Assembly: GCA_029776225.1 (NCBI GenBank)
Contig: JAKOTR010000035.1
Span: forward strand, 1-64,000
Source of the DNA: Acidobacteriota bacterium
Lineage (GTDB): Bacteria > Acidobacteriota > Terriglobia > Bryobacterales > Bryobacteraceae
DNA length: 64,000 nt
Reading direction: 5' to 3'
This document shows, in pieces, positions 1 to 64,000 of this stretch. Both the position numbers and the translations under genes were made by a program. Positions within the stretch are counted from its first letter, which is position 1. The number at the start of each line of letters is the position of its first letter. Under the pieces are notes generated by a model. That model was not told where the DNA came from, made no database searches, and was given only the letters and a program-made list of their open reading frames with translations.

Positions 1-295
1 AACTCGACTCTCCTGACCCATTATCTGTCACTGGGCAAGAGGAAGTAACGGAGACTTGGCCGGCCGGGATGCCATCCAGCCGTGATTCTCATGTATAGGG
101 GAGGGCCTGTTTTTTTCTCCTTGAGGAGCAGAATCGAAAAAAACGCATGACATGGCCATCATGACCACCCAGCGCTCGGGGAAGGGCAGGCGAACAAGCG
201 AGGCGTGGCGTCCAAAAATGGACTCCAAAACGCCACCAAACGGACTCCGGGCAAGCAAGGGAGTCACGCAAGTGGTTGTAAGTATTTGAGTTATT
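1..295. other. No gene found; region downstream of tRNA-Pro
   Basis: No convincing coding sequence is seen on either strand. The octamer GGACTCCA/GGACTCCG occurs twice about 20 bases apart near 220-250. A weak terminator-like hairpin lies at 137-163 (separate entry). The 3' side of a tRNA gene is a common integration site, but no integrase or att duplication is visible here. Confidence 0.5.
137..163 (-). terminator. Possible Rho-independent terminator of the atp-tRNA-Pro transcript
   Basis: Read on the minus strand, a short hairpin with CATGA/TCATG arms (146-150 and 159-163), whose loop contains the palindrome ATGGCCAT, is followed by CG and seven T residues (137-143). The stem is weak, so this is tentative. 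It would end the minus-strand transcript leaving tRNA-Pro. Confidence 0.3.
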
Positions 296-373
296 TGGTC
301 GGGCCGCCGGGATTTGAACCCGGGACCTCTTGCACCCCAAGCAAGCGCGCTAGCCAGGCTGCGCCACGGCCCG
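296..373 (-). tRNA. tRNA-Pro (anticodon GGG)
   Basis: On the minus strand the sequence folds as a complete cloverleaf. A 7-bp acceptor stem CGGGCCG/CGGCCCG is followed by discriminator A and an encoded CCA tail (298-296). The anticodon stem CTTGC/GCAAG encloses loop TTGGGGT, giving anticodon GGG. The T loop GTTCAAATC is canonical, and the 5' C1 with GTGGCGCAGCCTGG in the D arm is typical of bacterial tRNA-Pro. It lies 37 bases beyond the atpC stop codon on the same strand, so it may be processed from the ATP synthase transcript. Confidence 0.95.
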
Positions 374-410
374 AACCTTATTCATTCTATCGCATGGCAG
401 GCGTTGTCTT

Positions 411-677
411 TTACTCGCCCAGTGTTTCGGCAGATCCCGCCAGTACTCGCGCGTGGTCCTCCGACATCTCCAGCCAGCCGCCGTCGATCCGGATCGCCTG
501 CCGCCTTCCCTGAATCACGTAGGTCAGCTCGCCGCTCCCGAGTTCGGCCAGCAGCGACGCGTGCCCGGGCAGCAAGCCCAGATACCCGTTCGCTGCCGGA
601 ATCTGGGCTTCGCTTACGTGCTCGCGCACGAGCAGCCGTTCCGGCGTCGCTACTTCCAGCAAGAATGTCTCCGGCAT
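411..677 (-). CDS. atpC: F1Fo ATP synthase epsilon subunit, short form
   Basis: Encodes 88 residues of the F1 central stalk subunit epsilon. The whole N-terminal beta-sandwich is present (start MPETFLLEVATPERLL, then IPAANGYLGLLPGHASLL). The protein stops where that domain ends, so the C-terminal helical hairpin found in the usual 130-140 residue epsilon is absent. That hairpin is the part known to inhibit ATP hydrolysis. It is the last gene of the atp operon, 11 bases after atpD. Short epsilon subunits are known in some other phyla, so a natural short form is likelier than a broken gene: the end is a clean TAA and no remnant of a second domain is seen before the tRNA. Confidence 0.93.
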   Translation of the reverse strand: MPETFLLEVATPERLLVREHVSEAQIPAANGYLGLLPGHASLLAELGSGELTYVIQGRRQAIRIDGGWLEMSEDHARVLAGSAETLGE

Positions 678-688
678 CGCTCTTACCG

Positions 689-2188
<1,500 letters not shown>

Positions 2189-2192
2189 CTAA

Positions 2193-3056
2193 TCACATCT
2201 GCGCCGCTGCGCCGCTCACCACTTCGATCAGTTCTTTGGTGATGCTGGCCTGCCGCACGCGGTTCATGTACAGCGTCAACTTGTCGATCATCTCTTCGGC
2301 GTTTGTAGTCGCCGCTTCCATCGCCGTCATGCGCGCTGCATGCTCCGCCGCCGCCGATTCCAGCATCGCCTGGTACACGACGATCTCCACGTATCGCGGC
2401 AGCAGCCCGTTCAGCAACTGCTGAGCCGGCTGCTCGTAGATATAGTCGCGCCCGCCCGATCCCGCCGGCACTTCCACCGGAAGCACCTTGAGCACCGTCA
2501 GCTTCTGCGCCATTACGCTCTTGAACTCGTTGTAAATCAGATAGACCGCGTCTACCTCGCACTCCTCGAACCGGCGCCGCGCGTCGGCAGCCACTTCCGC
2601 GGCGTCGGAAAACCGGGCCGTCTGGGAGATGCCGGTTTTCTCGGCCACGATTTGCGCTCCGCGCTTGCGGAAAAAGTCGCGCCCTTTGCGGCCTATCGTG
2701 TACAGCAGCGTTTCCGCGTCCTCGTGTTCCCGCAGAAACTGCTGTGTCGTTTTAATCAGATTGGAGTTGAACGCGCCCGCCAGCCCGCGGTCCGCCGTCA
2801 GCAGCACAACCAGAATTCGTTTTTCCGGCCGCTGTGCGAGCAGCGGGTGCGCCGCCAACTGTTCGTCGCCGGCCAACGCCGCCGCCGCTACGTCTCCCAG
2901 CACCTGCCGGAAAATCGCCGCGTACGGCCGCGCGTCGAGCGCCCTATCCTGTGCCCGGCGGAGTTTTGCCGCCGAGACCATTTTCATCGCCTTGGTGACC
3001 TGCTGCGTGCTTTTTACCGAGCGAATCCGCCGCCGCAGGTCGATCAGTGATGGCAT
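2193..3056 (-). CDS. atpG: F1Fo ATP synthase gamma subunit
   Basis: Encodes the 287-residue gamma subunit, the rotating shaft of F1. The conserved N-terminal helix (MPSLIDLRRRIRSVKSTQQ, then TKAMKMVSAAKLRRAQ) and the C-terminal helix (MTAMEAATTNAEEMIDKL, then RVRQASITKELIEVVSGA) are both intact, as is the central LTADRGLAGAFNSN segment. It sits three bases after atpA, which implies translational coupling in the operon. Confidence 0.98.
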   Translation of the reverse strand: MPSLIDLRRRIRSVKSTQQVTKAMKMVSAAKLRRAQDRALDARPYAAIFRQVLGDVAAAALAGDEQLAAHPLLAQRPEKRILVVLLTADRGLAGAFNSNLIKTTQQFLREHEDAETLLYTIGRKGRDFFRKRGAQIVAEKTGISQTARFSDAAEVAADARRRFEECEVDAVYLIYNEFKSVMAQKLTVLKVLPVEVPAGSGGRDYIYEQPAQQLLNGLLPRYVEIVVYQAMLESAAAEHAARMTAMEAATTNAEEMIDKLTLYMNRVRQASITKELIEVVSGAAAQM

Positions 3057-3059
3057 GAA

Positions 3060-4583
3060 TCAGCTCCGGCTCTCGGAAAGGAATCGCTGCTTGGCCTCTT
3101 GAATCACCGAGTCCAGTTCCGCCCGAAGGGCGTCATCGATCTTCTTCTGCTCGCGGATCTTCGCCAGCAGTCCCGGGTGCGCGTTGTCGACGAACCGGTA
3201 CAGCTCCTGCTCGAACGGCCTGACCTGTTCGACTTCCATGTCGTCCAGATATCCGTTCGTGCCCGCATACAGCGCCAGAATTTGCTTTTCCACCGGCAGC
3301 GGTTCGTATTGCGGCTGCTTCAACAGCTCCGTCAGGCGCGCGCCCCGGTTCAACTGGGCCTGCGAGGCCTTGTCCAGATCCGAACCGAACTGCGCGAACG
3401 CCGCGAGTTCCCTGTACTGCGCCAGATCCAGCCTCAGAGTGCCCGCCACCTGCCGCATCGCCCGGATCTGCGCGTTGCCACCCACGCGGCTCACCGAGAT
3501 GCCCACATCAATGGCCGGCCGTATGTTCGAGTTGAACAGGTCGGCCACCAGGTAGATTTGCCCGTCCGTGATGGAAATTACGTTCGTCGGGATGTAGGCC
3601 GATACGTCGCCCGCCTGCGTTTCAATCACCGGCAAAGCGGTCAGCGACCCTCCGCCCATCTCGTCCGACAGCTTCGCCGCGCGCTCCAGCAGACGGCTGT
3701 GGAGGTAGAACACGTCGCCTGGATACGCCTCGCGCCCGGGCGGCCGCCGCAGCAGCAGCGAGATCTCACGGTATGCCGCCGCGTGCTTCGACAAGTCGTC
3801 GTAGACGCACAGCACGTGTCGCTTGTTGTCGCGGAAGTACTCGCCCATCGCGCAGCCCGCGTAAGGCGCGATGTATTGCATGGGCGCCGGATCGGACGCG
3901 GTGGCCGCCACCACGATGGTGTAATCCATCGCGCCGTACTCTTCCAGCGTCTTCACCACCTGGGCCACCGTGGAGCGCTTCTGCCCGATCGCGACGTAAA
4001 TACAAATCACGTCGCCGCCCTTTTGGTTGATGATCGTATCGATCGCGATCGCCGTTTTGCCCGTCTGCCGGTCGCCGATGATCAGCTCGCGCTGTCCCCG
4101 CCCGATCGGGATCATGCTGTCGATCGCCTTGATGCCGGTCTGCAGCGGCTCCTTCACCGGTTGGCGGTCCACTACGCCGGGTGCGAGTCGCTCGATCGGG
4201 AAATATTCGGTGGCCGAGATGGGCCCCTTCTCGTCAAGAGGCTGCCCCAGCGCGTTCACCACGCGCCCGATCAGCGCCTCACCCACGGGCACGGACATGA
4301 TCCGGCCGGTCCGCCGGACCTCGTCCCCTTCCTTGATTTCCGTGTAGTCGCCGAGCAGCACCGCGCCCACCTGATCTTCCTCCAGGTTCAGCGCGATCCC
4401 GGCTACTCCGTGTGGAAATTCGATCAGCTCGCCCGCCATGACCTTTTCCAGGCCATAGACGCGCGCAATTCCGTCTCCGACCGAAATCACCGAGCCAATT
4501 TCGGAGACTTCAACCGCTTTATCGTAATTCTCGATTTCCTCGCGGAGTATCCGCTCGATTTCGTCCGCTCGAAGCTGAGCCAT
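3060..4583 (-). CDS. atpA: F1Fo ATP synthase alpha subunit
   Basis: Encodes the 507-residue non-catalytic nucleotide-binding alpha subunit of F1. The N-terminal residues [20 protein letters not shown] bind the delta subunit in known enzymes. Walker A is GDRQTGKT (170-177), and the DNRQTGKT-type Gln that marks alpha rather than beta is present. The length is normal for the family. A gap of 92 bases separates it from atpH, the largest gap inside the operon. Confidence 0.98.
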
Positions 4584-4675
4584 ATGAACACCTTTGGGTT
4601 ATTGATCGGTTAACGTGGACCGCAGGCTGCTATCGGCGTGTTTCGAAGAACCGCTCTTACGATCTTGTGTTCTGC

Positions 4676-5224
4676 CTACGCTCCCGCTCCCGCCATGCGT
4701 TGTTTCAATGTTTCCAACTGCCCCCGCACCGAGCCGTCGAAAACTCTCGAACCTACCTTGGCGACTACTCCGCCGATCAGGTTCTCGCTCACCTGGAATC
4801 GTGCGCGGGCCCGCTTTCCCGTCGCCCGGCTGAACTCTTCCAGTAGTTTGTCGCGCTGATCGGCTGTCAGCTCCCGCGCCGAAATCACGTCAACTCGCAC
4901 GACGTTGAGGCGCTCGTCCAGCACCATCTCGAACGCTTCCCGGATGTCCCCGATCATCGGCAGCCGCCGGTGATCGATCAGCACCATCACGAACCGCCGA
5001 GCCAGGTCCGCCAGGGGCAACTCCTCCGCCAGGCGCCTTACCACCGCGTGCTTGCGCGCTTTCGGCACTGCCGGAGACTGCAATGCGTTTCGCAAATCCG
5101 TTGACTGCGCCAGGGCGCGTTCGAATTTTTCCAAATCCCCGATTACGGCCTGCGGCGCCACGCCCGGCTTCATAGCCAAGTCCGCCAGCGCCCGCGCATA
5201 CCGGAATGCAACGGCGTTCGGCAC
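4676..5224 (-). CDS. atpH: F1Fo ATP synthase delta subunit
   Basis: Encodes 182 residues matching the F1 delta (OSCP-like) stator subunit: N-terminal FRYARALADLA helix region, central LVDHR-like segment VLIDHRRLPMIGDI, and C-terminal domain with RVDVISARELTADQRDKL and ENLIGGVVAKVGSRVFDGSV. These are the expected positions of the family motifs. The gene lies one base downstream of atpF and would be translated from the same message. Confidence 0.96.
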   Translation of the reverse strand: MPNAVAFRYARALADLAMKPGVAPQAVIGDLEKFERALAQSTDLRNALQSPAVPKARKHAVVRRLAEELPLADLARRFVMVLIDHRRLPMIGDIREAFEMVLDERLNVVRVDVISARELTADQRDKLLEEFSRATGKRARARFQVSENLIGGVVAKVGSRVFDGSVRGQLETLKQRMAGAGA

Positions 5225-5225
5225 G

Positions 5226-5801
5226 TTAAGAAACCCTCACTGGCTGGCCCGCGAACCGGTTCCCGATTTCTCCGATCATCGCGTCCACAATCATTTGGTC
5301 TGTTTCCGGCGTCAGCCGTTCCTCAATCTTGGCTGCCGCCAGCTCGATCGCCAGCGCCGCCGAATAGGCCCGCAGTTGCTGCCTGGCCGAGTTCGCCGCC
5401 GCTTGAATCTCCTGCTCTGCCTGCTCCTGGATTTTCTTCAGGCCGCGCTCGGTTAGCGCCCTCATGCGCGCGCTCTCCACCGCCGATTCCTCGCGCGCCC
5501 GCCGCCGCAGTTCTTCTACTTCCGCGTTGAGGCGTTTCAACCGCTGCTCCATTTCCGCATAGCGCGCCTCGGCATCGGCCTGGAACTTCGCGGCTTCGGC
5601 CAGTTCGCGCTGGATAGCAGCCGACCGCGCCGCGAAAAAGCTGCCGGCCTTCTTGTAGATGAAGTATCCCAGCGCCGCTGCCAGGATTACGAAATTGATC
5701 AGCTTCCAAAGGGTGTCCGATCCGGCGTGCCCCGATTCACCATGCTCGGCCGCCAGCGCCGCGACCGCAAAAAAGAGGATAGATACCGTGATCCGCTTCA
5801 A
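5226..5801 (-). CDS. atpF: F1Fo ATP synthase b subunit (second copy, with N-terminal leader)
   Basis: Encodes a 191-residue stator b subunit. A signal-peptide-like stretch (MKRITVSILFFAVAALAAEH) comes first. A membrane segment (about residues 31-50, LWKLINFVILAAALGYFIY) follows, and then a long charged coiled coil rich in Ala, Glu and Arg. The start overlaps the preceding b-type gene by four bases (ATGA), so the two b-type subunits are coupled and probably form a heterodimeric stalk. The extra leader before the membrane anchor is unusual compared with E. coli AtpF, but leaders of this sort are known in some b subunits. Confidence 0.92.
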   Translation of the reverse strand: MKRITVSILFFAVAALAAEHGESGHAGSDTLWKLINFVILAAALGYFIYKKAGSFFAARSAAIQRELAEAAKFQADAEARYAEMEQRLKRLNAEVEELRRRAREESAVESARMRALTERGLKKIQEQAEQEIQAAANSARQQLRAYSAALAIELAAAKIEERLTPETDQMIVDAMIGEIGNRFAGQPVRVS

Positions 5802-6247
5802 GCCGGTCTCCTGCTCAGAATGGCTTGCACGATTTGGTCCGACAGGGCGCCCGCGTCCTTCCTCAAGGCCTCCTTGGATGCTGCGAGTTCCGCCTCGAGC
5901 TGCGCGCCGGCTTCCTTCACCATCTGTGCCGCCCGCTCGCGCGCTTCCTTCAGAGTCTGCTCGTGCTCCTGCTGCAGTTTTTGCCGGAACTCTTCCTGCT
6001 CGCGGTACAGCTCATTGCGTGCCGCCCGCAGCGCTTCATCGTACTCCGCCGCCATGGCGGAAGCCTTTTCCAGGCTCTCTTGGGCGCGTTTCCGGGCCCC
6101 TTCGGTCGCCTCGAACCTCGCGGTCAAGACCTTTTCCACCGGCTGGAAGTAGACCTTCTTGAGGTAGAAATGAAGCAGCAAAACAATAATAAGGGTGGGA
6201 ACCGCTTCCAGCAGAAGTCCGGTTAACGCCCGCAGAGTTTCTTCCAT
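5798..6247 (-). CDS. atpF': F1Fo ATP synthase b-type subunit (b')
   Basis: Encodes 149 residues: a single N-terminal membrane helix (about 10-30) followed by a highly charged coiled coil (ARFEATEGARKRAQESLEKA and on), the architecture of AtpF/AtpF'. It is the first gene of the operon. Genes for the c ring (atpE), subunit a (atpB) and atpI, which often precede it, are not upstream, where a Gfo/Idh/MocA gene lies. The Fo membrane rotor must therefore be encoded elsewhere. Whether this copy is called b or b' is arbitrary from sequence alone. Confidence 0.88.
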   Translation of the reverse strand: MEETLRALTGLLLEAVPTLIIVLLLHFYLKKVYFQPVEKVLTARFEATEGARKRAQESLEKASAMAAEYDEALRAARNELYREQEEFRQKLQQEHEQTLKEARERAAQMVKEAGAQLEAELAASKEALRKDAGALSDQIVQAILSRRPA

Positions 6248-6440
6248 CGGATTGCTATCGAGGACGCCTAAAGAAAACGCTTCGAAATACGCGAGACGCT
6301 TTGAAATCTCAACCTAACACTATCGGCCATATCCGGTCAACTCTTTACGGTGCTACTCGCTGCCTCGAATGGTTCTTTCGACGCCGGGACAGGGTGGACC
6401 CCTGTGAGACCGGTGCAGCGGAGCTTTGGCGCGGGCTGGA

Positions 6441-7829
6441 TTAGCCCTTCTTGTTGGGCTCCACGCCCATTTTCTCGATCTCGTTGAAGTACACGCGGCG
6501 TCCCTCGTCCATGGCGAGGTTCGCAAGAATCACCATGGTGGAATCGGCGAGCCCGATCTCAAGGTCGGCGCGCGGCTTCTTGCCGGTGCGGCAGGATTCG
6601 AAGAACGAATCCATTTGCACGTCGACAGGGTTCCGATCCTCCTGCGGGACCATCACACCCTTGCGGTACATCCACATGCGGGCGTACTTCAACTCGCGTT
6701 CCAGGAACGATTCCTTACCGGTGACCAGGTCACGCGACAACATGAGCGGCAGTCCGCGGCGGCCGGCAGCGGTGCTGGTGAGCGTAGCGCTCGCCACGGC
6801 GGCCTTTTCCTTCTGTTCGGCAGGGGAGGGCTGCTGCGGGCTGGGTTCGTAATACCACATGGCGATTGCCGGCTCTCTGTCCGTGCCGACCGTGATCTCA
6901 ATCGTGCCCTCGGTGCCCAAAATCGTCTCGCCGAACTCGGTCCGGGTGCCACCGAACAGGTTCAGGTGGCGATTGCTGCTGATCGCCTGGTACATCATCT
7001 TCTGCCCTTTCGGGTACTTGAAGATGAGCTGAATATTGTCGTAGACGTCGCGGCCGTCCTTGCGCAGATCCAGCCCGCCCACGCCGACGACGAACTCGGG
7101 TTGGGAGCCGAAGATCCAGTCCGCCACGTCAATCTGGTGCGACGCCAGCTCGGCGGTCAAGCCGCCGGAGAACTCACGGAAAAGCCGCCAGTTCAGCTCG
7201 CGCTGCCGCGTCGGGAACGGCTTCATGGTCCAGCCGGGGTTCCGGTTCCACTGCGCGTTGATATGCGTGACCTGCCCGATCAAGCCCTTGTCGATCGCCT
7301 CTTTAGCCGTCTGATAGAACTGGCTGTAGCGGCGCTGCAATCCTACCTGAATGATTTGCTTCGGCCGTTCGGCGGCAAGCTTCCGCAGTGCGTGAACCTC
7401 CTCGGGCTTGAACACGAGGCTCTTTTCGCAGAAGACGTGCTTGCCGGCGAGCAGGGCATCGCGGGTGACCCGGAAATGCTCGTAAAGCGGCGTTGCGATG
7501 ATGACCGCGTCGATATCCTTCCTGGTGAGCAGCTCGCGGTAATCCGCGTACATCGCCGGATTGTTGCCGGCCGCCTCCGCACCCTTTTTCAGATGGGGCT
7601 CATAAACGTCGCAGACCGCCACGCACCGGCCCGAGTCGATCTTGGTGAGGTGTTGCAGCAGGTATTGCCCGCGCCCCCCAGTTCCAATCACCGCGTACGG
7701 CACCTGGTCGCTGGCTGCCTTAGCCTTCCGGATTGCCGGGCCGGCAACGCGCGTTGCAGCGGCGGTAGCGGCGACGGCGCCAGTGGTTTTCAATAAGTCG
7801 CGTCGGGTGAGATCGGGTGTTTTGGCCAT
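6441..7829 (-). CDS. Gfo/Idh/MocA family oxidoreductase, Tat-exported
   Basis: Encodes 462 residues of an NAD(P)-dependent sugar or inositol dehydrogenase-like protein. A twin-arginine leader (TRRDLLKTTGAVAATAAA, Arg9-Arg10) suggests folded export. The Rossmann loop is GTGGRG (49-54), and the EKP motif of the family reads EKS (135-137). I start at 7829 because AGAGGA stands about eight bases before that ATG. A further upstream in-frame ATG would place extra residues before the Tat signal. Substrate cannot be read from sequence; Tat-exported members are common in this kind of genome. The gene stands alone between the atp operon and a BrkB-family gene. Confidence 0.88.
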   Translation of the reverse strand: MAKTPDLTRRDLLKTTGAVAATAAATRVAGPAIRKAKAASDQVPYAVIGTGGRGQYLLQHLTKIDSGRCVAVCDVYEPHLKKGAEAAGNNPAMYADYRELLTRKDIDAVIIATPLYEHFRVTRDALLAGKHVFCEKSLVFKPEEVHALRKLAAERPKQIIQVGLQRRYSQFYQTAKEAIDKGLIGQVTHINAQWNRNPGWTMKPFPTRQRELNWRLFREFSGGLTAELASHQIDVADWIFGSQPEFVVGVGGLDLRKDGRDVYDNIQLIFKYPKGQKMMYQAISSNRHLNLFGGTRTEFGETILGTEGTIEITVGTDREPAIAMWYYEPSPQQPSPAEQKEKAAVASATLTSTAAGRRGLPLMLSRDLVTGKESFLERELKYARMWMYRKGVMVPQEDRNPVDVQMDSFFESCRTGKKPRADLEIGLADSTMVILANLAMDEGRRVYFNEIEKMGVEPNKKG

Positions 7830-7896
7830 GCCATAGTCCTCTCGTGTCAAGACGTCTTCGGTAGGATCTCCGTAACCTAAAGTATAGAGTATAGGG

Positions 7897-8808
7897 TTAG
7901 CTGTCCTGAGATGCAATCGGGCCGCCCGCAGCCGCCAACTGCCGGGAGCGCCGCGCGGACCATTCCGCGCCCGCCAAAATGATCATAGCTCCCAGGAAAC
8001 TCCACACAATGATGGTCACGGAGTAATAAAACGGGCCGTATTCGGCGTGAAGTTTTTGCCGCCAGAGCGTCCAGCTCAACAAGTTAATGTTTTTCAAGAT
8101 TTCAAGCGCGATGCCAACAAGAATTGCCGCCGGCAGCACCGACCGCCACGGTATCCGGGCGTTGGGCAGCAGCCAGTAGACCAGAAAAAGGATCAATATC
8201 GAAACCGGCAGGGCCGCCATCTTGTATGCCACGACGTCCAGGAAGGGAAAGTGCGGGAACGCGGCCCCAACGCGCTTCACGTTCATGCTGCTCAGCACCG
8301 TGGAAGCCAGCGCCAGGCTGCCGCAGCAGAAGATCATCCCCAGCGAGATCGCCTGGTTCTTCAAATAGCTCCTGTTCTTTGTCACGCCCCAGGCCTTGTT
8401 GAGCGCGATCTCGAGCGGTACAAAAACTCCATTGGCGGTGAAGATTAGCAGGGCCAGCGAGAGCGCCTGGGAGCCCCGCGAGTTGACGGCGGCCAACAGG
8501 TTGTCGCGGATGAACCCGACCATCGTGCCGTGATCGCCGACGTCGCCCGGAAAATAATCGTCCAGCACCAACCCCACTGCCTGCAGCGCGCCTCCCCATC
8601 CGAGCAGATGGCGGCAGATGGACAGGACGATGATCAGAAACGGAAAGAACGACAGCAGAACGCTCGCGGCGATGGCCAGCGCGTAAACGTGCACTTCGAT
8701 CTCCATCCAGTACGACAGAGTCGGACCGAATGTGCGCCGGAACCACCCTTCGGGCGGCGCTGACAGCACTGGCCGCGTCGCTTCCCCCATATAAATTTCA
8801 GCGTACAC
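7897..8808 (-). CDS. YihY/BrkB-family inner-membrane protein
   Basis: Encodes about 303 residues with six predicted hydrophobic segments typical of the YihY/UPF0761 family (formerly annotated as ribonuclease BN). Conserved features include LLSFFPFLIIVLS near the first helix, the central VPLEIALNKAWGV, and RIPWRSVLPAAILVGIALEILK near the C terminus. The true function of the family is unknown. The start is either GTG at 8808 or ATG at 8790; neither has a strong ribosome-binding site. It is divergent from the lactate-permease family gene, leaving only 39 bases for both promoters. Confidence 0.85.
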   Translation of the reverse strand: MYAEIYMGEATRPVLSAPPEGWFRRTFGPTLSYWMEIEVHVYALAIAASVLLSFFPFLIIVLSICRHLLGWGGALQAVGLVLDDYFPGDVGDHGTMVGFIRDNLLAAVNSRGSQALSLALLIFTANGVFVPLEIALNKAWGVTKNRSYLKNQAISLGMIFCCGSLALASTVLSSMNVKRVGAAFPHFPFLDVVAYKMAALPVSILILFLVYWLLPNARIPWRSVLPAAILVGIALEILKNINLLSWTLWRQKLHAEYGPFYYSVTIIVWSFLGAMIILAGAEWSARRSRQLAAAGGPIASQDS

Positions 8809-8847
8809 GTTCTCGGCGGGGCGCCGTATGTGATACGATCCCGCTGC

Positions 8848-10491
8848 ATGAGCCAGGTCTGGATCCAGAACTATAACCCGCTGGGGAATGCCGCGCTGTC
8901 AACCGCTGTCGCGGCGATCCCCGTCTGCCTGCTCTTTTACCTTCTCGCCGTCCGCAAAACGATCGCATGGCGCGCGGCGGTGTACGCATTTCTCGCCGCC
9001 ATCGGGCTGGCAATTGCGGTTTTCGGCATGCCGCCGGTCATGGTGGGCGGCGCCGTCGCTCACGGGGTTCTCTATGGGATTGTCAGGATCGCCTGGACGT
9101 TGGTCGCGGCCGTGTTCGTATACGATCTGACGGTTGAAAGCGGCCATTTCGAAATCATCAAGGAATCGATCGGCGCCATTACGCCCGACCGGCGTTTGCA
9201 GGTGCTGCTGATTGCTCTGGCGTTTGGCGCGTTGCTGGAAGGAGCCGGTGGCGGCGGCGCTCCCGTGGCGGTGTGCGGCGCGATGATGATCGGGCTCGGC
9301 TTCAAACCGTTCGACGCCGCCGTGCTCTGCCTGATCGCAAACACCGCACCGGTCGCCTGGGGCGGAGTCGGCAACCCCATCCGCACGCTGGCCGCAGTTA
9401 CGAACCTGCCCGAAGCGGATCTGAGCGCCATGACAGGCCGCATCCTGCCCTGGACCGCTATGATCCTGCCGTTCTGGCTGGTTCGCACGCAGGTCAAGAC
9501 CCGCGAGATGTTTCAGGTCTGGCCCGGCCTGGCGGCCTGCGGTTTGAGCTTTGCGATTATCCAATTCTTCTGGTCGAATTACGTCGACGCTGCGCTGGTG
9601 GACATCATGGGCGGCATCGGCACCATCGTGCTCCTGACGCTGTTCTTCAAGCTCTGGCAGCCGAAGCACGTCTGGCGCTACCCCGGAGAAAAGCCCGCCT
9701 TCGAGCCGAAGAAGCGCCCCTTTCGCGAGGTGCTGCATGCCTGGTCTCCGTTTCTGCTGCTCTCGGCGCTTGTGCTGGTCTGGGGCTATCCGCCGGTGAC
9801 AAGGACTCTCGATGTTGTGACGTGGAAGGCGCCGGTGCCGGGCCTGCATCAAGCGGTGGTGCGCACACCGCCCGTGGTCGCATCCAATTACGCCGAAACA
9901 GCCGTATTTGATTTCGCCTGGCTCTCCGCGGTAGGCACCGGCATCTTCGTCGCCGGACTGATCTCCGGTCCGCTCCTGGGGCTTTCCTTCGGCCGCACCC
10001 TGAAGGTCTTCGTCCGCACCTTCTACCGCATGCGGCTGAGCCTGATCGCGATCGTCGCCATGCTCGGCCTCGGATTCGTGACCCGCTACTCCGGAATGGA
10101 CGCGGTGCTGGGGCTCGCGATGGCCAACACCGGCGTTCTGTTCCCGATTTTCGGCACGATGATCGGCTGGCTCGGCGTTGCGCTCACCGGCACCGACGCC
10201 GGCTCCAACGCGCTGTTCGGCAGCTTGCAGGTGATCACCGCGAACCGGCTCGGTCTGGACCCGGTCCTAATGGCCGCGGCCAACACAGCCGGCGGCGTCA
10301 TGGGGAAGATGATCGGGGCGCAGTCGATCGTTGTGGCCTGCACGGCGACGAACCAGATCGGCAAGGAGGGCGACCTGTTCCGCGCAGTGATCAGGCACAG
10401 CATCCCGCTGGCGCTCATTATCGGCCTGATTGTGATGGCGTACGCCTACCTGTTCCCTGGCGTCGTGCCGCACAATCACCGCTTCTGGTAG
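8848..10491 (+). CDS. L-lactate permease (LctP/LldP) family transporter
   Basis: Encodes 547 residues with many membrane helices over its entire length. The N terminus (WIQNYNPLGNAALSTAVAAIP), the GGGGAPVAVCGAMM loop, and the GVALTGTDAGSNALFGSLQV and NTAGGVMGKMIGAQSIVVA blocks match the LctP family, which takes up lactate or glycolate with protons. The family start WxQxYxPLGN places the initiator at 8848. The 3' end overlaps the convergent gene that follows by 16 bases. Substrate preference within the family is not decided by these motifs. Confidence 0.92.
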   Translation: MSQVWIQNYNPLGNAALSTAVAAIPVCLLFYLLAVRKTIAWRAAVYAFLAAIGLAIAVFGMPPVMVGGAVAHGVLYGIVRIAWTLVAAVFVYDLTVESGHFEIIKESIGAITPDRRLQVLLIALAFGALLEGAGGGGAPVAVCGAMMIGLGFKPFDAAVLCLIANTAPVAWGGVGNPIRTLAAVTNLPEADLSAMTGRILPWTAMILPFWLVRTQVKTREMFQVWPGLAACGLSFAIIQFFWSNYVDAALVDIMGGIGTIVLLTLFFKLWQPKHVWRYPGEKPAFEPKKRPFREVLHAWSPFLLLSALVLVWGYPPVTRTLDVVTWKAPVPGLHQAVVRTPPVVASNYAETAVFDFAWLSAVGTGIFVAGLISGPLLGLSFGRTLKVFVRTFYRMRLSLIAIVAMLGLGFVTRYSGMDAVLGLAMANTGVLFPIFGTMIGWLGVALTGTDAGSNALFGSLQVITANRLGLDPVLMAAANTAGGVMGKMIGAQSIVVACTATNQIGKEGDLFRAVIRHSIPLALIIGLIVMAYAYLFPGVVPHNHRFW

Positions 10492-11552
10492 ACGGAATAT
10501 TCGCCGTCCCAGACAACCTCTTCCGGAATGCTTTCGGCCTCTGCAATGAAAGCGCAGTATTCGGCGCCCACCTTTGTCCTGGCCGGGATCCAGCGAAATG
10601 TTTTTTCGCCGAACAGAACGCCGCGTTCGATCATCTGGCGGCGGGTTTCCGGCACGGGCGAAACGCCGAACTCCATGCCGCGCGTGAGCGTTCGTCCGTT
10701 CCACGGCGCGTGCTGCCGGTAGTGGTTCTCTTCCCAGATGCCGAGCCACGGGAAATCTTTTCGGTTCCATACGTAGCCGAACAGCACGCGGCAGGAGGGC
10801 GAGAAGGCGGCAAAAAACACCTGCTCGCGGCTTGGATCCATCAGGTGCGTGGAGTAGCCCGACGACGCGGGAAGGTCAGTGAAAACCCGCATGTCAACGA
10901 GCCCGCCGTCTTCGCGAGGCGCCAGCGGCCAGTCGAACTCAGCGCCGGCTTTCATCCCCTTGCCCCCGCTGGCTCCGGCCAGGCAAACCTTCGAGTGGGT
11001 GGCGGGCATGCGGAACTCGGTGCTCCCTTTTTGTAGGAAAGGCGGGCCGAGGGTCACGTGCTGCGTCCAGCCGATCGGGCGGTCCGTCGCCGAGAGATTT
11101 TCCACGGTCTCGGCGATGCGAATCACCGGCGAGCCGGGCGCGAGCTGAATGCGCCGCTCGAACCTCAATTGCGCATTGGGCAGTTCCGCGCGCGCAACCA
11201 GGCCGCCTTCGGTCTCCTCGATGTCGTAGGGCGCCACGGCGGCCTCTCCGTGAACGGTCAGCCCCGCGGCGGCTTCCTCTTCGCTAACCCCGCCGAAAAT
11301 ATCCATGCAGATGTTGTGGCCCATGATTCCGGCGAGCAGCTTGCTCTCGGCATCGGCCCCGTATTCCGGGTTCTTCTCCGGTGAATAGGTGGACGGCTCA
11401 ATGGAAGGCCAGGGCGGCGTCCAAAGAGGGTTCACCCCGCTCGGCTTGTGAAGAATTTCGGCAATGTGGCCGCCTTCCGCCAGCACGGTGAGGCGCACCA
11501 TGCCGGTTTCGATCTGAACGCAGCGGCGATTGCGGTATGTGGTCTGAGGCAT
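10476..11552 (-). CDS. Galactose-mutarotase-like (aldose-1-epimerase superfamily) protein
   Basis: Encodes 358 residues without a signal peptide. The early segment (QIETGMVRLTVLAEGGHIAE), the IGWTQHVTLGPPFL motif with its central His, and PWLGIWEENHYRQHAPW near the C terminus have the pattern of the galactose-mutarotase beta-sandwich (aldose epimerase and related sugar-binding proteins). No closer assignment is possible; many such proteins have unknown sugars. The start at ATG 11552 is preferred over one five codons upstream because it directly precedes the domain. Confidence 0.7.
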   Translation of the reverse strand: MPQTTYRNRRCVQIETGMVRLTVLAEGGHIAEILHKPSGVNPLWTPPWPSIEPSTYSPEKNPEYGADAESKLLAGIMGHNICMDIFGGVSEEEAAAGLTVHGEAAVAPYDIEETEGGLVARAELPNAQLRFERRIQLAPGSPVIRIAETVENLSATDRPIGWTQHVTLGPPFLQKGSTEFRMPATHSKVCLAGASGGKGMKAGAEFDWPLAPREDGGLVDMRVFTDLPASSGYSTHLMDPSREQVFFAAFSPSCRVLFGYVWNRKDFPWLGIWEENHYRQHAPWNGRTLTRGMEFGVSPVPETRRQMIERGVLFGEKTFRWIPARTKVGAEYCAFIAEAESIPEEVVWDGEYSVYQKR

Positions 11553-11598
11553 GGCGTCCCCCAGCATAATCGATTTTCGGGGTCCGCCAGAAGCCGGT

Positions 11599-11955
11599 TC
11601 ACTCCTCGAATTCCCAGGGCCGGAAAACGTGCTGGTGCTCTTCCATCACCACGCACGCGCCGCGGAACTTGACGCCTTCCATCTCCAGGCGAATCCGCTG
11701 TTCGTGGGCCATTTCGCGTTTCAGCCGTATGCGGCCGCCCGCTCCGACCACGCGCTGCCAGGGCAGCGAGTCTCCTGCCTTCCGCAGCACCTGCACAACC
11801 TGCCGGTGATAAAGCGGATACCCGGCGGCGGCCGCCACCTGCGCGTACGTGGCCACCTTGCCTTTCGGTATCTGCCGGATTGCCTTTTTGATTGCGGCGT
11901 CGCGCTGCTCGGAAGCGGGTGCGCGCAACAGCCTGCGGGCCGGGGGTTTTCTCAT
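11599..11955 (-). CDS. Alkyltransferase-like protein (ATL; MGMT DNA-binding domain)
   Basis: Encodes 118 residues containing the winged-helix DNA-binding domain of O6-alkylguanine DNA alkyltransferase: IPKGKVATYAQVAAAAGYP, then the active-site segment SLPWQRVVGAGGRIRL. The reactive cysteine of the PCHRV motif is replaced by Trp66 (PWQRV), the signature of ATL proteins. Known ATLs bind O6-alkylguanine without repairing it and hand the lesion to nucleotide excision repair. The start overlaps the stop of the upstream transglycosylase gene by four bases, so the two are translationally coupled. Confidence 0.85.
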   Translation of the reverse strand: MRKPPARRLLRAPASEQRDAAIKKAIRQIPKGKVATYAQVAAAAGYPLYHRQVVQVLRKAGDSLPWQRVVGAGGRIRLKREMAHEQRIRLEMEGVKFRGACVVMEEHQHVFRPWEFEE

Positions 11956-14222
11956 TTCTTTTTGGATACGGGCGCCCGCTTGGAGGTCGGCTGCTTCTTC
12001 GCGGTCCCAGTTGAAACCTTCTTTACGGGTTCTGCCTGCGCGTATAGCTTGCGGTATATCTGTGCGTTCCGCAGCACCGCGAAGATATAGGTGCGGGTTT
12101 CGGTGAACGGCACGGTTTCGATGAACTCGGAAGGTTCCTGGTAATCGCCCCAGGTCACCCAGTTCCGCACGCGGGATCCGCCCGCGTTGTAGGCTGCCAG
12201 CGCCAGCTCCACCTTCGCCGAATGCTGATCGAGAACCTGGCGCAGGTACGTCGTACCGAGCCGCAGGTTCACATCGGGCTCGAAGAGCACTGCCGGGCGG
12301 AACCGGCTGCGGCTCACCTTGAGCAGCGCGCGCCCGGTTGCCGGCATGATTTGCGTCAGCCCGTACGCCTTGGCCCGCGACACCGCCCGCGGGTTGAATT
12401 CCGATTCCTGGCGGATCAGGCCGGCGACGAGAAAAGGATCGAGATTCCGGGCCTTGGAATGCCGCTCGATCAGGTCCCTGTAGGGCAGGGGGAACAACAG
12501 GCGCCAGAACTCCTGCGGCGCGCCGTCTAAGGGCATGGAAAGATAGTCCGGCACGATGCCCTTCATCGTCCGAAGCGCCGCCGAAGGGGAGTCGAAGCGC
12601 GAAATAGCCTGGGCCAAATGGACGGCGAGCACGTGCGGTTGGCCGTCGGTTGCCGCACCATAGCGCAGTTCTCTTTCGCAGAGCTTAGTCAGACCGGCCC
12701 GTTCGAGCAGGTGCCCGCGCTCGGCCCGCAGCTTTGTGGCCGGCGTCGGCTCGAACGTCTCCGGATTCCGCCGTGCAGGCCACTTCACGCTTTCCAGAAA
12801 AGCGCTCACCTGTGTGGATGCTGCCGCCCTGCGCAAGGCCGGCTCGGCCAGCCGCTCCTCCGCGAGACCGGCATAGTAGTGATTCGGAAAACGCTGGATT
12901 GCTTCGGTATAGTATGCCTTGGCGTCCTCGGGACGCTTCGCCGCTTCCGACAGCCGCCCGAGAAAATACAAAGCTGAACACGCGCGGTCCGAACCCGGGA
13001 ACCTTACCACGTGGTTGCGCAGCCGCTCCTCCGCGCCGGGGCGGCGGCGGATGTACTCGGCCCAGAGGACTTTCCAGTGGCAGTACTCGGCCTCGGCGTT
13101 GTCCGGAAAATCTTCGGCGCATGCCCGATACAGCGGCACGTACTGTTCGACGAGGTTGTCGATGAGATACCGGTTTCCGGCGGTAACCAGCGCTTTCTGT
13201 CTCCAGACGGACCGCCGGTGGCGTCTGGCCAGCGCGTCCAGGCACTCCCTCATCAGATCGTCGCGGCCCAGGCGGCGCGCGCACTCCACCATGTAATAGA
13301 GGCGCTCGGCATCCACCTCGGGAGAGGAAACCTTCAGTGCGGCCAGCCTCTTATAGGCCGAGTTGTTCTCGTAGCGGAAGTAATCGATCGCGGCCAGGCG
13401 CAGGTGCGCGCGTTCGCGGTCCGGTCCCGCGCTCTGCGCGGCGATTGACTGGTATTCCGAACGGGCACGTTGGAATTCACGCGCCCGCAGCCATTTTTCC
13501 GCGCGACCCAGCATGGCTTGCGTGGTCGGCGGCGGATAAAGGTCGCCCAGCGCGGCCTTGAGTTCGTCCAACGCGGTAGCGGCCTGGGCGGCCTCCGGCG
13601 AAGCCGGGTATTCGTAGTAAACCCGCTGGTAGTAAACGGCGGCCGATGCCAGATCGTTTGCGCCGCGGTAGTTTTCCGCCAGCAGCAGGTCGCCCGACGG
13701 CTGCGGCAATCGCGAGTAGTTAGCGCGGAGAACGCGAACGGCTTCCGCCGGCTGGTTGATCTCCTTATAGGCGCGCGCCGCCAGCATGGCCGCGTCGCCG
13801 GACATGGGCGAAGGCGGAGTACACGTCCACACAACCTCGGCTTGTTTGGCTGCGTTGGAAAAATCCCGCTGATCGAAAGCGGCCGCAGCCAGGTAATACG
13901 CCACGTAATCCGCCAGAAGGGTCAGGCGGCTGCTGGCGCTGCGCAGCAGTTCGGCAGTCTCGCCGGATTGTCCCTTCTCCCGGTCCGCCGCCGCCACCGC
14001 CAGCACCGCCAGGGCGCCGTCGCGGCTTTTCGGGTTCGCGGCGGCAAACCGCAGCAGCGCCGCGCGATTGGCGGGCGTGGGATTCTTGCGAAACGCCAGG
14101 ACGAGCGCTTCCAACCCTGATGCGCCGCTCAGGACGGACGTAAAAAGCAGCGCGAAAATGCCGCAGAGGGCCCTGCTAAAAGAGCGGGCCGGGGTAGTCT
14201 TCGCCCAGAACGGCAACATCAT
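11952..14222 (-). CDS. slt: Slt-type soluble lytic murein transglycosylase with TPR-like N-terminal region
   Basis: Encodes 756 residues. A hydrophobic signal sequence (about 15-38) is followed by some 550 residues of helical TPR-like repeats (for example DALARRHRRSVWRQKALVTA and PEDAKAYYTEAIQRFPNHYYAG). The C terminus is an SLT (GH23) domain with IRQESEFNPRAVSRAKAYGL, catalytic Glu606, then GLTQIMPATG and LALAAYNAGGSRV. It cleaves peptidoglycan glycan strands in the periplasm. A Lys-rich tail ends the protein. Its 5' end overlaps the preceding coiled-coil gene by 47 bases. Confidence 0.93.
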   Translation of the reverse strand: MMLPFWAKTTPARSFSRALCGIFALLFTSVLSGASGLEALVLAFRKNPTPANRAALLRFAAANPKSRDGALAVLAVAAADREKGQSGETAELLRSASSRLTLLADYVAYYLAAAAFDQRDFSNAAKQAEVVWTCTPPSPMSGDAAMLAARAYKEINQPAEAVRVLRANYSRLPQPSGDLLLAENYRGANDLASAAVYYQRVYYEYPASPEAAQAATALDELKAALGDLYPPPTTQAMLGRAEKWLRAREFQRARSEYQSIAAQSAGPDRERAHLRLAAIDYFRYENNSAYKRLAALKVSSPEVDAERLYYMVECARRLGRDDLMRECLDALARRHRRSVWRQKALVTAGNRYLIDNLVEQYVPLYRACAEDFPDNAEAEYCHWKVLWAEYIRRRPGAEERLRNHVVRFPGSDRACSALYFLGRLSEAAKRPEDAKAYYTEAIQRFPNHYYAGLAEERLAEPALRRAAASTQVSAFLESVKWPARRNPETFEPTPATKLRAERGHLLERAGLTKLCERELRYGAATDGQPHVLAVHLAQAISRFDSPSAALRTMKGIVPDYLSMPLDGAPQEFWRLLFPLPYRDLIERHSKARNLDPFLVAGLIRQESEFNPRAVSRAKAYGLTQIMPATGRALLKVSRSRFRPAVLFEPDVNLRLGTTYLRQVLDQHSAKVELALAAYNAGGSRVRNWVTWGDYQEPSEFIETVPFTETRTYIFAVLRNAQIYRKLYAQAEPVKKVSTGTAKKQPTSKRAPVSKKK

Positions 14223-15171
14223 TATTCGCCAGTGTTCGAATCAACTCCAGGTGAAAGTAGTCGGGCATCGCGGGCGAAGCCGCCGTAAATTCCCGCCGGA
14301 ATGTCTCTCGCGCGGCGTCGATTTCCGGTTTAAGCGCTGCGTACAGGTTTTTCTGGCTTCTCCCGGCACGCACCGCCTGCGACTTGTATAACTGCATCTC
14401 GGCGACCCGCACCCGGGCGAAGCGCTGCGCCCGCAGATGCAATTCCTGCTCCTGGGGAGAAAGCTGGGCCCAGTCGGGCAGGGTGGGAGACGGTTTCTCG
14501 GAAGCCGGCCGAAGGCCTGCGCCCGCCAGCGCGGCCACGGCTTCCAAGCCGTTTAGATCGATCTCATCGCCCTCGGCGTACACCACCGCAGCCACCCGCC
14601 CCATCGCGGTCACCGGAAACAGGTGGCACATGGAATCCGCCTCGGGATTGTCAAGCAGTGCGGCGAGGTCCGAAAGCTCGGCGGCCGTACGAGGGGCTGT
14701 CGCCGGCTCCTGCGTCCGCAGGACGGTTGCAAAGGCTGGCGGCACGGGCATCTCCAGGCCGGCAATGGCCCCTATGCCGCGCGCGCAAACGCCCCGCACG
14801 TTGCGGTCGTCTACCATGAAAATCGCCGTGCGAGGTGCAAACGGCGCGGTGGCCTCCAGCACCGCGGCGGCCCACTCTTGCTGGTCCGCCGGCCGCGTGA
14901 TGCGCCGCATGGCGCGGTTGAAATCCTCCGACGCCCGGCGGCGCGCCTCCTCGAGCTCGGCGGCGAACTCGGCCGCGAGCCGCTTGGCCAGCTCCTCAAA
15001 ACGCTCCTCGAAGATGAGCGCGAGATGTTCCTTCCAGCCCGCGTGCAGGAGGTCCTCGATGCGGGAGATCTGAAGCTGCCAGGCGGCGGCCAGTTGCTCG
15101 CGTGCGGCCTCCCGCTGTTCGGAAAGGACGGAAGCGACGCGGCTCTGTTGGGGAACAGGCAAAGAAGACAT
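14176..15171 (-). CDS. Hypothetical coiled-coil protein with a GAF-like middle
   Basis: Encodes 331 residues, not recognised as a named family. Residues 10-95 are strongly charged, Ala/Glu/Arg-rich and should form a coiled coil. Residues about 98-220 alternate short hydrophobic strands and glycines (FAPRTAIFMVDDRNVRGVCA, then AAVVYAEGDEIDLNGLEAVA) in a GAF-like pattern. No signal or membrane segment is seen. I begin at the ATG at 15171, because the reading frame upstream of it has the composition of an antisense shadow. It overlaps the start of slt by 47 bases and is presumably co-transcribed with it. Confidence 0.72.
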   Translation of the reverse strand: MSSLPVPQQSRVASVLSEQREAAREQLAAAWQLQISRIEDLLHAGWKEHLALIFEERFEELAKRLAAEFAAELEEARRRASEDFNRAMRRITRPADQQEWAAAVLEATAPFAPRTAIFMVDDRNVRGVCARGIGAIAGLEMPVPPAFATVLRTQEPATAPRTAAELSDLAALLDNPEADSMCHLFPVTAMGRVAAVVYAEGDEIDLNGLEAVAALAGAGLRPASEKPSPTLPDWAQLSPQEQELHLRAQRFARVRVAEMQLYKSQAVRAGRSQKNLYAALKPEIDAARETFRREFTAASPAMPDYFHLELIRTLANNDVAVLGEDYPGPLF

Positions 15172-15230
15172 CAGCCGGAAGACCCATTCTAGCGTACCCG
15201 GAGCGGGACAGCGCTCCGCTCCTCCGGCAT

Positions 15231-16238
15231 TTAGAGTTTCCGGCCCGCCATCTGGCCCGCCGCCGCCAAACCGGCAGGGTCCAACGCGGCGACGATATCG
15301 GCGATGTCGCAGCCCCCGTTCAGTTCCGCGACTTGCCGGAAGCGGCCGGGGTCCTTGCAGTACACCGTCACGCAGTTCTGAACCACCCGCCGCTCCTCGG
15401 TCGTCCGCCCCGCAATCCACAGGCCGCCGGGACGTAGGCTGCGGAAAACCGCTGCTGCTCCGCGGGCGATTTCCTCATCGCTGAAGTAGCAGCGGTTGAA
15501 GATGTTCATGGTCCGGATCAGATCCACCTCGGCGCTTAGCGGCGAAAAGACCGAGTGAATGGCGGTGCGAAAGCGAGGCTCGCGGGCCAGCGCGGCCAGC
15601 GCAACGGGATGGATCAGCGACACGCGCGAGATTTCCCACTCCCCGGTCGAGATCGATTCCGGGCATTCCTTCAGCCACGGCCGGACCACACACGCTACCT
15701 TTCGCGCTCTTCCGATCGCCCGCCGGCGCAGGATCTGGTTCACTACCCGAAACCGTGGCGCGGGCCGGGCCAGGGGCAGTACAAACGGCGGTTTAACGTA
15801 CTGCAGCGCCCGGCCGTTGTCCTCGAACACGAATTCTTCCTGTGTGCTGGCGTTGCGGGCGCAAATCAGTTGAAAGGAGATGTCGGAGGCAGTCAGCGTG
15901 GAGCGGGGAAACGCTTCAAACAGCACGGTGGCGAATTCGTAGGATGCCAGGCAGTCGGAAGCCGCCCAGTCGTGCGCTTCGATCGGGTAGGCGGGCGTGT
16001 AATCCCGCTTCAAAACGGCGAGCACGAGCTCGTTGACGTCGGTGAAGCGGTTCGCGTACGTCGTCCGGACAACGCCCGACGAGAGCTGGAGGTCCCGGAT
16101 CACGCACTCAAAAAGCGCGCGCCCCACGGGGCCTTCCGAAGCGTGGCGCAGCAGGCTGTAAGCGATGGGCTTTTTTACTTGCCCACCGCGCGCATGCGCT
16201 TCGAATTGAGAAAGCTTCCAGATCCCAGTCAGCAGCAT
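15231..16238 (-). CDS. Putative SAM-dependent methyltransferase-like protein
   Basis: Encodes 335 residues. The C-terminal half carries class I methyltransferase-like elements: FPRSTLTASDIS (acidic residue after the second strand), DLIRTMNIFNRCYFSDEEI, and GAAAVFRSLRPGGLWIAGRT, which looks like the post-motif III loop. The glycine-rich SAM loop (motif I) is not obvious, so activity is uncertain. The order resembles CheR-like or 'extracellular polysaccharide' associated methyltransferases. The gene is divergent from the first glycosyltransferase of the glycan cluster, which suggests but does not prove a link. Confidence 0.55.
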   Translation of the reverse strand: MLLTGIWKLSQFEAHARGGQVKKPIAYSLLRHASEGPVGRALFECVIRDLQLSSGVVRTTYANRFTDVNELVLAVLKRDYTPAYPIEAHDWAASDCLASYEFATVLFEAFPRSTLTASDISFQLICARNASTQEEFVFEDNGRALQYVKPPFVLPLARPAPRFRVVNQILRRRAIGRARKVACVVRPWLKECPESISTGEWEISRVSLIHPVALAALAREPRFRTAIHSVFSPLSAEVDLIRTMNIFNRCYFSDEEIARGAAAVFRSLRPGGLWIAGRTTEERRVVQNCVTVYCKDPGRFRQVAELNGGCDIADIVAALDPAGLAAAGQMAGRKL

Positions 16239-16351
16239 CGAAACTTCGGGTATTCAGCCCTTTTGACCGCCAAGGCGTATTATAGCCTTGCACCGGCGCG
16301 GTCACGGCGGACTACCCGCCCCGCTGCTTGCTCCAGGTATTCTGATAGCTG

Positions 16352-17479
16352 ATGCGAGCCCCCGTCCCCGTGCTTCTGATGACCAGGGAGTTGGGGATCG
16401 GCGGCACCGAGCGCCAGCTTTGCGAGATAGCCAAGGCGCTCGACCGCAAGCGCTTCCAGCCCCATGTCGCGTGTTTCCATTCTCGGGGCTTTCGCGCGGA
16501 AGAGTTGCGCGCCGCGGGCGTTCCCATCCTGCATCTTCCCGTTCGCTCCTTCAAGCGGCCCGGGGCGATCAAGGGGGCCTGGCAATTAAGGAATTACATC
16601 CGCCGGGAGCGCATAGCCCTGGTGCATACGTTCGATGTTCCGATGAACCAGTTCGGCGTTCCGGTTGCGCGTGCTTCCGGCGCGGCGGTGGTGCTGTCGA
16701 GCCAGCGGGCTCACAGGGACCTGGTCTCGCCCGCCGTGCGGCGCCTGCTCCGGCTGACAGACAGACTGGTGGACGGAATCGTCGTCAACTCGCAGGCGGT
16801 CGGCCGCCAGTTGATCGAAGAAGACCGCGTGCCGCCGGAGAGGATCCACCTCTGTTACAACGCGATTGACACTGCCCGCTTTTTCGCCGGACCGCGCGTG
16901 CGCCCTTCCGCGCTGCGCGATGCCTCCGTTGTGTTTGGCGTCGTATGCGCGCTGCGCCCCGAGAAGGGTCTAGCCACTCTGCTCGACGCATTCGCAGAGG
17001 TCCATCGCGCGGATGCCGCTAGCAGGCTTGTTATCGTCGGAGACGGACCCGTTCTGGAAGATCTGAAGGCCCGTTGTAGCGCGCTCGGGCTCGACGGAGC
17101 CTGCCGCTTCGAGTCCGCCACCGACCGCGTTGCCGAGTGGCTCCATGCGATCGATGTCTTCGTGCTGCCCTCCCTCTCTGAGGCGCTCTCCAACTCCCTC
17201 ATGGAGGCGATGGCTTGCGGTTGCTGCGCCGTAGCCTCCCGGACCGGCGGCAATCCCGAGCTCATCGAACACGAGCGTACCGGGCTGCTGTATACTCCGG
17301 GCGATGCCGCCGGCCTTGCCCAATGCCTCAAGCGGCTGGCCGGCGATTTCGAATTCCGGCAGCGGCTGGCCGATGCCGGCGCGGCCTTCATCCAGAAGTT
17401 TTCGCTGGAGGCCTCGGTCCGCCGCATGGAACAAATCTACGCCGGCTTCCTTCTCCGCCGAAGCAAGCGATGCGCGTAA
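16352..17479 (+). CDS. Glycosyltransferase family 4
   Basis: Encodes 375 residues with the GT-B fold of family GT4. The N-terminal domain opens with VLLMTRELGIGGTERQLCEI, where GGTE is the typical glycine loop. The donor-binding half has VCALRPEKGLATLLDAF, IVGDGP, and the EX7E-type segment SLSEALSNSLMEAMACG followed by TGGNPELI. It likely transfers a nucleotide-activated sugar onto a lipid-linked glycan at the inner face of the membrane. It is the first of four same-strand genes (GT4, deacetylase, radical SAM, GT4) with gaps of 4-57 bases. Confidence 0.92.
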   Translation: MRAPVPVLLMTRELGIGGTERQLCEIAKALDRKRFQPHVACFHSRGFRAEELRAAGVPILHLPVRSFKRPGAIKGAWQLRNYIRRERIALVHTFDVPMNQFGVPVARASGAAVVLSSQRAHRDLVSPAVRRLLRLTDRLVDGIVVNSQAVGRQLIEEDRVPPERIHLCYNAIDTARFFAGPRVRPSALRDASVVFGVVCALRPEKGLATLLDAFAEVHRADAASRLVIVGDGPVLEDLKARCSALGLDGACRFESATDRVAEWLHAIDVFVLPSLSEALSNSLMEAMACGCCAVASRTGGNPELIEHERTGLLYTPGDAAGLAQCLKRLAGDFEFRQRLADAGAAFIQKFSLEASVRRMEQIYAGFLLRRSKRCA

Positions 17480-17497
17480 ACTGGTGCAAGCGGGAAC

Positions 17498-18517
17498 ATG
17501 CTGAAAACCCTGAAGCGGACCGTTTTGCGCACAGCGCGCAACACCGGCGTCTTTCGCACGGCTGCAGACAGCCGCTGGCGGCAGCGCCGGCTGTTGATCC
17601 TCTGCTATCACGGCGTCTCGATAGAAGACGAGCACGAGTGGAACCCCGAACTCTACATGCCCCCCGCTGTGCTCGAACGCCGGTTCGCTCTCCTCAGGAA
17701 TAACGGTTTCCGCGTCCTGCCGCTTGATGAGGCGCTCAGCCGGCTCTACAGCGGCAGCCTGCCGCCGCGCAGCGTCGCTCTTACGTTCGACGACGGCTTT
17801 TATGACTTCTACTGCAAGGCCTACTCTCTGCTGAAAGAGTTCGGTTTTCCTGCTACGGTCTACCTCACCACGTGGTATTCCGGCCGCAACGAGCCCGTGT
17901 TCGATCCCGCCTGTCACTACCTGCTCTGGAAGGCGCGCGGCGGCGTTCTGGACGGCCGCCAGTTCGGTATCGCGGAGCAACTCGACCTGAGCACGCCGGC
18001 CGCGCTGGACCGTGCACGATGGGCACTGCTCAACTTCGCCCGCCACAGCCTCGACGAAGAAGGCAAGCAGGAACTGCTTAAGCAGCTCGCCCGTACCGCC
18101 GGAGTTGACTACGGAGAACTGGTGCGCAAGCGGCTGCTGCAGATCATGACGCCCGGCGAGGTTTGCGAGCTCGCCCGCGCGGGAATCGATTTCCAGTTGC
18201 ACACGCACCGCCACCGTACACCCTCCGATCGGGATCTGTTCCTCCGGGAGATCCGGGACAACCGCGAGAGGCTTCAAGCGCTCACCGGCCGCAACCCGGT
18301 GCACTTCTGCTATCCCAGCGGAGTTCACAAGCCCGAATTCCTTCCGTGGCTGGCGGAAGCTTCGATTGCTTCCGCAACGACGTGCGAGCCGGATCTCGCG
18401 TCCCCGCGCTCCAATCCCCTGCTCTTGCCCCGGCTTGTTGACCACTGTGGGCTGGACGAAGTGGAGTTCGAAGGCTGGCTGTGCGGTTGTTCCGCTTTTC
18501 TGCCGCGCCGCGGATGA
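17498..18517 (+). CDS. Polysaccharide deacetylase (NodB/CE4 family)
   Basis: Encodes 339 residues. LCYHGVS (36-41) and VALTFDDGFYDFY (TFDDG at 96-100) hold the catalytic and metal-binding aspartates of the CE4 NodB domain; FQLHTHRHRTPSD carries the two metal-binding histidines, and VHFCYPSGVHKPEF the later conserved proline loop. No signal peptide is clear, so it may act on a lipid-linked or cytoplasmic-side glycan, removing N-acetyl groups. The gene follows the GT4 gene by 18 bases with GCGGGA before the ATG. A segment of about 60 residues (about 125-185) separates the first and second motif blocks. Confidence 0.9.
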   Translation: MLKTLKRTVLRTARNTGVFRTAADSRWRQRRLLILCYHGVSIEDEHEWNPELYMPPAVLERRFALLRNNGFRVLPLDEALSRLYSGSLPPRSVALTFDDGFYDFYCKAYSLLKEFGFPATVYLTTWYSGRNEPVFDPACHYLLWKARGGVLDGRQFGIAEQLDLSTPAALDRARWALLNFARHSLDEEGKQELLKQLARTAGVDYGELVRKRLLQIMTPGEVCELARAGIDFQLHTHRHRTPSDRDLFLREIRDNRERLQALTGRNPVHFCYPSGVHKPEFLPWLAEASIASATTCEPDLASPRSNPLLLPRLVDHCGLDEVEFEGWLCGCSAFLPRRG

Positions 18518-18574
18518 GCCGCGGCTTCCGCTCAGCGGCAGTAGAGTTGCCCAGTTTACGATAGAATACACGCC

Positions 18575-19648
18575 ATGCGTGCGCTCGCGGACAGGGCCTA
18601 TAAAAGGCTTTACGAAAGCGTCAACTACCGCCTTCGTACGTTTGCCTCGGGACGTTACGCTTCCTTCTGCCGCCCCGTTTCGATCGCTATTCTGCTCACC
18701 GAGCGCTGCAACGCGCGCTGCGTGCACTGCGACATTTGGAAGAACAAGGGCGCCGAGCCCGGCCCCTCGGTTGATGAGTGGCGGTGCCTGCTGGACGAGC
18801 TCCGCGACTGGCTCGGTCCCGTTCAGATCGTCATCACTGGCGGGGAGGCGCTGCTGAGACCCTATGCGGTCGATCTGGTCGCGCACGCCTCTTCGTCGGG
18901 CCTGTTTGTGGAGGTGCTCTCCCACGGTTACTGGCTTGACCAGTCGCGCATAGAAAAACTCGCCCTGGCCAATCCCTGGCGCGTGACGATTTCACTGGAT
19001 GCAGTCAGCGACACTCACTCGAAAATACGCGGCCGCCCCGGCTTCTTCTCCGTCACCATGAAAAGCATCGAAACGCTGCTTCGTCTCCGGCGCGAGAAGA
19101 AGCTCGGCTACCATCTCCGCCTTAAGACGGTAGTGATGGAGCATAATCTCGATGAGGTCGCCGGCGTCGCCCGCTTCGCCACTCAGGACGGCGTTCACGT
19201 CTTCTACCAGCCCATCGAGCAGAACTACAATACCGAGGAAGATCCCTTCTGGTTTGAGAAGAGCGCGAACTGGCCGCGCGACACAGAGAAGGCCGTTCGA
19301 GTCGTGGAGGAATTGATTCGCCTCAAGCGCGAGGGACTGCACATCGACAATAGCTACGAACAACTCCGAGCCATGTCCGCCTATTTTCGGGACCCGGCCG
19401 GCCTGCGCATTGCCACCGAGTCCCACACCGCCCACGAAGGCCGGCCCATCTGTTCCGCCCTGACGATGCTTCAAATCCAGGCCAACGGAGATGTGAAAGC
19501 CTGCGCTTCCGCGGAGACAATAGGCAACTTCCGCCAGACCTCGATCCGGAGCATCTGGGAGAATCGCCCCCACTGGTGGGAGCAAGGCTGCTGCATGGAA
19601 AGACGCAGCGCGGCTGCGCAGCTCGCCGCGAAGGCTGTTCAGAGCTGA
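18575..19648 (+). CDS. Radical SAM protein with SPASM-like C terminus
   Basis: Encodes 357 residues. The radical SAM cluster motif is CNARCVHC (Cys45, Cys49, Cys52), followed by ITGGEALL, the SAM-binding GGE motif, and SLDAVSDTHSKIRG. The C-terminal part (RPICSALTMLQIQANGDVKA, then IGNFRQTSIRSIW) looks like a SPASM/twitch extension with further cysteines near the end (GCCMERR). Such enzymes use SAM to create radicals for peptide or small-molecule modification, or in some carbohydrate pathways. Location between a deacetylase and a GT4 suggests action on a glycan or its amino-sugar precursor, but the substrate is unknown. Confidence 0.88.
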   Translation: MRALADRAYKRLYESVNYRLRTFASGRYASFCRPVSIAILLTERCNARCVHCDIWKNKGAEPGPSVDEWRCLLDELRDWLGPVQIVITGGEALLRPYAVDLVAHASSSGLFVEVLSHGYWLDQSRIEKLALANPWRVTISLDAVSDTHSKIRGRPGFFSVTMKSIETLLRLRREKKLGYHLRLKTVVMEHNLDEVAGVARFATQDGVHVFYQPIEQNYNTEEDPFWFEKSANWPRDTEKAVRVVEELIRLKREGLHIDNSYEQLRAMSAYFRDPAGLRIATESHTAHEGRPICSALTMLQIQANGDVKACASAETIGNFRQTSIRSIWENRPHWWEQGCCMERRSAAAQLAAKAVQS

Positions 19649-19652
19649 GCCG

Positions 19653-20825
19653 GTGCTGCCCGCCGTACTGTCCATCTTCGGCATCTCGCCGCGCCGCGTA
19701 GGCGGCGTCGAAATGTTCGCGCGCGAGTTGTCGCAGCAACTGCACGATGCCGGCTGGCGCAGCGTTCTGTGTTTTCTGGAAGAGCCTCCCGCTGACGTCC
19801 GCCGGTTCCTCGATACCCCCGGCGTTTCGATCGAGGTGCTGCGCGGCGCGGTCTGCCCCGGACCGGCAGCTCTCCTTGATGCCGCCCGCCTCATCCGAAA
19901 ACACCGGCCGGAAATCCTGCACCTGCACTTCACCGGCTTCACGACGCTTTACCCGTGGCTCGCAACCGCGCTTTCCGTCCGGCGCGTCTTCCTCACCGAT
20001 CACACCTCGCGCCCCGAAGGCTACCATCCGCGGCCGGCCCCGCTCTGGAAGCGCGCCGCGGCCCGGATCATCAACCACCCGCTCGATAAAGTAATCGCTG
20101 TCAGCGAGTACAACGCACGCTGCTGCGCCGTCTGCGGCTATGTGGCGCCGGACCGTGTCTGCCGCATCTACAACGGCGTCGACTTCCGCCGCGGCGCCGG
20201 CGATCCCGCCGCATTCCGCCTCGCCCACGGCATTCCCGAAGATCGCGCCATCGTGCTTCAGGTCAGCCTGCTGGTTCCCGAAAAAGGCGTCGAAGACCTG
20301 CTCGAAACCGCCCGGATCGTGCTGGCGAAGAACCGCAAGGTGCACTTTGTCGTCGCCGGAGACGGCCCGCGACGCCCCGACTACATGGAACAGGCCCGCC
20401 GCCTTGGCATCGCCGATCATTTCACCTGGACCGGTTTGATCTTCGACCCCATACGCGAGGGCGTCTACGCCGCTGCCGACGTAATTTGCCTGTTGTCGCG
20501 CTGGGAAGAGGCCTTTGGGTGGGTGATCGCCGAAGGCATGATGTTCGAAAAACCCGTAATCGCGGCGCGTGTTGGGGGCATCCCCGAAGTCGTCGAGGAC
20601 GGGCAATCGGGTTTCCTCGTCCCTCGCCACCGCCCGGATCAGGCGGCCGAGAAGCTCTTGGCGCTGCTCGCCGATCCCGCCCTGCGGCAACGCATGGGCT
20701 CCCGGGGCAGGAGGCTGGCTGAAATCCGGTTCAACCTCGAAAGGAATGTCGCCGAACTGCTGAAGCTGTACGGCGTGGCTCCTCACATCCTCGCCGGGCG
20801 CAGCCACTCAGCGTGTGCGTCTTGA
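19653..20825 (+). CDS. Glycosyltransferase family 4
   Basis: Encodes 390 residues, begun at GTG 19653, four bases after the radical SAM stop. The opening [20 protein letters not shown] is the GT4 glycine-rich acceptor loop; [33 protein letters not shown] and [19 protein letters not shown] followed by [14 protein letters not shown] form the donor site with the EX7E glutamates. It is the last plus-strand gene of the glycan array and overlaps the convergent beta-helix gene by 18 bases at the 3' end. Confidence 0.92.
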
Positions 20826-22427
20826 AGGCTCCCGCACCAGCGGCCGCGATTGCCGCGATCCGCCCATGGCCGCCTCAGCCGCCCGCTTTACGGCTTCGAT
20901 GTCCGCTCCCAGATCCAGGCCGTCCGTACCGGCTCCCTTATAGGGCCCGCCGGTTAGCCGGTAGTCGCTTGCGGCCGGATTCGCGAAGTGGATCATGTTC
21001 AAGTTTGCCGGGAAAAAGTTTCCCGGCGGGTAGAGAGACTCCTTTGCGCCCGCAAACACGTTGTGTGTCACCACCGCGCCCGGAAAATGGTACTCCAGCG
21101 CGTTCGTCCCGAGACCCTTTCCCGCGGCGCTGCAAATATCCCCCGTGCCGAGGTTGTTCGTAAATACGAAGCGCACCGCAGGCCGGCTGGAATCCGCCAG
21201 AACCATGCACCCGGACCCGAAAATCGTGTTGTGATCGATGGTGATATCCGGCGGCCCGCTGAGGATTAGAAACGATACCCCCCTGCCTCCCCAGCGCGTG
21301 CGGTCGATGTCCTCGAACAGGTTGTTCCGGAACGCAAGCCGCTGAGTGACGCCCTGGTTTCCCGATTCATCGTCGTGGGCCAGGATATTCATCCCCCCAC
21401 CCGCGTGGCGGAAGAGGTTCGTGGTGACGGAGATGTCCTCAACCATGTTCCACGGCATGCTTGTCCCCTGGGTCCGCACGGTGAACAGAACCGCGAAACC
21501 GTCCCACGTGTTCTCGAAGACATTCTCCTCCACGATGACGCGCCGGGCGTTCTTGAATTCCAGCAGGTTCTTGATCACCCACGCCTCGCCCGCGAAGCTC
21601 GGATGATCTTTCTTCCAGGAAAGCGGCTTGTAAAAATGGTTGCCCCGTATCTCGATGTCCGAAGGCACAATGCCGGGGATGAAGCCTGTCGCGCCCCCGA
21701 ACATCACGTTCTCGGTCGATGCCGAAAGAAAGTTGTTTTCAATCCGAAATGGGCCCGGCCCGTTCCATCCACAGATGGCCTGCGAATCCACTCCGGGGGC
21801 GTGGATCTCGGAGAAATACGAGTCGATCACGGCGGAGTGTGCGCTGTTCAACGCGACAGCCCGCTTGATCCTCTGACGCGGGCTTCCGTGAATGTAGCAC
21901 CGGTCGATGATCAGGTACGCCGGCGCCGCTTCGAGCGTCCGCTGCGCCTGTGATCCGTCGCCGAAACTGATCAGGTCGTACACCATCCCCGGCGGCGCTA
22001 CCGATGAGGTGATTTCCAGCCCGGTGAGCCGGTAATACCGGGCGCCGGGCTCCGTCCGGATGGCCGGGTTGCTGTTGGCGGTTACGATCCTCGCCAACCG
22101 CCCCGCCTTGTCCGGAGTCATTCTGGAGCCGGGACTGGGCAACGGTGTGTCTGTTTGAATCACGATCCACCCGGCCCCGGCGCCCTTGTTCCGCAGGATG
22201 AAATTGCCCGTGCAGGTTGCGCCTGCCGGAATCAAAATCGTGTCGCCCGGGCGCGCGCCATCGATCTTGGCCTGCAAATCGCTGCAATCGGCCGCGACGC
22301 GCAAAGTGGTTCCCGATTGCGCCGGAAACTCGGTTGAGACCCGCTCGCGCGGAGGCTCCGGCAGCGCCCCCCAAGCAGCGAGGGCCGCCGCGAGCGGCAG
22401 TAGGAACACAAGGCGCCTGTTCAGCAT
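20808..22427 (-). CDS. Secreted right-handed beta-helix protein
   Basis: Encodes 539 residues with a cleavable signal peptide (MLNRRLVFLLPLAAALAAWG). The mature part begins with CSDLQAKIDGARPGDTILIP, the start pattern of parallel beta-helix proteins related to pectate lyases and alginate epimerases/lyases. Repeated short coils with Asn-rich turns follow (FRIENNFLSAS, IEIRGNHFYK, VIVEENVFENTWDG, AFRNNLFEDI, ITIDHNTIFGS). It probably binds, cleaves or epimerises an exported polysaccharide. No catalytic residues can be assigned. Last gene of the minus-strand half of the glycan cluster. Confidence 0.78.
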   Translation of the reverse strand: MLNRRLVFLLPLAAALAAWGALPEPPRERVSTEFPAQSGTTLRVAADCSDLQAKIDGARPGDTILIPAGATCTGNFILRNKGAGAGWIVIQTDTPLPSPGSRMTPDKAGRLARIVTANSNPAIRTEPGARYYRLTGLEITSSVAPPGMVYDLISFGDGSQAQRTLEAAPAYLIIDRCYIHGSPRQRIKRAVALNSAHSAVIDSYFSEIHAPGVDSQAICGWNGPGPFRIENNFLSASTENVMFGGATGFIPGIVPSDIEIRGNHFYKPLSWKKDHPSFAGEAWVIKNLLEFKNARRVIVEENVFENTWDGFAVLFTVRTQGTSMPWNMVEDISVTTNLFRHAGGGMNILAHDDESGNQGVTQRLAFRNNLFEDIDRTRWGGRGVSFLILSGPPDITIDHNTIFGSGCMVLADSSRPAVRFVFTNNLGTGDICSAAGKGLGTNALEYHFPGAVVTHNVFAGAKESLYPPGNFFPANLNMIHFANPAASDYRLTGGPYKGAGTDGLDLGADIEAVKRAAEAAMGGSRQSRPLVREPSRRTR

Positions 22428-22466
22428 AGCCGTGGTTTGCAGTTTGGGCCGAAAAGGCGTTGCCTG

Positions 22467-23630
22467 TCAAGCCTTCCCGCCGGCGGCGGAGGCCATCTGC
22501 CGGGCGTCGGTCTCGACGCCGTGGTAAAGCTCCAGCCACTGCTGTCTCACAGATTCCCAGCGATACTTGGAGCATTCCCGCCGCGCGTTGCGGATCAGTG
22601 CGGCTGCCAGCGCCGGATCCTCGAGCAGACGCAGTGCCGCATCGGCCATGGCCCGGTAGTCTCCTTTCCCGACAATCAGCCCGGTTCTTCCGTGCTCCAC
22701 AACGTAAGGAATCCCGCCGGCATCGGTTGTCACTACAGGCAGCCCGCAGGCGAATGCCTCCAGAATCGAAAGCGGCATGTTGTCGATTTCCGACGAGTTG
22801 AGGTAGATGTCCGCCTGGTCGTATACCTGTGGCATCTCCTGCGGCGTTACCCGCCCGAGGAAACTGACGTCCCGCAATCCCAGTTCTTGCGCGAGCGCTT
22901 CGAGTTGACTCCTCTGGCTTCCGTAGCCGGCGACGATCAGCCTGGCGTCCGGGATCCGGCGCTGGATCAAAGCGAACGCGCGCAGAGTGCAAGCGACGTT
23001 GTACATCGGCTCGAGATTCCGGTTCGAAAGGAAAACCGGGCGCAGCGGGTTTCGCTCGCGGAACGGGAACCGTTCGGTTTCGACAATGTTGAAGATCGCT
23101 CGCGCCTGGAGGCCGAATTGCCGGAACACGTCCACGAGATAGGAGGAAGGCACCGCGATGCTGTCCGCCAGCCGGATTGCCGACGCTGCCGACCGCCAGC
23201 GGCGCAGATGATCCTCCGCCTCGCCGCTGTGGTAGTTCAACACGACCTTGCGCCGGTAAAGCCGGCCGGCCAGCATCGCAGGCAGCGGCGCCAGCACAAA
23301 CGACAGGTAGGAGGCCGAGAAAACATGCAGCACGTCGTACCGCGGCACACGCAGCAGCAGGCTGAGGCAGTACACCGGCCAGGTGACCAGCGTGCGCAGG
23401 TACTTCACTCGTTGCAGGGCGCGCAGCGGGCCCGGCAGCGCCGGGTTCACCGGGAGGAAGCCCGCCTCCAGCGTTGGCTCTTCACGGAGCCGGTTGTAAA
23501 GATCGGCTGCCTGGACTGCCTGCCCGCCCAGAATTCCGAGCGACGGCGCGACGATCAGTACGCGGAGCCGCGCGGCCGCCTTCGGGCTTTCCGGTCTGGC
23601 TTTCTCTAAACTGGGTTGCGCGCCTGTCAT
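22467..23630 (-). CDS. Glycosyltransferase family 4
   Basis: Encodes 387 residues. I start at the ATG at 23630, which overlaps the stop of the membrane polymerase gene by four bases; codons further upstream read as an antisense shadow of that gene. RVLIVAPSLGILGGQAVQAA is the acceptor-side glycine loop; VVLNYHSGEAEDHLRRW, FLSNRNLEPMYNVACTLRAF, VAGYGSQRSQLEALAQELG and NSSEIDNMPLSILEAFACGL followed by TTDAGGIPYVVEHG make up the donor domain. Coupled translation with the ligase/polymerase suggests a role in the same repeat-unit pathway. Confidence 0.9.
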   Translation of the reverse strand: MTGAQPSLEKARPESPKAAARLRVLIVAPSLGILGGQAVQAADLYNRLREEPTLEAGFLPVNPALPGPLRALQRVKYLRTLVTWPVYCLSLLLRVPRYDVLHVFSASYLSFVLAPLPAMLAGRLYRRKVVLNYHSGEAEDHLRRWRSAASAIRLADSIAVPSSYLVDVFRQFGLQARAIFNIVETERFPFRERNPLRPVFLSNRNLEPMYNVACTLRAFALIQRRIPDARLIVAGYGSQRSQLEALAQELGLRDVSFLGRVTPQEMPQVYDQADIYLNSSEIDNMPLSILEAFACGLPVVTTDAGGIPYVVEHGRTGLIVGKGDYRAMADAALRLLEDPALAAALIRNARRECSKYRWESVRQQWLELYHGVETDARQMASAAGGKA

Positions 23631-24988
23631 CGCGTTCGCATTGCCTGGGCCCGGAGCGACGGCCTTCTTCGCAGCGGGCGTGCCGGCGCTACCTCTGCTT
23701 TCGCCTTCTCCGCCGAGGCCGGGGTGGCCGCGGCCGCTCTCTCCAGCGCCACAGTCAGTCCGGCCAGCGTGGGTAGCAGATTGCCATAAGCCACAGAGGA
23801 GAAGAACGCCGTAACAGCGTAGGTCACAAGCGCTATTTCGAGCGCCAGCGCGGTGTGGGCTATCTGCAGAAGCGCCGGGTCGCGGCTGCAACCTTTATGG
23901 AGCCTGTGGCAGGTCCGGAGCGAAAGCACCAGGACGGCGGTGAAGAAGACAAACGCCGGCAGGCCCCCTTCGCTTGAGGCTTGCGTGAACGCGTTGTGCG
24001 TCTCACGCCAGTTGGCGCTTCTCCCCTCGGCTTCCGCCAGGTTCTGCTCGGCCACCTGGAACATCCCTGGCCCGGCGCCGAACAGCGGGTTTGCGAGAGT
24101 GATCTTCAGGCTGGCCCACAACAGCGCCAGCCGGCCCTCTTTCGACCCCAGCGCCTTTTCCAGCGAAGGCCCATCTTCCTGCGCCTTTTGGAAAACGGAT
24201 TCGTCTGGTTCGAATATGGTCAGATACCGCACTCGCAAGGAACCCGGCAGGACGATGACGGCCAGCGTGAACGCCGCGGCCGCGGCGGCTGCAAGTCTCA
24301 GCTTATTGGGAAACGAAACGTGCAGGAAAAATACGAACCCGGCGCCCGCTGCCGCCAGCAGCGCCGCCCGTGAGCCCGTCAGTCCCATCGCGTACGCAAT
24401 TACCGCGAAGGCGGGGAACGCCGCCAGCCGGCGCAGTGGACCGCCGCCGTACCGCGTCGCCATCAGCCACCAGAACGGCATCCCGATCAGCAGGGCTTGC
24501 GCGAAGTCGTTGGGGTTCGCGAACTTCCCGGAGGCCAGCATCAGGCGCCCGTCCATTTCGCCTCCGAAGAAAAGCCCCAAAAGCGCGAGGGTCAGAATGG
24601 CGTATGCCAGCGTGTGAACAACCCTTCGGACTTCGCCGAACTCCCAGATCAGGCCGGCGACCAGGAAGTAAACCGGGAGGTTCCTCGAAAGCTCGATCAG
24701 CACCCCCACGCTCCCGCCTCTCCAAACGCTAAACGGCGTCGCGATAGCCAGCCAGATCGCAAACGCAGCCAGAAAGCATCCGATGCGGTGCAATAGCGCC
24801 GGCATAAATCCGCCGGATATGAACAGGAGTCCGAGCGTGGTTGCATATACCAGCGCGGTGATCCGCAGCGACGGTGCGGTAACCTCGATTACCCTGCTGT
24901 ACGCGATGAAAAGATAGAACAGCACAAAAAAGTATCCGGCTTTGCGCGTCGCCGAGGTGGGCGGGAGGGCTTGTGTCGCAGTCGCCAT
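23627..24988 (-). CDS. O-antigen ligase / Wzy-like polymerase family membrane protein
   Basis: Encodes 453 residues with about ten hydrophobic helices and one large loop after the middle of the protein (about 240-330, containing FGAGPGMFQVAEQNLAEAEG and ETHNAFTQASSEGG). The loop glycine-proline and the His in THNAF are typical of the Wzy_C/O-antigen ligase family, which joins undecaprenyl-linked repeat units or ligates them to lipid A or other acceptors. No Wzx flippase or Wzz regulator gene is seen nearby. Confidence 0.85.
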   Translation of the reverse strand: MATATQALPPTSATRKAGYFFVLFYLFIAYSRVIEVTAPSLRITALVYATTLGLLFISGGFMPALLHRIGCFLAAFAIWLAIATPFSVWRGGSVGVLIELSRNLPVYFLVAGLIWEFGEVRRVVHTLAYAILTLALLGLFFGGEMDGRLMLASGKFANPNDFAQALLIGMPFWWLMATRYGGGPLRRLAAFPAFAVIAYAMGLTGSRAALLAAAGAGFVFFLHVSFPNKLRLAAAAAAAFTLAVIVLPGSLRVRYLTIFEPDESVFQKAQEDGPSLEKALGSKEGRLALLWASLKITLANPLFGAGPGMFQVAEQNLAEAEGRSANWRETHNAFTQASSEGGLPAFVFFTAVLVLSLRTCHRLHKGCSRDPALLQIAHTALALEIALVTYAVTAFFSSVAYGNLLPTLAGLTVALERAAAATPASAEKAKAEVAPARPLRRRPSLRAQAMRTR

Positions 24989-25104
24989 CGGATCGTTTCT
25001 CTAGCGCAGCCCCATATTTTCGGGTATTGTCACATCAATATAGCATTCCGGTATCTGGTTGAAGGCGGCCGTTTACGCTCTCGGTGACGGGCAGGCCGTC
25101 CGGA

Positions 25105-27030
25105 TCAGACCGCCGCGAAACCCTCCGCGGCCAGCGACGCCCTGCCGGTGATGAAGATGTCTCCCCAAAGTTGGAAATTGAGCAGCCGCCAGATGCGGTC
25201 CGTCGCGTCTTCGATCCCGGCAGTGTGCCGGGCGAGCAGGTTTTCGATCTCCTTTTCCTGCGTATAGGCCGCCAGCAGGCCGCCGCGGTCTCGAAGCTTT
25301 TCGAGTAATGGAGCCGCATCCGGGGAACGCAGCCAGGCGCGCAGCGGCGTGGGGAACCCCATCTTCCGGCGGTAAATGATCTCCTTCGGGATCAGGTCCT
25401 CCACCGCGCGCTTGAGAATGTACTTGCCCGTGCGCCCGCGAATCTTGAGCGAATCCGGCACGCTGGCGGCGAACTCGACGAACTCGTGATCGAGAAACGG
25501 GACGCGGCTCTCGATCGAAGCGGCCATACTCATCTGGTCCTGCTTCATCAGCAACTCAACGAGGTAGGTCTTCTGATCCGCGTAGAGCAGGCGGGAAAGA
25601 ATTGATCCGGGCCGCCCGGAATCCCACGCGCGTAGGAAATCCGCATACGGCAGATTGCCGGGCGAACAACCGAGCAGCCGTTCCTGATCGCCGGCCGAAA
25701 ACGCGGAATAGAAGTTGTCGAGGTAAAGCGATTCCAGCGATTCGTCCCGGCCCAAAAACGTGTGCTGGAGCTTGCGGCGCAGATCGGCCGGCAGCAGGCT
25801 GGTTGCCGCCACCCAGTCCCGCACGCGCCGGCGTAATCCGGACGGCAGCACACGGTATCGCGCGGCCCAGCGCCGGTTCACGTCGTAGAACCGGTACCGG
25901 CTATAGCCGGCGAACAGCTCGTCGCTGCCTTCGCCTGTCAGCACCACCTTCACACGCTCGGAGGCGAGCCGCGAGACGAAATACAGCGACACGCTCGACG
26001 GCCAGGTAAGGGGCTCGTCTTCGTGCCAGATTAGGCGCGGCAGCGCGCCGAAGAACTCGTCCCTTCCGATAACCACTTCGTGGTGATCGGTGCCGATCGC
26101 CTCGGCCACCTGCCGCGCGTAGGCCAGCTCGCTGTAGGCCTGCTCGCGGTAGCCGACCGAAAACGTCTTCACCGGTTCCGGCGCCATCCGCTGGATCAGC
26201 GCGGCAATCGCGCTGGAATCCACGCCCCCGCTGAGAAACATACCGAGCGGGACGTCGCTCATCAGCCGCATCCGCACGATGTCTTCCAGCCGCCGGCGGC
26301 ACTCGGCGATCCACTCCTCGGCTCCGCGCTCCTCCCCCCGGGGAGCCGGGATGTCCCAGTAGCGGCTGATTTCGAGCCGGGCGCCGCCTTCGGGCTGCAA
26401 CGTGACCGTGAGCGTGTGGCCGGGCATCAGCTTCCGGATCCCGGCAAACAGCGTGCGCTCGCCGCTCGTGTAACCGAATGCGAGATATTCGGGGAGCATC
26501 TCGGGATCGAAGCGCGCCGAAATGGCCGGATGCTTCAGCAGCGCTTTGATTTCCGAGGCGAAGGCGAACAGCCGGCCATCCCAGTAGTAATAGAAGGGCT
26601 TGATGCCGAGGCGGTCGCGGGCGCAGAACAGCGTGCGGGTCTTCGCATCCCACACGGCGAAGGCGAACATGCCGCGGAAACGCGTGACGCAACCGGCGCC
26701 GTACTGCTCGTAAGCATGGAGAATCGCCTCGGTGTCGCACCGGGTTGCATAGCGGTGGCCGGCGCGCTCCAGTTCCGGCCGGAGGCTGGCATGATTGAAA
26801 ATCTCGCCGTTATAGGTGACCCAAACGGTGGAGTCCTCGTTCGCCATGGGCTGCCGCCCGGCGGCGAGGTCGATGATGCTCAGCCGCCGGTGTCCGAGCC
26901 ACGCCGTGTCATCGGAGTAATAACCCGAATCGTCGGGTCCGCGGTGGCGCAGGGCGGCCGTCATGCGCTCGAGGACCGCCCGTCCGCCGCTGTCAGGGCT
27001 TAGCGCAAGGAAACCGGCAATGCCGCACAT
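25105..27030 (-). CDS. asnB: Asparagine synthase-type amidotransferase (glutamine-hydrolysing)
   Basis: Encodes 641 residues. The start MCGIAGFLALSPDSGGRAVL puts the class II glutaminase nucleophile at Cys2. The synthetase domain has MFLSGGVDSSAIAAL (the SGGVDSS PPi loop) and later PSSVSLYFVS and LTGEGSDELFAGYSRYRFYD. This architecture moves ammonia from glutamine to a carboxylate, as in asparagine synthesis or amidation of a surface glycan. The position at the head of the glycan cluster favours the second use, as with amidotransferases of exosortase-linked clusters, but no exosortase is seen. Its start lies 15 bases after the PHP-domain gene. Confidence 0.9.
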   Translation of the reverse strand: MCGIAGFLALSPDSGGRAVLERMTAALRHRGPDDSGYYSDDTAWLGHRRLSIIDLAAGRQPMANEDSTVWVTYNGEIFNHASLRPELERAGHRYATRCDTEAILHAYEQYGAGCVTRFRGMFAFAVWDAKTRTLFCARDRLGIKPFYYYWDGRLFAFASEIKALLKHPAISARFDPEMLPEYLAFGYTSGERTLFAGIRKLMPGHTLTVTLQPEGGARLEISRYWDIPAPRGEERGAEEWIAECRRRLEDIVRMRLMSDVPLGMFLSGGVDSSAIAALIQRMAPEPVKTFSVGYREQAYSELAYARQVAEAIGTDHHEVVIGRDEFFGALPRLIWHEDEPLTWPSSVSLYFVSRLASERVKVVLTGEGSDELFAGYSRYRFYDVNRRWAARYRVLPSGLRRRVRDWVAATSLLPADLRRKLQHTFLGRDESLESLYLDNFYSAFSAGDQERLLGCSPGNLPYADFLRAWDSGRPGSILSRLLYADQKTYLVELLMKQDQMSMAASIESRVPFLDHEFVEFAASVPDSLKIRGRTGKYILKRAVEDLIPKEIIYRRKMGFPTPLRAWLRSPDAAPLLEKLRDRGGLLAAYTQEKEIENLLARHTAGIEDATDRIWRLLNFQLWGDIFITGRASLAAEGFAAV

Positions 27031-27045
27031 TGGGGAATACGGCCG

Positions 27046-28173
27046 TCAGTTCGCCTCGGGCTTCACTTCGACCACGAGAGGCAGCCGTACTTGTAAATTC
27101 CGGCCGGGGGCGACGTGAAAATTCGTCACTTCCAGCTCGATTTCGACGTTGTGCCGTCCCGCGGGAGCCTGCCGCGATGCGCTGAGCTGCGCGCCGAAAG
27201 CGCCCAGCGGGTCCACCTGGCCCTCCCGCAGCGTGAGCCACTCGGGCTTGTTCCTCACGCGGTACCGGAAGCGAAAAGCCGAGGAGTTTGTCAGCCGGAG
27301 CACCGTGCTCCGCCTGGAGCCGGCGAGCGAAATTGTTGAGTTTTCAACCTTCACGGCGCCCTGCCATAACGCGCGGAGGTGCTCCTCGGTGCCCCAGACT
27401 TCGCCGTTCGCCCACGCCGCCGTACGCCGCGCGAACAGCGCTTCCCGGATCCCGGCCGCGTCGGCCGTGCGCGCGAAAACCAGCGTTATCGGGCGCGTTC
27501 CGCCCCTGTAGACGGCGGGCATGGGGGAGTGCACATCGCTGTTGCAGAGAATGGTCCACGACTTCTCGGCAATCCACGGGTAGGCCTCGGGGTAAAAATC
27601 CGATCCATTTACCAGCTCCATGCCCTGGATCAATTTCTCGTCGTAAGCCTGGGCGATGATCGGGAACCATTGCGGCGTCTGCCGCCAGCCCGGGTGGTTC
27701 CAAACGACAAAGGCATTCTGAGCGCGGGCCTTGCGCAAAGCATCCAAAAAGCTCAGTCCCAAAAACTGGTTCGGATCATTGACGAACAGGAGGTTGGCGT
27801 GGATCAGGCCCTCCATTACCTCGACGCCGGGAATCAGGATGATACCCGCCTGAGCGGCCGCAGGCGATGCGATCTCATACGGCCGGTGCAACTTGAGCGC
27901 TACATCTTCTTTATTGGGGTTGTATCCCGCGTGGTCCGTGATGGAAATCGCATCCAGGCCATCGCGCCACGCTTCGGCCACGCGGGTCGTGGGCCAGACT
28001 TCGCCATCCGAGAAGACCGTATGCGTGTGAAAATCGCATTTTAATGTTTGATACCCGGGGATATTCGGAACCGGAAGGGGGTTTCGCTGTTGGGCCGTGG
28101 CAACCGGCGCAAACGCTGCCAGGCACAGGATTGCGCACGAAATCAGCAGAGCAATTCGTCTGGTTTGATGCAT
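27046..28173 (-). CDS. Secreted PHP-domain phosphoesterase-like protein
   Basis: Encodes 375 residues. I start at ATG 28173, preceded by GGGAGGTC and followed by a signal peptide (MHQTRRIALLISCAILCLAA). The PHP domain begins with LKCDFHTHTVFSDGEVWPTT, where FHTHTVFSDG supplies the first metal ligands, and continues with DAISITDHAGYNPN, VIPGVEV-like ILIPGVEVMEG, and ILCNSDVHSPMPAVYRG. The C-terminal about 110 residues are beta-rich. Metal-dependent phosphoester cleavage in the periplasm is likely; the substrate is unknown. It is immediately upstream of the amidotransferase gene, 15 bases away. Confidence 0.85.
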   Translation of the reverse strand: MHQTRRIALLISCAILCLAAFAPVATAQQRNPLPVPNIPGYQTLKCDFHTHTVFSDGEVWPTTRVAEAWRDGLDAISITDHAGYNPNKEDVALKLHRPYEIASPAAAQAGIILIPGVEVMEGLIHANLLFVNDPNQFLGLSFLDALRKARAQNAFVVWNHPGWRQTPQWFPIIAQAYDEKLIQGMELVNGSDFYPEAYPWIAEKSWTILCNSDVHSPMPAVYRGGTRPITLVFARTADAAGIREALFARRTAAWANGEVWGTEEHLRALWQGAVKVENSTISLAGSRRSTVLRLTNSSAFRFRYRVRNKPEWLTLREGQVDPLGAFGAQLSASRQAPAGRHNVEIELEVTNFHVAPGRNLQVRLPLVVEVKPEAN

Positions 28174-28248
28174 GTCGGACCTCCCGTCGGCGTTAAGCCG
28201 AAGTAATGCAACTAGAAAGCCTGAAACGAAATCCAAGACGGAACACTC

Positions 28249-28254
28249 TATAAT
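28249..28254 (+). promoter_or_regulatory. Candidate -10 element TATAAT between divergent genes
   Basis: A perfect TATAAT stands 58 bases before the start of the S55-type gene in the 138-base gap between two divergent genes. No matching TTGACA box is found 16-18 bases upstream. Its near-palindromic surroundings (CTATAATAA) could also serve a minus-strand promoter for the PHP gene. Confidence 0.3.
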
Positions 28255-28311
28255 AAACGTAACCGGCAGTCTCAAGAAGACTAAGGCAGCCGTCTGTAAG
28301 GATTACGCCTT

Positions 28312-30201
28312 ATGAAGAGTGTCCAAGGCGCGGCGCTGTTGGCGGCCGCAATTCTTGTTGTATCCCCCATGGCGCACGCCTCGGCCCAAGACGGCCTGGC
28401 AGGCCTGGATCGCCTGGTGCGGCCAAAAGCCGGCCAGCCGGAGATTATGAAGGCGAGCGAGGTGAAGCCCGGAATGAAGGGCGTCGCCTGGACGGTGTTC
28501 GCCGGCACGGAACCGGAGCCCGTTCCCATAGAGATTATCGGATTGTGGCAGAACGCCTGGGGGCCGAAACAGGACGTCATACTGGCCAAGATGGGGGGCA
28601 AGGCGCTGCGCACGAACGTCGCGGGCGGCATGAGCGGAAGCCCCGTGTATATCGACGGCAAACTTGTCGGGGCGGTCGCTCTGCGGTTAAGCGTATTTTC
28701 GCCGGACGCCATCTGCGGCATCACGCCGATCGAGCTGATGCTCGAAATTAACGAATTCGACAACGCGCTGCCCACTGATGCGAAAACGCCCGACAAGGTT
28801 CGCGTGCAGGCTTCGCTGCCGCTGCCGGACGACATGATTGCCAAAGTAACGGCCGCGGGCGCATCTTTGAACTTCCCGGCGCAGAGCCCGGTCATGGTGC
28901 CCATCGAAACGCCGCTCACGTTTTCCGGCTTCCACCAGGAAGTGCTGCGCGAGTTCGCCCCGTTGTTCAATCAGCTCGGGCTCGTGGCGGTGCAGGGCGG
29001 CGCCAGCGGTCGGCTGGGAAGTCCAAAGCCGGCGCCGGGATGGGAGGAGGCGCTGCAGCCGGGCGACGCGGTGGCGGGCGTGCTGGTCTCCGGCGATATG
29101 AGCGTCACCGGCTTGGGCACCGTCACCTATAACGACGGCCGCCGCGTCCTGGCCTTCGGGCATTCCTTCTTCAACCTCGGCCCGGTGAAGATGCCGATGA
29201 GCAAGGGCGAGATCCTGTTCACCAACGCCTCGTCCTATCAACCGAACAAATTCGGCAACGCAACCGAAATCGTCGGCGCGTTGCATCAGGACAGGCACAG
29301 CGGCATCCTGGGCGTGCTCGGCGACGAGGCGGAGATGGTGCCCGTCACCGTGCGCGTGAGGTCGTTTGGCGAAGACAACACCATCCGCAGGCAGAAAGAT
29401 CTCCACTTCAACGTTTTCGTTCAGCAGAAATGGACGCCGTACCTGATGATGCTCACCCTGTACAACTCCATTTCCGGCCTGAACGACTACCGCGAGGAAT
29501 GCACCTACAGGATCAGCGGCAAAGTTGACTTGGACGGGCAGCAGCAGATGCTCGTCTCGACCATGGAAGCGCCGGGTGAGCTGCCTGTGCCGGCTCCGAT
29601 GGTGCTGGCGGGATGGTGGGGCGATAAGTTCAGCCGCCTGTTCTCCAACGCGGTCAAGACGCCGCGGCTCAAGCGGGTCGACGCTACGGTTGATCTGCTG
29701 CCCGAGCGCCGCATCGCCAGCATCGAGAACGCGTGGATTCCCGCCACCGAAGTGCGGCCTGGAGACCAGGTGCCTATTAAGGTGTTTCTGCGGCCCTACC
29801 GGGGACCGCGCATCGAGCGCACTTTCAATCTGAAAATCCCCGCCGGCCTGCCACGCGGCAACCATCGCATCCTGCTGAGCGACGCCGGAACGCTGAACCG
29901 CATGCAGACTGCGGCCGGCATGCTGAACCGGTACATCGACCTGCCGCAGGTAGTCTCCCTCATCAACCAGGAACGCAGCAACGACAAGCTCTACGTCTCG
30001 CTCGTCGAAGCCCGCCCAACCATCTACTACGACGATAAGACGCTGCCCAGCCTGCCGGCTTCCGTTCTCAACGTAATGCAGACCGGCCGTGTCTCCAGGC
30101 GGCCTTTCGCGATTTCCGGCGAGAGCGCCGTCGAACAGATGGCGATTCCCTTCGAATACGTCATCAGCGGAAGCTACGCCTTGGACGTAACGGTGAAGTA
30201 A
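28312..30201 (+). CDS. Secreted S55 (SpoIVB)-type protein with permuted halves
   Basis: Encodes 629 residues with a signal peptide (about 1-25). Residues 60-146 match the C-terminal half of the SpoIVB peptidase domain: VPIEIIGLWQNAWGPKQDVI, the serine motif GMSGSP (Ser108), then YIDGKLVGAV and GITPIELMLE. Residues 266-340 match the N-terminal half: GLGTVTYNDGRRVLAFGHSF with His284, and ALHQDRHSGILGVLGDEAE. In SpoIVB the His half precedes the Ser half, so the order here is reversed. No PDZ domain is present. About 290 further beta-rich residues follow. It may be a periplasmic serine peptidase or an inactive relative. It heads a likely two-gene operon with the beta-propeller gene. Confidence 0.78.
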   Translation: MKSVQGAALLAAAILVVSPMAHASAQDGLAGLDRLVRPKAGQPEIMKASEVKPGMKGVAWTVFAGTEPEPVPIEIIGLWQNAWGPKQDVILAKMGGKALRTNVAGGMSGSPVYIDGKLVGAVALRLSVFSPDAICGITPIELMLEINEFDNALPTDAKTPDKVRVQASLPLPDDMIAKVTAAGASLNFPAQSPVMVPIETPLTFSGFHQEVLREFAPLFNQLGLVAVQGGASGRLGSPKPAPGWEEALQPGDAVAGVLVSGDMSVTGLGTVTYNDGRRVLAFGHSFFNLGPVKMPMSKGEILFTNASSYQPNKFGNATEIVGALHQDRHSGILGVLGDEAEMVPVTVRVRSFGEDNTIRRQKDLHFNVFVQQKWTPYLMMLTLYNSISGLNDYREECTYRISGKVDLDGQQQMLVSTMEAPGELPVPAPMVLAGWWGDKFSRLFSNAVKTPRLKRVDATVDLLPERRIASIENAWIPATEVRPGDQVPIKVFLRPYRGPRIERTFNLKIPAGLPRGNHRILLSDAGTLNRMQTAAGMLNRYIDLPQVVSLINQERSNDKLYVSLVEARPTIYYDDKTLPSLPASVLNVMQTGRVSRRPFAISGESAVEQMAIPFEYVISGSYALDVTVK

Positions 30202-30221
30202 ACCTGAGTAGTAAATTTGAA

Positions 30222-32444
30222 ATGAAAAATCTCATTCGGCTTTTTGTAGCCATTCCGGCGGCCGCCCTCCTGCTTTCGGCTACCAACACCGAGATCTGGT
30301 CGCAAAGCGAATACGAGGATTTCACCAAGGGCAGCCTCAAGAAACTATCGGTATCGAGCGACGGCCGCATCACGCTTGCGCCGCGCTTCAAGGAAATCTT
30401 CGACAGCGCCTCCGTGTATCTCTGGGCGCTGGCGGAGGACTCCAAGGGGAACGTCTATGCAGGCGGCGGAGGCCCGGGCGGGCCCGGCGCGCGTGTGTAT
30501 CAAATCACGCCGGATGGCAAGAGCCAAACACTGGCGGAGTTCGAGGACCTCGAGGTCCATGCCATTGCCGTGGACAAGCACGACCGCGTGTATGCCGCCA
30601 CCTCCCCCGACGGCAAAGTCTACCGCCTGTCTCCAAAGGGGGAGCCCGAAGTCTTTTTCGACCCGAAAACCAAGTACATCTGGGGGATGGCGTTCAATAG
30701 CAAGGGCGAGCTGTTCATCGCTACGGGAGATCGCGGCGAGATCTACCGCGTGTCGCCGGACGGCAAGGGCGGCGTTTTTTACAAGACCGCCGAGACTCAC
30801 GCGCGGTCGCTCGCCATCGACCCGCAGGACAACCTGATCGTCGGCACCGAACCGGGAGGGCTGATTATACGTGTCGCGCCCAACGGCGCCGGTTTCGTGC
30901 TCTACCAGGCGCCGAAACGCGAGATTACGTCGGTGGCGGTCGCCAAGAACGGCGCAATCTATGCGGTGGGCATTGGAAACAAGACCGCTCAGGCGCCGCT
31001 GACCACCGTGCCTTCGACGCGCCCGCCCGCGCAGCAGCCGGTCACCACACCAACCGCGCCCCCGACGCAGGTGCAGCAGCCCCGTACCGTAACGCAGACG
31101 GCGCCGGTAACGGCCCAGCAGACCGTGAGCACCCCCTCCATTCCCGGCGGATCCGAAGTCTACCGCATCGAGCCGGACGGCTTGCCGCTCAAGGTGTGGA
31201 GCCACACGCGCGATATCGCCTATGCCATCGCATTTGACTCCGAAGGCAGACCGCTCATCGGCACCGGCAACAAAGGGACGGTGTATCGTCTGGATTCCGA
31301 TCGGGTGTATACCGAACTGCTGAAGGTGCCGCCTACGCAGGTCACCTTCCTCTTTGCGGGCCGCGGCGGCAAGCTTTACGCGGCCACCGGAAACGTGGGC
31401 AAAGTCTACCAGATCGGCCCCGGGTTGGAAGAGGAAGGCACGCTCGAAAGCGACATCTTCGACGCCAAGCTGTTCTCGCGCTGGGGAAGAATCTCTTTCC
31501 GCGGTAAGGCGAATCAAGGGCGCATTGAGATCGAAACCCGGAGCGGCAATATGGACCGCCCCGAGCAGGATTGGAGTCCGTGGTCGGCCCCCATCACCTC
31601 GCCCGAAGGCGCCGAGGTAACGTCGCCGCCGGCGCGTTTCATCCAGTGGCGCGTGCGCCTGTCGGCGTCCCCGGCGGGCGACTCTCCGGTCGTGGAATCC
31701 GTCGATCTCGCTTACATGAGCCGCAACGTACCGCCGGTTTTGCAGGCAGTGGAGATTACCCCGGCAAATTACCGCTTCCCGCCGCAAACGGTTGTGTCGA
31801 ACCCAAGCGCGCGGAACATCACTCTGCCGCCGATCGGACGAACCTCCCGCCAGTCCACGCCTTCTACCAGCCCGGGCTCGTCGACGGTGTCGATGAACTA
31901 CGCTAAAGGCTACATCGGCGCGCGCTGGGCGGCTTCGGACCAGAACGGCGACGACCTCATCTTTACCCTGGAAATCCGCGGCGAGGGTGAAACCGAGTGG
32001 AAGCTTCTCAAAGACAAGCTCACCGAGAGCCGCTTCAGTTGGGATTCCACGGCGTTCCCGGACGGCGAGTACCGCCTGCGCGTCACCGCCTCAGACTCTC
32101 CATCGAACCCCGTGGGGCAGGCGCTGTCGGCTGAGCTGGTCAGCGAACCCTTCCTGATCGACAACACGCCGCCGGCAATCACCGGCCTGACCGCCTCCAT
32201 AGTGAACGGGAATCTCAGGGTCGCGTTCCGGGCGTCCGATGCGCTGAGCATCATTCAGCGGGCCGAGATTTCTGTGAACGGCGGGGAATGGACCGTGGTG
32301 GATCCGGTCACCAAACTTTCCGATTCGCGGCGGGAAGACTACGAGGTGGTGCTGCCCGCGCCCCCGGGGCGCGAACACACCGTTGCCGTGCGTGTGGCCG
32401 ACGAGTACGAGAACGAATCGGTGGCCAAGGCCGTCGTGCGATAG
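30222..32444 (+). CDS. Secreted beta-propeller protein with Pro/Thr-rich insert
   Basis: Encodes 740 residues beginning with a signal peptide. Residues 60-420 hold repeats of about 40-45 residues of the form 'x-A-x-D-x-G-x-x-Y-A-A-T-x-x-G-x-V-Y-R-x' (VHAIAVDKHDRVYAATSPDG, WGMAFNSKGELFIATGDRGE), consistent with a seven-bladed SMP-30/NHL-like propeller. A low-complexity Pro/Thr/Gln insert (256-308) splits the blades. The C-terminal third has beta-sandwich segments and an Ig-like stretch (TPPAITGLTASIVNGN). Its start is 20 bases after the S55-type gene, so both are likely made and exported together. Function is unknown. Confidence 0.72.
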   Translation: MKNLIRLFVAIPAAALLLSATNTEIWSQSEYEDFTKGSLKKLSVSSDGRITLAPRFKEIFDSASVYLWALAEDSKGNVYAGGGGPGGPGARVYQITPDGKSQTLAEFEDLEVHAIAVDKHDRVYAATSPDGKVYRLSPKGEPEVFFDPKTKYIWGMAFNSKGELFIATGDRGEIYRVSPDGKGGVFYKTAETHARSLAIDPQDNLIVGTEPGGLIIRVAPNGAGFVLYQAPKREITSVAVAKNGAIYAVGIGNKTAQAPLTTVPSTRPPAQQPVTTPTAPPTQVQQPRTVTQTAPVTAQQTVSTPSIPGGSEVYRIEPDGLPLKVWSHTRDIAYAIAFDSEGRPLIGTGNKGTVYRLDSDRVYTELLKVPPTQVTFLFAGRGGKLYAATGNVGKVYQIGPGLEEEGTLESDIFDAKLFSRWGRISFRGKANQGRIEIETRSGNMDRPEQDWSPWSAPITSPEGAEVTSPPARFIQWRVRLSASPAGDSPVVESVDLAYMSRNVPPVLQAVEITPANYRFPPQTVVSNPSARNITLPPIGRTSRQSTPSTSPGSSTVSMNYAKGYIGARWAASDQNGDDLIFTLEIRGEGETEWKLLKDKLTESRFSWDSTAFPDGEYRLRVTASDSPSNPVGQALSAELVSEPFLIDNTPPAITGLTASIVNGNLRVAFRASDALSIIQRAEISVNGGEWTVVDPVTKLSDSRREDYEVVLPAPPGREHTVAVRVADEYENESVAKAVVR

Positions 32445-32549
32445 CGCCCGGCTCAGGATGATCTTTCGCCTTCGGGTGGGTTAGAATCAGAGGATCACAC
32501 CCGTTCGCGCTCACCATTTGTGTGCGAACCTGCTGAAGTAAACCCGGAA

Positions 32550-33758
32550 ATGGCCACAAAAGAGACGAAAAACCGCCGGCGCGGCGAAGAGCGCTCGGAA
32601 GCGCCGGACCGGATGAGAAAGAAAAACTGCCCGGGCCGGGATAAGTACCTGGCCGGCAAAAGAATTCTGCCCAAAAATCTACGCGGCAAGGAGAAGCTTT
32701 CCGATCTCGTCGAGGAGACATTTCTCGCCTACAACTCGGCGCGGCTGCGGGAAGGCTGCCGGTTGTTCGTCGAGAAAATGCTCAAGCCGGACGTGACGAT
32801 CGGCATGACGCTGTCGGGCGCACTCACGCCGGCCGGTCTGGGCTGCTCGTGTGTGGTTCCGCTGATCAAGGCGGGCTTTGTGGACTGGATCGTGTCGACG
32901 GGCGCGAACCTCTATCACGATCTCCACTTCGCGCTGAACCAGGCCGTGAGGGTGGGCGACTTCAGAATCGATGATACGGAGCTGCGGAAGAACGAAATCG
33001 TCCGCATTTACGACGTTTTGATCAAGGCCGATTGCTTGCTGGCGACCGACAAGTTCCTGCGCGACACCCTGGCGCAGCCCGAGTTTCAAGAAGAAATGGG
33101 CACGGCCGAATTGCACTACCGTCTGGGCAGGTATGCCGCCGAATTGGAGCGCAAGGCCGGGCTCAAGGACGTTTCCATCCTCGCCGCCGCATACCGCGCC
33201 GGAGTCCCCTGCTACACGTCCTCGCCCGGCGATTCCAGCATCGGAATGAACGTGGCCAGCCTGGAGTTGCGCGGCAGCAAACTTCGCATTAACCCCTCGA
33301 TCGACGTCAACGAGACCGCCGCTATCGTGCTTGCGGCCAAGCGCTCCGGCGGCAAGAGCGCCGTGGTGCTGTGGGGCGGCGGCAGCCCGAAAAACTTCAT
33401 GTTGCAGACCGAGCCGCAGCTTCAGGAAGTCCTCGGCATCCAGGAAGTCGGCCAGGACTATTTCTTCCAGGTGACCGACGCGCGCCCGGACACCGGCGGA
33501 CTGAGCGGCGCCACGCCAAGCGAGGCCGTAAGCTGGGGGAAAGTCGATCCGGCGAGCCTGCCCGACACGGTGGTCTGCTACACTGACACAACCATCGCCA
33601 TGCCGATTTTCACCCACTACGCGCTGGCGAAGCACAAACCGCGCAAGCTGCGGCGCCTATACGATCAACGGGCCACGCTGGTGAAAGCCCTCGCCAGGGA
33701 GTATTTCCGTGAAAATAAGTTGAAAATGCTCGACGGGTCCGCGCCGGATCTCGACTGA
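32550..33758 (+). CDS. Deoxyhypusine synthase-family protein
   Basis: Encodes about 402 residues (or 412 from a GTG at 32520). The core matches deoxyhypusine synthase/homospermidine-synthase-like enzymes: [68 protein letters not shown], and [11 protein letters not shown] with the catalytic-type Lys281 (numbered from the ATG). A basic N-terminal tail precedes the domain. Eukaryotic DHS uses spermidine and NAD to modify eIF5A. Bacteria lack eIF5A, and bacterial relatives can make homospermidine, so a polyamine product is plausible. The membrane protein with a spermidine-synthase domain is some 7 kb away and may be unrelated. Confidence 0.85.
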
Positions 33759-33780
33759 ATTCGGTAGACGAAGGGCGGCC

Positions 33781-34338
33781 TCAGGCGTCTTTTTCGGCCG
33801 CAGCCTCTACTTCCTGTTTCTTTTGGAGAAAGAGCTCTTTGGCGCAAATTTTAATGGCGCGCAGATCCTCGGCGCTGACTCCCATTTCCACCGCTACCTG
33901 CTCGACCGGCTGCTCCAGGACGTAAAAGCGCGTCAGCGCCTCGCGCTCGAGCGCCGGCAAAGATTCCAGCACTTCTCGCATCGCCCGGACCGAATCCGGG
34001 CTGTCCTGGCGGAGGGAAAGGGGAGCCGGTTCGATGTGGCGGGCCATCCGCGCCTGCAAAATCTCGCGCACAAAAGCCGGCAATTCGTCCGGATTGCGAA
34101 GGCTGTTCCGCCGAATTCCTTCGATCACGTCCTGAAGCGTCTCGCGAACGCGCTCATCGACCCCCTCGGGGCCGATGCGCCTTCGAATCAGCAGTCGCAG
34201 CCCTGGGGACAACAGCCGGGAAAGTTCGCTGATAGCGCTTTCGTCGGCCGCGCCCACGCGCTCCAAGAGTTCCTGGCTAACGGCCCCTTTCAGGGGCTTT
34301 TCCCCGAAACGCTTCGGCTGCGCGGTCTCGTCGGTCAT
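33781..34338 (-). CDS. RNA polymerase sigma factor, ECF-like
   Basis: Encodes 185 residues, starting at ATG 34338 where GGAGGGG precedes by five bases. A region 2-like segment (ISELSRLLSPGLRLLIRRRI) and a region 4-like helix-turn-helix (RFYVLEQPVEQVAVEMGVSA) match the ECF class, but the region 2 consensus is weak. The gene downstream on the plus strand is separate. A small zinc-finger protein gene of the same strand lies upstream (34602-34823) and may be its regulator. The stop lies 22 bases from the convergent DHS-like gene. Confidence 0.72.
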   Translation of the reverse strand: MTDETAQPKRFGEKPLKGAVSQELLERVGAADESAISELSRLLSPGLRLLIRRRIGPEGVDERVRETLQDVIEGIRRNSLRNPDELPAFVREILQARMARHIEPAPLSLRQDSPDSVRAMREVLESLPALEREALTRFYVLEQPVEQVAVEMGVSAEDLRAIKICAKELFLQKKQEVEAAAEKDA

Positions 34339-34601
34339 CTCCCCTCCACTCCGGTTAACGAATGCGCACAGAGATATTGTCGTACATTGACCCCGGAATG
34401 TAACCTTTTTACGAGGGTGGAAATACCTCATTCGTACTATTCGGATTTGCGTTGGTTCTATTCCCAGTAGTCAGTTATCACCACTTCTGCGGGTATCAGG
34501 TGATTACGCGGCGCCGGGTGGCCCCCATGCGTGCCGGATTAAAAAAAATTGCACTGCATTGGGAGGGGTGTAAAGAAGGTGAAAGCGCCCTAATACCAGT
34601 A

Positions 34602-34823
34602 TTACCTCTGGTACTTTTTGAGGGCGGCCACGAACTCGTAGGCCAATTCCGCCTTTTCGGCACATTCGGGGCACTGGAGAAAATGTTCTTCGAAAACCTC
34701 GGCCTGCGCCTCCGTGAGCCTGCCGAGCACATAGAGATCCGCCACTTCCGAAGCGTCGGCCGGGCACCGGCCAGCGGACAATTCCAGCGCTCGCTTCCCT
34801 TGAGTTCCAGAGGATGGGCTCAT
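34602..34823 (-). CDS. Small zinc-finger (zf-HC2/ZAS) protein, putative soluble anti-sigma factor
   Basis: Encodes 73 residues. EEHFLQCPECAEKAEL carries a His47-x3-Cys51-x2-Cys54 site, as in the zinc-binding anti-sigma (ZAS) domain. No membrane helix follows, so it would be a soluble regulator. The stop overlaps a small inverted repeat (TACCAG/CTGGTA). Position ahead of the ECF-like sigma gene suggests a pair, but a 263-base gap means co-transcription is uncertain. Confidence 0.62.
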   Translation of the reverse strand: MSPSSGTQGKRALELSAGRCPADASEVADLYVLGRLTEAQAEVFEEHFLQCPECAEKAELAYEFVAALKKYQR

Positions 34824-35318
34824 GGCTGTTCGCTCCTTGTTCCGGTCTTACACCCGTTTTGGGCCTCGAACTCTTTTGGCCGATCAATCCCTCGCAGTTC
34901 AGGGGCCAAAAAATTTAGCGCAGAATCCCAAGTATCCAGGTCCGAATTGTAATGACTAGGTAGATTCTACACGGAAAAATTTACTCTGGGCAATCCCGAA
35001 TTTGTGAAATTGGTACCGTGCGGCCAGGAGTCCGCTCGCTATGGCCGGCGCCGGCGCGAGTTTTTTCGGCCCATCGCTGGGCGGGATTGGGACAAAAACC
35101 GGCTTATTAAGGGACTGTTGTTTTCAGGATTCGCTTTTCGCTTGCTTGCTTTTGTGAATACAGGCGATCCAGTTCAAGCGGTCGTGCTGCATAAGCCGGA
35201 ATTACCGCACGGCACGCGCTCTGCTGAACAGCGTCTGGTGAATAGCCGCGTTGGGGGGAGGTGCGGACCTGCCGGTGCGCCGCGGCGGCCCCTGGAGGCC
35301 GCCCGGCGAGAAGCTGTG
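34824..35318. other. Intergenic region, no gene seen
   Basis: The 495 bases between the small zinc-finger gene and ahpD hold no convincing coding sequence. The only structure I can point to is a strong GC-rich hairpin at 35284-35303 (arms GGCGGCC/GGCCGCC, loop CCTGGA) just beyond the ahpD stop, reading on the minus strand. It lacks a U run. Confidence 0.5.
35284..35303 (-). terminator. GC-rich hairpin downstream of ahpD
   Basis: Seven-base perfect stem GGCGGCC/GGCCGCC around a six-base loop, 16 bases past the ahpD stop on the minus strand. There is no T run after it, so it could stabilise the mRNA 3' end rather than terminate transcription. Confidence 0.3.
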
Positions 35319-35870
35319 TCAGGCGGCGAAGGTCGGGCTGGGGATGCGTTCGAGCTCGAGAGTGGCCGCCAGGGCGTGGATCACCGCGGCGATGCGCACG
35401 CTTGCCAGGATGGTTTCCTCGCTGACGCCTTTTTCCCGCAGCACGCGCTCGTGCGAGCCCACGCAGGCCTGGCAGTTGTTGATTGCCGAGACCGCCAGGC
35501 ACCACAGCTCGAAGTCCACCGGGTCGCCGCCGTGGCTGCGGATCACCTGCATGCGCAAGCGGGCGGGAATCGTGCTGTACTTTTCGTTGTTTACCAGGTG
35601 CAGGAAGCGGTAGTAGACGTTGTTCATCCCCATGATGGCGGCCGCGGCCTTCGCGGCGCGCAGCGCCTCCGGGGAGAGATGCGCCGCGGCTTCTTCGAGG
35701 ATGGCGGCGCTCAACTCCGCATTCCTGGAGGCGGCCGCCGCGGCAACGGCGGTCCCCCAGGCCTGCTGTTCGGTCAACTCGGGCTGCCGCAGAACGTTGG
35801 ACAGGTTCAGGCGCAAGTCCTTCGCGTAGTCTGGCAACCCGGCTAACAGCGTCTCGAGATTCATGGTCAC
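35319..35870 (-). CDS. ahpD: Alkylhydroperoxidase AhpD family protein
   Basis: Encodes 183 residues. The active-site segment NNCQACVGSHERVL has the CxxC plus downstream His of AhpD/CMD-family proteins, preceded by ELWCLAVSAI. AhpD reduces the peroxiredoxin AhpC in some bacteria by cycling this CxxC. The gene begins with a GTG that overlaps the ahpC stop by four bases (GTGA), so the two are translationally coupled, as in actinobacterial ahpCD operons. Confidence 0.93.
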   Translation of the reverse strand: MTMNLETLLAGLPDYAKDLRLNLSNVLRQPELTEQQAWGTAVAAAAASRNAELSAAILEEAAAHLSPEALRAAKAAAAIMGMNNVYYRFLHLVNNEKYSTIPARLRMQVIRSHGGDPVDFELWCLAVSAINNCQACVGSHERVLREKGVSEETILASVRIAAVIHALAATLELERIPSPTFAA

Positions 35871-36409
35871 ACCGCAGCGGAGAGAACGGCTTCGCCCTTC
35901 TTCCAGTTGCAGGGGCAGAGCTCGTCGGTCTGCAGAGCGTCGAGAACGCGGAGCACTTCCTCGGGGCTGCGGCCCACCGAGAGATCGGTCACGTAAGCGA
36001 AACGGATGATGCCGTCGGGGTCAACCAGGAAGGTGGCCCGCTGCGCGACACCCGCGTTGGGGTCGAGAATGCCCAGCGCCGAGCTCAGCTCGCGCTTGAC
36101 ATCGGCCAGCATGGGGAAGGGCACGTCTTTCAGGTCCTCGTTGTGCTGCCGCCAGGCGAGGTGAACGAATTCGGAGTCGACGCTCGCGCCCAGAATCTGG
36201 CAGTCGCGATCGGCAAACTCCTTGTTCAAACGGGCAAAGCCGACGATCTCAGTGGGACACACGAAGGTGAAGTCCTTCGGCCAGAAGAAATAAAGCTTCC
36301 ACTTGCCGGGGTAGTCCTTGTCGGTGATGGTCGCAAACGCCTTGCCCTTTTCGGTGCTGACGGTGGCGGTCACAGAAAATTCGGGGAATCGGTTACCAAC
36401 TCCAAGCAT
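35867..36409 (-). CDS. ahpC: Peroxiredoxin AhpC (mycobacterial AhpC-type)
   Basis: Encodes 180 residues, started at ATG 36409 with AGGAG before it. The peroxidatic cysteine sits in FVCPTEIVGF (Cys51), with the typical catalytic segment WPKDFTFVCPTE. Near the C terminus DELCPCNWKKGE gives the CxC pair that, in mycobacterial AhpC, takes part in reduction by AhpD. It reduces hydrogen peroxide and organic peroxides in the cytoplasm. It is first in an ahpC-ahpD operon and lies near perR, which plausibly controls it. Confidence 0.94.
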   Translation of the reverse strand: MLGVGNRFPEFSVTATVSTEKGKAFATITDKDYPGKWKLYFFWPKDFTFVCPTEIVGFARLNKEFADRDCQILGASVDSEFVHLAWRQHNEDLKDVPFPMLADVKRELSSALGILDPNAGVAQRATFLVDPDGIIRFAYVTDLSVGRSPEEVLRVLDALQTDELCPCNWKKGEAVLSAAV

Positions 36410-36455
36410 CCATTTTCTCCTCTGTAAATATTGCATTCATTTTTATTTGCGGCGT

Positions 36456-36476
36456 GTTAGCGCCGTTTTGTCTAAC
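36456..36476. promoter_or_regulatory. Inverted repeat upstream of ahpC, possible operator
   Basis: GTTAG and CTAAC arms are separated by 11 bases, about 47 bases before the ahpC start codon. It resembles but does not match the perR-start palindrome at 37014-37030. It could be a promoter element or a regulator site. Confidence 0.25.
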
Positions 36477-36585
36477 CACGATATTTGGATGCGGAAAGGG
36501 CGGTTCAGGAAGCGGGAAAATACGCCCGGTTTCCACATCCGGTCTCAACCGTCACGAATACGGTTGAATCTTGAAAAGCGACTTC

Positions 36586-37011
36586 TTAGCCATTCGATCC
36601 CTCCGCATTCCGGGCGCACGAGGCGCACAGTCCCCGCATCAGAACTTCGCAGTCATACACGCGGCGGCCTTTGAGAACGGAACGCTGCGGCACGGGCGGC
36701 CGGGCGATCCATTCCACGTCTTCGATAACGCCGCAGTTTTCACACAGGAAATGGCCGTGCCATTCCCGGTTGGCGTCATAACGTGCCGGACCGCCGTCCA
36801 CGTGGATTTCCCGCACCAGGCCGGCGCGCACCAGGGCATGAACGGCGTTGTACACCGTGGCCCGCGAGGAGCGCGGATCGTCCTGGTTGATGCCGCGATA
36901 GATTTCCTCGGCGGTAGCGTGCCCGGGATGCTCGGCCAGGTAACGGTAGACGGCGTAACGCTGCGGGGTGGACCGCAGGCCGCGCCGCCGGAAGGGATTC
37001 GAATCATTCAA
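36586..37011 (-). CDS. perR: Fur-family regulator, PerR-like
   Basis: Encodes 141 residues: winged-helix region TPQRYAVYRYLAEH and SSRATVYNAVHALVRAGLVR, followed by the metal-binding domain. Cys90-Cys93 (CENC) and Cys129-Cys132 (CASC) form the structural zinc site. Residue Asp79 in ARYDANREWHGHF corresponds to the PerR aspartate where Fur has glutamate, which supports a peroxide sensor. The start is TTG at 37011, immediately after an in-frame TAA; no ATG or GTG exists before the domain. It neighbours ahpCD, which PerR regulates in other bacteria. The operator candidate lies at the start codon. Confidence 0.88.
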   Translation of the reverse strand: MNDSNPFRRRGLRSTPQRYAVYRYLAEHPGHATAEEIYRGINQDDPRSSRATVYNAVHALVRAGLVREIHVDGGPARYDANREWHGHFLCENCGVIEDVEWIARPPVPQRSVLKGRRVYDCEVLMRGLCASCARNAEGSNG

Positions 37012-37369
37012 ATTTTAGAGTAGTTCTAAATTGAGAACGTGTCAAGCCTGCGCTGCTGGCTTCACCCGCCGCCCTATAACTGCCGGCGCCGCCCTTTGGG
37101 CGCTATACCCTCACTCTGAGGCCGGAAACCACCCTCAAATGCGGCGGGGGCTCAAGGGAAACGATCGAAACACTTTGGCGCTCCGAACGCCGCACTGCCA
37201 TGACATTAAAGTTGTTTCTTGGAGGATTCACTTCGTAGGCAGGGTGGTATTCTGTATCTGTTCTCCTCGCGTTCGAGCGATAGAATCGCAGCCGGTGGCG
37301 GGGGCCGGAACTCGGCCGGTCCCCGCCGGCACAGATATCCCCCCTCGTTTGTGGTGAATTAAGCTTTCC
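37012..37369. other. Intergenic region with PerR box and imperfect hairpin
   Basis: Between perR and the zinc-ribbon gene no coding sequence is convincing. The PerR-like palindrome is at the perR end. At 37291-37330 an imperfect inverted repeat (arms GCCGG...CCGGC, with a bulge) lies about 40 bases past the zinc-ribbon stop and may mark its 3' end. Confidence 0.4.
37014..37030. promoter_or_regulatory. Candidate PerR box overlapping the perR 5' end
   Basis: TTTAGAG-TAG-TTCTAAA is a near-perfect 17-base palindrome (one mismatch), of the 7-1-7 form of Fur/PerR boxes (TTAGAGT-A-GTTCTAA). It sits three bases upstream of the TTG start, so a bound repressor would block transcription start or translation initiation. 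This suggests autoregulation. Confidence 0.5.
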
Positions 37370-37594
37370 TCATTTGTGGGCGGCGCTCGCTTCGCCCAAC
37401 AACAGCGTGATCCCCAGGATTCGAACAAAGCGAAGGTTGCAATCGTGGCAGCGGCGTATCCAGGCGCCGGTAACCGGCAGGATACGCTCCCAAGACGTGC
37501 GGTGCCGCGAGCGGTGAATGCGGGTGGAGCCGCAGCGGGGGCACGGCCGGTGCACCCGTACAATAGCCTTTCTTTCAAATCGGCCAGTCGTCAA
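37370..37594 (-). CDS. Small zinc-ribbon protein
   Basis: Encodes up to 74 residues. Two CxxC pairs, CPRCGSTRIHRSRHRTSW and RRCHDCNLRF, with a Trp and basic residues between them, match small zinc-ribbon proteins common in acidobacterial genomes. The first part of the frame has a TTG start at 37594 or a GTG at 37555; neither has a clear ribosome-binding site. Function unknown: a metal-binding or nucleic-acid-binding role is only an inference. It is divergent from the glycogen phosphorylase gene. Confidence 0.5.
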   Translation of the reverse strand: MTTGRFERKAIVRVHRPCPRCGSTRIHRSRHRTSWERILPVTGAWIRRCHDCNLRFVRILGITLLLGEASAAHK

Positions 37595-37878
37595 GGTTCC
37601 AATGCGCCGGCAAGCCCGGTTCCAAGTCCCTCATGATCCGAACAATGCCAGCGGACGTCCCGCCACAGGCCCCCTTGCACGGCAGTGTCCACTAAGCGCG
37701 CACGGCGCGGTTCAAGAAACGGCTAGCATGGAAGTAAGGGGCGGCGGGCTATGGGCGAGCCTACCGGGGTTACTCCAGCTTACGTTCCGCCTGCTGCGGG
37801 CGCCTGCCCGGCCGGTAAACCCTCTGTTTCAGAGATTGACGGGGACGCCTCACCCAGGCTGCCCGGAGGGACCACTGT

Positions 37879-40401
37879 ATGAGCAACCCCATCTCTCCCG
37901 GCTTTTCCCGGCCCGTCGATGGTGTTGAAAACCTGGCGGAGCTCGCGCTGGACCTGCGCTGGTCCTGGAACCACGCCTCCGACGAATTGTGGGGCCGTCT
38001 CGACCCCGAATTGTGGGAACTCACGGCGAATCCCTGGGTGGTGCTCCAAACGGTGTCGCGGAAAAAATTGCTGGAGGTTTCCGCCGATCCAGAGTTTCGC
38101 CGCAGAGTCGAGGAGATACTGCGGGAAAAGCGCGCCGCCGAGGAGTCTCCCGCCTGGTTTCAAAAGGCGTACCCGGATTCCAGCCTCACGCTGGTCGCCT
38201 ACTTCTCGATGGAGTACATGCTGACCGAGGCGCTGCAAATCTACTCAGGCGGGCTAGGCAATGTGGCGGGCGATCAGCTTAAGGCGGCCAGCGATCTGGG
38301 CGTTCCCGTGGTTGGGGTCGGCCTTCTGTACCAGCAGGGCTACTTCCGCCAGGAGGTGGACGCCCATGGGAACCAGCTCGAGCTCTACCCGTTCAACGAT
38401 CCCGGCCAGTTGCCGATCACGCCCCTGCGCGAATCCGACACGGGAGAGTGGCTCCGGCTGTCGATCAACCTGCCCGGCCTGAAGCTCTGGCTCCGCACCT
38501 GGGAGGTCAGGGTGGGGAGAACGAAGCTCTACCTGCTCGATTCCAACGACCCGGCCAACCCTCCTGCCTACCGCGGAATTACCAGCGAACTCTACGGCGG
38601 CGGTCCGGACTTGCGGCTAAAGCAGGAACTCGCGCTTGGCATCGGAGGGTGGCGCTTGCTGCGAGCCCTCGGCTTGAAGCCGGAGGTCTGCCATCTGAAC
38701 GAGGGACACGCCGCCTTTGCGGTGCTCGAGCGCGCCCGCTCGTGCATGGCCGAAATGAAAGTCCCGTTCGACACGGCCTTGACGATCACGCGGGCCGGCA
38801 ATCTGTTCACCACCCATACGCCAGTCGATGCGGGTTTCGACCGTTTCGATCCCAGCCTGATGGAGCGTTTTCTCAAACGGTACGTCGAGCACAGACTGTG
38901 CATTCCCTTCGAGCGCTTCCTGGCACTGGGCCGCAGGGACCCGTGCGATCGTTCCGAGCCCTTCAACATGGCCTATCTCGCCATTCGGGGCAGCGGCGAC
39001 CTCAACGCCGTGAGCCGCCTGCACGGGGTCGTCAGCCGGCGGATTTTCCAGGGTCTCTTTCCCAGGTGGCCGGAGGTTGAAGTCCCCGTGGGCCATGTCA
39101 CGAATGGAGTACATGTGCCGACCTGGGATTCCGAGGAAGCCGACCGGCTCTGGACCGAGTCCTGTGGAAAGGGGCGCTGGCTGGGTGAAACCGCGGTTCT
39201 GGCGGATTGCGTGCGGCGGGTGGACGACGAGCGGCTTTGGGAACTCCGGACCAAGTCTCGCAGGAGCCTGATCGAGTACGTGAGGAAGCGGCTGGCTCGC
39301 CAGTATGCAGGCCAGGGCGCATCCAGGGAGGAGATCGAGGAAGCGGCGCGCGTGCTCGATTTCGACGTATTGACCATCGGTTTCGCGCGGCGCTTCGCGA
39401 CGTACAAGCGTCCAAATCTTCTGCTGACGGACCCCGAACGGCTGATGCGCATCCTCACCAACCGCGACCGTCCCGCGCAACTGATCCTGGCGGGCAAGGC
39501 GCACCCGCAGGATGAGGGCGGGCAGGCCCTGATCAAGGAGTGGCACAATTTCGTCACCCGGCGGGAGGTGCGGTGCAGCGCCGTATTCCTGGCGGATTAT
39601 GACATGGCGCTGACGGAACATCTGGTGCGCGGCGTCGATCTTTGGATCAATACGCCTCGGCGGCCCTACGAAGCCTGCGGCACCAGCGGGATGAAAGTGC
39701 TGGTGAATGGGGGACTGAACGTTTCGGAACTCGACGGCTGGTGGGCGGAGGCCTATTCGCCAGAAGTGGGATGGGCGATCGGCGACGGCAAGGAGCACGG
39801 CGACGACCCCGCTTGGGACGCGGTCGAGGCCCGCCAGCTTTACGATCTGCTCGAGCGCGAAATCATCCCGCAGTTCTACGCGCGCAATGCCCGGGGCATT
39901 CCCGAAGCGTGGGTCGCGAAGGTTCGCGAAAGCATGGCCCGGCTTACTCCGTTCTATTCGGCAAATCGCACCGTCCGCGAGTACACCGAGGAACACTATC
40001 TGCCGGCGGCAGCCGTTTACCGTGAGCGCTGCGCGCGCGGCGGCGCCCTGGCCGCCGAGATCCAAGAATGGCAAAAAGCGCTGGAGATTCATTGGGGGAG
40101 AATCCGTTTTGGCGCCGTGAGGGTTGAGACATCCAACGGCGAGCACTGCTTCGAAGCGCAGGTGTATTTGGGCGAACTGGATCCGTCGGCGGTACGCGTG
40201 GAGCTTTATGCCGAGGGCACGCCTCCGACCCGCAAGCTGATGGATCAGGGGCAGCCGCTGGTCGGAGCGGTCAACGGCTTTCTCTACTCGGCGCGTGTTC
40301 CGGCGGACCGTCCCGCCAGCAACTACACCCCGCGCGTCGTCCCGTTCAAGCCCGGAGCCAAAGTGCCCCTCGAAGCTCCGTTTATCTTGTGGCAGCAGTA
40401 G
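37879..40401 (+). CDS. glgP: Alpha-glucan (glycogen) phosphorylase, GT35
   Basis: Encodes 840 residues. The N-terminal part begins with VENLAELALDLRWSWNHASD (a domain found in the shorter bacterial/archaeal type of phosphorylase); the core includes YFSMEYMLTEALQIYSGGLG, VCHLNEGHAAFAVLERA and FTTHTPVDAGFDRF. The pyridoxal-phosphate lysine lies in EACGTSGMKVLVNGG (Lys606). It releases glucose-1-phosphate from glycogen or maltodextrin. The length fits this type rather than the E. coli GlgP length with regulatory loops. It stands alone and convergent with the next gene. Confidence 0.94.
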   Translation: MSNPISPGFSRPVDGVENLAELALDLRWSWNHASDELWGRLDPELWELTANPWVVLQTVSRKKLLEVSADPEFRRRVEEILREKRAAEESPAWFQKAYPDSSLTLVAYFSMEYMLTEALQIYSGGLGNVAGDQLKAASDLGVPVVGVGLLYQQGYFRQEVDAHGNQLELYPFNDPGQLPITPLRESDTGEWLRLSINLPGLKLWLRTWEVRVGRTKLYLLDSNDPANPPAYRGITSELYGGGPDLRLKQELALGIGGWRLLRALGLKPEVCHLNEGHAAFAVLERARSCMAEMKVPFDTALTITRAGNLFTTHTPVDAGFDRFDPSLMERFLKRYVEHRLCIPFERFLALGRRDPCDRSEPFNMAYLAIRGSGDLNAVSRLHGVVSRRIFQGLFPRWPEVEVPVGHVTNGVHVPTWDSEEADRLWTESCGKGRWLGETAVLADCVRRVDDERLWELRTKSRRSLIEYVRKRLARQYAGQGASREEIEEAARVLDFDVLTIGFARRFATYKRPNLLLTDPERLMRILTNRDRPAQLILAGKAHPQDEGGQALIKEWHNFVTRREVRCSAVFLADYDMALTEHLVRGVDLWINTPRRPYEACGTSGMKVLVNGGLNVSELDGWWAEAYSPEVGWAIGDGKEHGDDPAWDAVEARQLYDLLEREIIPQFYARNARGIPEAWVAKVRESMARLTPFYSANRTVREYTEEHYLPAAAVYRERCARGGALAAEIQEWQKALEIHWGRIRFGAVRVETSNGEHCFEAQVYLGELDPSAVRVELYAEGTPPTRKLMDQGQPLVGAVNGFLYSARVPADRPASNYTPRVVPFKPGAKVPLEAPFILWQQ

Positions 40402-40428
40402 GCGGACCCTGGCGGACGGCCCGCTTTT

Positions 40429-42804
40429 TCAGCTCACCGGGGCTTCAGCGCGGACCTCGACGGCGCCCTTCGGCGCCGCCTTGCGCGTCACATGGATGGA
40501 AGCCAGCGCGCCGAGGTACATCGCTCCGCCGATCAGCATCGTCTCGCGCAGGCCAAAATAGATCGCAAGCACAATGGCGACCACCGAACCGAGCACGCTG
40601 GCGGCGGCGTTCAACGACCACGCCCAGCGCACGGAGGCCTTGTGCCTCATCTCAAGCCGGTGAAGTCCCACGGGAAAGGGAATCCCCATGAGGAAGCCGG
40701 CGGGCGCGATTAACATCGTGCTGATGAAGAATTTCACCGGCAGGGGCAAGCCGACGCCCTCGCCCAGCACCGGCGACACCGCCAGCGCAAGCACCGCGAC
40801 CACCACCGCCACCGCCGCAAGCACGACTTCCAGACGCGAGTCGCGCTCCCGGACGATCCGCTGGCTGAAGTAGCTGCCGAGCCCGCTCGAAACCAGCATC
40901 GAAAAGATGATTACGGTGAGCGCGTAGGTCGGGTGGCCGAGGAAGAGCACGAACCTCTGCACCAGCGCCACCTGGATTACGATGTAGCCGGCGCCAATGG
41001 CAATGAAGTACCAGAGGAATTTCAGCACCCCAGCCTCGCGCGGCAGGCGGCTGCCAAGCAGGAAGCGCGGCAGCGCGAGCATGACGGCCGTCGCGAAAAC
41101 GCTCACCAGCAGCAGTCCGAACAGCAGCGGCACGGCGCGGTTGATCTTGTAGTCAGCGCTCAGGCGGGAGGCGTGCCGGAGGAACTCCCAAATGTCCCGC
41201 GGCTGAACCGTATAGAAGAAAAACGGCCGGTTGTCGCTGACGGCGGAGATGTCGAATTCGTAGTCGCGCTCGAAGGCCTTGCGGTCCTTGGTGCGCAGAA
41301 GTTCGGTGAACGGATTGGGGAGGTGTTCGTCGGGAAGGTAGACCACAGTGAAGTTACCGTTCGCGATTACGGAACGGAAGCGGGCGATCCTTTCCTGCGA
41401 AAGCGGCTTACGCGCGATCAGCACGGTGTCCTGTGCGCCCCATTTCTCCAAATCTTCTTCCGTGCCCTCCCGCACGACCATGATGTGGCGCCAGGCTTCG
41501 GTTTCGCCGAGCCGCGCCAGAGCGTCGATAGCCAGCGTGATCAGCCGCAGCGATTCCCTGGGAGGCTTCACGCCCCAGCGGGTGAAGACGAGCACGCCGT
41601 CATCGGTAAGGCAGTTCAGGTAGTCTTGAAACGCCTCGACGGTGTATAAGTTGTTCTCCGAAAGCGCGAAAGCGCCGGCGGCCGTGGAGGCCCACGTGTC
41701 CACCAGCGTCGCCTGGATCACCTGGTATTTTTCCCGCGTGCGCCGCACAAAACTGCGGCCGTCCTCCACCACGATGCGCACCTCGGGCCGGTTATAGAGG
41801 TTCAGACTGTAATGCGGAAACCGCTCGCGCATGATCGTGGTGGCGATAATCGGATTGATTTCCACCCCGGTCACATCGCGGCTGCCCGACGCGAGCGCGC
41901 GCGCCACGTCCCAGCCGCCGCCCGAACCGATGATGAGGGCTTTGGCGCCCGGAAGGAAGGCGTAGGGCAGGCCCGGTCCCTGGTAAAGAAGGTCCCGGCG
42001 CTCTTTTTCCGTCAAGTTGTCCAGGTCGAACGCCGGGATGCCGGTGGAGGCGTCGGCGTCGATGAACACCATGGCGGAGCCGCGATCTCCGGTAACGCCG
42101 ATCCGGGAGAAGCTGTTCCACTTAACGAAGTGTTCGTCGCGCAGAACCTTGCCTTTGGCGTACTTCACGTCGATGACGGGCCGCCAGGCATTAATCGCCA
42201 GCAGCACGAGCACGGCCGCCGACACGGCTATCGCTGCATTTCGCCACTTCACCGCGCCCGCCAGGCTGTACCAGACGATGCCAGAGAGGGCGAACAGCAG
42301 GCCGGCGGCGATCACGGTGTTCGGCCCTCCAAAAAGCTCGAGCAGCGGGATCAGCGCCAGGCAGCCGGCGGCAGCGCCCAGCAGATCGGCGAAATAGACC
42401 CGGTTCACGCGCTCGATCGTGTCCGCGATGACCAGCGAGAGGATCGTGCCGGCGGTGAAAAACGGCAGCGCGCTGGTGAAATAGACAAGGGCCAGCGTCC
42501 AGGAGTCCGGCTCGCCCCGCCGCGTCAGGACAAAAATCAGCCCGATCAGCACCAGGGCCGCGTTCACAACAGCCAGCGTTCCGAGCTTGGCGAAAAAGTT
42601 CCCCCGCCGGCCCGCGACAACGTAGGAAAACACCCCACCTGCGCCGAGCCCGAACAGCGCGATCGAAATCGCCAGGAATGCGAAATGATAATAGAAAACG
42701 ACCGAAAATATCCGCGTCAGCGCGAGCTCGAGCACCAGGGTGGCCAGCGTCGTCAGAGCGACGCCCAGGTAAATCCGGCGCCAGTTGGAAGGTGCTTTGT
42801 TCAT
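40429..42804 (-). CDS. Spermidine synthase-like domain fused to membrane segments
   Basis: Encodes about 791 residues. Several helices at the N terminus (first at about 12-38) precede a class I methyltransferase-fold domain containing AFLPGAKALIIGSGGGWDVA, DVTGVEINPIIATTIM and VVEDGRSFVRRT, as in spermidine synthase (SpeE-like). Further helices follow from about residue 540 to the end. Such polytopic spermidine-synthase fusions are widespread but poorly characterised. It begins at ATG 42804 (a TTG seven codons upstream is possible). It is divergent from the small Cys-containing gene. Confidence 0.85.
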   Translation of the reverse strand: MNKAPSNWRRIYLGVALTTLATLVLELALTRIFSVVFYYHFAFLAISIALFGLGAGGVFSYVVAGRRGNFFAKLGTLAVVNAALVLIGLIFVLTRRGEPDSWTLALVYFTSALPFFTAGTILSLVIADTIERVNRVYFADLLGAAAGCLALIPLLELFGGPNTVIAAGLLFALSGIVWYSLAGAVKWRNAAIAVSAAVLVLLAINAWRPVIDVKYAKGKVLRDEHFVKWNSFSRIGVTGDRGSAMVFIDADASTGIPAFDLDNLTEKERRDLLYQGPGLPYAFLPGAKALIIGSGGGWDVARALASGSRDVTGVEINPIIATTIMRERFPHYSLNLYNRPEVRIVVEDGRSFVRRTREKYQVIQATLVDTWASTAAGAFALSENNLYTVEAFQDYLNCLTDDGVLVFTRWGVKPPRESLRLITLAIDALARLGETEAWRHIMVVREGTEEDLEKWGAQDTVLIARKPLSQERIARFRSVIANGNFTVVYLPDEHLPNPFTELLRTKDRKAFERDYEFDISAVSDNRPFFFYTVQPRDIWEFLRHASRLSADYKINRAVPLLFGLLLVSVFATAVMLALPRFLLGSRLPREAGVLKFLWYFIAIGAGYIVIQVALVQRFVLFLGHPTYALTVIIFSMLVSSGLGSYFSQRIVRERDSRLEVVLAAVAVVVAVLALAVSPVLGEGVGLPLPVKFFISTMLIAPAGFLMGIPFPVGLHRLEMRHKASVRWAWSLNAAASVLGSVVAIVLAIYFGLRETMLIGGAMYLGALASIHVTRKAAPKGAVEVRAEAPVS

Positions 42805-42854
42805 CCGGATGTGAATACGAGACAAGCTACTATGTTAAGCTACCCCTGCCGGAT

Positions 42855-43349
42855 ATGGGCGAAGACCTCACCTCCGACTTCGTGCGGCGCGAACGCGTCA
42901 CGGACGCCTTGCTTGAATTCGACCGGCGCATCCGGGAGCGCGTTCTGCCCGTAAGCGATTCAGAGTGTTGGGACGTCGTGCTCAACCGTCCCCCGGCTCC
43001 CCGTGGGGAGGCTCCCGGTGATGCGGCCGATCCTTTGCCACTGCGTTATGAGACGCGGGACGAGGTCAGCCTGTTACGGGTGATCGACGGATCCGCCCCG
43101 AACCGTGCCTGCCTCCAATGCGATCTTTTTGGCCGAAGCCACTGCGGCGGCGGGCTTGTGTTTCTTTATTACGCGCTGCGCGACGCGGGGGTGCCAAAGC
43201 CGATGGAGTGGCTGGCTGTTGAAATCGAGCCCGGCCTTTATCTGCCCGACTGGGAGGCCATGGAAGAAAACAGCCGGCGCATTGCGCGCAAACTCAGGGA
43301 TTATTTCGAGGCGCACCTGAAGTGCGTCAGCGCCGACCCGAAAGCGTAG
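42855..43349 (+). CDS. Hypothetical protein with Cys-rich segment
   Basis: Encodes 164 residues, not recognised. Seen in it: a charged N-terminal half, then NRACLQCDLFGRSHCGGGLV with Cys86, Cys89 and Cys97, and a C-terminal basic region (RRIARKLRDYFEAHLKC). The three cysteines could bind a metal or iron-sulfur cluster. Codons before 42855 run antisense to the membrane gene and are left out. No signal peptide. Its neighbours (spermidine-synthase-like, PIG-L deacetylase) give no pathway hint. Confidence 0.55.
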   Translation: MGEDLTSDFVRRERVTDALLEFDRRIRERVLPVSDSECWDVVLNRPPAPRGEAPGDAADPLPLRYETRDEVSLLRVIDGSAPNRACLQCDLFGRSHCGGGLVFLYYALRDAGVPKPMEWLAVEIEPGLYLPDWEAMEENSRRIARKLRDYFEAHLKCVSADPKA

Positions 43350-43357
43350 CCGGGGCG

Positions 43358-44107
43358 CTATTCCAGACCGGCAAGTATCGAATCTTCGCGGCCGTTGGGG
43401 GCCGGAACGGTCGACAGGGCCAGCCTCAGCGACACGCGGTCGCGGAACACCCGGGAGTTCATTTCCTTGAACTGCTGCATGCGCTCGGGCGAGAACTGCG
43501 AGCGGTGGCACTCGATGGCCCTCAAACCGGCTTCGAAATACTCGCGGCAATCGACTTCGGTGGTGATAAAGCGTTCGCTGACCGTATAGAGCGGCCGCTC
43601 CCGGCGCAAGGTGTCCGGGACATTGAGAATTTGCGATTCTGGCAGCGCCACATAGTAAAGCTTGCTCGGCTTGTGCTTGAGCAGGCCCTGCTGCTGGAAT
43701 GCGAGCGTCACGATCGCGCCGGTTGCTGTGTGATCGACGTGGCCGGTTATCCCGTCGGGACCCCAGGTAATAACGACGTCCGCCCGGGTCTTCTCGAAGA
43801 GTTCGCGCACGCGCCCCGCGATTTCGTGCACGACGGGAGGGGAGGAAATACCCTGGTCCTGGTAGCCGAGCAGAAAAGGCTCATGGATCCCCAACTGGCG
43901 GGCGGCGCAGCGCAGTTCCTCTTCCCGCACTTTGCCGAGTCCATCGCCGGGTGGCATGCCGAAGTGCGCCCGGTAGCCTTTCTGCCCGGAGGTGACGCAG
44001 GCAAGGTACACGTCGTGGCCTTCGCTAGCGTACTTCGCGAGCAGCGCGCTGACGCCCATCTCATCGTCCGGGTGCGCAAATATGGCAAGAATCGAGCGTT
44101 TCCGCAA
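43358..44107 (-). CDS. PIG-L/LmbE-family deacetylase
   Basis: Encodes 249 residues. The metal-binding motif AHPDDEMG lies at residues 11-18 after the first strand, and GHVDHTATGAIVTLAFQ gives the second conserved His pair. PIG-L family enzymes remove acetyl groups from N-acetylglucosamine-containing small molecules such as GlcNAc-inositol or bacillithiol intermediates. No signal peptide is seen, so action is cytoplasmic. Nothing nearby identifies the substrate. Confidence 0.9.
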   Translation of the reverse strand: MRKRSILAIFAHPDDEMGVSALLAKYASEGHDVYLACVTSGQKGYRAHFGMPPGDGLGKVREEELRCAARQLGIHEPFLLGYQDQGISSPPVVHEIAGRVRELFEKTRADVVITWGPDGITGHVDHTATGAIVTLAFQQQGLLKHKPSKLYYVALPESQILNVPDTLRRERPLYTVSERFITTEVDCREYFEAGLRAIECHRSQFSPERMQQFKEMNSRVFRDRVSLRLALSTVPAPNGREDSILAGLE

Positions 44108-44149
44108 TATTCCCCCTAAATGATTAGGTTACAACGGCGGGTACGGCTC

Positions 44150-45244
<1,095 letters not shown>

Positions 45245-45320
45245 GTGGGCCGAATTCTATCATGGCGCTAGGCGTCATGCTCCCCCTCTGTTGCGGGTGA
45301 TGAGCTGGCGCGCAGGTGGG

Positions 45321-45344
45321 ATAGTACCAAAGCGCAGGTACTAT
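45321..45344 (+). repeat. Inverted repeat upstream of the RRM gene
   Basis: Perfect 8-base arms ATAGTACC and GGTACTAT with an 8-base loop (AAAGCGCA), followed by TTTTG. It lies in the 237-base space before the RRM gene. It could be a leader hairpin or a terminator of an unmapped transcript. Confidence 0.4.
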
Positions 45345-45481
45345 TTTGTGCGACAATGGAACCGATTGGGCTGTAGCGTCAGAGCTTGCTTCGAAATCCT
45401 GCAGTTTAAGCGTACTCGCGGCCGTGAACCTGTCTCTTCAGCTTTCACAAACGCCCGGAAAGGGTTAAAGGAGTGTAATCA

Positions 45482-45802
45482 ATGAAGCTGTATGTGGGGA
45501 ACCTCCCATATCAGGCAACCGAATCGGATTTGGAGAACTGGTTCAGCCAGGCCGGAATCTCCGTCGATAGTGTGAACGTAATGCGTGACCGGTTTTCCGG
45601 CGAGGCTCGCGGGTTTGGATTCGTGGAAATCGGCAACGAGCAGGAGGCCGCGCGGGCCGTTTCTTCCTGCAACGGGAAGGACTTTATGGGGCGCGCGCTG
45701 GTCGTGAACGAAGCCCGGCCGTTGAATGCCGGCGGAGGGAGGGGACCCCGGGGAGGCGGCGGTGGCCGCGGCGGCTCCCGGCGGGAACGTTCGCGGTACT
45801 AA
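45482..45802 (+). CDS. RRM RNA-binding protein (RNP family)
   Basis: Encodes 106 residues: one RRM with RNP2 (KLYVGNLPY, residues 2-10) and RNP1 (RGFGFVEI, 43-50), then a Gly/Arg-rich tail (GGGRGPRGGGGGRGGSRRER) typical of the cold-inducible cyanobacterial and acidobacterial RNPs. The start is backed by AAAGGAGTG seven bases before the ATG. The protein likely binds single-stranded RNA, possibly under cold or stress. The 237-base leader with a hairpin would fit post-transcriptional control. Confidence 0.95.
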   Translation: MKLYVGNLPYQATESDLENWFSQAGISVDSVNVMRDRFSGEARGFGFVEIGNEQEAARAVSSCNGKDFMGRALVVNEARPLNAGGGRGPRGGGGGRGGSRRERSRY

Positions 45803-45817
45803 CGCTTAGTTTTTCAA

Positions 45818-45839
45818 GGAGCGCCTTCTCAGGCGCTCC
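45818..45839 (+). terminator. Hairpin terminator after the RRM gene
   Basis: Perfect eight-base stem GGAGCGCC/GGCGCTCC with loop TTCTCA, 16 bases past the RRM stop. The run after it is only GTCTAATT, so it could be a weak terminator; being palindromic it would also face the convergent URO-D gene. Confidence 0.5.
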
Positions 45840-45890
45840 GTCTAATTGAAGCCGGCCAGCCTTGCCTGGCCTGCGCGGAGCTGGGAGCCT

Positions 45891-47321
45891 TCAAAAGCTC
45901 AGCAGCACGTGCCAGATGTAGAGGTACGCCAGCGCTTCGTTCTCATCCCAGATCCGGCGAACAAGGCCGGCATCGCCACAGATTGGGGGCAGTTCCTTCA
46001 GTTTCTCGTCGAACGGCAGGCACACCCCAGGCGGAATCTTCGGCGCCGTGACCCAGGCCGGCAGCCCCGGCGTGCCGTTTGTGGCCGGCTGCGGCGGCAG
46101 CTTGGCCGACGGCGAAGAGGGCGAGCGGTAGACGCCGTACTCGCGCGTCGCCTCGGTCATCGCGATGATGTTCTCGACCTTGGCGTCGCTCTGGATAATG
46201 GCGCTGGCGTCCATGATGTAGCCGCCCTCGGCGCCGATGGTCTCGATCAGCTTCCTGCACTCCGCCTTCACCTCCTCGGGTCCAGCGAACGCCAGCAGCG
46301 TATTGGACAGGCCGCCGCTCAGACAGAATTTCTTGCCGAGCGCGCGGTAAGCCTCTTGCGGGTCGCTGCGATCGATATGGTAGATGATGCTGCCCGCGGG
46401 CAGTTCGGCGAACCGGTCGAAGTGAGCGTCCCACTTGCCCTCGGCATAAAACAGCACCTGGTTGCCCTGAGCCCAGAGCGCTTCGACGATCGGCTTCAGC
46501 GTCGGCCAGTAAATGCGGTCGAAGTCATCCCGGGAAATGAACGGCGTGCAGCCGCGGTGCATCCAGATGGGAATGGGAACCTGCTTTTGCGGATCGGCGC
46601 CGGTGAGCGCAAGGTAGCCCAGGTGGGGCATGAGGGCCTGGCACGCTTGCAAGACTTTCTCGGGGATCTCCTTCAAATCGAACGCCAGCCCGATGTAGCC
46701 GCGCAGCTTGTCCGCAATGATGTCCAGCGGCGCCTTCAGCATTCCGCAGATGGCCGAGACGGTTCCGCACTCGTTCTTCATGCGCTCAACCTGCGGGCCG
46801 AACGCATTGAAGTAGCTCAGCATCGCCATGCCGCCTTTCACGAAGGAAAGGTTGTTGCGATAAGTGGCCGGACAGCCAGCGGGGCTCACTTCGGTGGAGA
46901 CGCGCGGCAGCCAGGTCTGATAGAGGAAGCGGACCGGATCCTCGATCAGCTCGTCGTATTCCTCTCGCTTCATGAACGCGTCGTCCTCGGATGGCTCGCG
47001 GTACTGGAAGCCGACATCCGGCCCGACGTCGATGCCGGGTACGCCGTAATAGCGGAGGCCGATGGCTTGCGTCAAACCGGTCCATACATAGACCATGTTG
47101 GGCACGGCGGCATCCCAATCCAGGTCCTTGCAGCAGCGAATCACCGCTTCAAACGCCTTCCGGTAGTCGTGCGTGACTTCCTGGCAGGTGTAGCCCGCGT
47201 AACGGGCGGTGATCTCCGCGGCAAACAGTCGCAGCGGGACGCGGTCGGGCATCCCGTTCCGCATCGCGGTGACGTACCGGTTTAAGCGCTCGGCATAAAG
47301 TTGATCAGTCGCTACGCTCAT
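45891..47321 (-). CDS. Uroporphyrinogen decarboxylase (URO-D)-like protein
   Basis: Encodes 476 residues, long for HemE (about 350). Motifs such as MRNGMPDRVPLRLF at the start, KRGCTPFISRDDFDRIYWP-like HRGCTPFISRDDFDRIYWPT, LKPIVEALWAQGNQVLFYAE, and KKFCLSGGLSNTLLAFAGPE place it in the URO-D/corrinoid-methyltransferase superfamily rather than true HemE. The C-terminal extra residues (from about 385) are not recognised. Many such proteins accept methyl groups or act on unknown substrates. It is divergent from the alkaline phosphatase gene. Confidence 0.82.
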   Translation of the reverse strand: MSVATDQLYAERLNRYVTAMRNGMPDRVPLRLFAAEITARYAGYTCQEVTHDYRKAFEAVIRCCKDLDWDAAVPNMVYVWTGLTQAIGLRYYGVPGIDVGPDVGFQYREPSEDDAFMKREEYDELIEDPVRFLYQTWLPRVSTEVSPAGCPATYRNNLSFVKGGMAMLSYFNAFGPQVERMKNECGTVSAICGMLKAPLDIIADKLRGYIGLAFDLKEIPEKVLQACQALMPHLGYLALTGADPQKQVPIPIWMHRGCTPFISRDDFDRIYWPTLKPIVEALWAQGNQVLFYAEGKWDAHFDRFAELPAGSIIYHIDRSDPQEAYRALGKKFCLSGGLSNTLLAFAGPEEVKAECRKLIETIGAEGGYIMDASAIIQSDAKVENIIAMTEATREYGVYRSPSSPSAKLPPQPATNGTPGLPAWVTAPKIPPGVCLPFDEKLKELPPICGDAGLVRRIWDENEALAYLYIWHVLLSF

Positions 47322-47452
47322 GGCACTGATCCCTCAGCATACACCCCCACACGCGGCGGCCGAAGGCCCCGGACGGCGGTCAGGCGGATCAGGTATTCTG
47401 TTCTGTGTTTGACTTTGCGGCGAAAGCCGCAACAAGAAAGAGGTGCTATCCG

Positions 47453-48550
47453 ATGCTGCGCTACTTCCTTGTCCTGACCCTGATTGCTTCCAGTGGGCTT
47501 GCCGCCCCCCGCAGGGCGAAAAACGTGATCCTTTTCCTGGGCGATGCGGGAGGAATTCCTACGCTTCACGCCGCAAGCCTCTACAAGCACAATCACCCGC
47601 AAAAGCTTTTTTTGCAAAGCATGCCGCACATCGGCCTGTCCGACACGTCTTCCGCTGACGCGTGGGTGACGGACTCGGCCGCCGGGATGAGCGCCATCGT
47701 GACCGGGCAAAAGACTAACAACGGCGTGATCTCGCAATCCGCCTCCGCCATTCGCGGGAAGCAGGAGGGGGAGGCGCTGCAAACCATTTTGGAGCACGCG
47801 GAGCAGCGTGGGCTTTCGACGGGCGTGCTGACGAACATGGCGGTGACGGACGCGACGCCGGCCGCCTGCTACGCGCATTCGAGCGATCGCTCGCGCGCCG
47901 GGGAAATCTTTGCCCAGGTGCTTAAGCCGCGGTTTGGAGACGGCGTGGACGTGATCATCGGCGCCGGCCGCAAACGGGTGATCGAGGCCACTTCGAAAAT
48001 GGGCCTGGACATCGAGGCTGCGCTGCGGGAAAAGGGTTTTGCCATTCGGGATTCACTCTCGGCGATATCGGAGGACGACCGGCGGGTCGTGGCGCTCTTC
48101 GATACGGCCGATTTCGATGTCTCCGAAGCGGTCCGGCGGGCCATCGCTATCCTCAGCAAGAACTCCAAGGGATACTTCCTGATGGTCGAGTGGGACATGC
48201 ACACGGACCGCATCCGCAGAGGACTCGAACGGGTGATCGAGATGGATGAGGCTATCCGGAAAACCGCCGGCATGGTGGGGCCCGACACCTTGATTCTGTT
48301 CACGGCGGATCACTCCTTCGACCTGCGCGTGCGGGGAGGCAGGCCCGGCCAGCCGCTTCTGCCCGATGACGACAGCGAGGAATCTGCACGAAAGGGAGCG
48401 ATCCGGATGGACAATGGCCACACGGGAGAGCAGGTTCTCGTGGCGGCGCAGGGGCCGGGGGCCGAGCGCGTGCGCGGCTTCCTCGCCAACACCGACATCT
48501 TCCACATCATGATGGCAGCCTACGGCTGGGAAAAGGAAAAAAAGCGCTAG
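47453..48550 (+). CDS. Alkaline phosphatase, secreted
   Basis: Encodes 365 residues, started at ATG 47453 (AGAGGTG nearby). A signal peptide (MLRYFLVLTLIASSGLA) precedes KNVILFLGDAGG, with the metal-binding Asp31. The nucleophile segment is WVTDSAAGMSAIVTG (Asp74-Ser75). WDMHTD and LFTADHSFDL supply later metal ligands, and GHTGEQVLV holds the last His. It hydrolyses phosphomonoesters outside the cytoplasm. Shorter than E. coli PhoA (about 470), fitting the compact alkaline phosphatase type. Confidence 0.9.
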   Translation: MLRYFLVLTLIASSGLAAPRRAKNVILFLGDAGGIPTLHAASLYKHNHPQKLFLQSMPHIGLSDTSSADAWVTDSAAGMSAIVTGQKTNNGVISQSASAIRGKQEGEALQTILEHAEQRGLSTGVLTNMAVTDATPAACYAHSSDRSRAGEIFAQVLKPRFGDGVDVIIGAGRKRVIEATSKMGLDIEAALREKGFAIRDSLSAISEDDRRVVALFDTADFDVSEAVRRAIAILSKNSKGYFLMVEWDMHTDRIRRGLERVIEMDEAIRKTAGMVGPDTLILFTADHSFDLRVRGGRPGQPLLPDDDSEESARKGAIRMDNGHTGEQVLVAAQGPGAERVRGFLANTDIFHIMMAAYGWEKEKKR

Positions 48551-48566
48551 CGGAATTTCCGATTAT

Positions 48567-51500
48567 TCAGAAAGCGAAGCCGGCATAGAGTTGAATGGAC
48601 CGGCCCGGGGCTGCGCTGGACACCTTGCCGAAGAGGGAACTCGTGATATTGGTGTTCGGGTTGTTCCAGCGGACGAAATTAAAGGGGTTCTGGACATCCG
48701 CCCGCAGGGTTGAGTGCAGCCGCTCGGTAATGCGGATGGATTTGGCCAGAGACAGAGACTCGCTCTTTTGCGGAAAGCCGCGCACCCAGTCGAGCACGCG
48801 GGCCGTGTTGCCCAGTTCAAAGGTGGCGGGCGCCGCGAAAGCCTGACGGTTCAGGTACACATCGAGTGCCGGGTCGAAGTTCCGTGAGTCTGTGTTCACG
48901 TAAACCGGCCCTCCGACGTAGTTGGCGCGAATGTTCGGGTATCCCAATCCCAATAGCGGATTTCCCGAAGTGATCGCGAGCGGCAAGCCCGCCGCGTAAC
49001 GGCAGAAGAATGTCACCTGCCACCCGCCAACGAGCCGGCCGAGCAAGCCACCGGCGTTGAGAAACCGCTGCCCGGGGCCGAAGGGCAGTTCGTAGATCCC
49101 GCTCGCCGCAAAGACGAGCGGCGGCGTGCTGTTGCTGGGCGCGACTTCGGCGGCCCGGTTGCGCGGGTACTGAACCGCGCCGTCGGTCGGACCCAAATCG
49201 ATCGGCCCGCCCTCGACGTTCGTCATGTTCTTCGACCACGTGTAGAAGGCGAGCAGTGTCAGGCCGCTCGAATACTGTTTCGTGAGCTTCACCTGCAAGG
49301 AATGAAAGCGGCCAATCCCGTGCGGGCCCCATTCCTCGGTCACGTTCAGGTACTGCGGGTATGGCCGCAAGGCCTGGCCTACGGTCCTGTTGCGCTGGTT
49401 GAGAAAACCCGGATACGGGGCCGTTATGCCCGCCGCAACGGCCTCCGGTGATTCGATGTCCTGGAACAGAAGATTGCCAAGCGAAAGATAGCTGGCGTCC
49501 AACGTGTTCATGTTGGACTGGGCGGATCCCAAAATGAGATGGGTCGAGTGGCTGCCAATGTACGCCGCCTCAAGCGCCAGAGTTGGCGTGATGGCTCTCT
49601 GGAGGCTTGCAGTCCAGGAGACGATTTGCGGCATCCGCGATGATCCGGGGAGAATCGAGCTCACATCTTGATCGTTCTGATAGGAGGGGTCGATGTGCGG
49701 AGCACGCGGGAAATCCTGCGGAAAGCTGTCCTTCCAGTTGAAGGCAGGGTCATAGCCCGTCGGAGATGTGAGCGTATATTTGTTATTCCATCCGTAGGCG
49801 ATCAGCCTTGTGCGGAAGCCCGGCGCGTAGAAAACGCTGAAGGAGCTTCTCGCGACCGTTTTGGGCGTGAGCGAATATGCCACTCCGAACCGCGGGCCGA
49901 ATCCCCGATACCAGCCGTCGGAAAGAGACCTGGCCCCCGAACGGCCCGGGCCCTCTCCGGCAAACACCAGCGCGCCGGGGCGGCCTCCCGCGGCGGGATT
50001 CGGTACAGACGGATCGAACCCGCTCAGCCTTCCTTCCGGTTCGAACGGCGCGGCGTTCCACTCCCAGCGCAGGCCGAAGGACAGGGTGAGGCGCTTTGTC
50101 GCACGCCATTCGTCCTGGGCGAATGCGCCGCCGGAACGGAAGCGCGCTCCCCGCGTATAGGGTTCCGCGACGCCCGCTGTCGAAGCGGCGCCGAGCAGGA
50201 AACTCGCAAAAGAACTTCCCCAAGATGTGTACTGCGCCGCGTTGGGCTGGCTCGTCACAAGATTTCTGAAGATGAACTGGCCGCTGCTCAGGTAGCCTTC
50301 ACGCGCGTCCGCGTATTCCGGCCAGTAGTTCGCCCCGAATTTGAAGCTGTGTTGGCCCTTGACCCAGGTGACCGTATTTGCCAGAGAGATTCGGCCGCTG
50401 CTATTGGTTGAGAAATCGGGCCCTCCAAGCTGTCGCGGGCTGGCCACTCCTCCGGAAAAACTCACCACCGGAAAGGCGCCCTGGTCTCCGACGATGCCGT
50501 TGATGCCGAGCCGCTGGTTCCAGTTCTCGAATTGCGAAACCTGCCGCGTCGTGTTCCGGTACTGATCGATTCCAACGGTCACATGGTTCAGCAGGTTGTG
50601 TCCGGCGATAAAGTCATAGTTCAGCCGGGCGGTGCGGGTGCGGATCTTCTTTGGAGATTGCGAGCCCTCCAGCGGACTGCTGATTCCCCAGCCTTGCCCC
50701 GCAATGACGCGGGGATTGATCTGGCTCATATAAGTGACGCTGATTTTGTGCTGGTGCGAGACGTTGTGATCCACTTTGATCGTCGAGACGTAGTTGCGGT
50801 AGCTTCCCCCGCCTGTCCGGTTATGGAAATTGTTTTCCGCTAGTTGCGGGTAATCCGGGTGGGGAATCAGGTCCAGAATGCGCTGCGAAACCGGGCTGAT
50901 GCGGCTCGACGGTATGCGGTTATCCGGGAACGGATCGCGGACGAATCCGCCCTTGCCGTCCGGACGTGTGGTTTCGGGGTCGAAAATCGGGATCACGTTG
51001 TTTGACGCGTCCAGGAAATTGCTGAAATCGCCCTGGCGAAAATCCTCTCGCGGCGCGGTGAAAAGCCCGCCGGTACGGGACTGGTCCCAGCGCACGAGCT
51101 GCTGCCCGAAGAAAATAAACGTCTTGTCCCGGCCGTTGTACAGCTTGGGCAGCATCAAAGGCCCGCCAAACGTGAAGCCTCCCTCGGTCTGGCGGACCAG
51201 CGTCCGCTTCTCCTGAAAGAAGGAGCGCGCGTTGAAAGCATCATTGCAGAGGTAGTCGAACACCGAGCCGTGTATTTCGTTCGTGCCGGAACGGATGGCA
51301 ACGTTGGTAAACCAGCTTCCCGTTCTGCCGTACTCGGCGTTGAACGAGTTCATCACGACACTGAACTCTCCGACGTGCTCCACGGCCGGACCGTTCTCCT
51401 GGATTGCGCCGCGCGCGTTTCCCTGGCTGGCCGGAGCGCCGTCCAGAAACACCTCGGTGTTCCCCGGATTCGACCCGTTCACGCGTGCGGACCACGTCGA

Positions 51501-52064
51501 TGCGGTCATCACCCCGGGAAGGAGCTGGAGAAAGGATGTGATGTCCCTCTTGCGCCCGACAGTGATCAGGGGCGAATCGTGGATCTGTTTTGCTGACAGT
51601 TGTGCCATCAGTGTCGGAGTCGAGTTGTCGAGCATCGGCGCGTCCGCGTGGACTTCGATGCGAGTGGTGATCGAACCGACCTCCAGCCTGAAGTCGGCGC
51701 GCACGCTCATCTGGGAGTGGAGGACCACTTTGTCGAGCCGCGCACGCTGAAATCCTTCCTTTTCGGCCGTGATCTGGTAGGTGCCCAACGGGAGATTCGG
51801 GACGAAATACCTTCCGGACTCGTTTGTCGACAACAAAATCTCGTCGTTGGTTTCGAGGCGGAAAATCAGGATACTCGCGCCCGCGATGGGCGCCGCGTCC
51901 GTGTCGGTGACGATTCCCTCGATCGTTGCCCGATCGGCTTGCGCAAGAAGAGGGGCGTGCGAAACCGCTGCCGCGATCAGGGCAGTGAACCACGCGACGG
52001 CCCAGGTTTTTCGGAATGCTGGCTCATAGCGGCTCACTGCTCGACCCAAAGCGCAACTCCGCAA
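48567..52064 (-). CDS. Oar-like TonB-dependent receptor (carboxypeptidase-regulatory domain)
   Basis: Encodes 1165 residues. A signal peptide ends at LLAQADRATIEGIVTD, where the carboxypeptidase-regulatory-like beta-sandwich begins. The TonB-dependent plug and beta-barrel follow (for example GNTEVFLDGAPASQGNARGA and GRTGSWFTNVAIRSGTNEIH), and the last residue is Phe (YAGFAF), as needed for outer-membrane insertion. It should import a large substrate, probably a glycan or peptide, across the outer membrane. It starts with TTG at 52064 preceded by GGAGAACGC. It is divergent from the ECF sigma gene and is a paralog of the gene at 56398-59865. Confidence 0.93.
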   Translation of the reverse strand: MRSCALGRAVSRYEPAFRKTWAVAWFTALIAAAVSHAPLLAQADRATIEGIVTDTDAAPIAGASILIFRLETNDEILLSTNESGRYFVPNLPLGTYQITAEKEGFQRARLDKVVLHSQMSVRADFRLEVGSITTRIEVHADAPMLDNSTPTLMAQLSAKQIHDSPLITVGRKRDITSFLQLLPGVMTASTWSARVNGSNPGNTEVFLDGAPASQGNARGAIQENGPAVEHVGEFSVVMNSFNAEYGRTGSWFTNVAIRSGTNEIHGSVFDYLCNDAFNARSFFQEKRTLVRQTEGGFTFGGPLMLPKLYNGRDKTFIFFGQQLVRWDQSRTGGLFTAPREDFRQGDFSNFLDASNNVIPIFDPETTRPDGKGGFVRDPFPDNRIPSSRISPVSQRILDLIPHPDYPQLAENNFHNRTGGGSYRNYVSTIKVDHNVSHQHKISVTYMSQINPRVIAGQGWGISSPLEGSQSPKKIRTRTARLNYDFIAGHNLLNHVTVGIDQYRNTTRQVSQFENWNQRLGINGIVGDQGAFPVVSFSGGVASPRQLGGPDFSTNSSGRISLANTVTWVKGQHSFKFGANYWPEYADAREGYLSSGQFIFRNLVTSQPNAAQYTSWGSSFASFLLGAASTAGVAEPYTRGARFRSGGAFAQDEWRATKRLTLSFGLRWEWNAAPFEPEGRLSGFDPSVPNPAAGGRPGALVFAGEGPGRSGARSLSDGWYRGFGPRFGVAYSLTPKTVARSSFSVFYAPGFRTRLIAYGWNNKYTLTSPTGYDPAFNWKDSFPQDFPRAPHIDPSYQNDQDVSSILPGSSRMPQIVSWTASLQRAITPTLALEAAYIGSHSTHLILGSAQSNMNTLDASYLSLGNLLFQDIESPEAVAAGITAPYPGFLNQRNRTVGQALRPYPQYLNVTEEWGPHGIGRFHSLQVKLTKQYSSGLTLLAFYTWSKNMTNVEGGPIDLGPTDGAVQYPRNRAAEVAPSNSTPPLVFAASGIYELPFGPGQRFLNAGGLLGRLVGGWQVTFFCRYAAGLPLAITSGNPLLGLGYPNIRANYVGGPVYVNTDSRNFDPALDVYLNRQAFAAPATFELGNTARVLDWVRGFPQKSESLSLAKSIRITERLHSTLRADVQNPFNFVRWNNPNTNITSSLFGKVSSAAPGRSIQLYAGFAF

Positions 52065-52159
52065 GCGTTCTCCGGTCAGAGATGCCCCACTTGCGTGAGT
52101 GTATCAGATCCGGTTCGGACCTGTTCCGGAAGGGAGCAACAAGAGACATCGTGGTGGGA

Positions 52160-52165
52160 TATACT
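52160..52165 (+). promoter_or_regulatory. Candidate -10 (TATACT) before the ECF sigma gene
   Basis: TATACT lies 43 bases before the sigma-factor ATG. No good -35 box is found at 16-18 bases upstream, so an alternative sigma factor or an unrelated A/T patch is equally possible. Confidence 0.25.
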
Positions 52166-52207
52166 CTGTGAAGGTTCGAAGCGCAACCGCGATTCCGGCC
52201 GGCGTGG

Positions 52208-52750
52208 ATGAAGCAGGAAGACGCAACAAGACTTGTCGCCAGCTTGTTTGACGAATGGGCGCCGTTTCTTCTGCGGTACGGCGTTCGCATGACGCGGTCT
52301 TTCGAGATCGCGGACGACCTCGTGCAGGAGGTCTTTCTTGCCCTTTACATCGCCCTCCGGAAAGGCAAACGCATCGACAATTTAAAGGCGTGGACTTTCG
52401 GCGCGCTTCGCAACCAGGTTTTGAAACACGCCCAGTACTTGGAGAGGCGAGCGGAGGACCTTGAACCTTCCGAGGAGCTGGATTTGATTGCGGCGCAACC
52501 GTGCTGGCCCGATGTGGCTGCCGGATTCGACGAAGGCGCTCCCCTCGACCTTTCGGTGCTGAGTGTCCGGGAGGAAGAGGCGCTTCTGCTGCGCATGCAA
52601 TCTTTCAAGTACCGTGAGATTGCCAGCCAGTTGGGAATCAGCACCAAGTCCGTCTGCACCCTGCTGGCTCGCGCGCTGAAAAAACTTCAAATCGCGTCGC
52701 GCCACCCGGAACTGGCGAGGCGGCGTCGAAGCGCTTGGGAGGTGAGCTGA
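52208..52750 (+). CDS. ECF RNA polymerase sigma factor
   Basis: Encodes 180 residues. Region 2 (SFEIADDLVQEVFLALYIAL) matches sigma-70 ECF helices that recognise the -10 element. Region 4 has ILSVREEEALLLRMQ-like LSVREEEALLLRMQSFKYRE and IASQLGISTKSVCTLLARAL, the helix-turn-helix for the -35 element. It lies immediately before a large anti-sigma gene (stop and start separated by three bases), which probably controls it by sequestration at the membrane. Confidence 0.9.
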   Translation: MKQEDATRLVASLFDEWAPFLLRYGVRMTRSFEIADDLVQEVFLALYIALRKGKRIDNLKAWTFGALRNQVLKHAQYLERRAEDLEPSEELDLIAAQPCWPDVAAGFDEGAPLDLSVLSVREEEALLLRMQSFKYREIASQLGISTKSVCTLLARALKKLQIASRHPELARRRRSAWEVS

Positions 52751-52753
52751 CCA

Positions 52754-54523
52754 GTGCATTGCACTGACGAAGAACTCCTGCTTCACGTTGACGGGGAACT
52801 CTCCGCCCTCACCGAGCGCCGTGTGAAGAATCACCTGAAATCCTGCTGGCGTTGCCGGACACGCCTCAGCCAGTACGAAGAGCAGATCCACCGGCTTACC
52901 ACCAGGATGGATGAATGGCCGTTTCCGCCGCCGGAGTGGAGCAAGGAAGCAAAGCAGCGGCTGGAGCGGCGCCTGCAAGATTTCGAAGTTGGTTTTTCGG
53001 AGTCTCCCTCCCCGCGATTCCCGCAATGGGCGGTTCGGGGAGCCCTCGCGGCTGCCCTGATCCTCTGCCTGGGAGGCGGGTTCCTGTGGATGCGGCAGTC
53101 CCGGCAGCTCCGCCCCGCTGAAGTGATTGCGCAGACCACTGTCCTGGAGCGCACTCTCTACGAACAGCCCGTTCACCAGAAGTTTTCGGTAAAGATTGCC
53201 CAAATCCGGCCCGTGGCGAAGGCGGTCAGCACGGAACTGGAAATCTGGTGCGATCGCGGCAGCGGAAAGTTCGCGTCCCGGTTGAGCGAGAACGGCGGTG
53301 CCATCAAACACGCGCTGTGGCGGCCCTCAGTGGACGAGGAGTTCGTCTACCGCCCCGCCGTTTCGCGATCCGTAATCCGGCGGTCTCCGCATCGGGAAAC
53401 ACCGGTGAGGCTGGTGTCGCTGGCCGACAACGGCCTGGAGGTGGAACAACTGGAAGCCGGATTCATGCAGTGGCTGGAAAGCCGCTCCTGGACCCCCATC
53501 TCTTTCGCTTCGGATATCTCCACGTGGTCGGCTGAAGACGGGACCATCGTGCGGGCTGAGCGAGTTCATGATGAACAGGGCAGTCCTCTTTTCCGAATCA
53601 CGGCGGAGCGCAAGTCGCGGCGGATGGTGGCGGTGCTCACCGTGGAAGTGGAGTCGCACAACTACTGGCCCCGGCTTCAGAAGCTGCGCTTTGAGACTCC
53701 CGAACAAGCCGTTGACTTTAGCCTGCAGACAACCAGCATCAGGCCGGTCCGGCCGGCGGAGATCGCCTCGGTTGTTTATCCTCCCGATTTGACTCCCGCT
53801 ACCGGCACGACGGCCGCCATCCCGCGACGGGATGAAGTGCCGGCTTTTCCGGCTCAGCCGGCGCCGGACGATATAGACAACGAACCCGCCTCTGCGGAGA
53901 TCGAGGCCCACTACGCACTTCACAAAGCAGGAGCTTGCCTGGGGCAGGCGGTCAGGGTGTCGCAGGACTCCGATGGAACCTGGATCTGGAAGCTGGCCGG
54001 CGAATCAGGCGCGCAGGTGGAAGGCTTTACCACGCCCGTAGCGATCGAGCACGTTCTGGGTGCGCTCGCGGACCTGCGCGAGGCTCCCCCCGTTGGAATA
54101 CAACTTCCGGCAGAAGACTCCCGGCCGCTGGCCGTCGCGCTCCGGCACGCCTGGGCGATGGAACGCCTGGCGCTTCGTTTCCCGCGCGAACGCAGTTCGT
54201 CGATGTCGGCTGGCTCGCGGCGCTTGCTCGCCTTGATGCTGCGCGAACACGCAGAGGCGGCTCGCAAAGCCTACTCGGAACTCGGCATGCCGGCCGCCGC
54301 ACGCGCGGAGCGCCTCCCCGCTCCCCCGGACTGGCAGCAATCGGCCTCCGATCTGTTTGCCAGCCTGGCGCGGCTGCAAGAGCTCTTACAGGTCCAGCCG
54401 GCCAGCGATGATCTGGCGCGGCTAGGGAGGACCATCGACAGCCGGATGCAATCGATTGTTGCCGCCCTCTCCCGTGAGGCCCGGCAAGGCGCCGCCCAAC
54501 GCGGCGAGAGCCGGCGTCCCTGA
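52754..54523 (+). CDS. Membrane anti-sigma factor with large periplasmic domain
   Basis: Encodes 589 residues, begun at GTG 52754 with GGAGGTG upstream. The N-terminal ZAS domain has KNHLKSCWRCRTRLSQYEEQ with His27-x3-Cys31-x2-Cys34. A single membrane helix follows at about 92-113. Residues about 125-345 alternate strands and charged turns in a way that recalls the LolA/RseB sheet fold (FSVKIAQIRPVAKAVSTELE, WTPISFASDISTWSAEDGTI), so a lipid- or protein-sensing role is possible. The remaining part is Ala/Glu-rich and helical. It would bind the sigma factor in the cytoplasm and sense a periplasmic signal. Confidence 0.78.
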   Translation: MHCTDEELLLHVDGELSALTERRVKNHLKSCWRCRTRLSQYEEQIHRLTTRMDEWPFPPPEWSKEAKQRLERRLQDFEVGFSESPSPRFPQWAVRGALAAALILCLGGGFLWMRQSRQLRPAEVIAQTTVLERTLYEQPVHQKFSVKIAQIRPVAKAVSTELEIWCDRGSGKFASRLSENGGAIKHALWRPSVDEEFVYRPAVSRSVIRRSPHRETPVRLVSLADNGLEVEQLEAGFMQWLESRSWTPISFASDISTWSAEDGTIVRAERVHDEQGSPLFRITAERKSRRMVAVLTVEVESHNYWPRLQKLRFETPEQAVDFSLQTTSIRPVRPAEIASVVYPPDLTPATGTTAAIPRRDEVPAFPAQPAPDDIDNEPASAEIEAHYALHKAGACLGQAVRVSQDSDGTWIWKLAGESGAQVEGFTTPVAIEHVLGALADLREAPPVGIQLPAEDSRPLAVALRHAWAMERLALRFPRERSSSMSAGSRRLLALMLREHAEAARKAYSELGMPAAARAERLPAPPDWQQSASDLFASLARLQELLQVQPASDDLARLGRTIDSRMQSIVAALSREARQGAAQRGESRRP

Positions 54524-54558
54524 TTCCGTTCTTAAGGCGTTTCAATGCGGCTTCAGAC

Positions 54559-54711
54559 TTCGGGGGATTTGCTCAAGTCCCCGAACCGGAGGAAGGGGCC
54601 TCCAGACGGCAACTGACTGACGATAGGGACGCTCCCCGGAGGGCGCCTAGTTCGTGGAAAGTGAAACGCCCCGCTTGGAGCGGGGCGTTGGGCCAGGGAT
54701 GCTATCCCTGG
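54559..54711. other. Run of five stem-loops between the anti-sigma and NYN genes
   Basis: Hairpins occur in series: 54559-54585 (TTCGGGG/CCCCGAA); 54588-54603 (GGAGG/CCTCC); 54624-54649 (imperfect, TAGG..CGC/GCG..CCTA); 54665-54689 (perfect 10-base AACGCCCCGC/GCGGGGCGTT); 54693-54711 (perfect 8-base CCAGGGAT/ATCCCTGG, loop GCT). None is followed by a T run on the plus strand. The fourth, read on the minus strand, is followed by TTTCACTTT. The region could be a structured RNA, a complex terminator, or a REP-like element. Confidence 0.45.
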
Positions 54712-54724
54712 GGATGTACGAAGT

Positions 54725-54730
54725 TATACT
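54725..54730 (+). promoter_or_regulatory. Candidate -10 (TATACT) just before the NYN gene
   Basis: TATACTATACAG directly precedes the ATG at 54743 with only 12 bases between the TATACT box and the ATG, which would give a leaderless or near-leaderless transcript. No TTGACA box fits upstream; that interval falls in the fifth stem-loop. Confidence 0.3.
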
Positions 54731-54742
54731 ATACAGAATCGG

Positions 54743-55417
54743 ATGAGCAATGTCAAGATGCCGGGCAAGCGGACTCCGGAGAGGGTGATTGTCTATATCG
54801 ATGGATTCAACCTGTACTATGGCATTCGCGGTAGCGGCCTCGGGCGGTATCTGTGGTTGAACTTGTGCAGTTTCTCGCAGAAAATCATCAAGCCTCACCA
54901 GGAACTCCGGGCCGTCAGGTACTTCACCTCACGCGTTGCTAAGCCAGAAAGCAAACGAAAGCGGCAGTCGGCCTATTTGGAGGCCCTCCAGACCCTTGAC
55001 CGCTCGATGCTGTCGATCACGTACGGAAACTACCAGTCCGCGCCCTTCAAGTGTCGGCACTGTGCGAGGCACTCAGAAGTCCAGAACGAAAAACAGACCG
55101 ACGTCAACATCGCCGTAGCAATGCTCGTTGATGCTTTTCGGGACCGGTTCGACAAGGCCCTGCTCGTGAGTGCGGATAGTGATCTGTGTCCGGCTATAGA
55201 GGCCGTCCACTGTTTGTTTCCCGCGAAACGAGTAGTGGTGTGCTTTCCGCCGGGCCGCGCATCGAAAGAGCTCGCTAAGGTATCGGGGAGTTGCTACCGC
55301 ATTAGCAGAGCAACACTCCGCCAATGTCAAATGCCCCCGATAATCGAGACAGCCAACGGCTTCAAATTGAGAAAGCCAGAATACTGGGATTCCCCGGCAT
55401 ATCAGAGGCCGCATTGA
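54743..55417 (+). CDS. NYN-domain (PIN-like) protein
   Basis: Encodes 224 residues with the NYN/PIN-like ribonuclease fold: VIVYIDGFNLYYGI (Asp20), KQTDVNIAVAMLVDAF (Asp120, Asp130) and ALLVSADSDLCPAI (Asp145, Asp147) give the acidic cluster that binds metal. A Cys-x2-Cys-x2-His motif (CRHCARH, 104-110) lies in the middle and might hold zinc. NYN proteins of the LabA/DUF88 type are predicted RNases acting on structured RNA. Its start lies next to a group of strong RNA hairpins. Confidence 0.82.
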   Translation: MSNVKMPGKRTPERVIVYIDGFNLYYGIRGSGLGRYLWLNLCSFSQKIIKPHQELRAVRYFTSRVAKPESKRKRQSAYLEALQTLDRSMLSITYGNYQSAPFKCRHCARHSEVQNEKQTDVNIAVAMLVDAFRDRFDKALLVSADSDLCPAIEAVHCLFPAKRVVVCFPPGRASKELAKVSGSCYRISRATLRQCQMPPIIETANGFKLRKPEYWDSPAYQRPH

Positions 55418-55856
55418 ACGCCAGCACTACGACAGTCTTTGTTGGCTGCCTGAGGAGATTGACTCCAATGCGGATTCCCTTGGAGCCGGCTCGAAATCAG
55501 CCGGCGCGGCGGTCCGAGAAAGCACGGCAGGCTGCAAGTTGCAGCAGAGCGGCGGGATCAAGCGGGCGGGCCGGTGTTGCCACCACGCGATCCGTGATCG
55601 AACTCAGCAGCCCAATCACTTCCGCAGTAAGGCCCGACGACTCAATTGTCTGGGCGTTCCCAATAGCTAGCGCCCCTGCAGCCACGCCTTCCGAGAACGG
55701 GTGTACGAGGCGTAGTGGAAAGTCTTGAACGGCGCTCGCGGAAGACCTTCCAGGAGAAAACAGCAGCGGGTGAAAAACCGGCGCAATTCCGACGCTCAAC
55801 CTTGGCAAAAGTCCGGTTCGACTTTTAGTTCTTGCTTTGCTATCATATAATTACCG
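55418..55856. other. Intergenic region with inverted repeats; no confident gene
   Basis: A minus-strand frame (55808-55497, TTG start, 103 codons) lacks recognised motifs and is not called a gene. Inverted repeats are seen: CTCCAA/TTGGAG (55463-55485) and GCCGGCT/AGCCGGC (55485-55505, loop CGAAATC). They share a junction and could form tandem hairpins after the NYN gene. Confidence 0.4.
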
Positions 55857-56111
55857 ATGGGAATCAGAACAGCATACCCACAAGGCGCTCAGGTTGAGCA
55901 CCTGAAGTTTGGCTTCGGCACGGTTCTTTCCTGTAACGAAGAGCACATCGTTATCAAATTCGACGATTTTGGAGAGAAGAAGTTTGTCACTCCTATGGTG
56001 CTGCCGGCGCTAAAAAAGAGCGACAGGCAGCCTCCGGTTGAAAAGAAGCGGGCCTCAAGGAGCCGGAAATCCAAGCAGGTCGTGGCATCCACAGCAAATT
56101 CCGCCCAGTAG
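55857..56111 (+). CDS. Small protein with PcrA/UvrD-tail (Tudor-like) domain
   Basis: Encodes 84 residues. HLKFGFGTVLSCNEEHIVIK followed by FDDFGEKKFV matches the Tudor-like domain at the C terminus of PcrA/UvrD helicases ('H.KFG.G.V...I.F...G.KK'), known there to help contact RNA polymerase or other partners. A basic tail (KKRASRSRKSKQV) follows and may bind nucleic acid. It starts with ATG 55857. Stand-alone versions of this domain have unknown roles. It lies near the NYN gene, with a 439-base gap between them. Confidence 0.7.
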   Translation: MGIRTAYPQGAQVEHLKFGFGTVLSCNEEHIVIKFDDFGEKKFVTPMVLPALKKSDRQPPVEKKRASRSRKSKQVVASTANSAQ

Positions 56112-56397
56112 CCTATCGGCCGTTTGGAAAGGTATTTGTAAAGCATAGTGCTTTCATAATGTACTGAGCCCACCGCTGGCGGCCAGCCGGCCAACAGCGT
56201 GCTACCCTTCTGCAACGCCCACTTCCCCCGCAAAATTAACATTTAGTACTCCTGGCCCCTCAAAAGATTTCACGCCTCGTTGTCAGTAAAAACGCTGCCC
56301 GCATGTACTCACCTAATGAGGAGTCTTGCTGTGCAAGCCGGCAGTGCCATTGGACCAAGCGCTGCCGCGCCTCAGAAAGGGACTGCAAAGGGCAAAG

Positions 56398-59300
56398 ATG
56401 AAAGACCTTGAATCTCTAAGGCTAAGGTTCAGTCTTCGACTGTTCCTTTTCATCGCCCTGATCGGGGCGTGCAATCTCCTGCTCGCTCAGGCCGACAGGG
56501 CGACTATTGAAGGAATCGTGACGGACGCCTCCGGTGCGTCCGTCCCGGACGCCGTGGTCACGGTTGTCCAGATCGAAACCAATAATTCATTTAGTTTGCG
56601 GACCAACGAGGCCGGCCGGTATTTCGCGGCCAACCTTCCGTTAGGCACCTATCGTGTGCGGGTGGAAAAAGCAGGGTTCCGGCCTGCTCAGGTCGACAAC
56701 CTGATTCTGCAATCCCAGATGAACGTACGGGCGGACATCAAACTGGAAGTGGGATCGACCACTGAGCACATCGAGGTGACCGCCGTGGCGCCGATGTTGG
56801 ACGCGTCGACGGCAACGATTACCTCCCAGATGACGACCAAGCAGATTCAGGAGTTACCGATGATTACAGTCGGCCGGAAGCGCGATATCACCGCCTACCT
56901 GCAATTCCTCCCCGGCGTGACCACGGCTTCCACCTGGGGAGCGCGTGTGAACGGCGCCAACCCGGGCAACTCCGAAGTATTTCTGGACGGAGCTCCGGCG
57001 AGCCAGGGCAATGTGCGCGGCGGAATTCAGGAGAACGGGCCGGCAGTGGAGCATGTAGGCGAATTCAGCGTGGTGGCGAACGCCTTCAACGCCGAATACG
57101 GTAGAACCGGAAGCTGGTTTACGAACATCACCATTCGCTCGGGCACGAACGAAGTCCACGGCAGCGTGTTCAACTATTTCGACAACGACAAGCTGAATGC
57201 GAGGTCGTTTTTTCAGCAGAGCCGAAACATGGTGCGCCATAACGAGGGCGGCTTTACGCTCGGCGGACCGGTTTACCTTCCGAAGGTTTACGACGGAAGG
57301 AACAAGACCTTCTTCTTCTTCGGCCAGCAACTGGTGTACTACACCAACACGCGAAGCGGCAGCCTCTTCACCGTGCCGCGCAACGACTTCCGTCAGGGAG
57401 ACTTCAGCAATTTCGTGGACGCGTCGAACACCGTGATCCCGATTTTCGATCCCGCAACCACCAGGCCGGATGGGCAGGGAGGCTTTGTTCGCGACCAGTT
57501 CCCCAACAACCGCATCCCGGCGCACCGGATCAGCCCGGTGTCGCAGAAGATCCTTGCGTTGATGCCGGAACCGGACCTTCCCGATTTGCAGATCAACAAC
57601 TTCAGAAACCGGACCGGCTCGGGAACATATCGCAACTATGTTTCCACGCTGAAGATCGATCACAGCTTTTCGGACACGCACAAAATCTCGGTCACATACA
57701 GCGATCAGTACAACCCTCGAGTGATCGCCGGACAGGGCTATGGCGCGGACAACCCTCTGGAAGGCTCGCAGGATCCGAAGTTCATCCACGACCGGACGGG
57801 CCGGATCAATTACGACTGGATCGTCCGCCCCAACGTGCTTAGCCACTTCACCATCGGCGTTGACCGGTACAATAACCAGACCCAACAGTTGACGCAGTTC
57901 CAGGGGTGGAACGAGAAACTGGGCATTAAGAACGTGCTTTGGGACCAGGGCGCGTTCCCGGTCATCGGTTTCAGCGGAGGAACCGCTTCGCCGAGAGGGA
58001 TGGGCGGCGGCGATTTTTCTACCAACGCCAACGGCCGTATCACCTTCACCGAAACGGTGGCATGGACCAAGGGGCGCCACACCATCAAATTTGGAGGAAC
58101 TTACTGGCCGGAATATGCCAACGCGCGCGAGGGCTTCCAGAGCAGCGGATCGTTCAGCTTCAGCAACCTGGTCACAAGCCAGCCTAACGCTCCCCGATAC
58201 ACCGCTTGGGGCAGTTCATTTGCGAGCTTCCTGCTCGGAGAACTATCGAGCGCGGGCGTGCGCGAGCCGTACGCCAGAGGCGCGCGCTATCGCTCTTTCG
58301 GAGTCTTTGCTCAAGACGAGTGGCGCATGACCAATAAGTTGACGCTTTCGTACGGCCTCCGCTGGGAAGGCAATGCCGCTCCGTTCGAGCCAAACGGCAC
58401 GGCCAGCGGATTTGATCCGACGATTCCCAACCCGAAAGCTGGAGGCCGGCTCGGCGCGCTCGTTTTCGCCGGCAACGGTCCGGGACGCACGGGGTCCAGG
58501 TCCCTTTCGGACGGCTGGTACAAGGGTTTTGGACCGCGCCTCGGAATCGCCTACCAGGCGACTCCGAAAACCGTGGTCCGCGCGTCCGGCGGTATATACT
58601 ACGCGCCAGGTTTCCGGACACGCCTCATCGCGTATGGATTCACGAACGGCAACAGCATCAGTTCTTCCACCGGCTACGGCCCGGTGTACAACTGGACCAC
58701 AGATGGATATCCGGATGATTTCCCGCGGGCGCCGTTCATTGATCCTGCCTTCCAAAACGGGCAGAATGTCAGTTCCATTCTCCCGGGCACCTCGCGGATG
58801 CCGCAGATCCTGACCTGGACGTTCAGCATTCAACGCGAACTGACCCGGAACCTTGCTTTCGAAGCCACATATGTTGGCAGTCACTCCACGCATCTGATAC
58901 TGTCGAGCCAGCAATCCAACATGAACACGCTGGATCCCCAGTACCTGTCTTTGGGGAATCTGCTGTTCCAGGACATCTTGTCGCCCGCGGCCATCGCGGC
59001 AGGCTTCACCCCTCCCTACGAGGAGTTCACGAGCCAGTCGATCAGAACGGTGGGGCAGGCGCTCCGTCCGTATCCCCAATACCGCGACGTCACCGAGGAG
59101 TGGGGCAACCATGGGATTTCGCGTTACAACTCACTCCAACTCAAGGTTACGAAACGGTATTCGAACGGATTGACGCTGCTCGCCTTCTACACATGGTCAA
59201 AGAACATGACCAATGTCGACGGCGGCCCGATCGATTTAGGGCCGAACGACGGCGCCGTTCAGAATCCGAGGAACCGGGACGGCGAGGTTTCGGTCAGCAA

Positions 59301-59865
59301 TCAAGGGCCGCCTCATGTGTTCGTGGCCAGCGGCTCGTATGAACTGCCGTTTGGTCCCGGCAAGAGGTACCTGACAAGCAACGGCTTCTTGAAGTACCTC
59401 GTGGGCGGCTGGCAGATCGCAGGATACTGCCGGTACACCAGCGGAGCCGCGCTTACGATTACGTCGGGCAACCCGCTCTCGGCTTTGGGATTTCCGAACA
59501 TCAGGGCCAACTATGTCGGAGGAGACGTCTATGTGACGACAAACCCGAGAGAATTCGATCCCGCAATGGACGTTTACCTGAACCGAAATGCATTCGCTGC
59601 ACCGGCTACCTTCGAGCTCGGCAATACCGCCAGAGTCTTGGACTGGGTACGCGGCTTTACCGGCAAGAGCGAATCCATCTCCCTTTCCAAGCGGACACCG
59701 ATCACTGAGCGATTCCGCGCGGTGCTGCGGGCCGACGCACAGAACCCGTTTAACTTCGTTCGCTGGAACAACCCGAACACGAACATCACAAGCTCGAACT
59801 TCGGGATGGTCACCAGCGCACAGAGCGGACGTACCATTCAGCTTGGAGCTTCGATCGAATTCTGA
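56398..59865 (+). CDS. Oar-like TonB-dependent receptor, paralog of the receptor at 48567-52064
   Basis: Encodes about 1155 residues from ATG 56398 (1179 from an upstream TTG). After the signal sequence (SLRLFLFIALIGACNLLLAQ) the mature start ADRATIEGIVTDASGASVPD equals that of the first receptor, and long blocks are near-identical between them (GNSEVFLDGAPASQGNVRGG; EFSVVANAFNAEYGRTGSWF). The barrel ends in IELGASIEF, a Phe terminus. Likely imports a glycan or glycan fragment. It is followed on the same strand by the GH38-like and mannonate-dehydratase-like genes, which fits a nutrient locus. Confidence 0.93.
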   Translation: MKDLESLRLRFSLRLFLFIALIGACNLLLAQADRATIEGIVTDASGASVPDAVVTVVQIETNNSFSLRTNEAGRYFAANLPLGTYRVRVEKAGFRPAQVDNLILQSQMNVRADIKLEVGSTTEHIEVTAVAPMLDASTATITSQMTTKQIQELPMITVGRKRDITAYLQFLPGVTTASTWGARVNGANPGNSEVFLDGAPASQGNVRGGIQENGPAVEHVGEFSVVANAFNAEYGRTGSWFTNITIRSGTNEVHGSVFNYFDNDKLNARSFFQQSRNMVRHNEGGFTLGGPVYLPKVYDGRNKTFFFFGQQLVYYTNTRSGSLFTVPRNDFRQGDFSNFVDASNTVIPIFDPATTRPDGQGGFVRDQFPNNRIPAHRISPVSQKILALMPEPDLPDLQINNFRNRTGSGTYRNYVSTLKIDHSFSDTHKISVTYSDQYNPRVIAGQGYGADNPLEGSQDPKFIHDRTGRINYDWIVRPNVLSHFTIGVDRYNNQTQQLTQFQGWNEKLGIKNVLWDQGAFPVIGFSGGTASPRGMGGGDFSTNANGRITFTETVAWTKGRHTIKFGGTYWPEYANAREGFQSSGSFSFSNLVTSQPNAPRYTAWGSSFASFLLGELSSAGVREPYARGARYRSFGVFAQDEWRMTNKLTLSYGLRWEGNAAPFEPNGTASGFDPTIPNPKAGGRLGALVFAGNGPGRTGSRSLSDGWYKGFGPRLGIAYQATPKTVVRASGGIYYAPGFRTRLIAYGFTNGNSISSSTGYGPVYNWTTDGYPDDFPRAPFIDPAFQNGQNVSSILPGTSRMPQILTWTFSIQRELTRNLAFEATYVGSHSTHLILSSQQSNMNTLDPQYLSLGNLLFQDILSPAAIAAGFTPPYEEFTSQSIRTVGQALRPYPQYRDVTEEWGNHGISRYNSLQLKVTKRYSNGLTLLAFYTWSKNMTNVDGGPIDLGPNDGAVQNPRNRDGEVSVSNQGPPHVFVASGSYELPFGPGKRYLTSNGFLKYLVGGWQIAGYCRYTSGAALTITSGNPLSALGFPNIRANYVGGDVYVTTNPREFDPAMDVYLNRNAFAAPATFELGNTARVLDWVRGFTGKSESISLSKRTPITERFRAVLRADAQNPFNFVRWNNPNTNITSSNFGMVTSAQSGRTIQLGASIEF

Positions 59866-59875
59866 AGCTCTTTCT

Positions 59876-59962
59876 GTGGGGCGGAGAAACCCTTGCGGGC
59901 CGGGCATCCCCGGCCCCTGCAGGGGGGCGCCGGCAGGCCCTGTCTCCGCCCCACGCTTTTTG
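59876..59962 (+). terminator. Long branched hairpin terminator after the second receptor gene
   Basis: Arms GTGGGGCGGAGA (59876-59887) and TCTCCGCCCCAC (59943-59954) are exactly complementary over 12 bases and are followed by GCTTTTTG. Inside are further stem-loops, such as GGGCCGGG/CCCGGCCC around CATC. The long stem, branched interior and T run make a strong terminator, and the size (79 nt) also recalls REP-like elements. Confidence 0.7.
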
Positions 59963-59981
59963 TGAAGCAAGGGATCAACTC

Positions 59982-62669
59982 ATGAATCGGCGTGAATTTA
60001 CGAAGTATATCGGAGCGGCGGCGGTAGTATCCGGAACAGCAACCGGCCAGGCGCAGGAGAGCGCCCGGACTCCTACCCTCTACTACGTGGATGGTTATCA
60101 CGGCGGCTCCCGCGGCCACATGCCTCCGGGCGCCTGGAGGGACATTCTGAACGTCTTCCGCGCGCTGCCGGACTGGAAGATCTCCTTCGACATCGAAGCG
60201 GCTTCCTGGACCGATCTGCGGAGGCAGGACCCCCAAGCCTACCGCGAAATCCAGCGCTTGCTGGAGGACAATTCGGTCACCGCAAGGACGGAGATCGTCA
60301 ATGGCACCTTCTCCCAACCGTTCGGCTGGGCCATAGGCGGCGAGAGCAACATCCGGCAGATTACCCGGGGGCTGCAAATCATCCGCGAGCATTTTCCGCG
60401 CGCCGTGATTGAAACGTACGCGGTGCAGGAACCCTGCTGGTCAAGTTGCCTGCCGCAGATATTGTTGTCTCTCGGTTTCACCGCCGCGGTGCTCAAAGAT
60501 CCGGGGACTGCTTGGGGAGGCTACACGGCGGGATTTGACGCTGAGGTGGTGGAATGGGTTGGGCCGGATGGCTCCTCCATACCTGCGGTGCCGCGCTACG
60601 CCTGCGAAGACCTGCTGAACGTATGGGAAACGGAATCCGTCACCGGCTCGGCGGAGTTCGCCCGGAAATGCGTCCAGCACGGAATTCTGCGCCCTACGGG
60701 CAACTGCTTCCAGGATCTCGGCTGGGCTGCCAGGCCTAAAGTCAAGGGCGACCATATCCGCTTCGTGACCTGGCGGGAGTACTTTAAACGAATTGCGAGC
60801 AAGCCGCAGCAGCAGTGGCGCTTCAGCCAGGAGGACATTCTCGTCACACTGCCTTGGGGAGAGAAGACGCTCCAGACGCTCGCACAGCAGGTGCGGGCGG
60901 CCGAAAACCGCATATTGATGGCCGAGAAGATGGCATCGATGGCGGTGCTCTTCGGTGGAGCTCAGTTCCCGGCGGAGCGGCTCCAGCGGGCGTGGGACCA
61001 ATTGCTCTGGGCGCAGCACCACGACGCCTGGATCACCGCCACCACGCGAAGCGGACGCCAGGCTTGGGCATTTCAGGCGGCAGCCCAAACCATGGAGACC
61101 GAAGAGATCAGCAATGAAATCATCCTGGCTTCCGCCGAGGCAATGTCCCGCGGGGCTGACCGGGCGCCGGCCATCCCGCTGAGATCGCAGGGAGTTCGGG
61201 TGTTCAACACGCTGGCGGAGGAACGCGAAGACCTGGTCGAGTTGGACTGGGCGTGCGATATCGGCACGCGCCGGGCCCGCGTTTTCGATTCCGCCGGGCG
61301 GGAGATACCCTGCCAGCTCGTGCGGCCGCGCATCTACAATTCGCGGCAGAGTAACAGGCGCCAAAGCGAAGCTTCGCCTGCCGGAGTGCCCAGCTATGCC
61401 CCGGGCGAGAGTCTGAACGCGGCAACGGTCTTGTTCCGCGCGCGAGTCCCTGCGATGGGGTACGCGTCCTACCGAATCGAACCGGTTTACGATGAGGCTC
61501 CGCCTGCGAATGCTCAAGGCGCTACCGCGCGAAAGGAAGCCAACGGTACTGTTGTGCTGGAAACCGATCTGTACCGTGTACGCATCGATCCCAACCGGGG
61601 CGGGGCGATCACCAGCGTCGTCGTGAAAGAAGGCGGCCGGGAGTTCTTCGACCAATCTTCGGAGCGGTTGTTCAACGAATATCGCGGCTACTTCATCTCC
61701 GAGAAGAAATGGTGCAGCAGCGCGGACAGCTCGGCCAGCGTCGTCATTACCGAGAACGGACCCGTTCGGGTTCGCGCCGTGGTGTCCGGGCAGGTCGGCG
61801 GCTGCCGCTTTCAGACCACGATTTCGCTGGTGCAGGGCCGGCGCAGCATCGACTTCAACGCACGCTTCATTTACGACCAGGACACGTGGATCGGCGATCC
61901 CTGGGACATCAAGCCGGAGGACCGACGGAGGGAACGGCGCAGGTCTCACCACGACGGCCGGTGGAAGTTACAGGCCTTCTTCCCGGTCCCGTTCAAAAAC
62001 CAGTCGATTTACAAGAACGCCGCCTACGATGTCTGCAAGAGCCGAAATCAAGACACTTACTTCCAGCGCTGGGACGAGATCAAGCACAACATCATTTTGA
62101 ACTGGGTGGATGTGTTTGACGAGCAGCAGCAATCGGGCCTGGCGGTCTTTTCCGACCACACTACCGCCTACACGCATGGTCCCGACCATCCTCTCGCACT
62201 CGTTATGGGCTGGGGGTGGGAAGGCGGCTTTTGGTGGGCGAAGTGCCCGTTGCGGGGAACTCAGCAAGTCAACTACGCCGTCGTCCCGCACCGCGGCAGG
62301 TGGGACGAAGCCCATTTGTCAGCCGAAAACCAACGTTGGAATGAGCCGCTGCTGGCGCAGATTGTGAACGGAGAACCCGATGCGAGCGCAAGCCGCTCAT
62401 TGGTGAGTGTAAGCGGGGGTGGAATCGAGATTCCTACGCTGCTCGTCGAAGGCAGGAACCTGCTTGTACGCCTGTTCAATGCCGAGGGCAGCGACGGCAA
62501 CCGCACGATCTCCTTCGGAATCAAGCCGGCCAGCGTGCAGCTTGTGGAACTGGACGGCCGCGTCGTCCGGCAACTCCCTGTGCGGAGCGCCGCCGGCGGC
62601 CGGTACGAGGTGACGCTGGCGCTGCCGCGTTTCGGCATCCGCACTTTGCGTTGTGTGCTGGATTCCTGA
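59982..62669 (+). CDS. Tat-exported GH38-fold glycosidase-like protein, atypical active site
   Basis: Encodes 895 residues. The N terminus MNRREFTKYIGAAAVVSGTA is a twin-arginine leader. The region GTFSQPFGWAIGGESNIRQI and the later LLWAQHHDAWITATTRSG follow GH38 alpha-mannosidase conserved blocks (GESL.RQ..G and the QFHD-type region). Where GH38 has the nucleophile Asp eight residues before LPQI (D-x-F-G), this protein has Gln149-Glu150-Pro151. The first metal site (HxD in active enzymes) reads YHGGSRGH. Thus it keeps the fold but may use a different nucleophile or be non-catalytic. C-terminal beta-domains are normal in order. Confidence 0.72.
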   Translation: MNRREFTKYIGAAAVVSGTATGQAQESARTPTLYYVDGYHGGSRGHMPPGAWRDILNVFRALPDWKISFDIEAASWTDLRRQDPQAYREIQRLLEDNSVTARTEIVNGTFSQPFGWAIGGESNIRQITRGLQIIREHFPRAVIETYAVQEPCWSSCLPQILLSLGFTAAVLKDPGTAWGGYTAGFDAEVVEWVGPDGSSIPAVPRYACEDLLNVWETESVTGSAEFARKCVQHGILRPTGNCFQDLGWAARPKVKGDHIRFVTWREYFKRIASKPQQQWRFSQEDILVTLPWGEKTLQTLAQQVRAAENRILMAEKMASMAVLFGGAQFPAERLQRAWDQLLWAQHHDAWITATTRSGRQAWAFQAAAQTMETEEISNEIILASAEAMSRGADRAPAIPLRSQGVRVFNTLAEEREDLVELDWACDIGTRRARVFDSAGREIPCQLVRPRIYNSRQSNRRQSEASPAGVPSYAPGESLNAATVLFRARVPAMGYASYRIEPVYDEAPPANAQGATARKEANGTVVLETDLYRVRIDPNRGGAITSVVVKEGGREFFDQSSERLFNEYRGYFISEKKWCSSADSSASVVITENGPVRVRAVVSGQVGGCRFQTTISLVQGRRSIDFNARFIYDQDTWIGDPWDIKPEDRRRERRRSHHDGRWKLQAFFPVPFKNQSIYKNAAYDVCKSRNQDTYFQRWDEIKHNIILNWVDVFDEQQQSGLAVFSDHTTAYTHGPDHPLALVMGWGWEGGFWWAKCPLRGTQQVNYAVVPHRGRWDEAHLSAENQRWNEPLLAQIVNGEPDASASRSLVSVSGGGIEIPTLLVEGRNLLVRLFNAEGSDGNRTISFGIKPASVQLVELDGRVVRQLPVRSAAGGRYEVTLALPRFGIRTLRCVLDS

Positions 62670-62779
62670 AAAGCGGTAAACTGGCACGAACATAAAGCGC
62701 CTGTGCGGTCGAGTTTACGGCCGCCGAGGGCTGCAAACATTTTTCACTTTTTGTCGGACGAAAGGAGCGTTCTTAAAAG

Positions 62780-63868
62780 ATGGGACAGGTAACACGCCGC
62801 TCGTGGTTCAAGAAGAGCGCCGCGGTCGCCGCCGGCGCGAGCGCGGCTGTCTCCCTGCCGGAAAGAGCGTCTGCGATGCGGCAGGGAAAAATCATTCTGG
62901 CGCACGTACTCAGCCTGAATGAGCCCGACCGCATAAAACTCTGCCTGCAGATGGGCGTCAAGCATGTCGTCTCAACGCCGTCGGTGAGGGGACTAAGCCG
63001 CGATCAGTATGCGGCCGCCATGCAGAAGCATAAGGAGCAATGGGCTGAAGCTGGATTCAAAGTAGCCGTTTACGAAACCATGACGCCGGTTCCCTCCGAC
63101 AACATAAGGCGGGGTACGCCCGGCCGCGAAGAGGAGCTGAAGGACTGGATCGCCTTCATCGAGGCCATGGGCAAGGTCGGCATTCCGGTTCTTTGCTACA
63201 ACTTCGGCCAAGGTGGAGCGCGAACCGGGAAAGTGATTCTGCGCGGGGGAGCCGTCACAACCGCACATGATTACGAGGAATCGAAAAAGCTTCCCCCTGC
63301 GAGGGAAATACTTACTGAAGATCAGCTCTGGGAATCGCTGACCTGGTTCATCCAGCGGATCATCCCGGTATGCGAGAAGGCAAAGGTGAAGATGGGGTAC
63401 CATCCCAACGATCCTTCGGTGTCTCCGTATCGCGGTTCCGCCCAGATCATGATCAGCCCGGCCGCCTACCGGCGTTTGTTTGCGATTGCGGACAGTCCGT
63501 ATAACGGTGTCAGCTTCTGCCAGGGGAATTTCCGGTCGATGAAGTACGCGCCGGGTGAAGATATCTATTCGGTGGCCACCGAGTTCGCCGAGAGAGGCAA
63601 GATTCAGTTCGTCCATTTCCGCGATGTGGAAGGCACGGCGGACACCCGCTACCACGAGACCTTCCACGACGACGGCCCGACGGATATGGCCAGAATGCTG
63701 CAGTGCTACGTGAGAGGTGGATTCGTCGGACCCATGCGCACCGACCACGCGCCGGCCATGGAGGGCGAAGATCCGGACAAGAGGCCTGGATATGCCATGT
63801 TGGGGCACATCTTTGCAATCGGCTACACCAAAGGCTTGATGCAGGCGCTGAACATCCCTTACGAGTAG
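62780..63868 (+). CDS. Mannonate dehydratase-like protein, Tat-exported
   Basis: Encodes 362 residues. A leader (MGQVTRRSWFKKSAAVAAGA, Arg6-Arg7) marks Tat export; the body matches UxuA mannonate dehydratase motifs: MGYHPNDPSVSPYRGSAQIM (His of HPDDP), GVSFCQGN, QFVHFRDVEGT, and HETFHDDGPTDM, with YIPRTDHAP-like MRTDHAPAMEGEDP. UxuA turns D-mannonate into 2-keto-3-deoxygluconate in the cytoplasm; an exported form is unexpected. Start at ATG 62780 has AAAGGAG 12 bases upstream. Follows the GH38-like gene by 110 bases. Confidence 0.85.
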   Translation: MGQVTRRSWFKKSAAVAAGASAAVSLPERASAMRQGKIILAHVLSLNEPDRIKLCLQMGVKHVVSTPSVRGLSRDQYAAAMQKHKEQWAEAGFKVAVYETMTPVPSDNIRRGTPGREEELKDWIAFIEAMGKVGIPVLCYNFGQGGARTGKVILRGGAVTTAHDYEESKKLPPAREILTEDQLWESLTWFIQRIIPVCEKAKVKMGYHPNDPSVSPYRGSAQIMISPAAYRRLFAIADSPYNGVSFCQGNFRSMKYAPGEDIYSVATEFAERGKIQFVHFRDVEGTADTRYHETFHDDGPTDMARMLQCYVRGGFVGPMRTDHAPAMEGEDPDKRPGYAMLGHIFAIGYTKGLMQALNIPYE

Positions 63869-63899
63869 TTAGCCTCCGGCGGTGAATGCGGGGCAGCCG

Positions 63900-63931
63900 G
63901 CGCTCGCAGCGAGCGCGCCCGTTCAGACGGG
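63900..63931. repeat. Tandem hairpins upstream of the final gene
   Basis: GCGCTCG/CGAGCGC (63900-63916, loop CAG) is followed by CCCGT/ACGGG (63918-63931, loop TCAG). Both stems are perfect. No T run follows; a structured 5' leader of the next gene or the tail of the previous transcript are possible. Confidence 0.35.
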
Positions 63932-63941
63932 ACAGAGTGGT

Positions 63942-64000
63942 ATGAAGGTTGTTCGATTCAGCGCAATCGTCGCGCTTCAAACGGCAGCCGCTGCCCTGCT
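63942..64000 (+). CDS. 5' end of a secreted protein, cut by the window edge
   Basis: ATG at 63942 begins MKVVRFSAIVALQTAAAAL, a good signal-peptide start (basic then hydrophobic, small residues). Only 19 codons are visible, so the product cannot be named. It is on the same strand and 73 bases after the mannonate-dehydratase-like gene, and probably belongs to the same locus. Confidence 0.4.
   Translation, partial: MKVVRFSAIVALQTAAAAL

Follow-up and report, generated by a model that had tools for sequence, protein, structure and literature searches.

An acidobacterial SpoIVB-like (S55) protein, a probable serine protease, with its two halves in exchanged order and an adjoining beta-propeller gene

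The chymotrypsin fold is among the most studied of protease folds. Under the clan PA rule, two six-stranded barrels are joined in one protease; the catalytic Ser follows strand 3 of one barrel, and in the other His follows strand 3 and Asp precedes strand 6. HtrA proteins carry these residues in the order His–Asp–Ser and have PDZ domains. We know of no natural chymotrypsin-fold member whose barrels are exchanged. Searches of open-access papers (including PMC6411480, PMC2395249 and PMC2213659) likewise turned up no exchanged order for either SpoIVB/S55 or the trypsin fold. Wide occurrence of S55 SpoIVB peptidases among acidobacteria has been published before (PMC8841776). For the Bacillus subtilis protein, PMC12502668 places Asp363, the supposed third catalytic residue, about 24 Å from His236 and suggests Thr393 as the third residue instead.

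The window (the whole stretch of DNA analysed here, 64,000 nucleotides) holds a gene for a relative of SpoIVB. Its product is probably an exported and active PA-fold serine protease of the SpoIVB/S55 line, with exchanged barrels, without a PDZ domain and with a beta-propeller protein as partner. The features to which we refer are as follows.

28312–30201, plus strand: gene of the permuted SpoIVB-like protein (S55), a predicted serine protease, 629 amino acids, ATG start, open reading frame confirmed
28312–28386, plus strand: likely signal peptide, residues about 1–25, from a hydrophobic N-terminus judged by eye
28417–28752, plus strand: Ser half, residues 36–147, six strands and an end helix (Pfam pieces, profiles and model)
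28627–28644, plus strand: GMSGSP motif, residues 106–111, with the predicted nucleophile Ser108
28753–29067, plus strand: connector, residues 148–252, lying between the two halves, without PDZ likeness in profile comparison
29068–29334, plus strand: His half, residues 253–341 (Pfam pieces, profiles and model; structure match weak)
29161–29163, plus strand: codon of His284, in the AFGH motif (residues 281–284)
29290–29292, plus strand: codon of Asp327, in the QDR motif (residues 326–328), proposed third residue of the triad
29335–30198, plus strand: C-terminal region, residues 342–629 (model; weak structure matches)
30222–32444, plus strand: partner gene, encoding a beta-propeller protein of 740 amino acids, 20 nt downstream of the protease gene

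The original prediction placed the Ser motif ahead of the His motif in an S55 domain with swapped halves, and this arrangement is confirmed. GMSGSP lies at residues 106–111 and AFGH at 281–284, and PF05580 (SpoIVB peptidase S55) matches the whole protease in two pieces, Ser half before His half, with a score summed over the two stretches of 39.3 bits (E 9e-10, cut-off 25); the better stretch runs over residues 44–123 and profile positions 111–191. Profile alignments agree. Scanning of residues 1–160 alone aligns residues 43–124 with PF05580 positions 110–192 (the Ser half; 24.0 bits, E 4e-5), and scanning of residues 161–430 alone aligns residues 264–329 with positions 12–80 (the His half; 19.8 bits, E 9e-4), both pieces singly falling under the 25-bit cut-off. 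The continuous His-then-Ser block order of PF05580 is therefore not that of the protease, where the Ser block comes first, and the score against the SpoIVB equivalog TIGR02860 is 27.1 bits, under its cut-off of 305.25 bits. Pfam returned no match to a PDZ domain, for the whole protease or its pieces, and none to the HtrA/trypsin family for the whole protease (E up to 1) or for pieces (E up to 10).

As a canonical control we used three Bacillota SpoIVBs from plasmid records (Monoglobus L141, Sedimentibacter L172 and Subdoligranulum L173, the last unannotated and translated without a start codon), and compared parts of a 30-member family alignment, A1, with the canonical SpoIVB profile using hhalign. 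The Ser half of A1 (36–147) aligns with canonical positions 263–337 at 98% probability and the His half (240–372) with positions 148–234 at 60% probability (E 8.4e-5), column-shuffled versions of the His half (n = 40) reaching at most 1.7%. This comparison also bears out the His-then-Ser order of canonical SpoIVB, from which the original prediction had argued. The connector (148–250), middle and C-terminal parts of A1 give 0.1%, 1.3% and 0.1%, respectively; the noted absence of a PDZ domain, which in SpoIVB precedes the protease domain, stands, with no PDZ match and with residues 148–250 unlike canonical SpoIVB. With A1 left uncut, hhalign returned the Ser half alone, and the His half was seen after the halves had been cut apart. 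A Ser-half HMM matches all three canonical proteins, from residue 236 onward, and a His-half HMM matches one of the three (L172, residues 157–226, E 2.9e-5), the other two being unmatched. The break in the permuted family falls between canonical positions 234 and 263 and so separates the halves, where a circular permutation, or in equivalent terms a barrel swap, would put it. Restoring the canonical order of the halves changed the Pfam score from 39.3 to 45.0 bits for the window protein, and from 53.3 to 57.2 and from 49.7 to 53.2 bits for two relatives; because the rise is slight and HMMER still reports two stretches, this test is uninformative. Circular permutation, one of the two origins first suggested, is upheld by an order that is real and conserved and by a break between the two halves, and the permutation is almost certainly genuine.

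A search for the permuted order across Acidobacteriota, as had been proposed, found Ser before His in 160 of the 160 sequences in which both halves were detected. These come from 165 distinct sequences, of which 159 read Ser–His and one Ser–Ser–His (a split Ser hit); the remaining five, broken frames or pieces, show the His half only (three), the Ser half only (one) or neither (one). The Ser-half and His-half HMM matches are separated by 59–116 residues. A frameshift or assembly artefact behind the swapped order was set aside, the order being common to 160 sequences. We also set aside the idea that other members of the phylum have a canonical S55: among the PF05580 matches listed, all start at profile position 102 or later.

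The phylum was represented by an even sample of 297 genomes, 258 of them of good quality. PF05580 was matched in 278 of the 297 (E <= 0.01), and the full family profile found the protease in 281 of the 297 and in 249 of the 258. It is likewise present in 60 of 61 relatives' genomes. In named genomes 119 stretches encode a relative; the best 80 of the 119 were kept, and their record titles include Bryobacterales, Bryobacteraceae, Solibacteraceae, Acidobacteriaceae, Terriglobia and Acidobacteria. Dissection of 36 genomes, mostly with weak or split protease matches, placed the N-terminal piece upstream and in the same frame in all 16 genomes where a split match lay on one contig; in another (G016) the match is split over two contigs. 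The source genome has a second protease copy (G000:C104, locus L001), of 585 amino acids and with the same half order. The genes of two relatives, L044 (5953–7809) and L107, are broken into two frames, through a frameshift, an assembly error or decay to a pseudogene. A1 was also run against viral contigs, where its 46 matching stretches included no relative; plasmids yielded canonical Bacillota SpoIVB only (one record in one scan, three in another), and PHROGs held no relative of the protease.

With 79 relatives added to the window protein, AlphaFold2 gave a model with a mean pLDDT of 84.3 and a pTM of 0.83 (a single-sequence model reached a pLDDT of only 32). After an N-terminal helix at residues 4–21, modelled at low confidence, the Ser half has strands at 56–62, 68–79, 89–94, 111–114, 117–126 and 134–139, with Ser108 after the third and a helix at 140–144. 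Strands of the His half run at 253–261, 264–274, 278–281, 292–305, 312–326 and 332–336, with His284 after the third and Asp327 between the fifth and sixth. Each half of the model thus has the clan PA order of strands and residues, including the end helix, as in the matching barrel of chymotrypsin. By this model the Ser half is the predicted C-terminal barrel of a PA fold, encoded first, and the His half its predicted N-terminal barrel, encoded second. The C-terminal region is modelled as mixed sheet and helix at 342–466 and as beta-rich at 467–629.

Structure searches with VIA-align place residues 31–147 on DegQ (3pv3; Z 9.3, 107 residues, 2.9 Å) and residues 37–153 on residues 307–426 of SpoIVB (9LNF; Z 8.1, 110 residues, 4.8 Å, 23% identity), and the family profile matches 9LNF at E 3.7e-9, through the Ser half. 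A weak likeness (Z about 6, some 70 residues, roughly 3 Å) links residues 468–629 to macroglobulin (MG) domains found in C3 and alpha-2-macroglobulin and may reflect just a common sandwich; Pfam gave no match for residues 431–629 at E up to 10. VIA-align barely tests parts of the model other than 31–154 and 468–629, and returns a single weak row for residues 199–338 (SplE, 5mm8; Z 6.5, 81 residues, 3.9 Å), which cannot tell which barrel is matched because its chain range, 1–189, spans the whole of SplE. Foldseek with the same model gave no match at E <= 0.001. We treat its top rows, mostly staphylococcal superantigen-like and enterotoxin-type folds (E 0.01–0.03, probability up to 0.57), as noise. 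Lower down, the serine protease Rv3671c (3lt3; row 40, E 0.15) has the top probability of the 50 rows shown, 0.91.

Coevolution analysis was shallow (161 rows, effective 85) and we place no weight on it; its top 60 pairs comprise 39 within one half and 21 between halves. The strongest between-half pair, 146–331 (eighth overall), connects the last part of the Ser half with the strand that follows Asp327, at its beginning, and would presumably fit a packed PA fold; the other 20 between-half pairs are without clear explanation. Strand order, pTM and conservation together favour Ser108 and His284 meeting in one predicted active site.

Conservation was counted over 166 aligned rows, the 165 sequences and the window protein. 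Every row in which the position exists has Ser at 108 (162 rows), His at 284 (163 rows) and Asp at 327 (165 rows, one of these being a Ser-half fragment with a misaligned Asp); residues near the catalytic ones vary (Q326, R328 and A123). Both marks of S55 are present, the catalytic Ser in GMSGS and the His in a G-H motif. Asp327, proposed here as the third residue of the triad, follows His284 by 43 residues, and the spacing of His57 and Asp102 in chymotrypsin is 45. Along the chain the catalytic residues run Ser108, His284, Asp327, which is not the clan PA order of His, Asp, Ser. The place of Asp327 is occupied by Ser, Asn and Asn in the three canonical SpoIVBs and by Asn in B. subtilis SpoIVB, the last by a very weak alignment (−1.1 bits). 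At the Thr393 position the permuted family has Ala in 114 and Ser in 48 of 162 rows, and never Thr. A further acidic residue, Asp262 (29095–29097), lies 22 residues before His284 and is Asp in 162 of 163 rows; by eye, in an alignment that is not gap-free, it may be the counterpart of an Asp that all three canonical SpoIVBs share.

These observations allow other readings of the locus to be weighed. In one, the halves pair between molecules, as a domain-swapped dimer or ring, and the active site forms only on oligomerisation. The 59–116 residues between the HMM matches would give the freedom for such pairing, and in the crystal of SpoIVB an N-terminal segment reaches into an adjacent molecule, an insertion that the authors of the structure regard as likely non-physiological (PMC12502668). 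The pTM of 0.83 for a monomer model, however, suggests a defined arrangement of domains within a single chain, and complementation between molecules, which had been offered originally as an alternative to circular permutation, is unnecessary given that both halves sit in one chain; we think pairing between molecules unlikely. Alternatively, the protein might be a catalytically inactive relative that binds the propeller protein, with the S55 halves as its scaffold. The modest profile scores of the His half lend this some weight, but Ser, His and Asp are invariant wherever the position exists while nearby residues vary, a pattern that makes the scaffold reading quite improbable.

There would be no permutation to explain if the GHSF block belonged to an unrelated fold and resembled the His motif of SpoIVB by chance; an unrelated fold for this block was among the outcomes that the original prediction had named as refuting it. 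The single-sequence likeness of the His half is indeed weak (19.8 bits) and its structure match is one weak row. Set against this are the match of the His half to canonical SpoIVB at E 8e-5, where shuffles reach at most 1.7%, the invariance of GH and D, and a strand order like that of the PA N-barrel. Both the Pfam piece and the profiles instead relate the block to the S55 His half, and a chance resemblance is scarcely credible. The preferred reading therefore remains a permuted S55 protease, which, as judged from its conserved residues, is very probably active.

Beyond the original prediction, we propose Asp327 as a third triad residue and describe a partner gene. The beta-propeller protein that this gene encodes has a hydrophobic N-terminus, seen by eye, from which it is likely to be exported, and shows weak Ig-like matches in its C-terminal part; Reg_prop was matched in 17 of 18 aligned partner members. 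At 19 of 20 diverse loci, including L125 and G027 (44 nt), the propeller gene lies directly downstream of the protease gene. At G124, the one exception, about 57 kb separate the two genes, and the next commonest neighbour family occurs at seven of the 20. Taking as testable the 132 places where the protease gene is listed in both phylum scans, we found a propeller gene downstream, on the same strand and within 3 kb, at 106, with 97 of these within 200 nt; full genome reading adds four (G071, G110, G177 and G295), giving 110 of 132. Of the 22 places without a downstream propeller gene, 16 are in family f21, where both genes are present but apart, another (G153) is at a contig end, and at a further one (G037:C28, 8883–12965) the protease and propeller genes stand tail to tail with 73 nt between them.

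A propeller match at E <= 1e-10 was found in 287 of the 297 phylum genomes. Six of these are weak (G187, G049, G130, G217, G249 and G048; E 5.7e-15 to 3.5e-11), and the three that were re-read have partial matches of about 165–180 profile positions. Among the remaining 281 the weakest match (9e-25, in G159) is a gene cut by a contig end beside the protease. With the E line placed in this gap, a choice made after seeing the data, 281 genomes have both genes and 16 have neither. Nine of the 16 are of good quality, and co-absence is weaker evidence where the genes adjoin, since one deletion can remove two neighbours. Both protease copies of the source genome (C81 and C104) have their own adjoining propeller gene. 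On balance we lean towards the propeller protein being a dedicated partner of the protease; that it acts as an adaptor rather than a substrate is a tentative suggestion, and rather doubtful.

Other genes around the protease were noted in passing. Upstream, at 16352–27030, are genes that resemble a polysaccharide system of the exosortase A (XrtA/PEP-CTERM) type. Two glycosyltransferases (best model TIGR03088) and an O-glycosylation ligase-like protein (TIGR03097) score under the cut-offs of these models, as does an amidotransferase against its best model, TIGR03108; the amidotransferase passes the cut-off of TIGR01536 (asparagine synthase). At L001 389–1333 (minus strand), a divergently oriented exosortase gene (TIGR02602, 186.7 bits, cut-off 105.55) adjoins the second protease copy of the source genome. 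A PHP-domain protein of CehA/McbA type, under both cut-offs, is encoded at 27046–28275, divergently from the protease gene. At 32520–33758 is a gene of the deoxyhypusine synthase family, which matches the NCBIfam model for homospermidine biosynthesis protein (NF001980) with 549 bits (cut-off 450).

We infer export, an active site within a single chain and a role for the propeller protein, which together would work as follows. The protease would be exported, presumably to the periplasm, with the Ser barrel first, followed by a connector some 100 residues long, the His–Asp barrel and two extra beta-rich parts. The barrels would pack against each other in one chain and so form a normal PA active site with a Ser–His–Asp triad, in which Ser108, activated by His284 and Asp327, would attack peptide bonds. 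The propeller protein, whether adaptor, regulator or main substrate, would guide or control the protease and thereby do the recognition job of a PDZ domain. Opinion is evenly poised on the widest version of this proposal, a circular permutant fixed early in the whole phylum that forms, with the propeller protein, an obligate two-protein envelope system in which the propeller replaces PDZ-guided recognition. A role in sporulation was set aside because acidobacteria are not known to form spores.

If confirmed, this family would show that the two barrels of the chymotrypsin fold can be reordered in evolution, and would offer a test, set by nature, of how such domains fold and assemble. It would also supply a relative of SpoIVB whose classical third position is an invariant Asp, which bears on the unsettled third residue of SpoIVB itself (PMC12502668). 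The propeller partner inherited along with the protease points to an envelope system, apparently unstudied so far, that most sampled members of a major soil phylum possess.

Among known systems, the NlpC/P60 proteins, with a circularly permuted papain-like fold (PMC3142127), provide a precedent for natural permutation reordering the catalytic residues of a hydrolase, although they have another fold and a cysteine nucleophile, unlike the permuted protease. HtrA, DegQ, DegS and AlgW are similar in fold to the Ser half (DegQ, Z 9.3) and probably share its compartment. SpoIVB (S55, PF05580, TIGR02860; B. subtilis 9LNF) has in common with the permuted protease both halves, the GMSGSP motif and the G-H motif. 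The permuted protease differs from it in the reversed order of the halves, the lack of a PDZ domain and about 290 further C-terminal residues, and in having an invariant Asp327 and no Thr at the Thr393 position.
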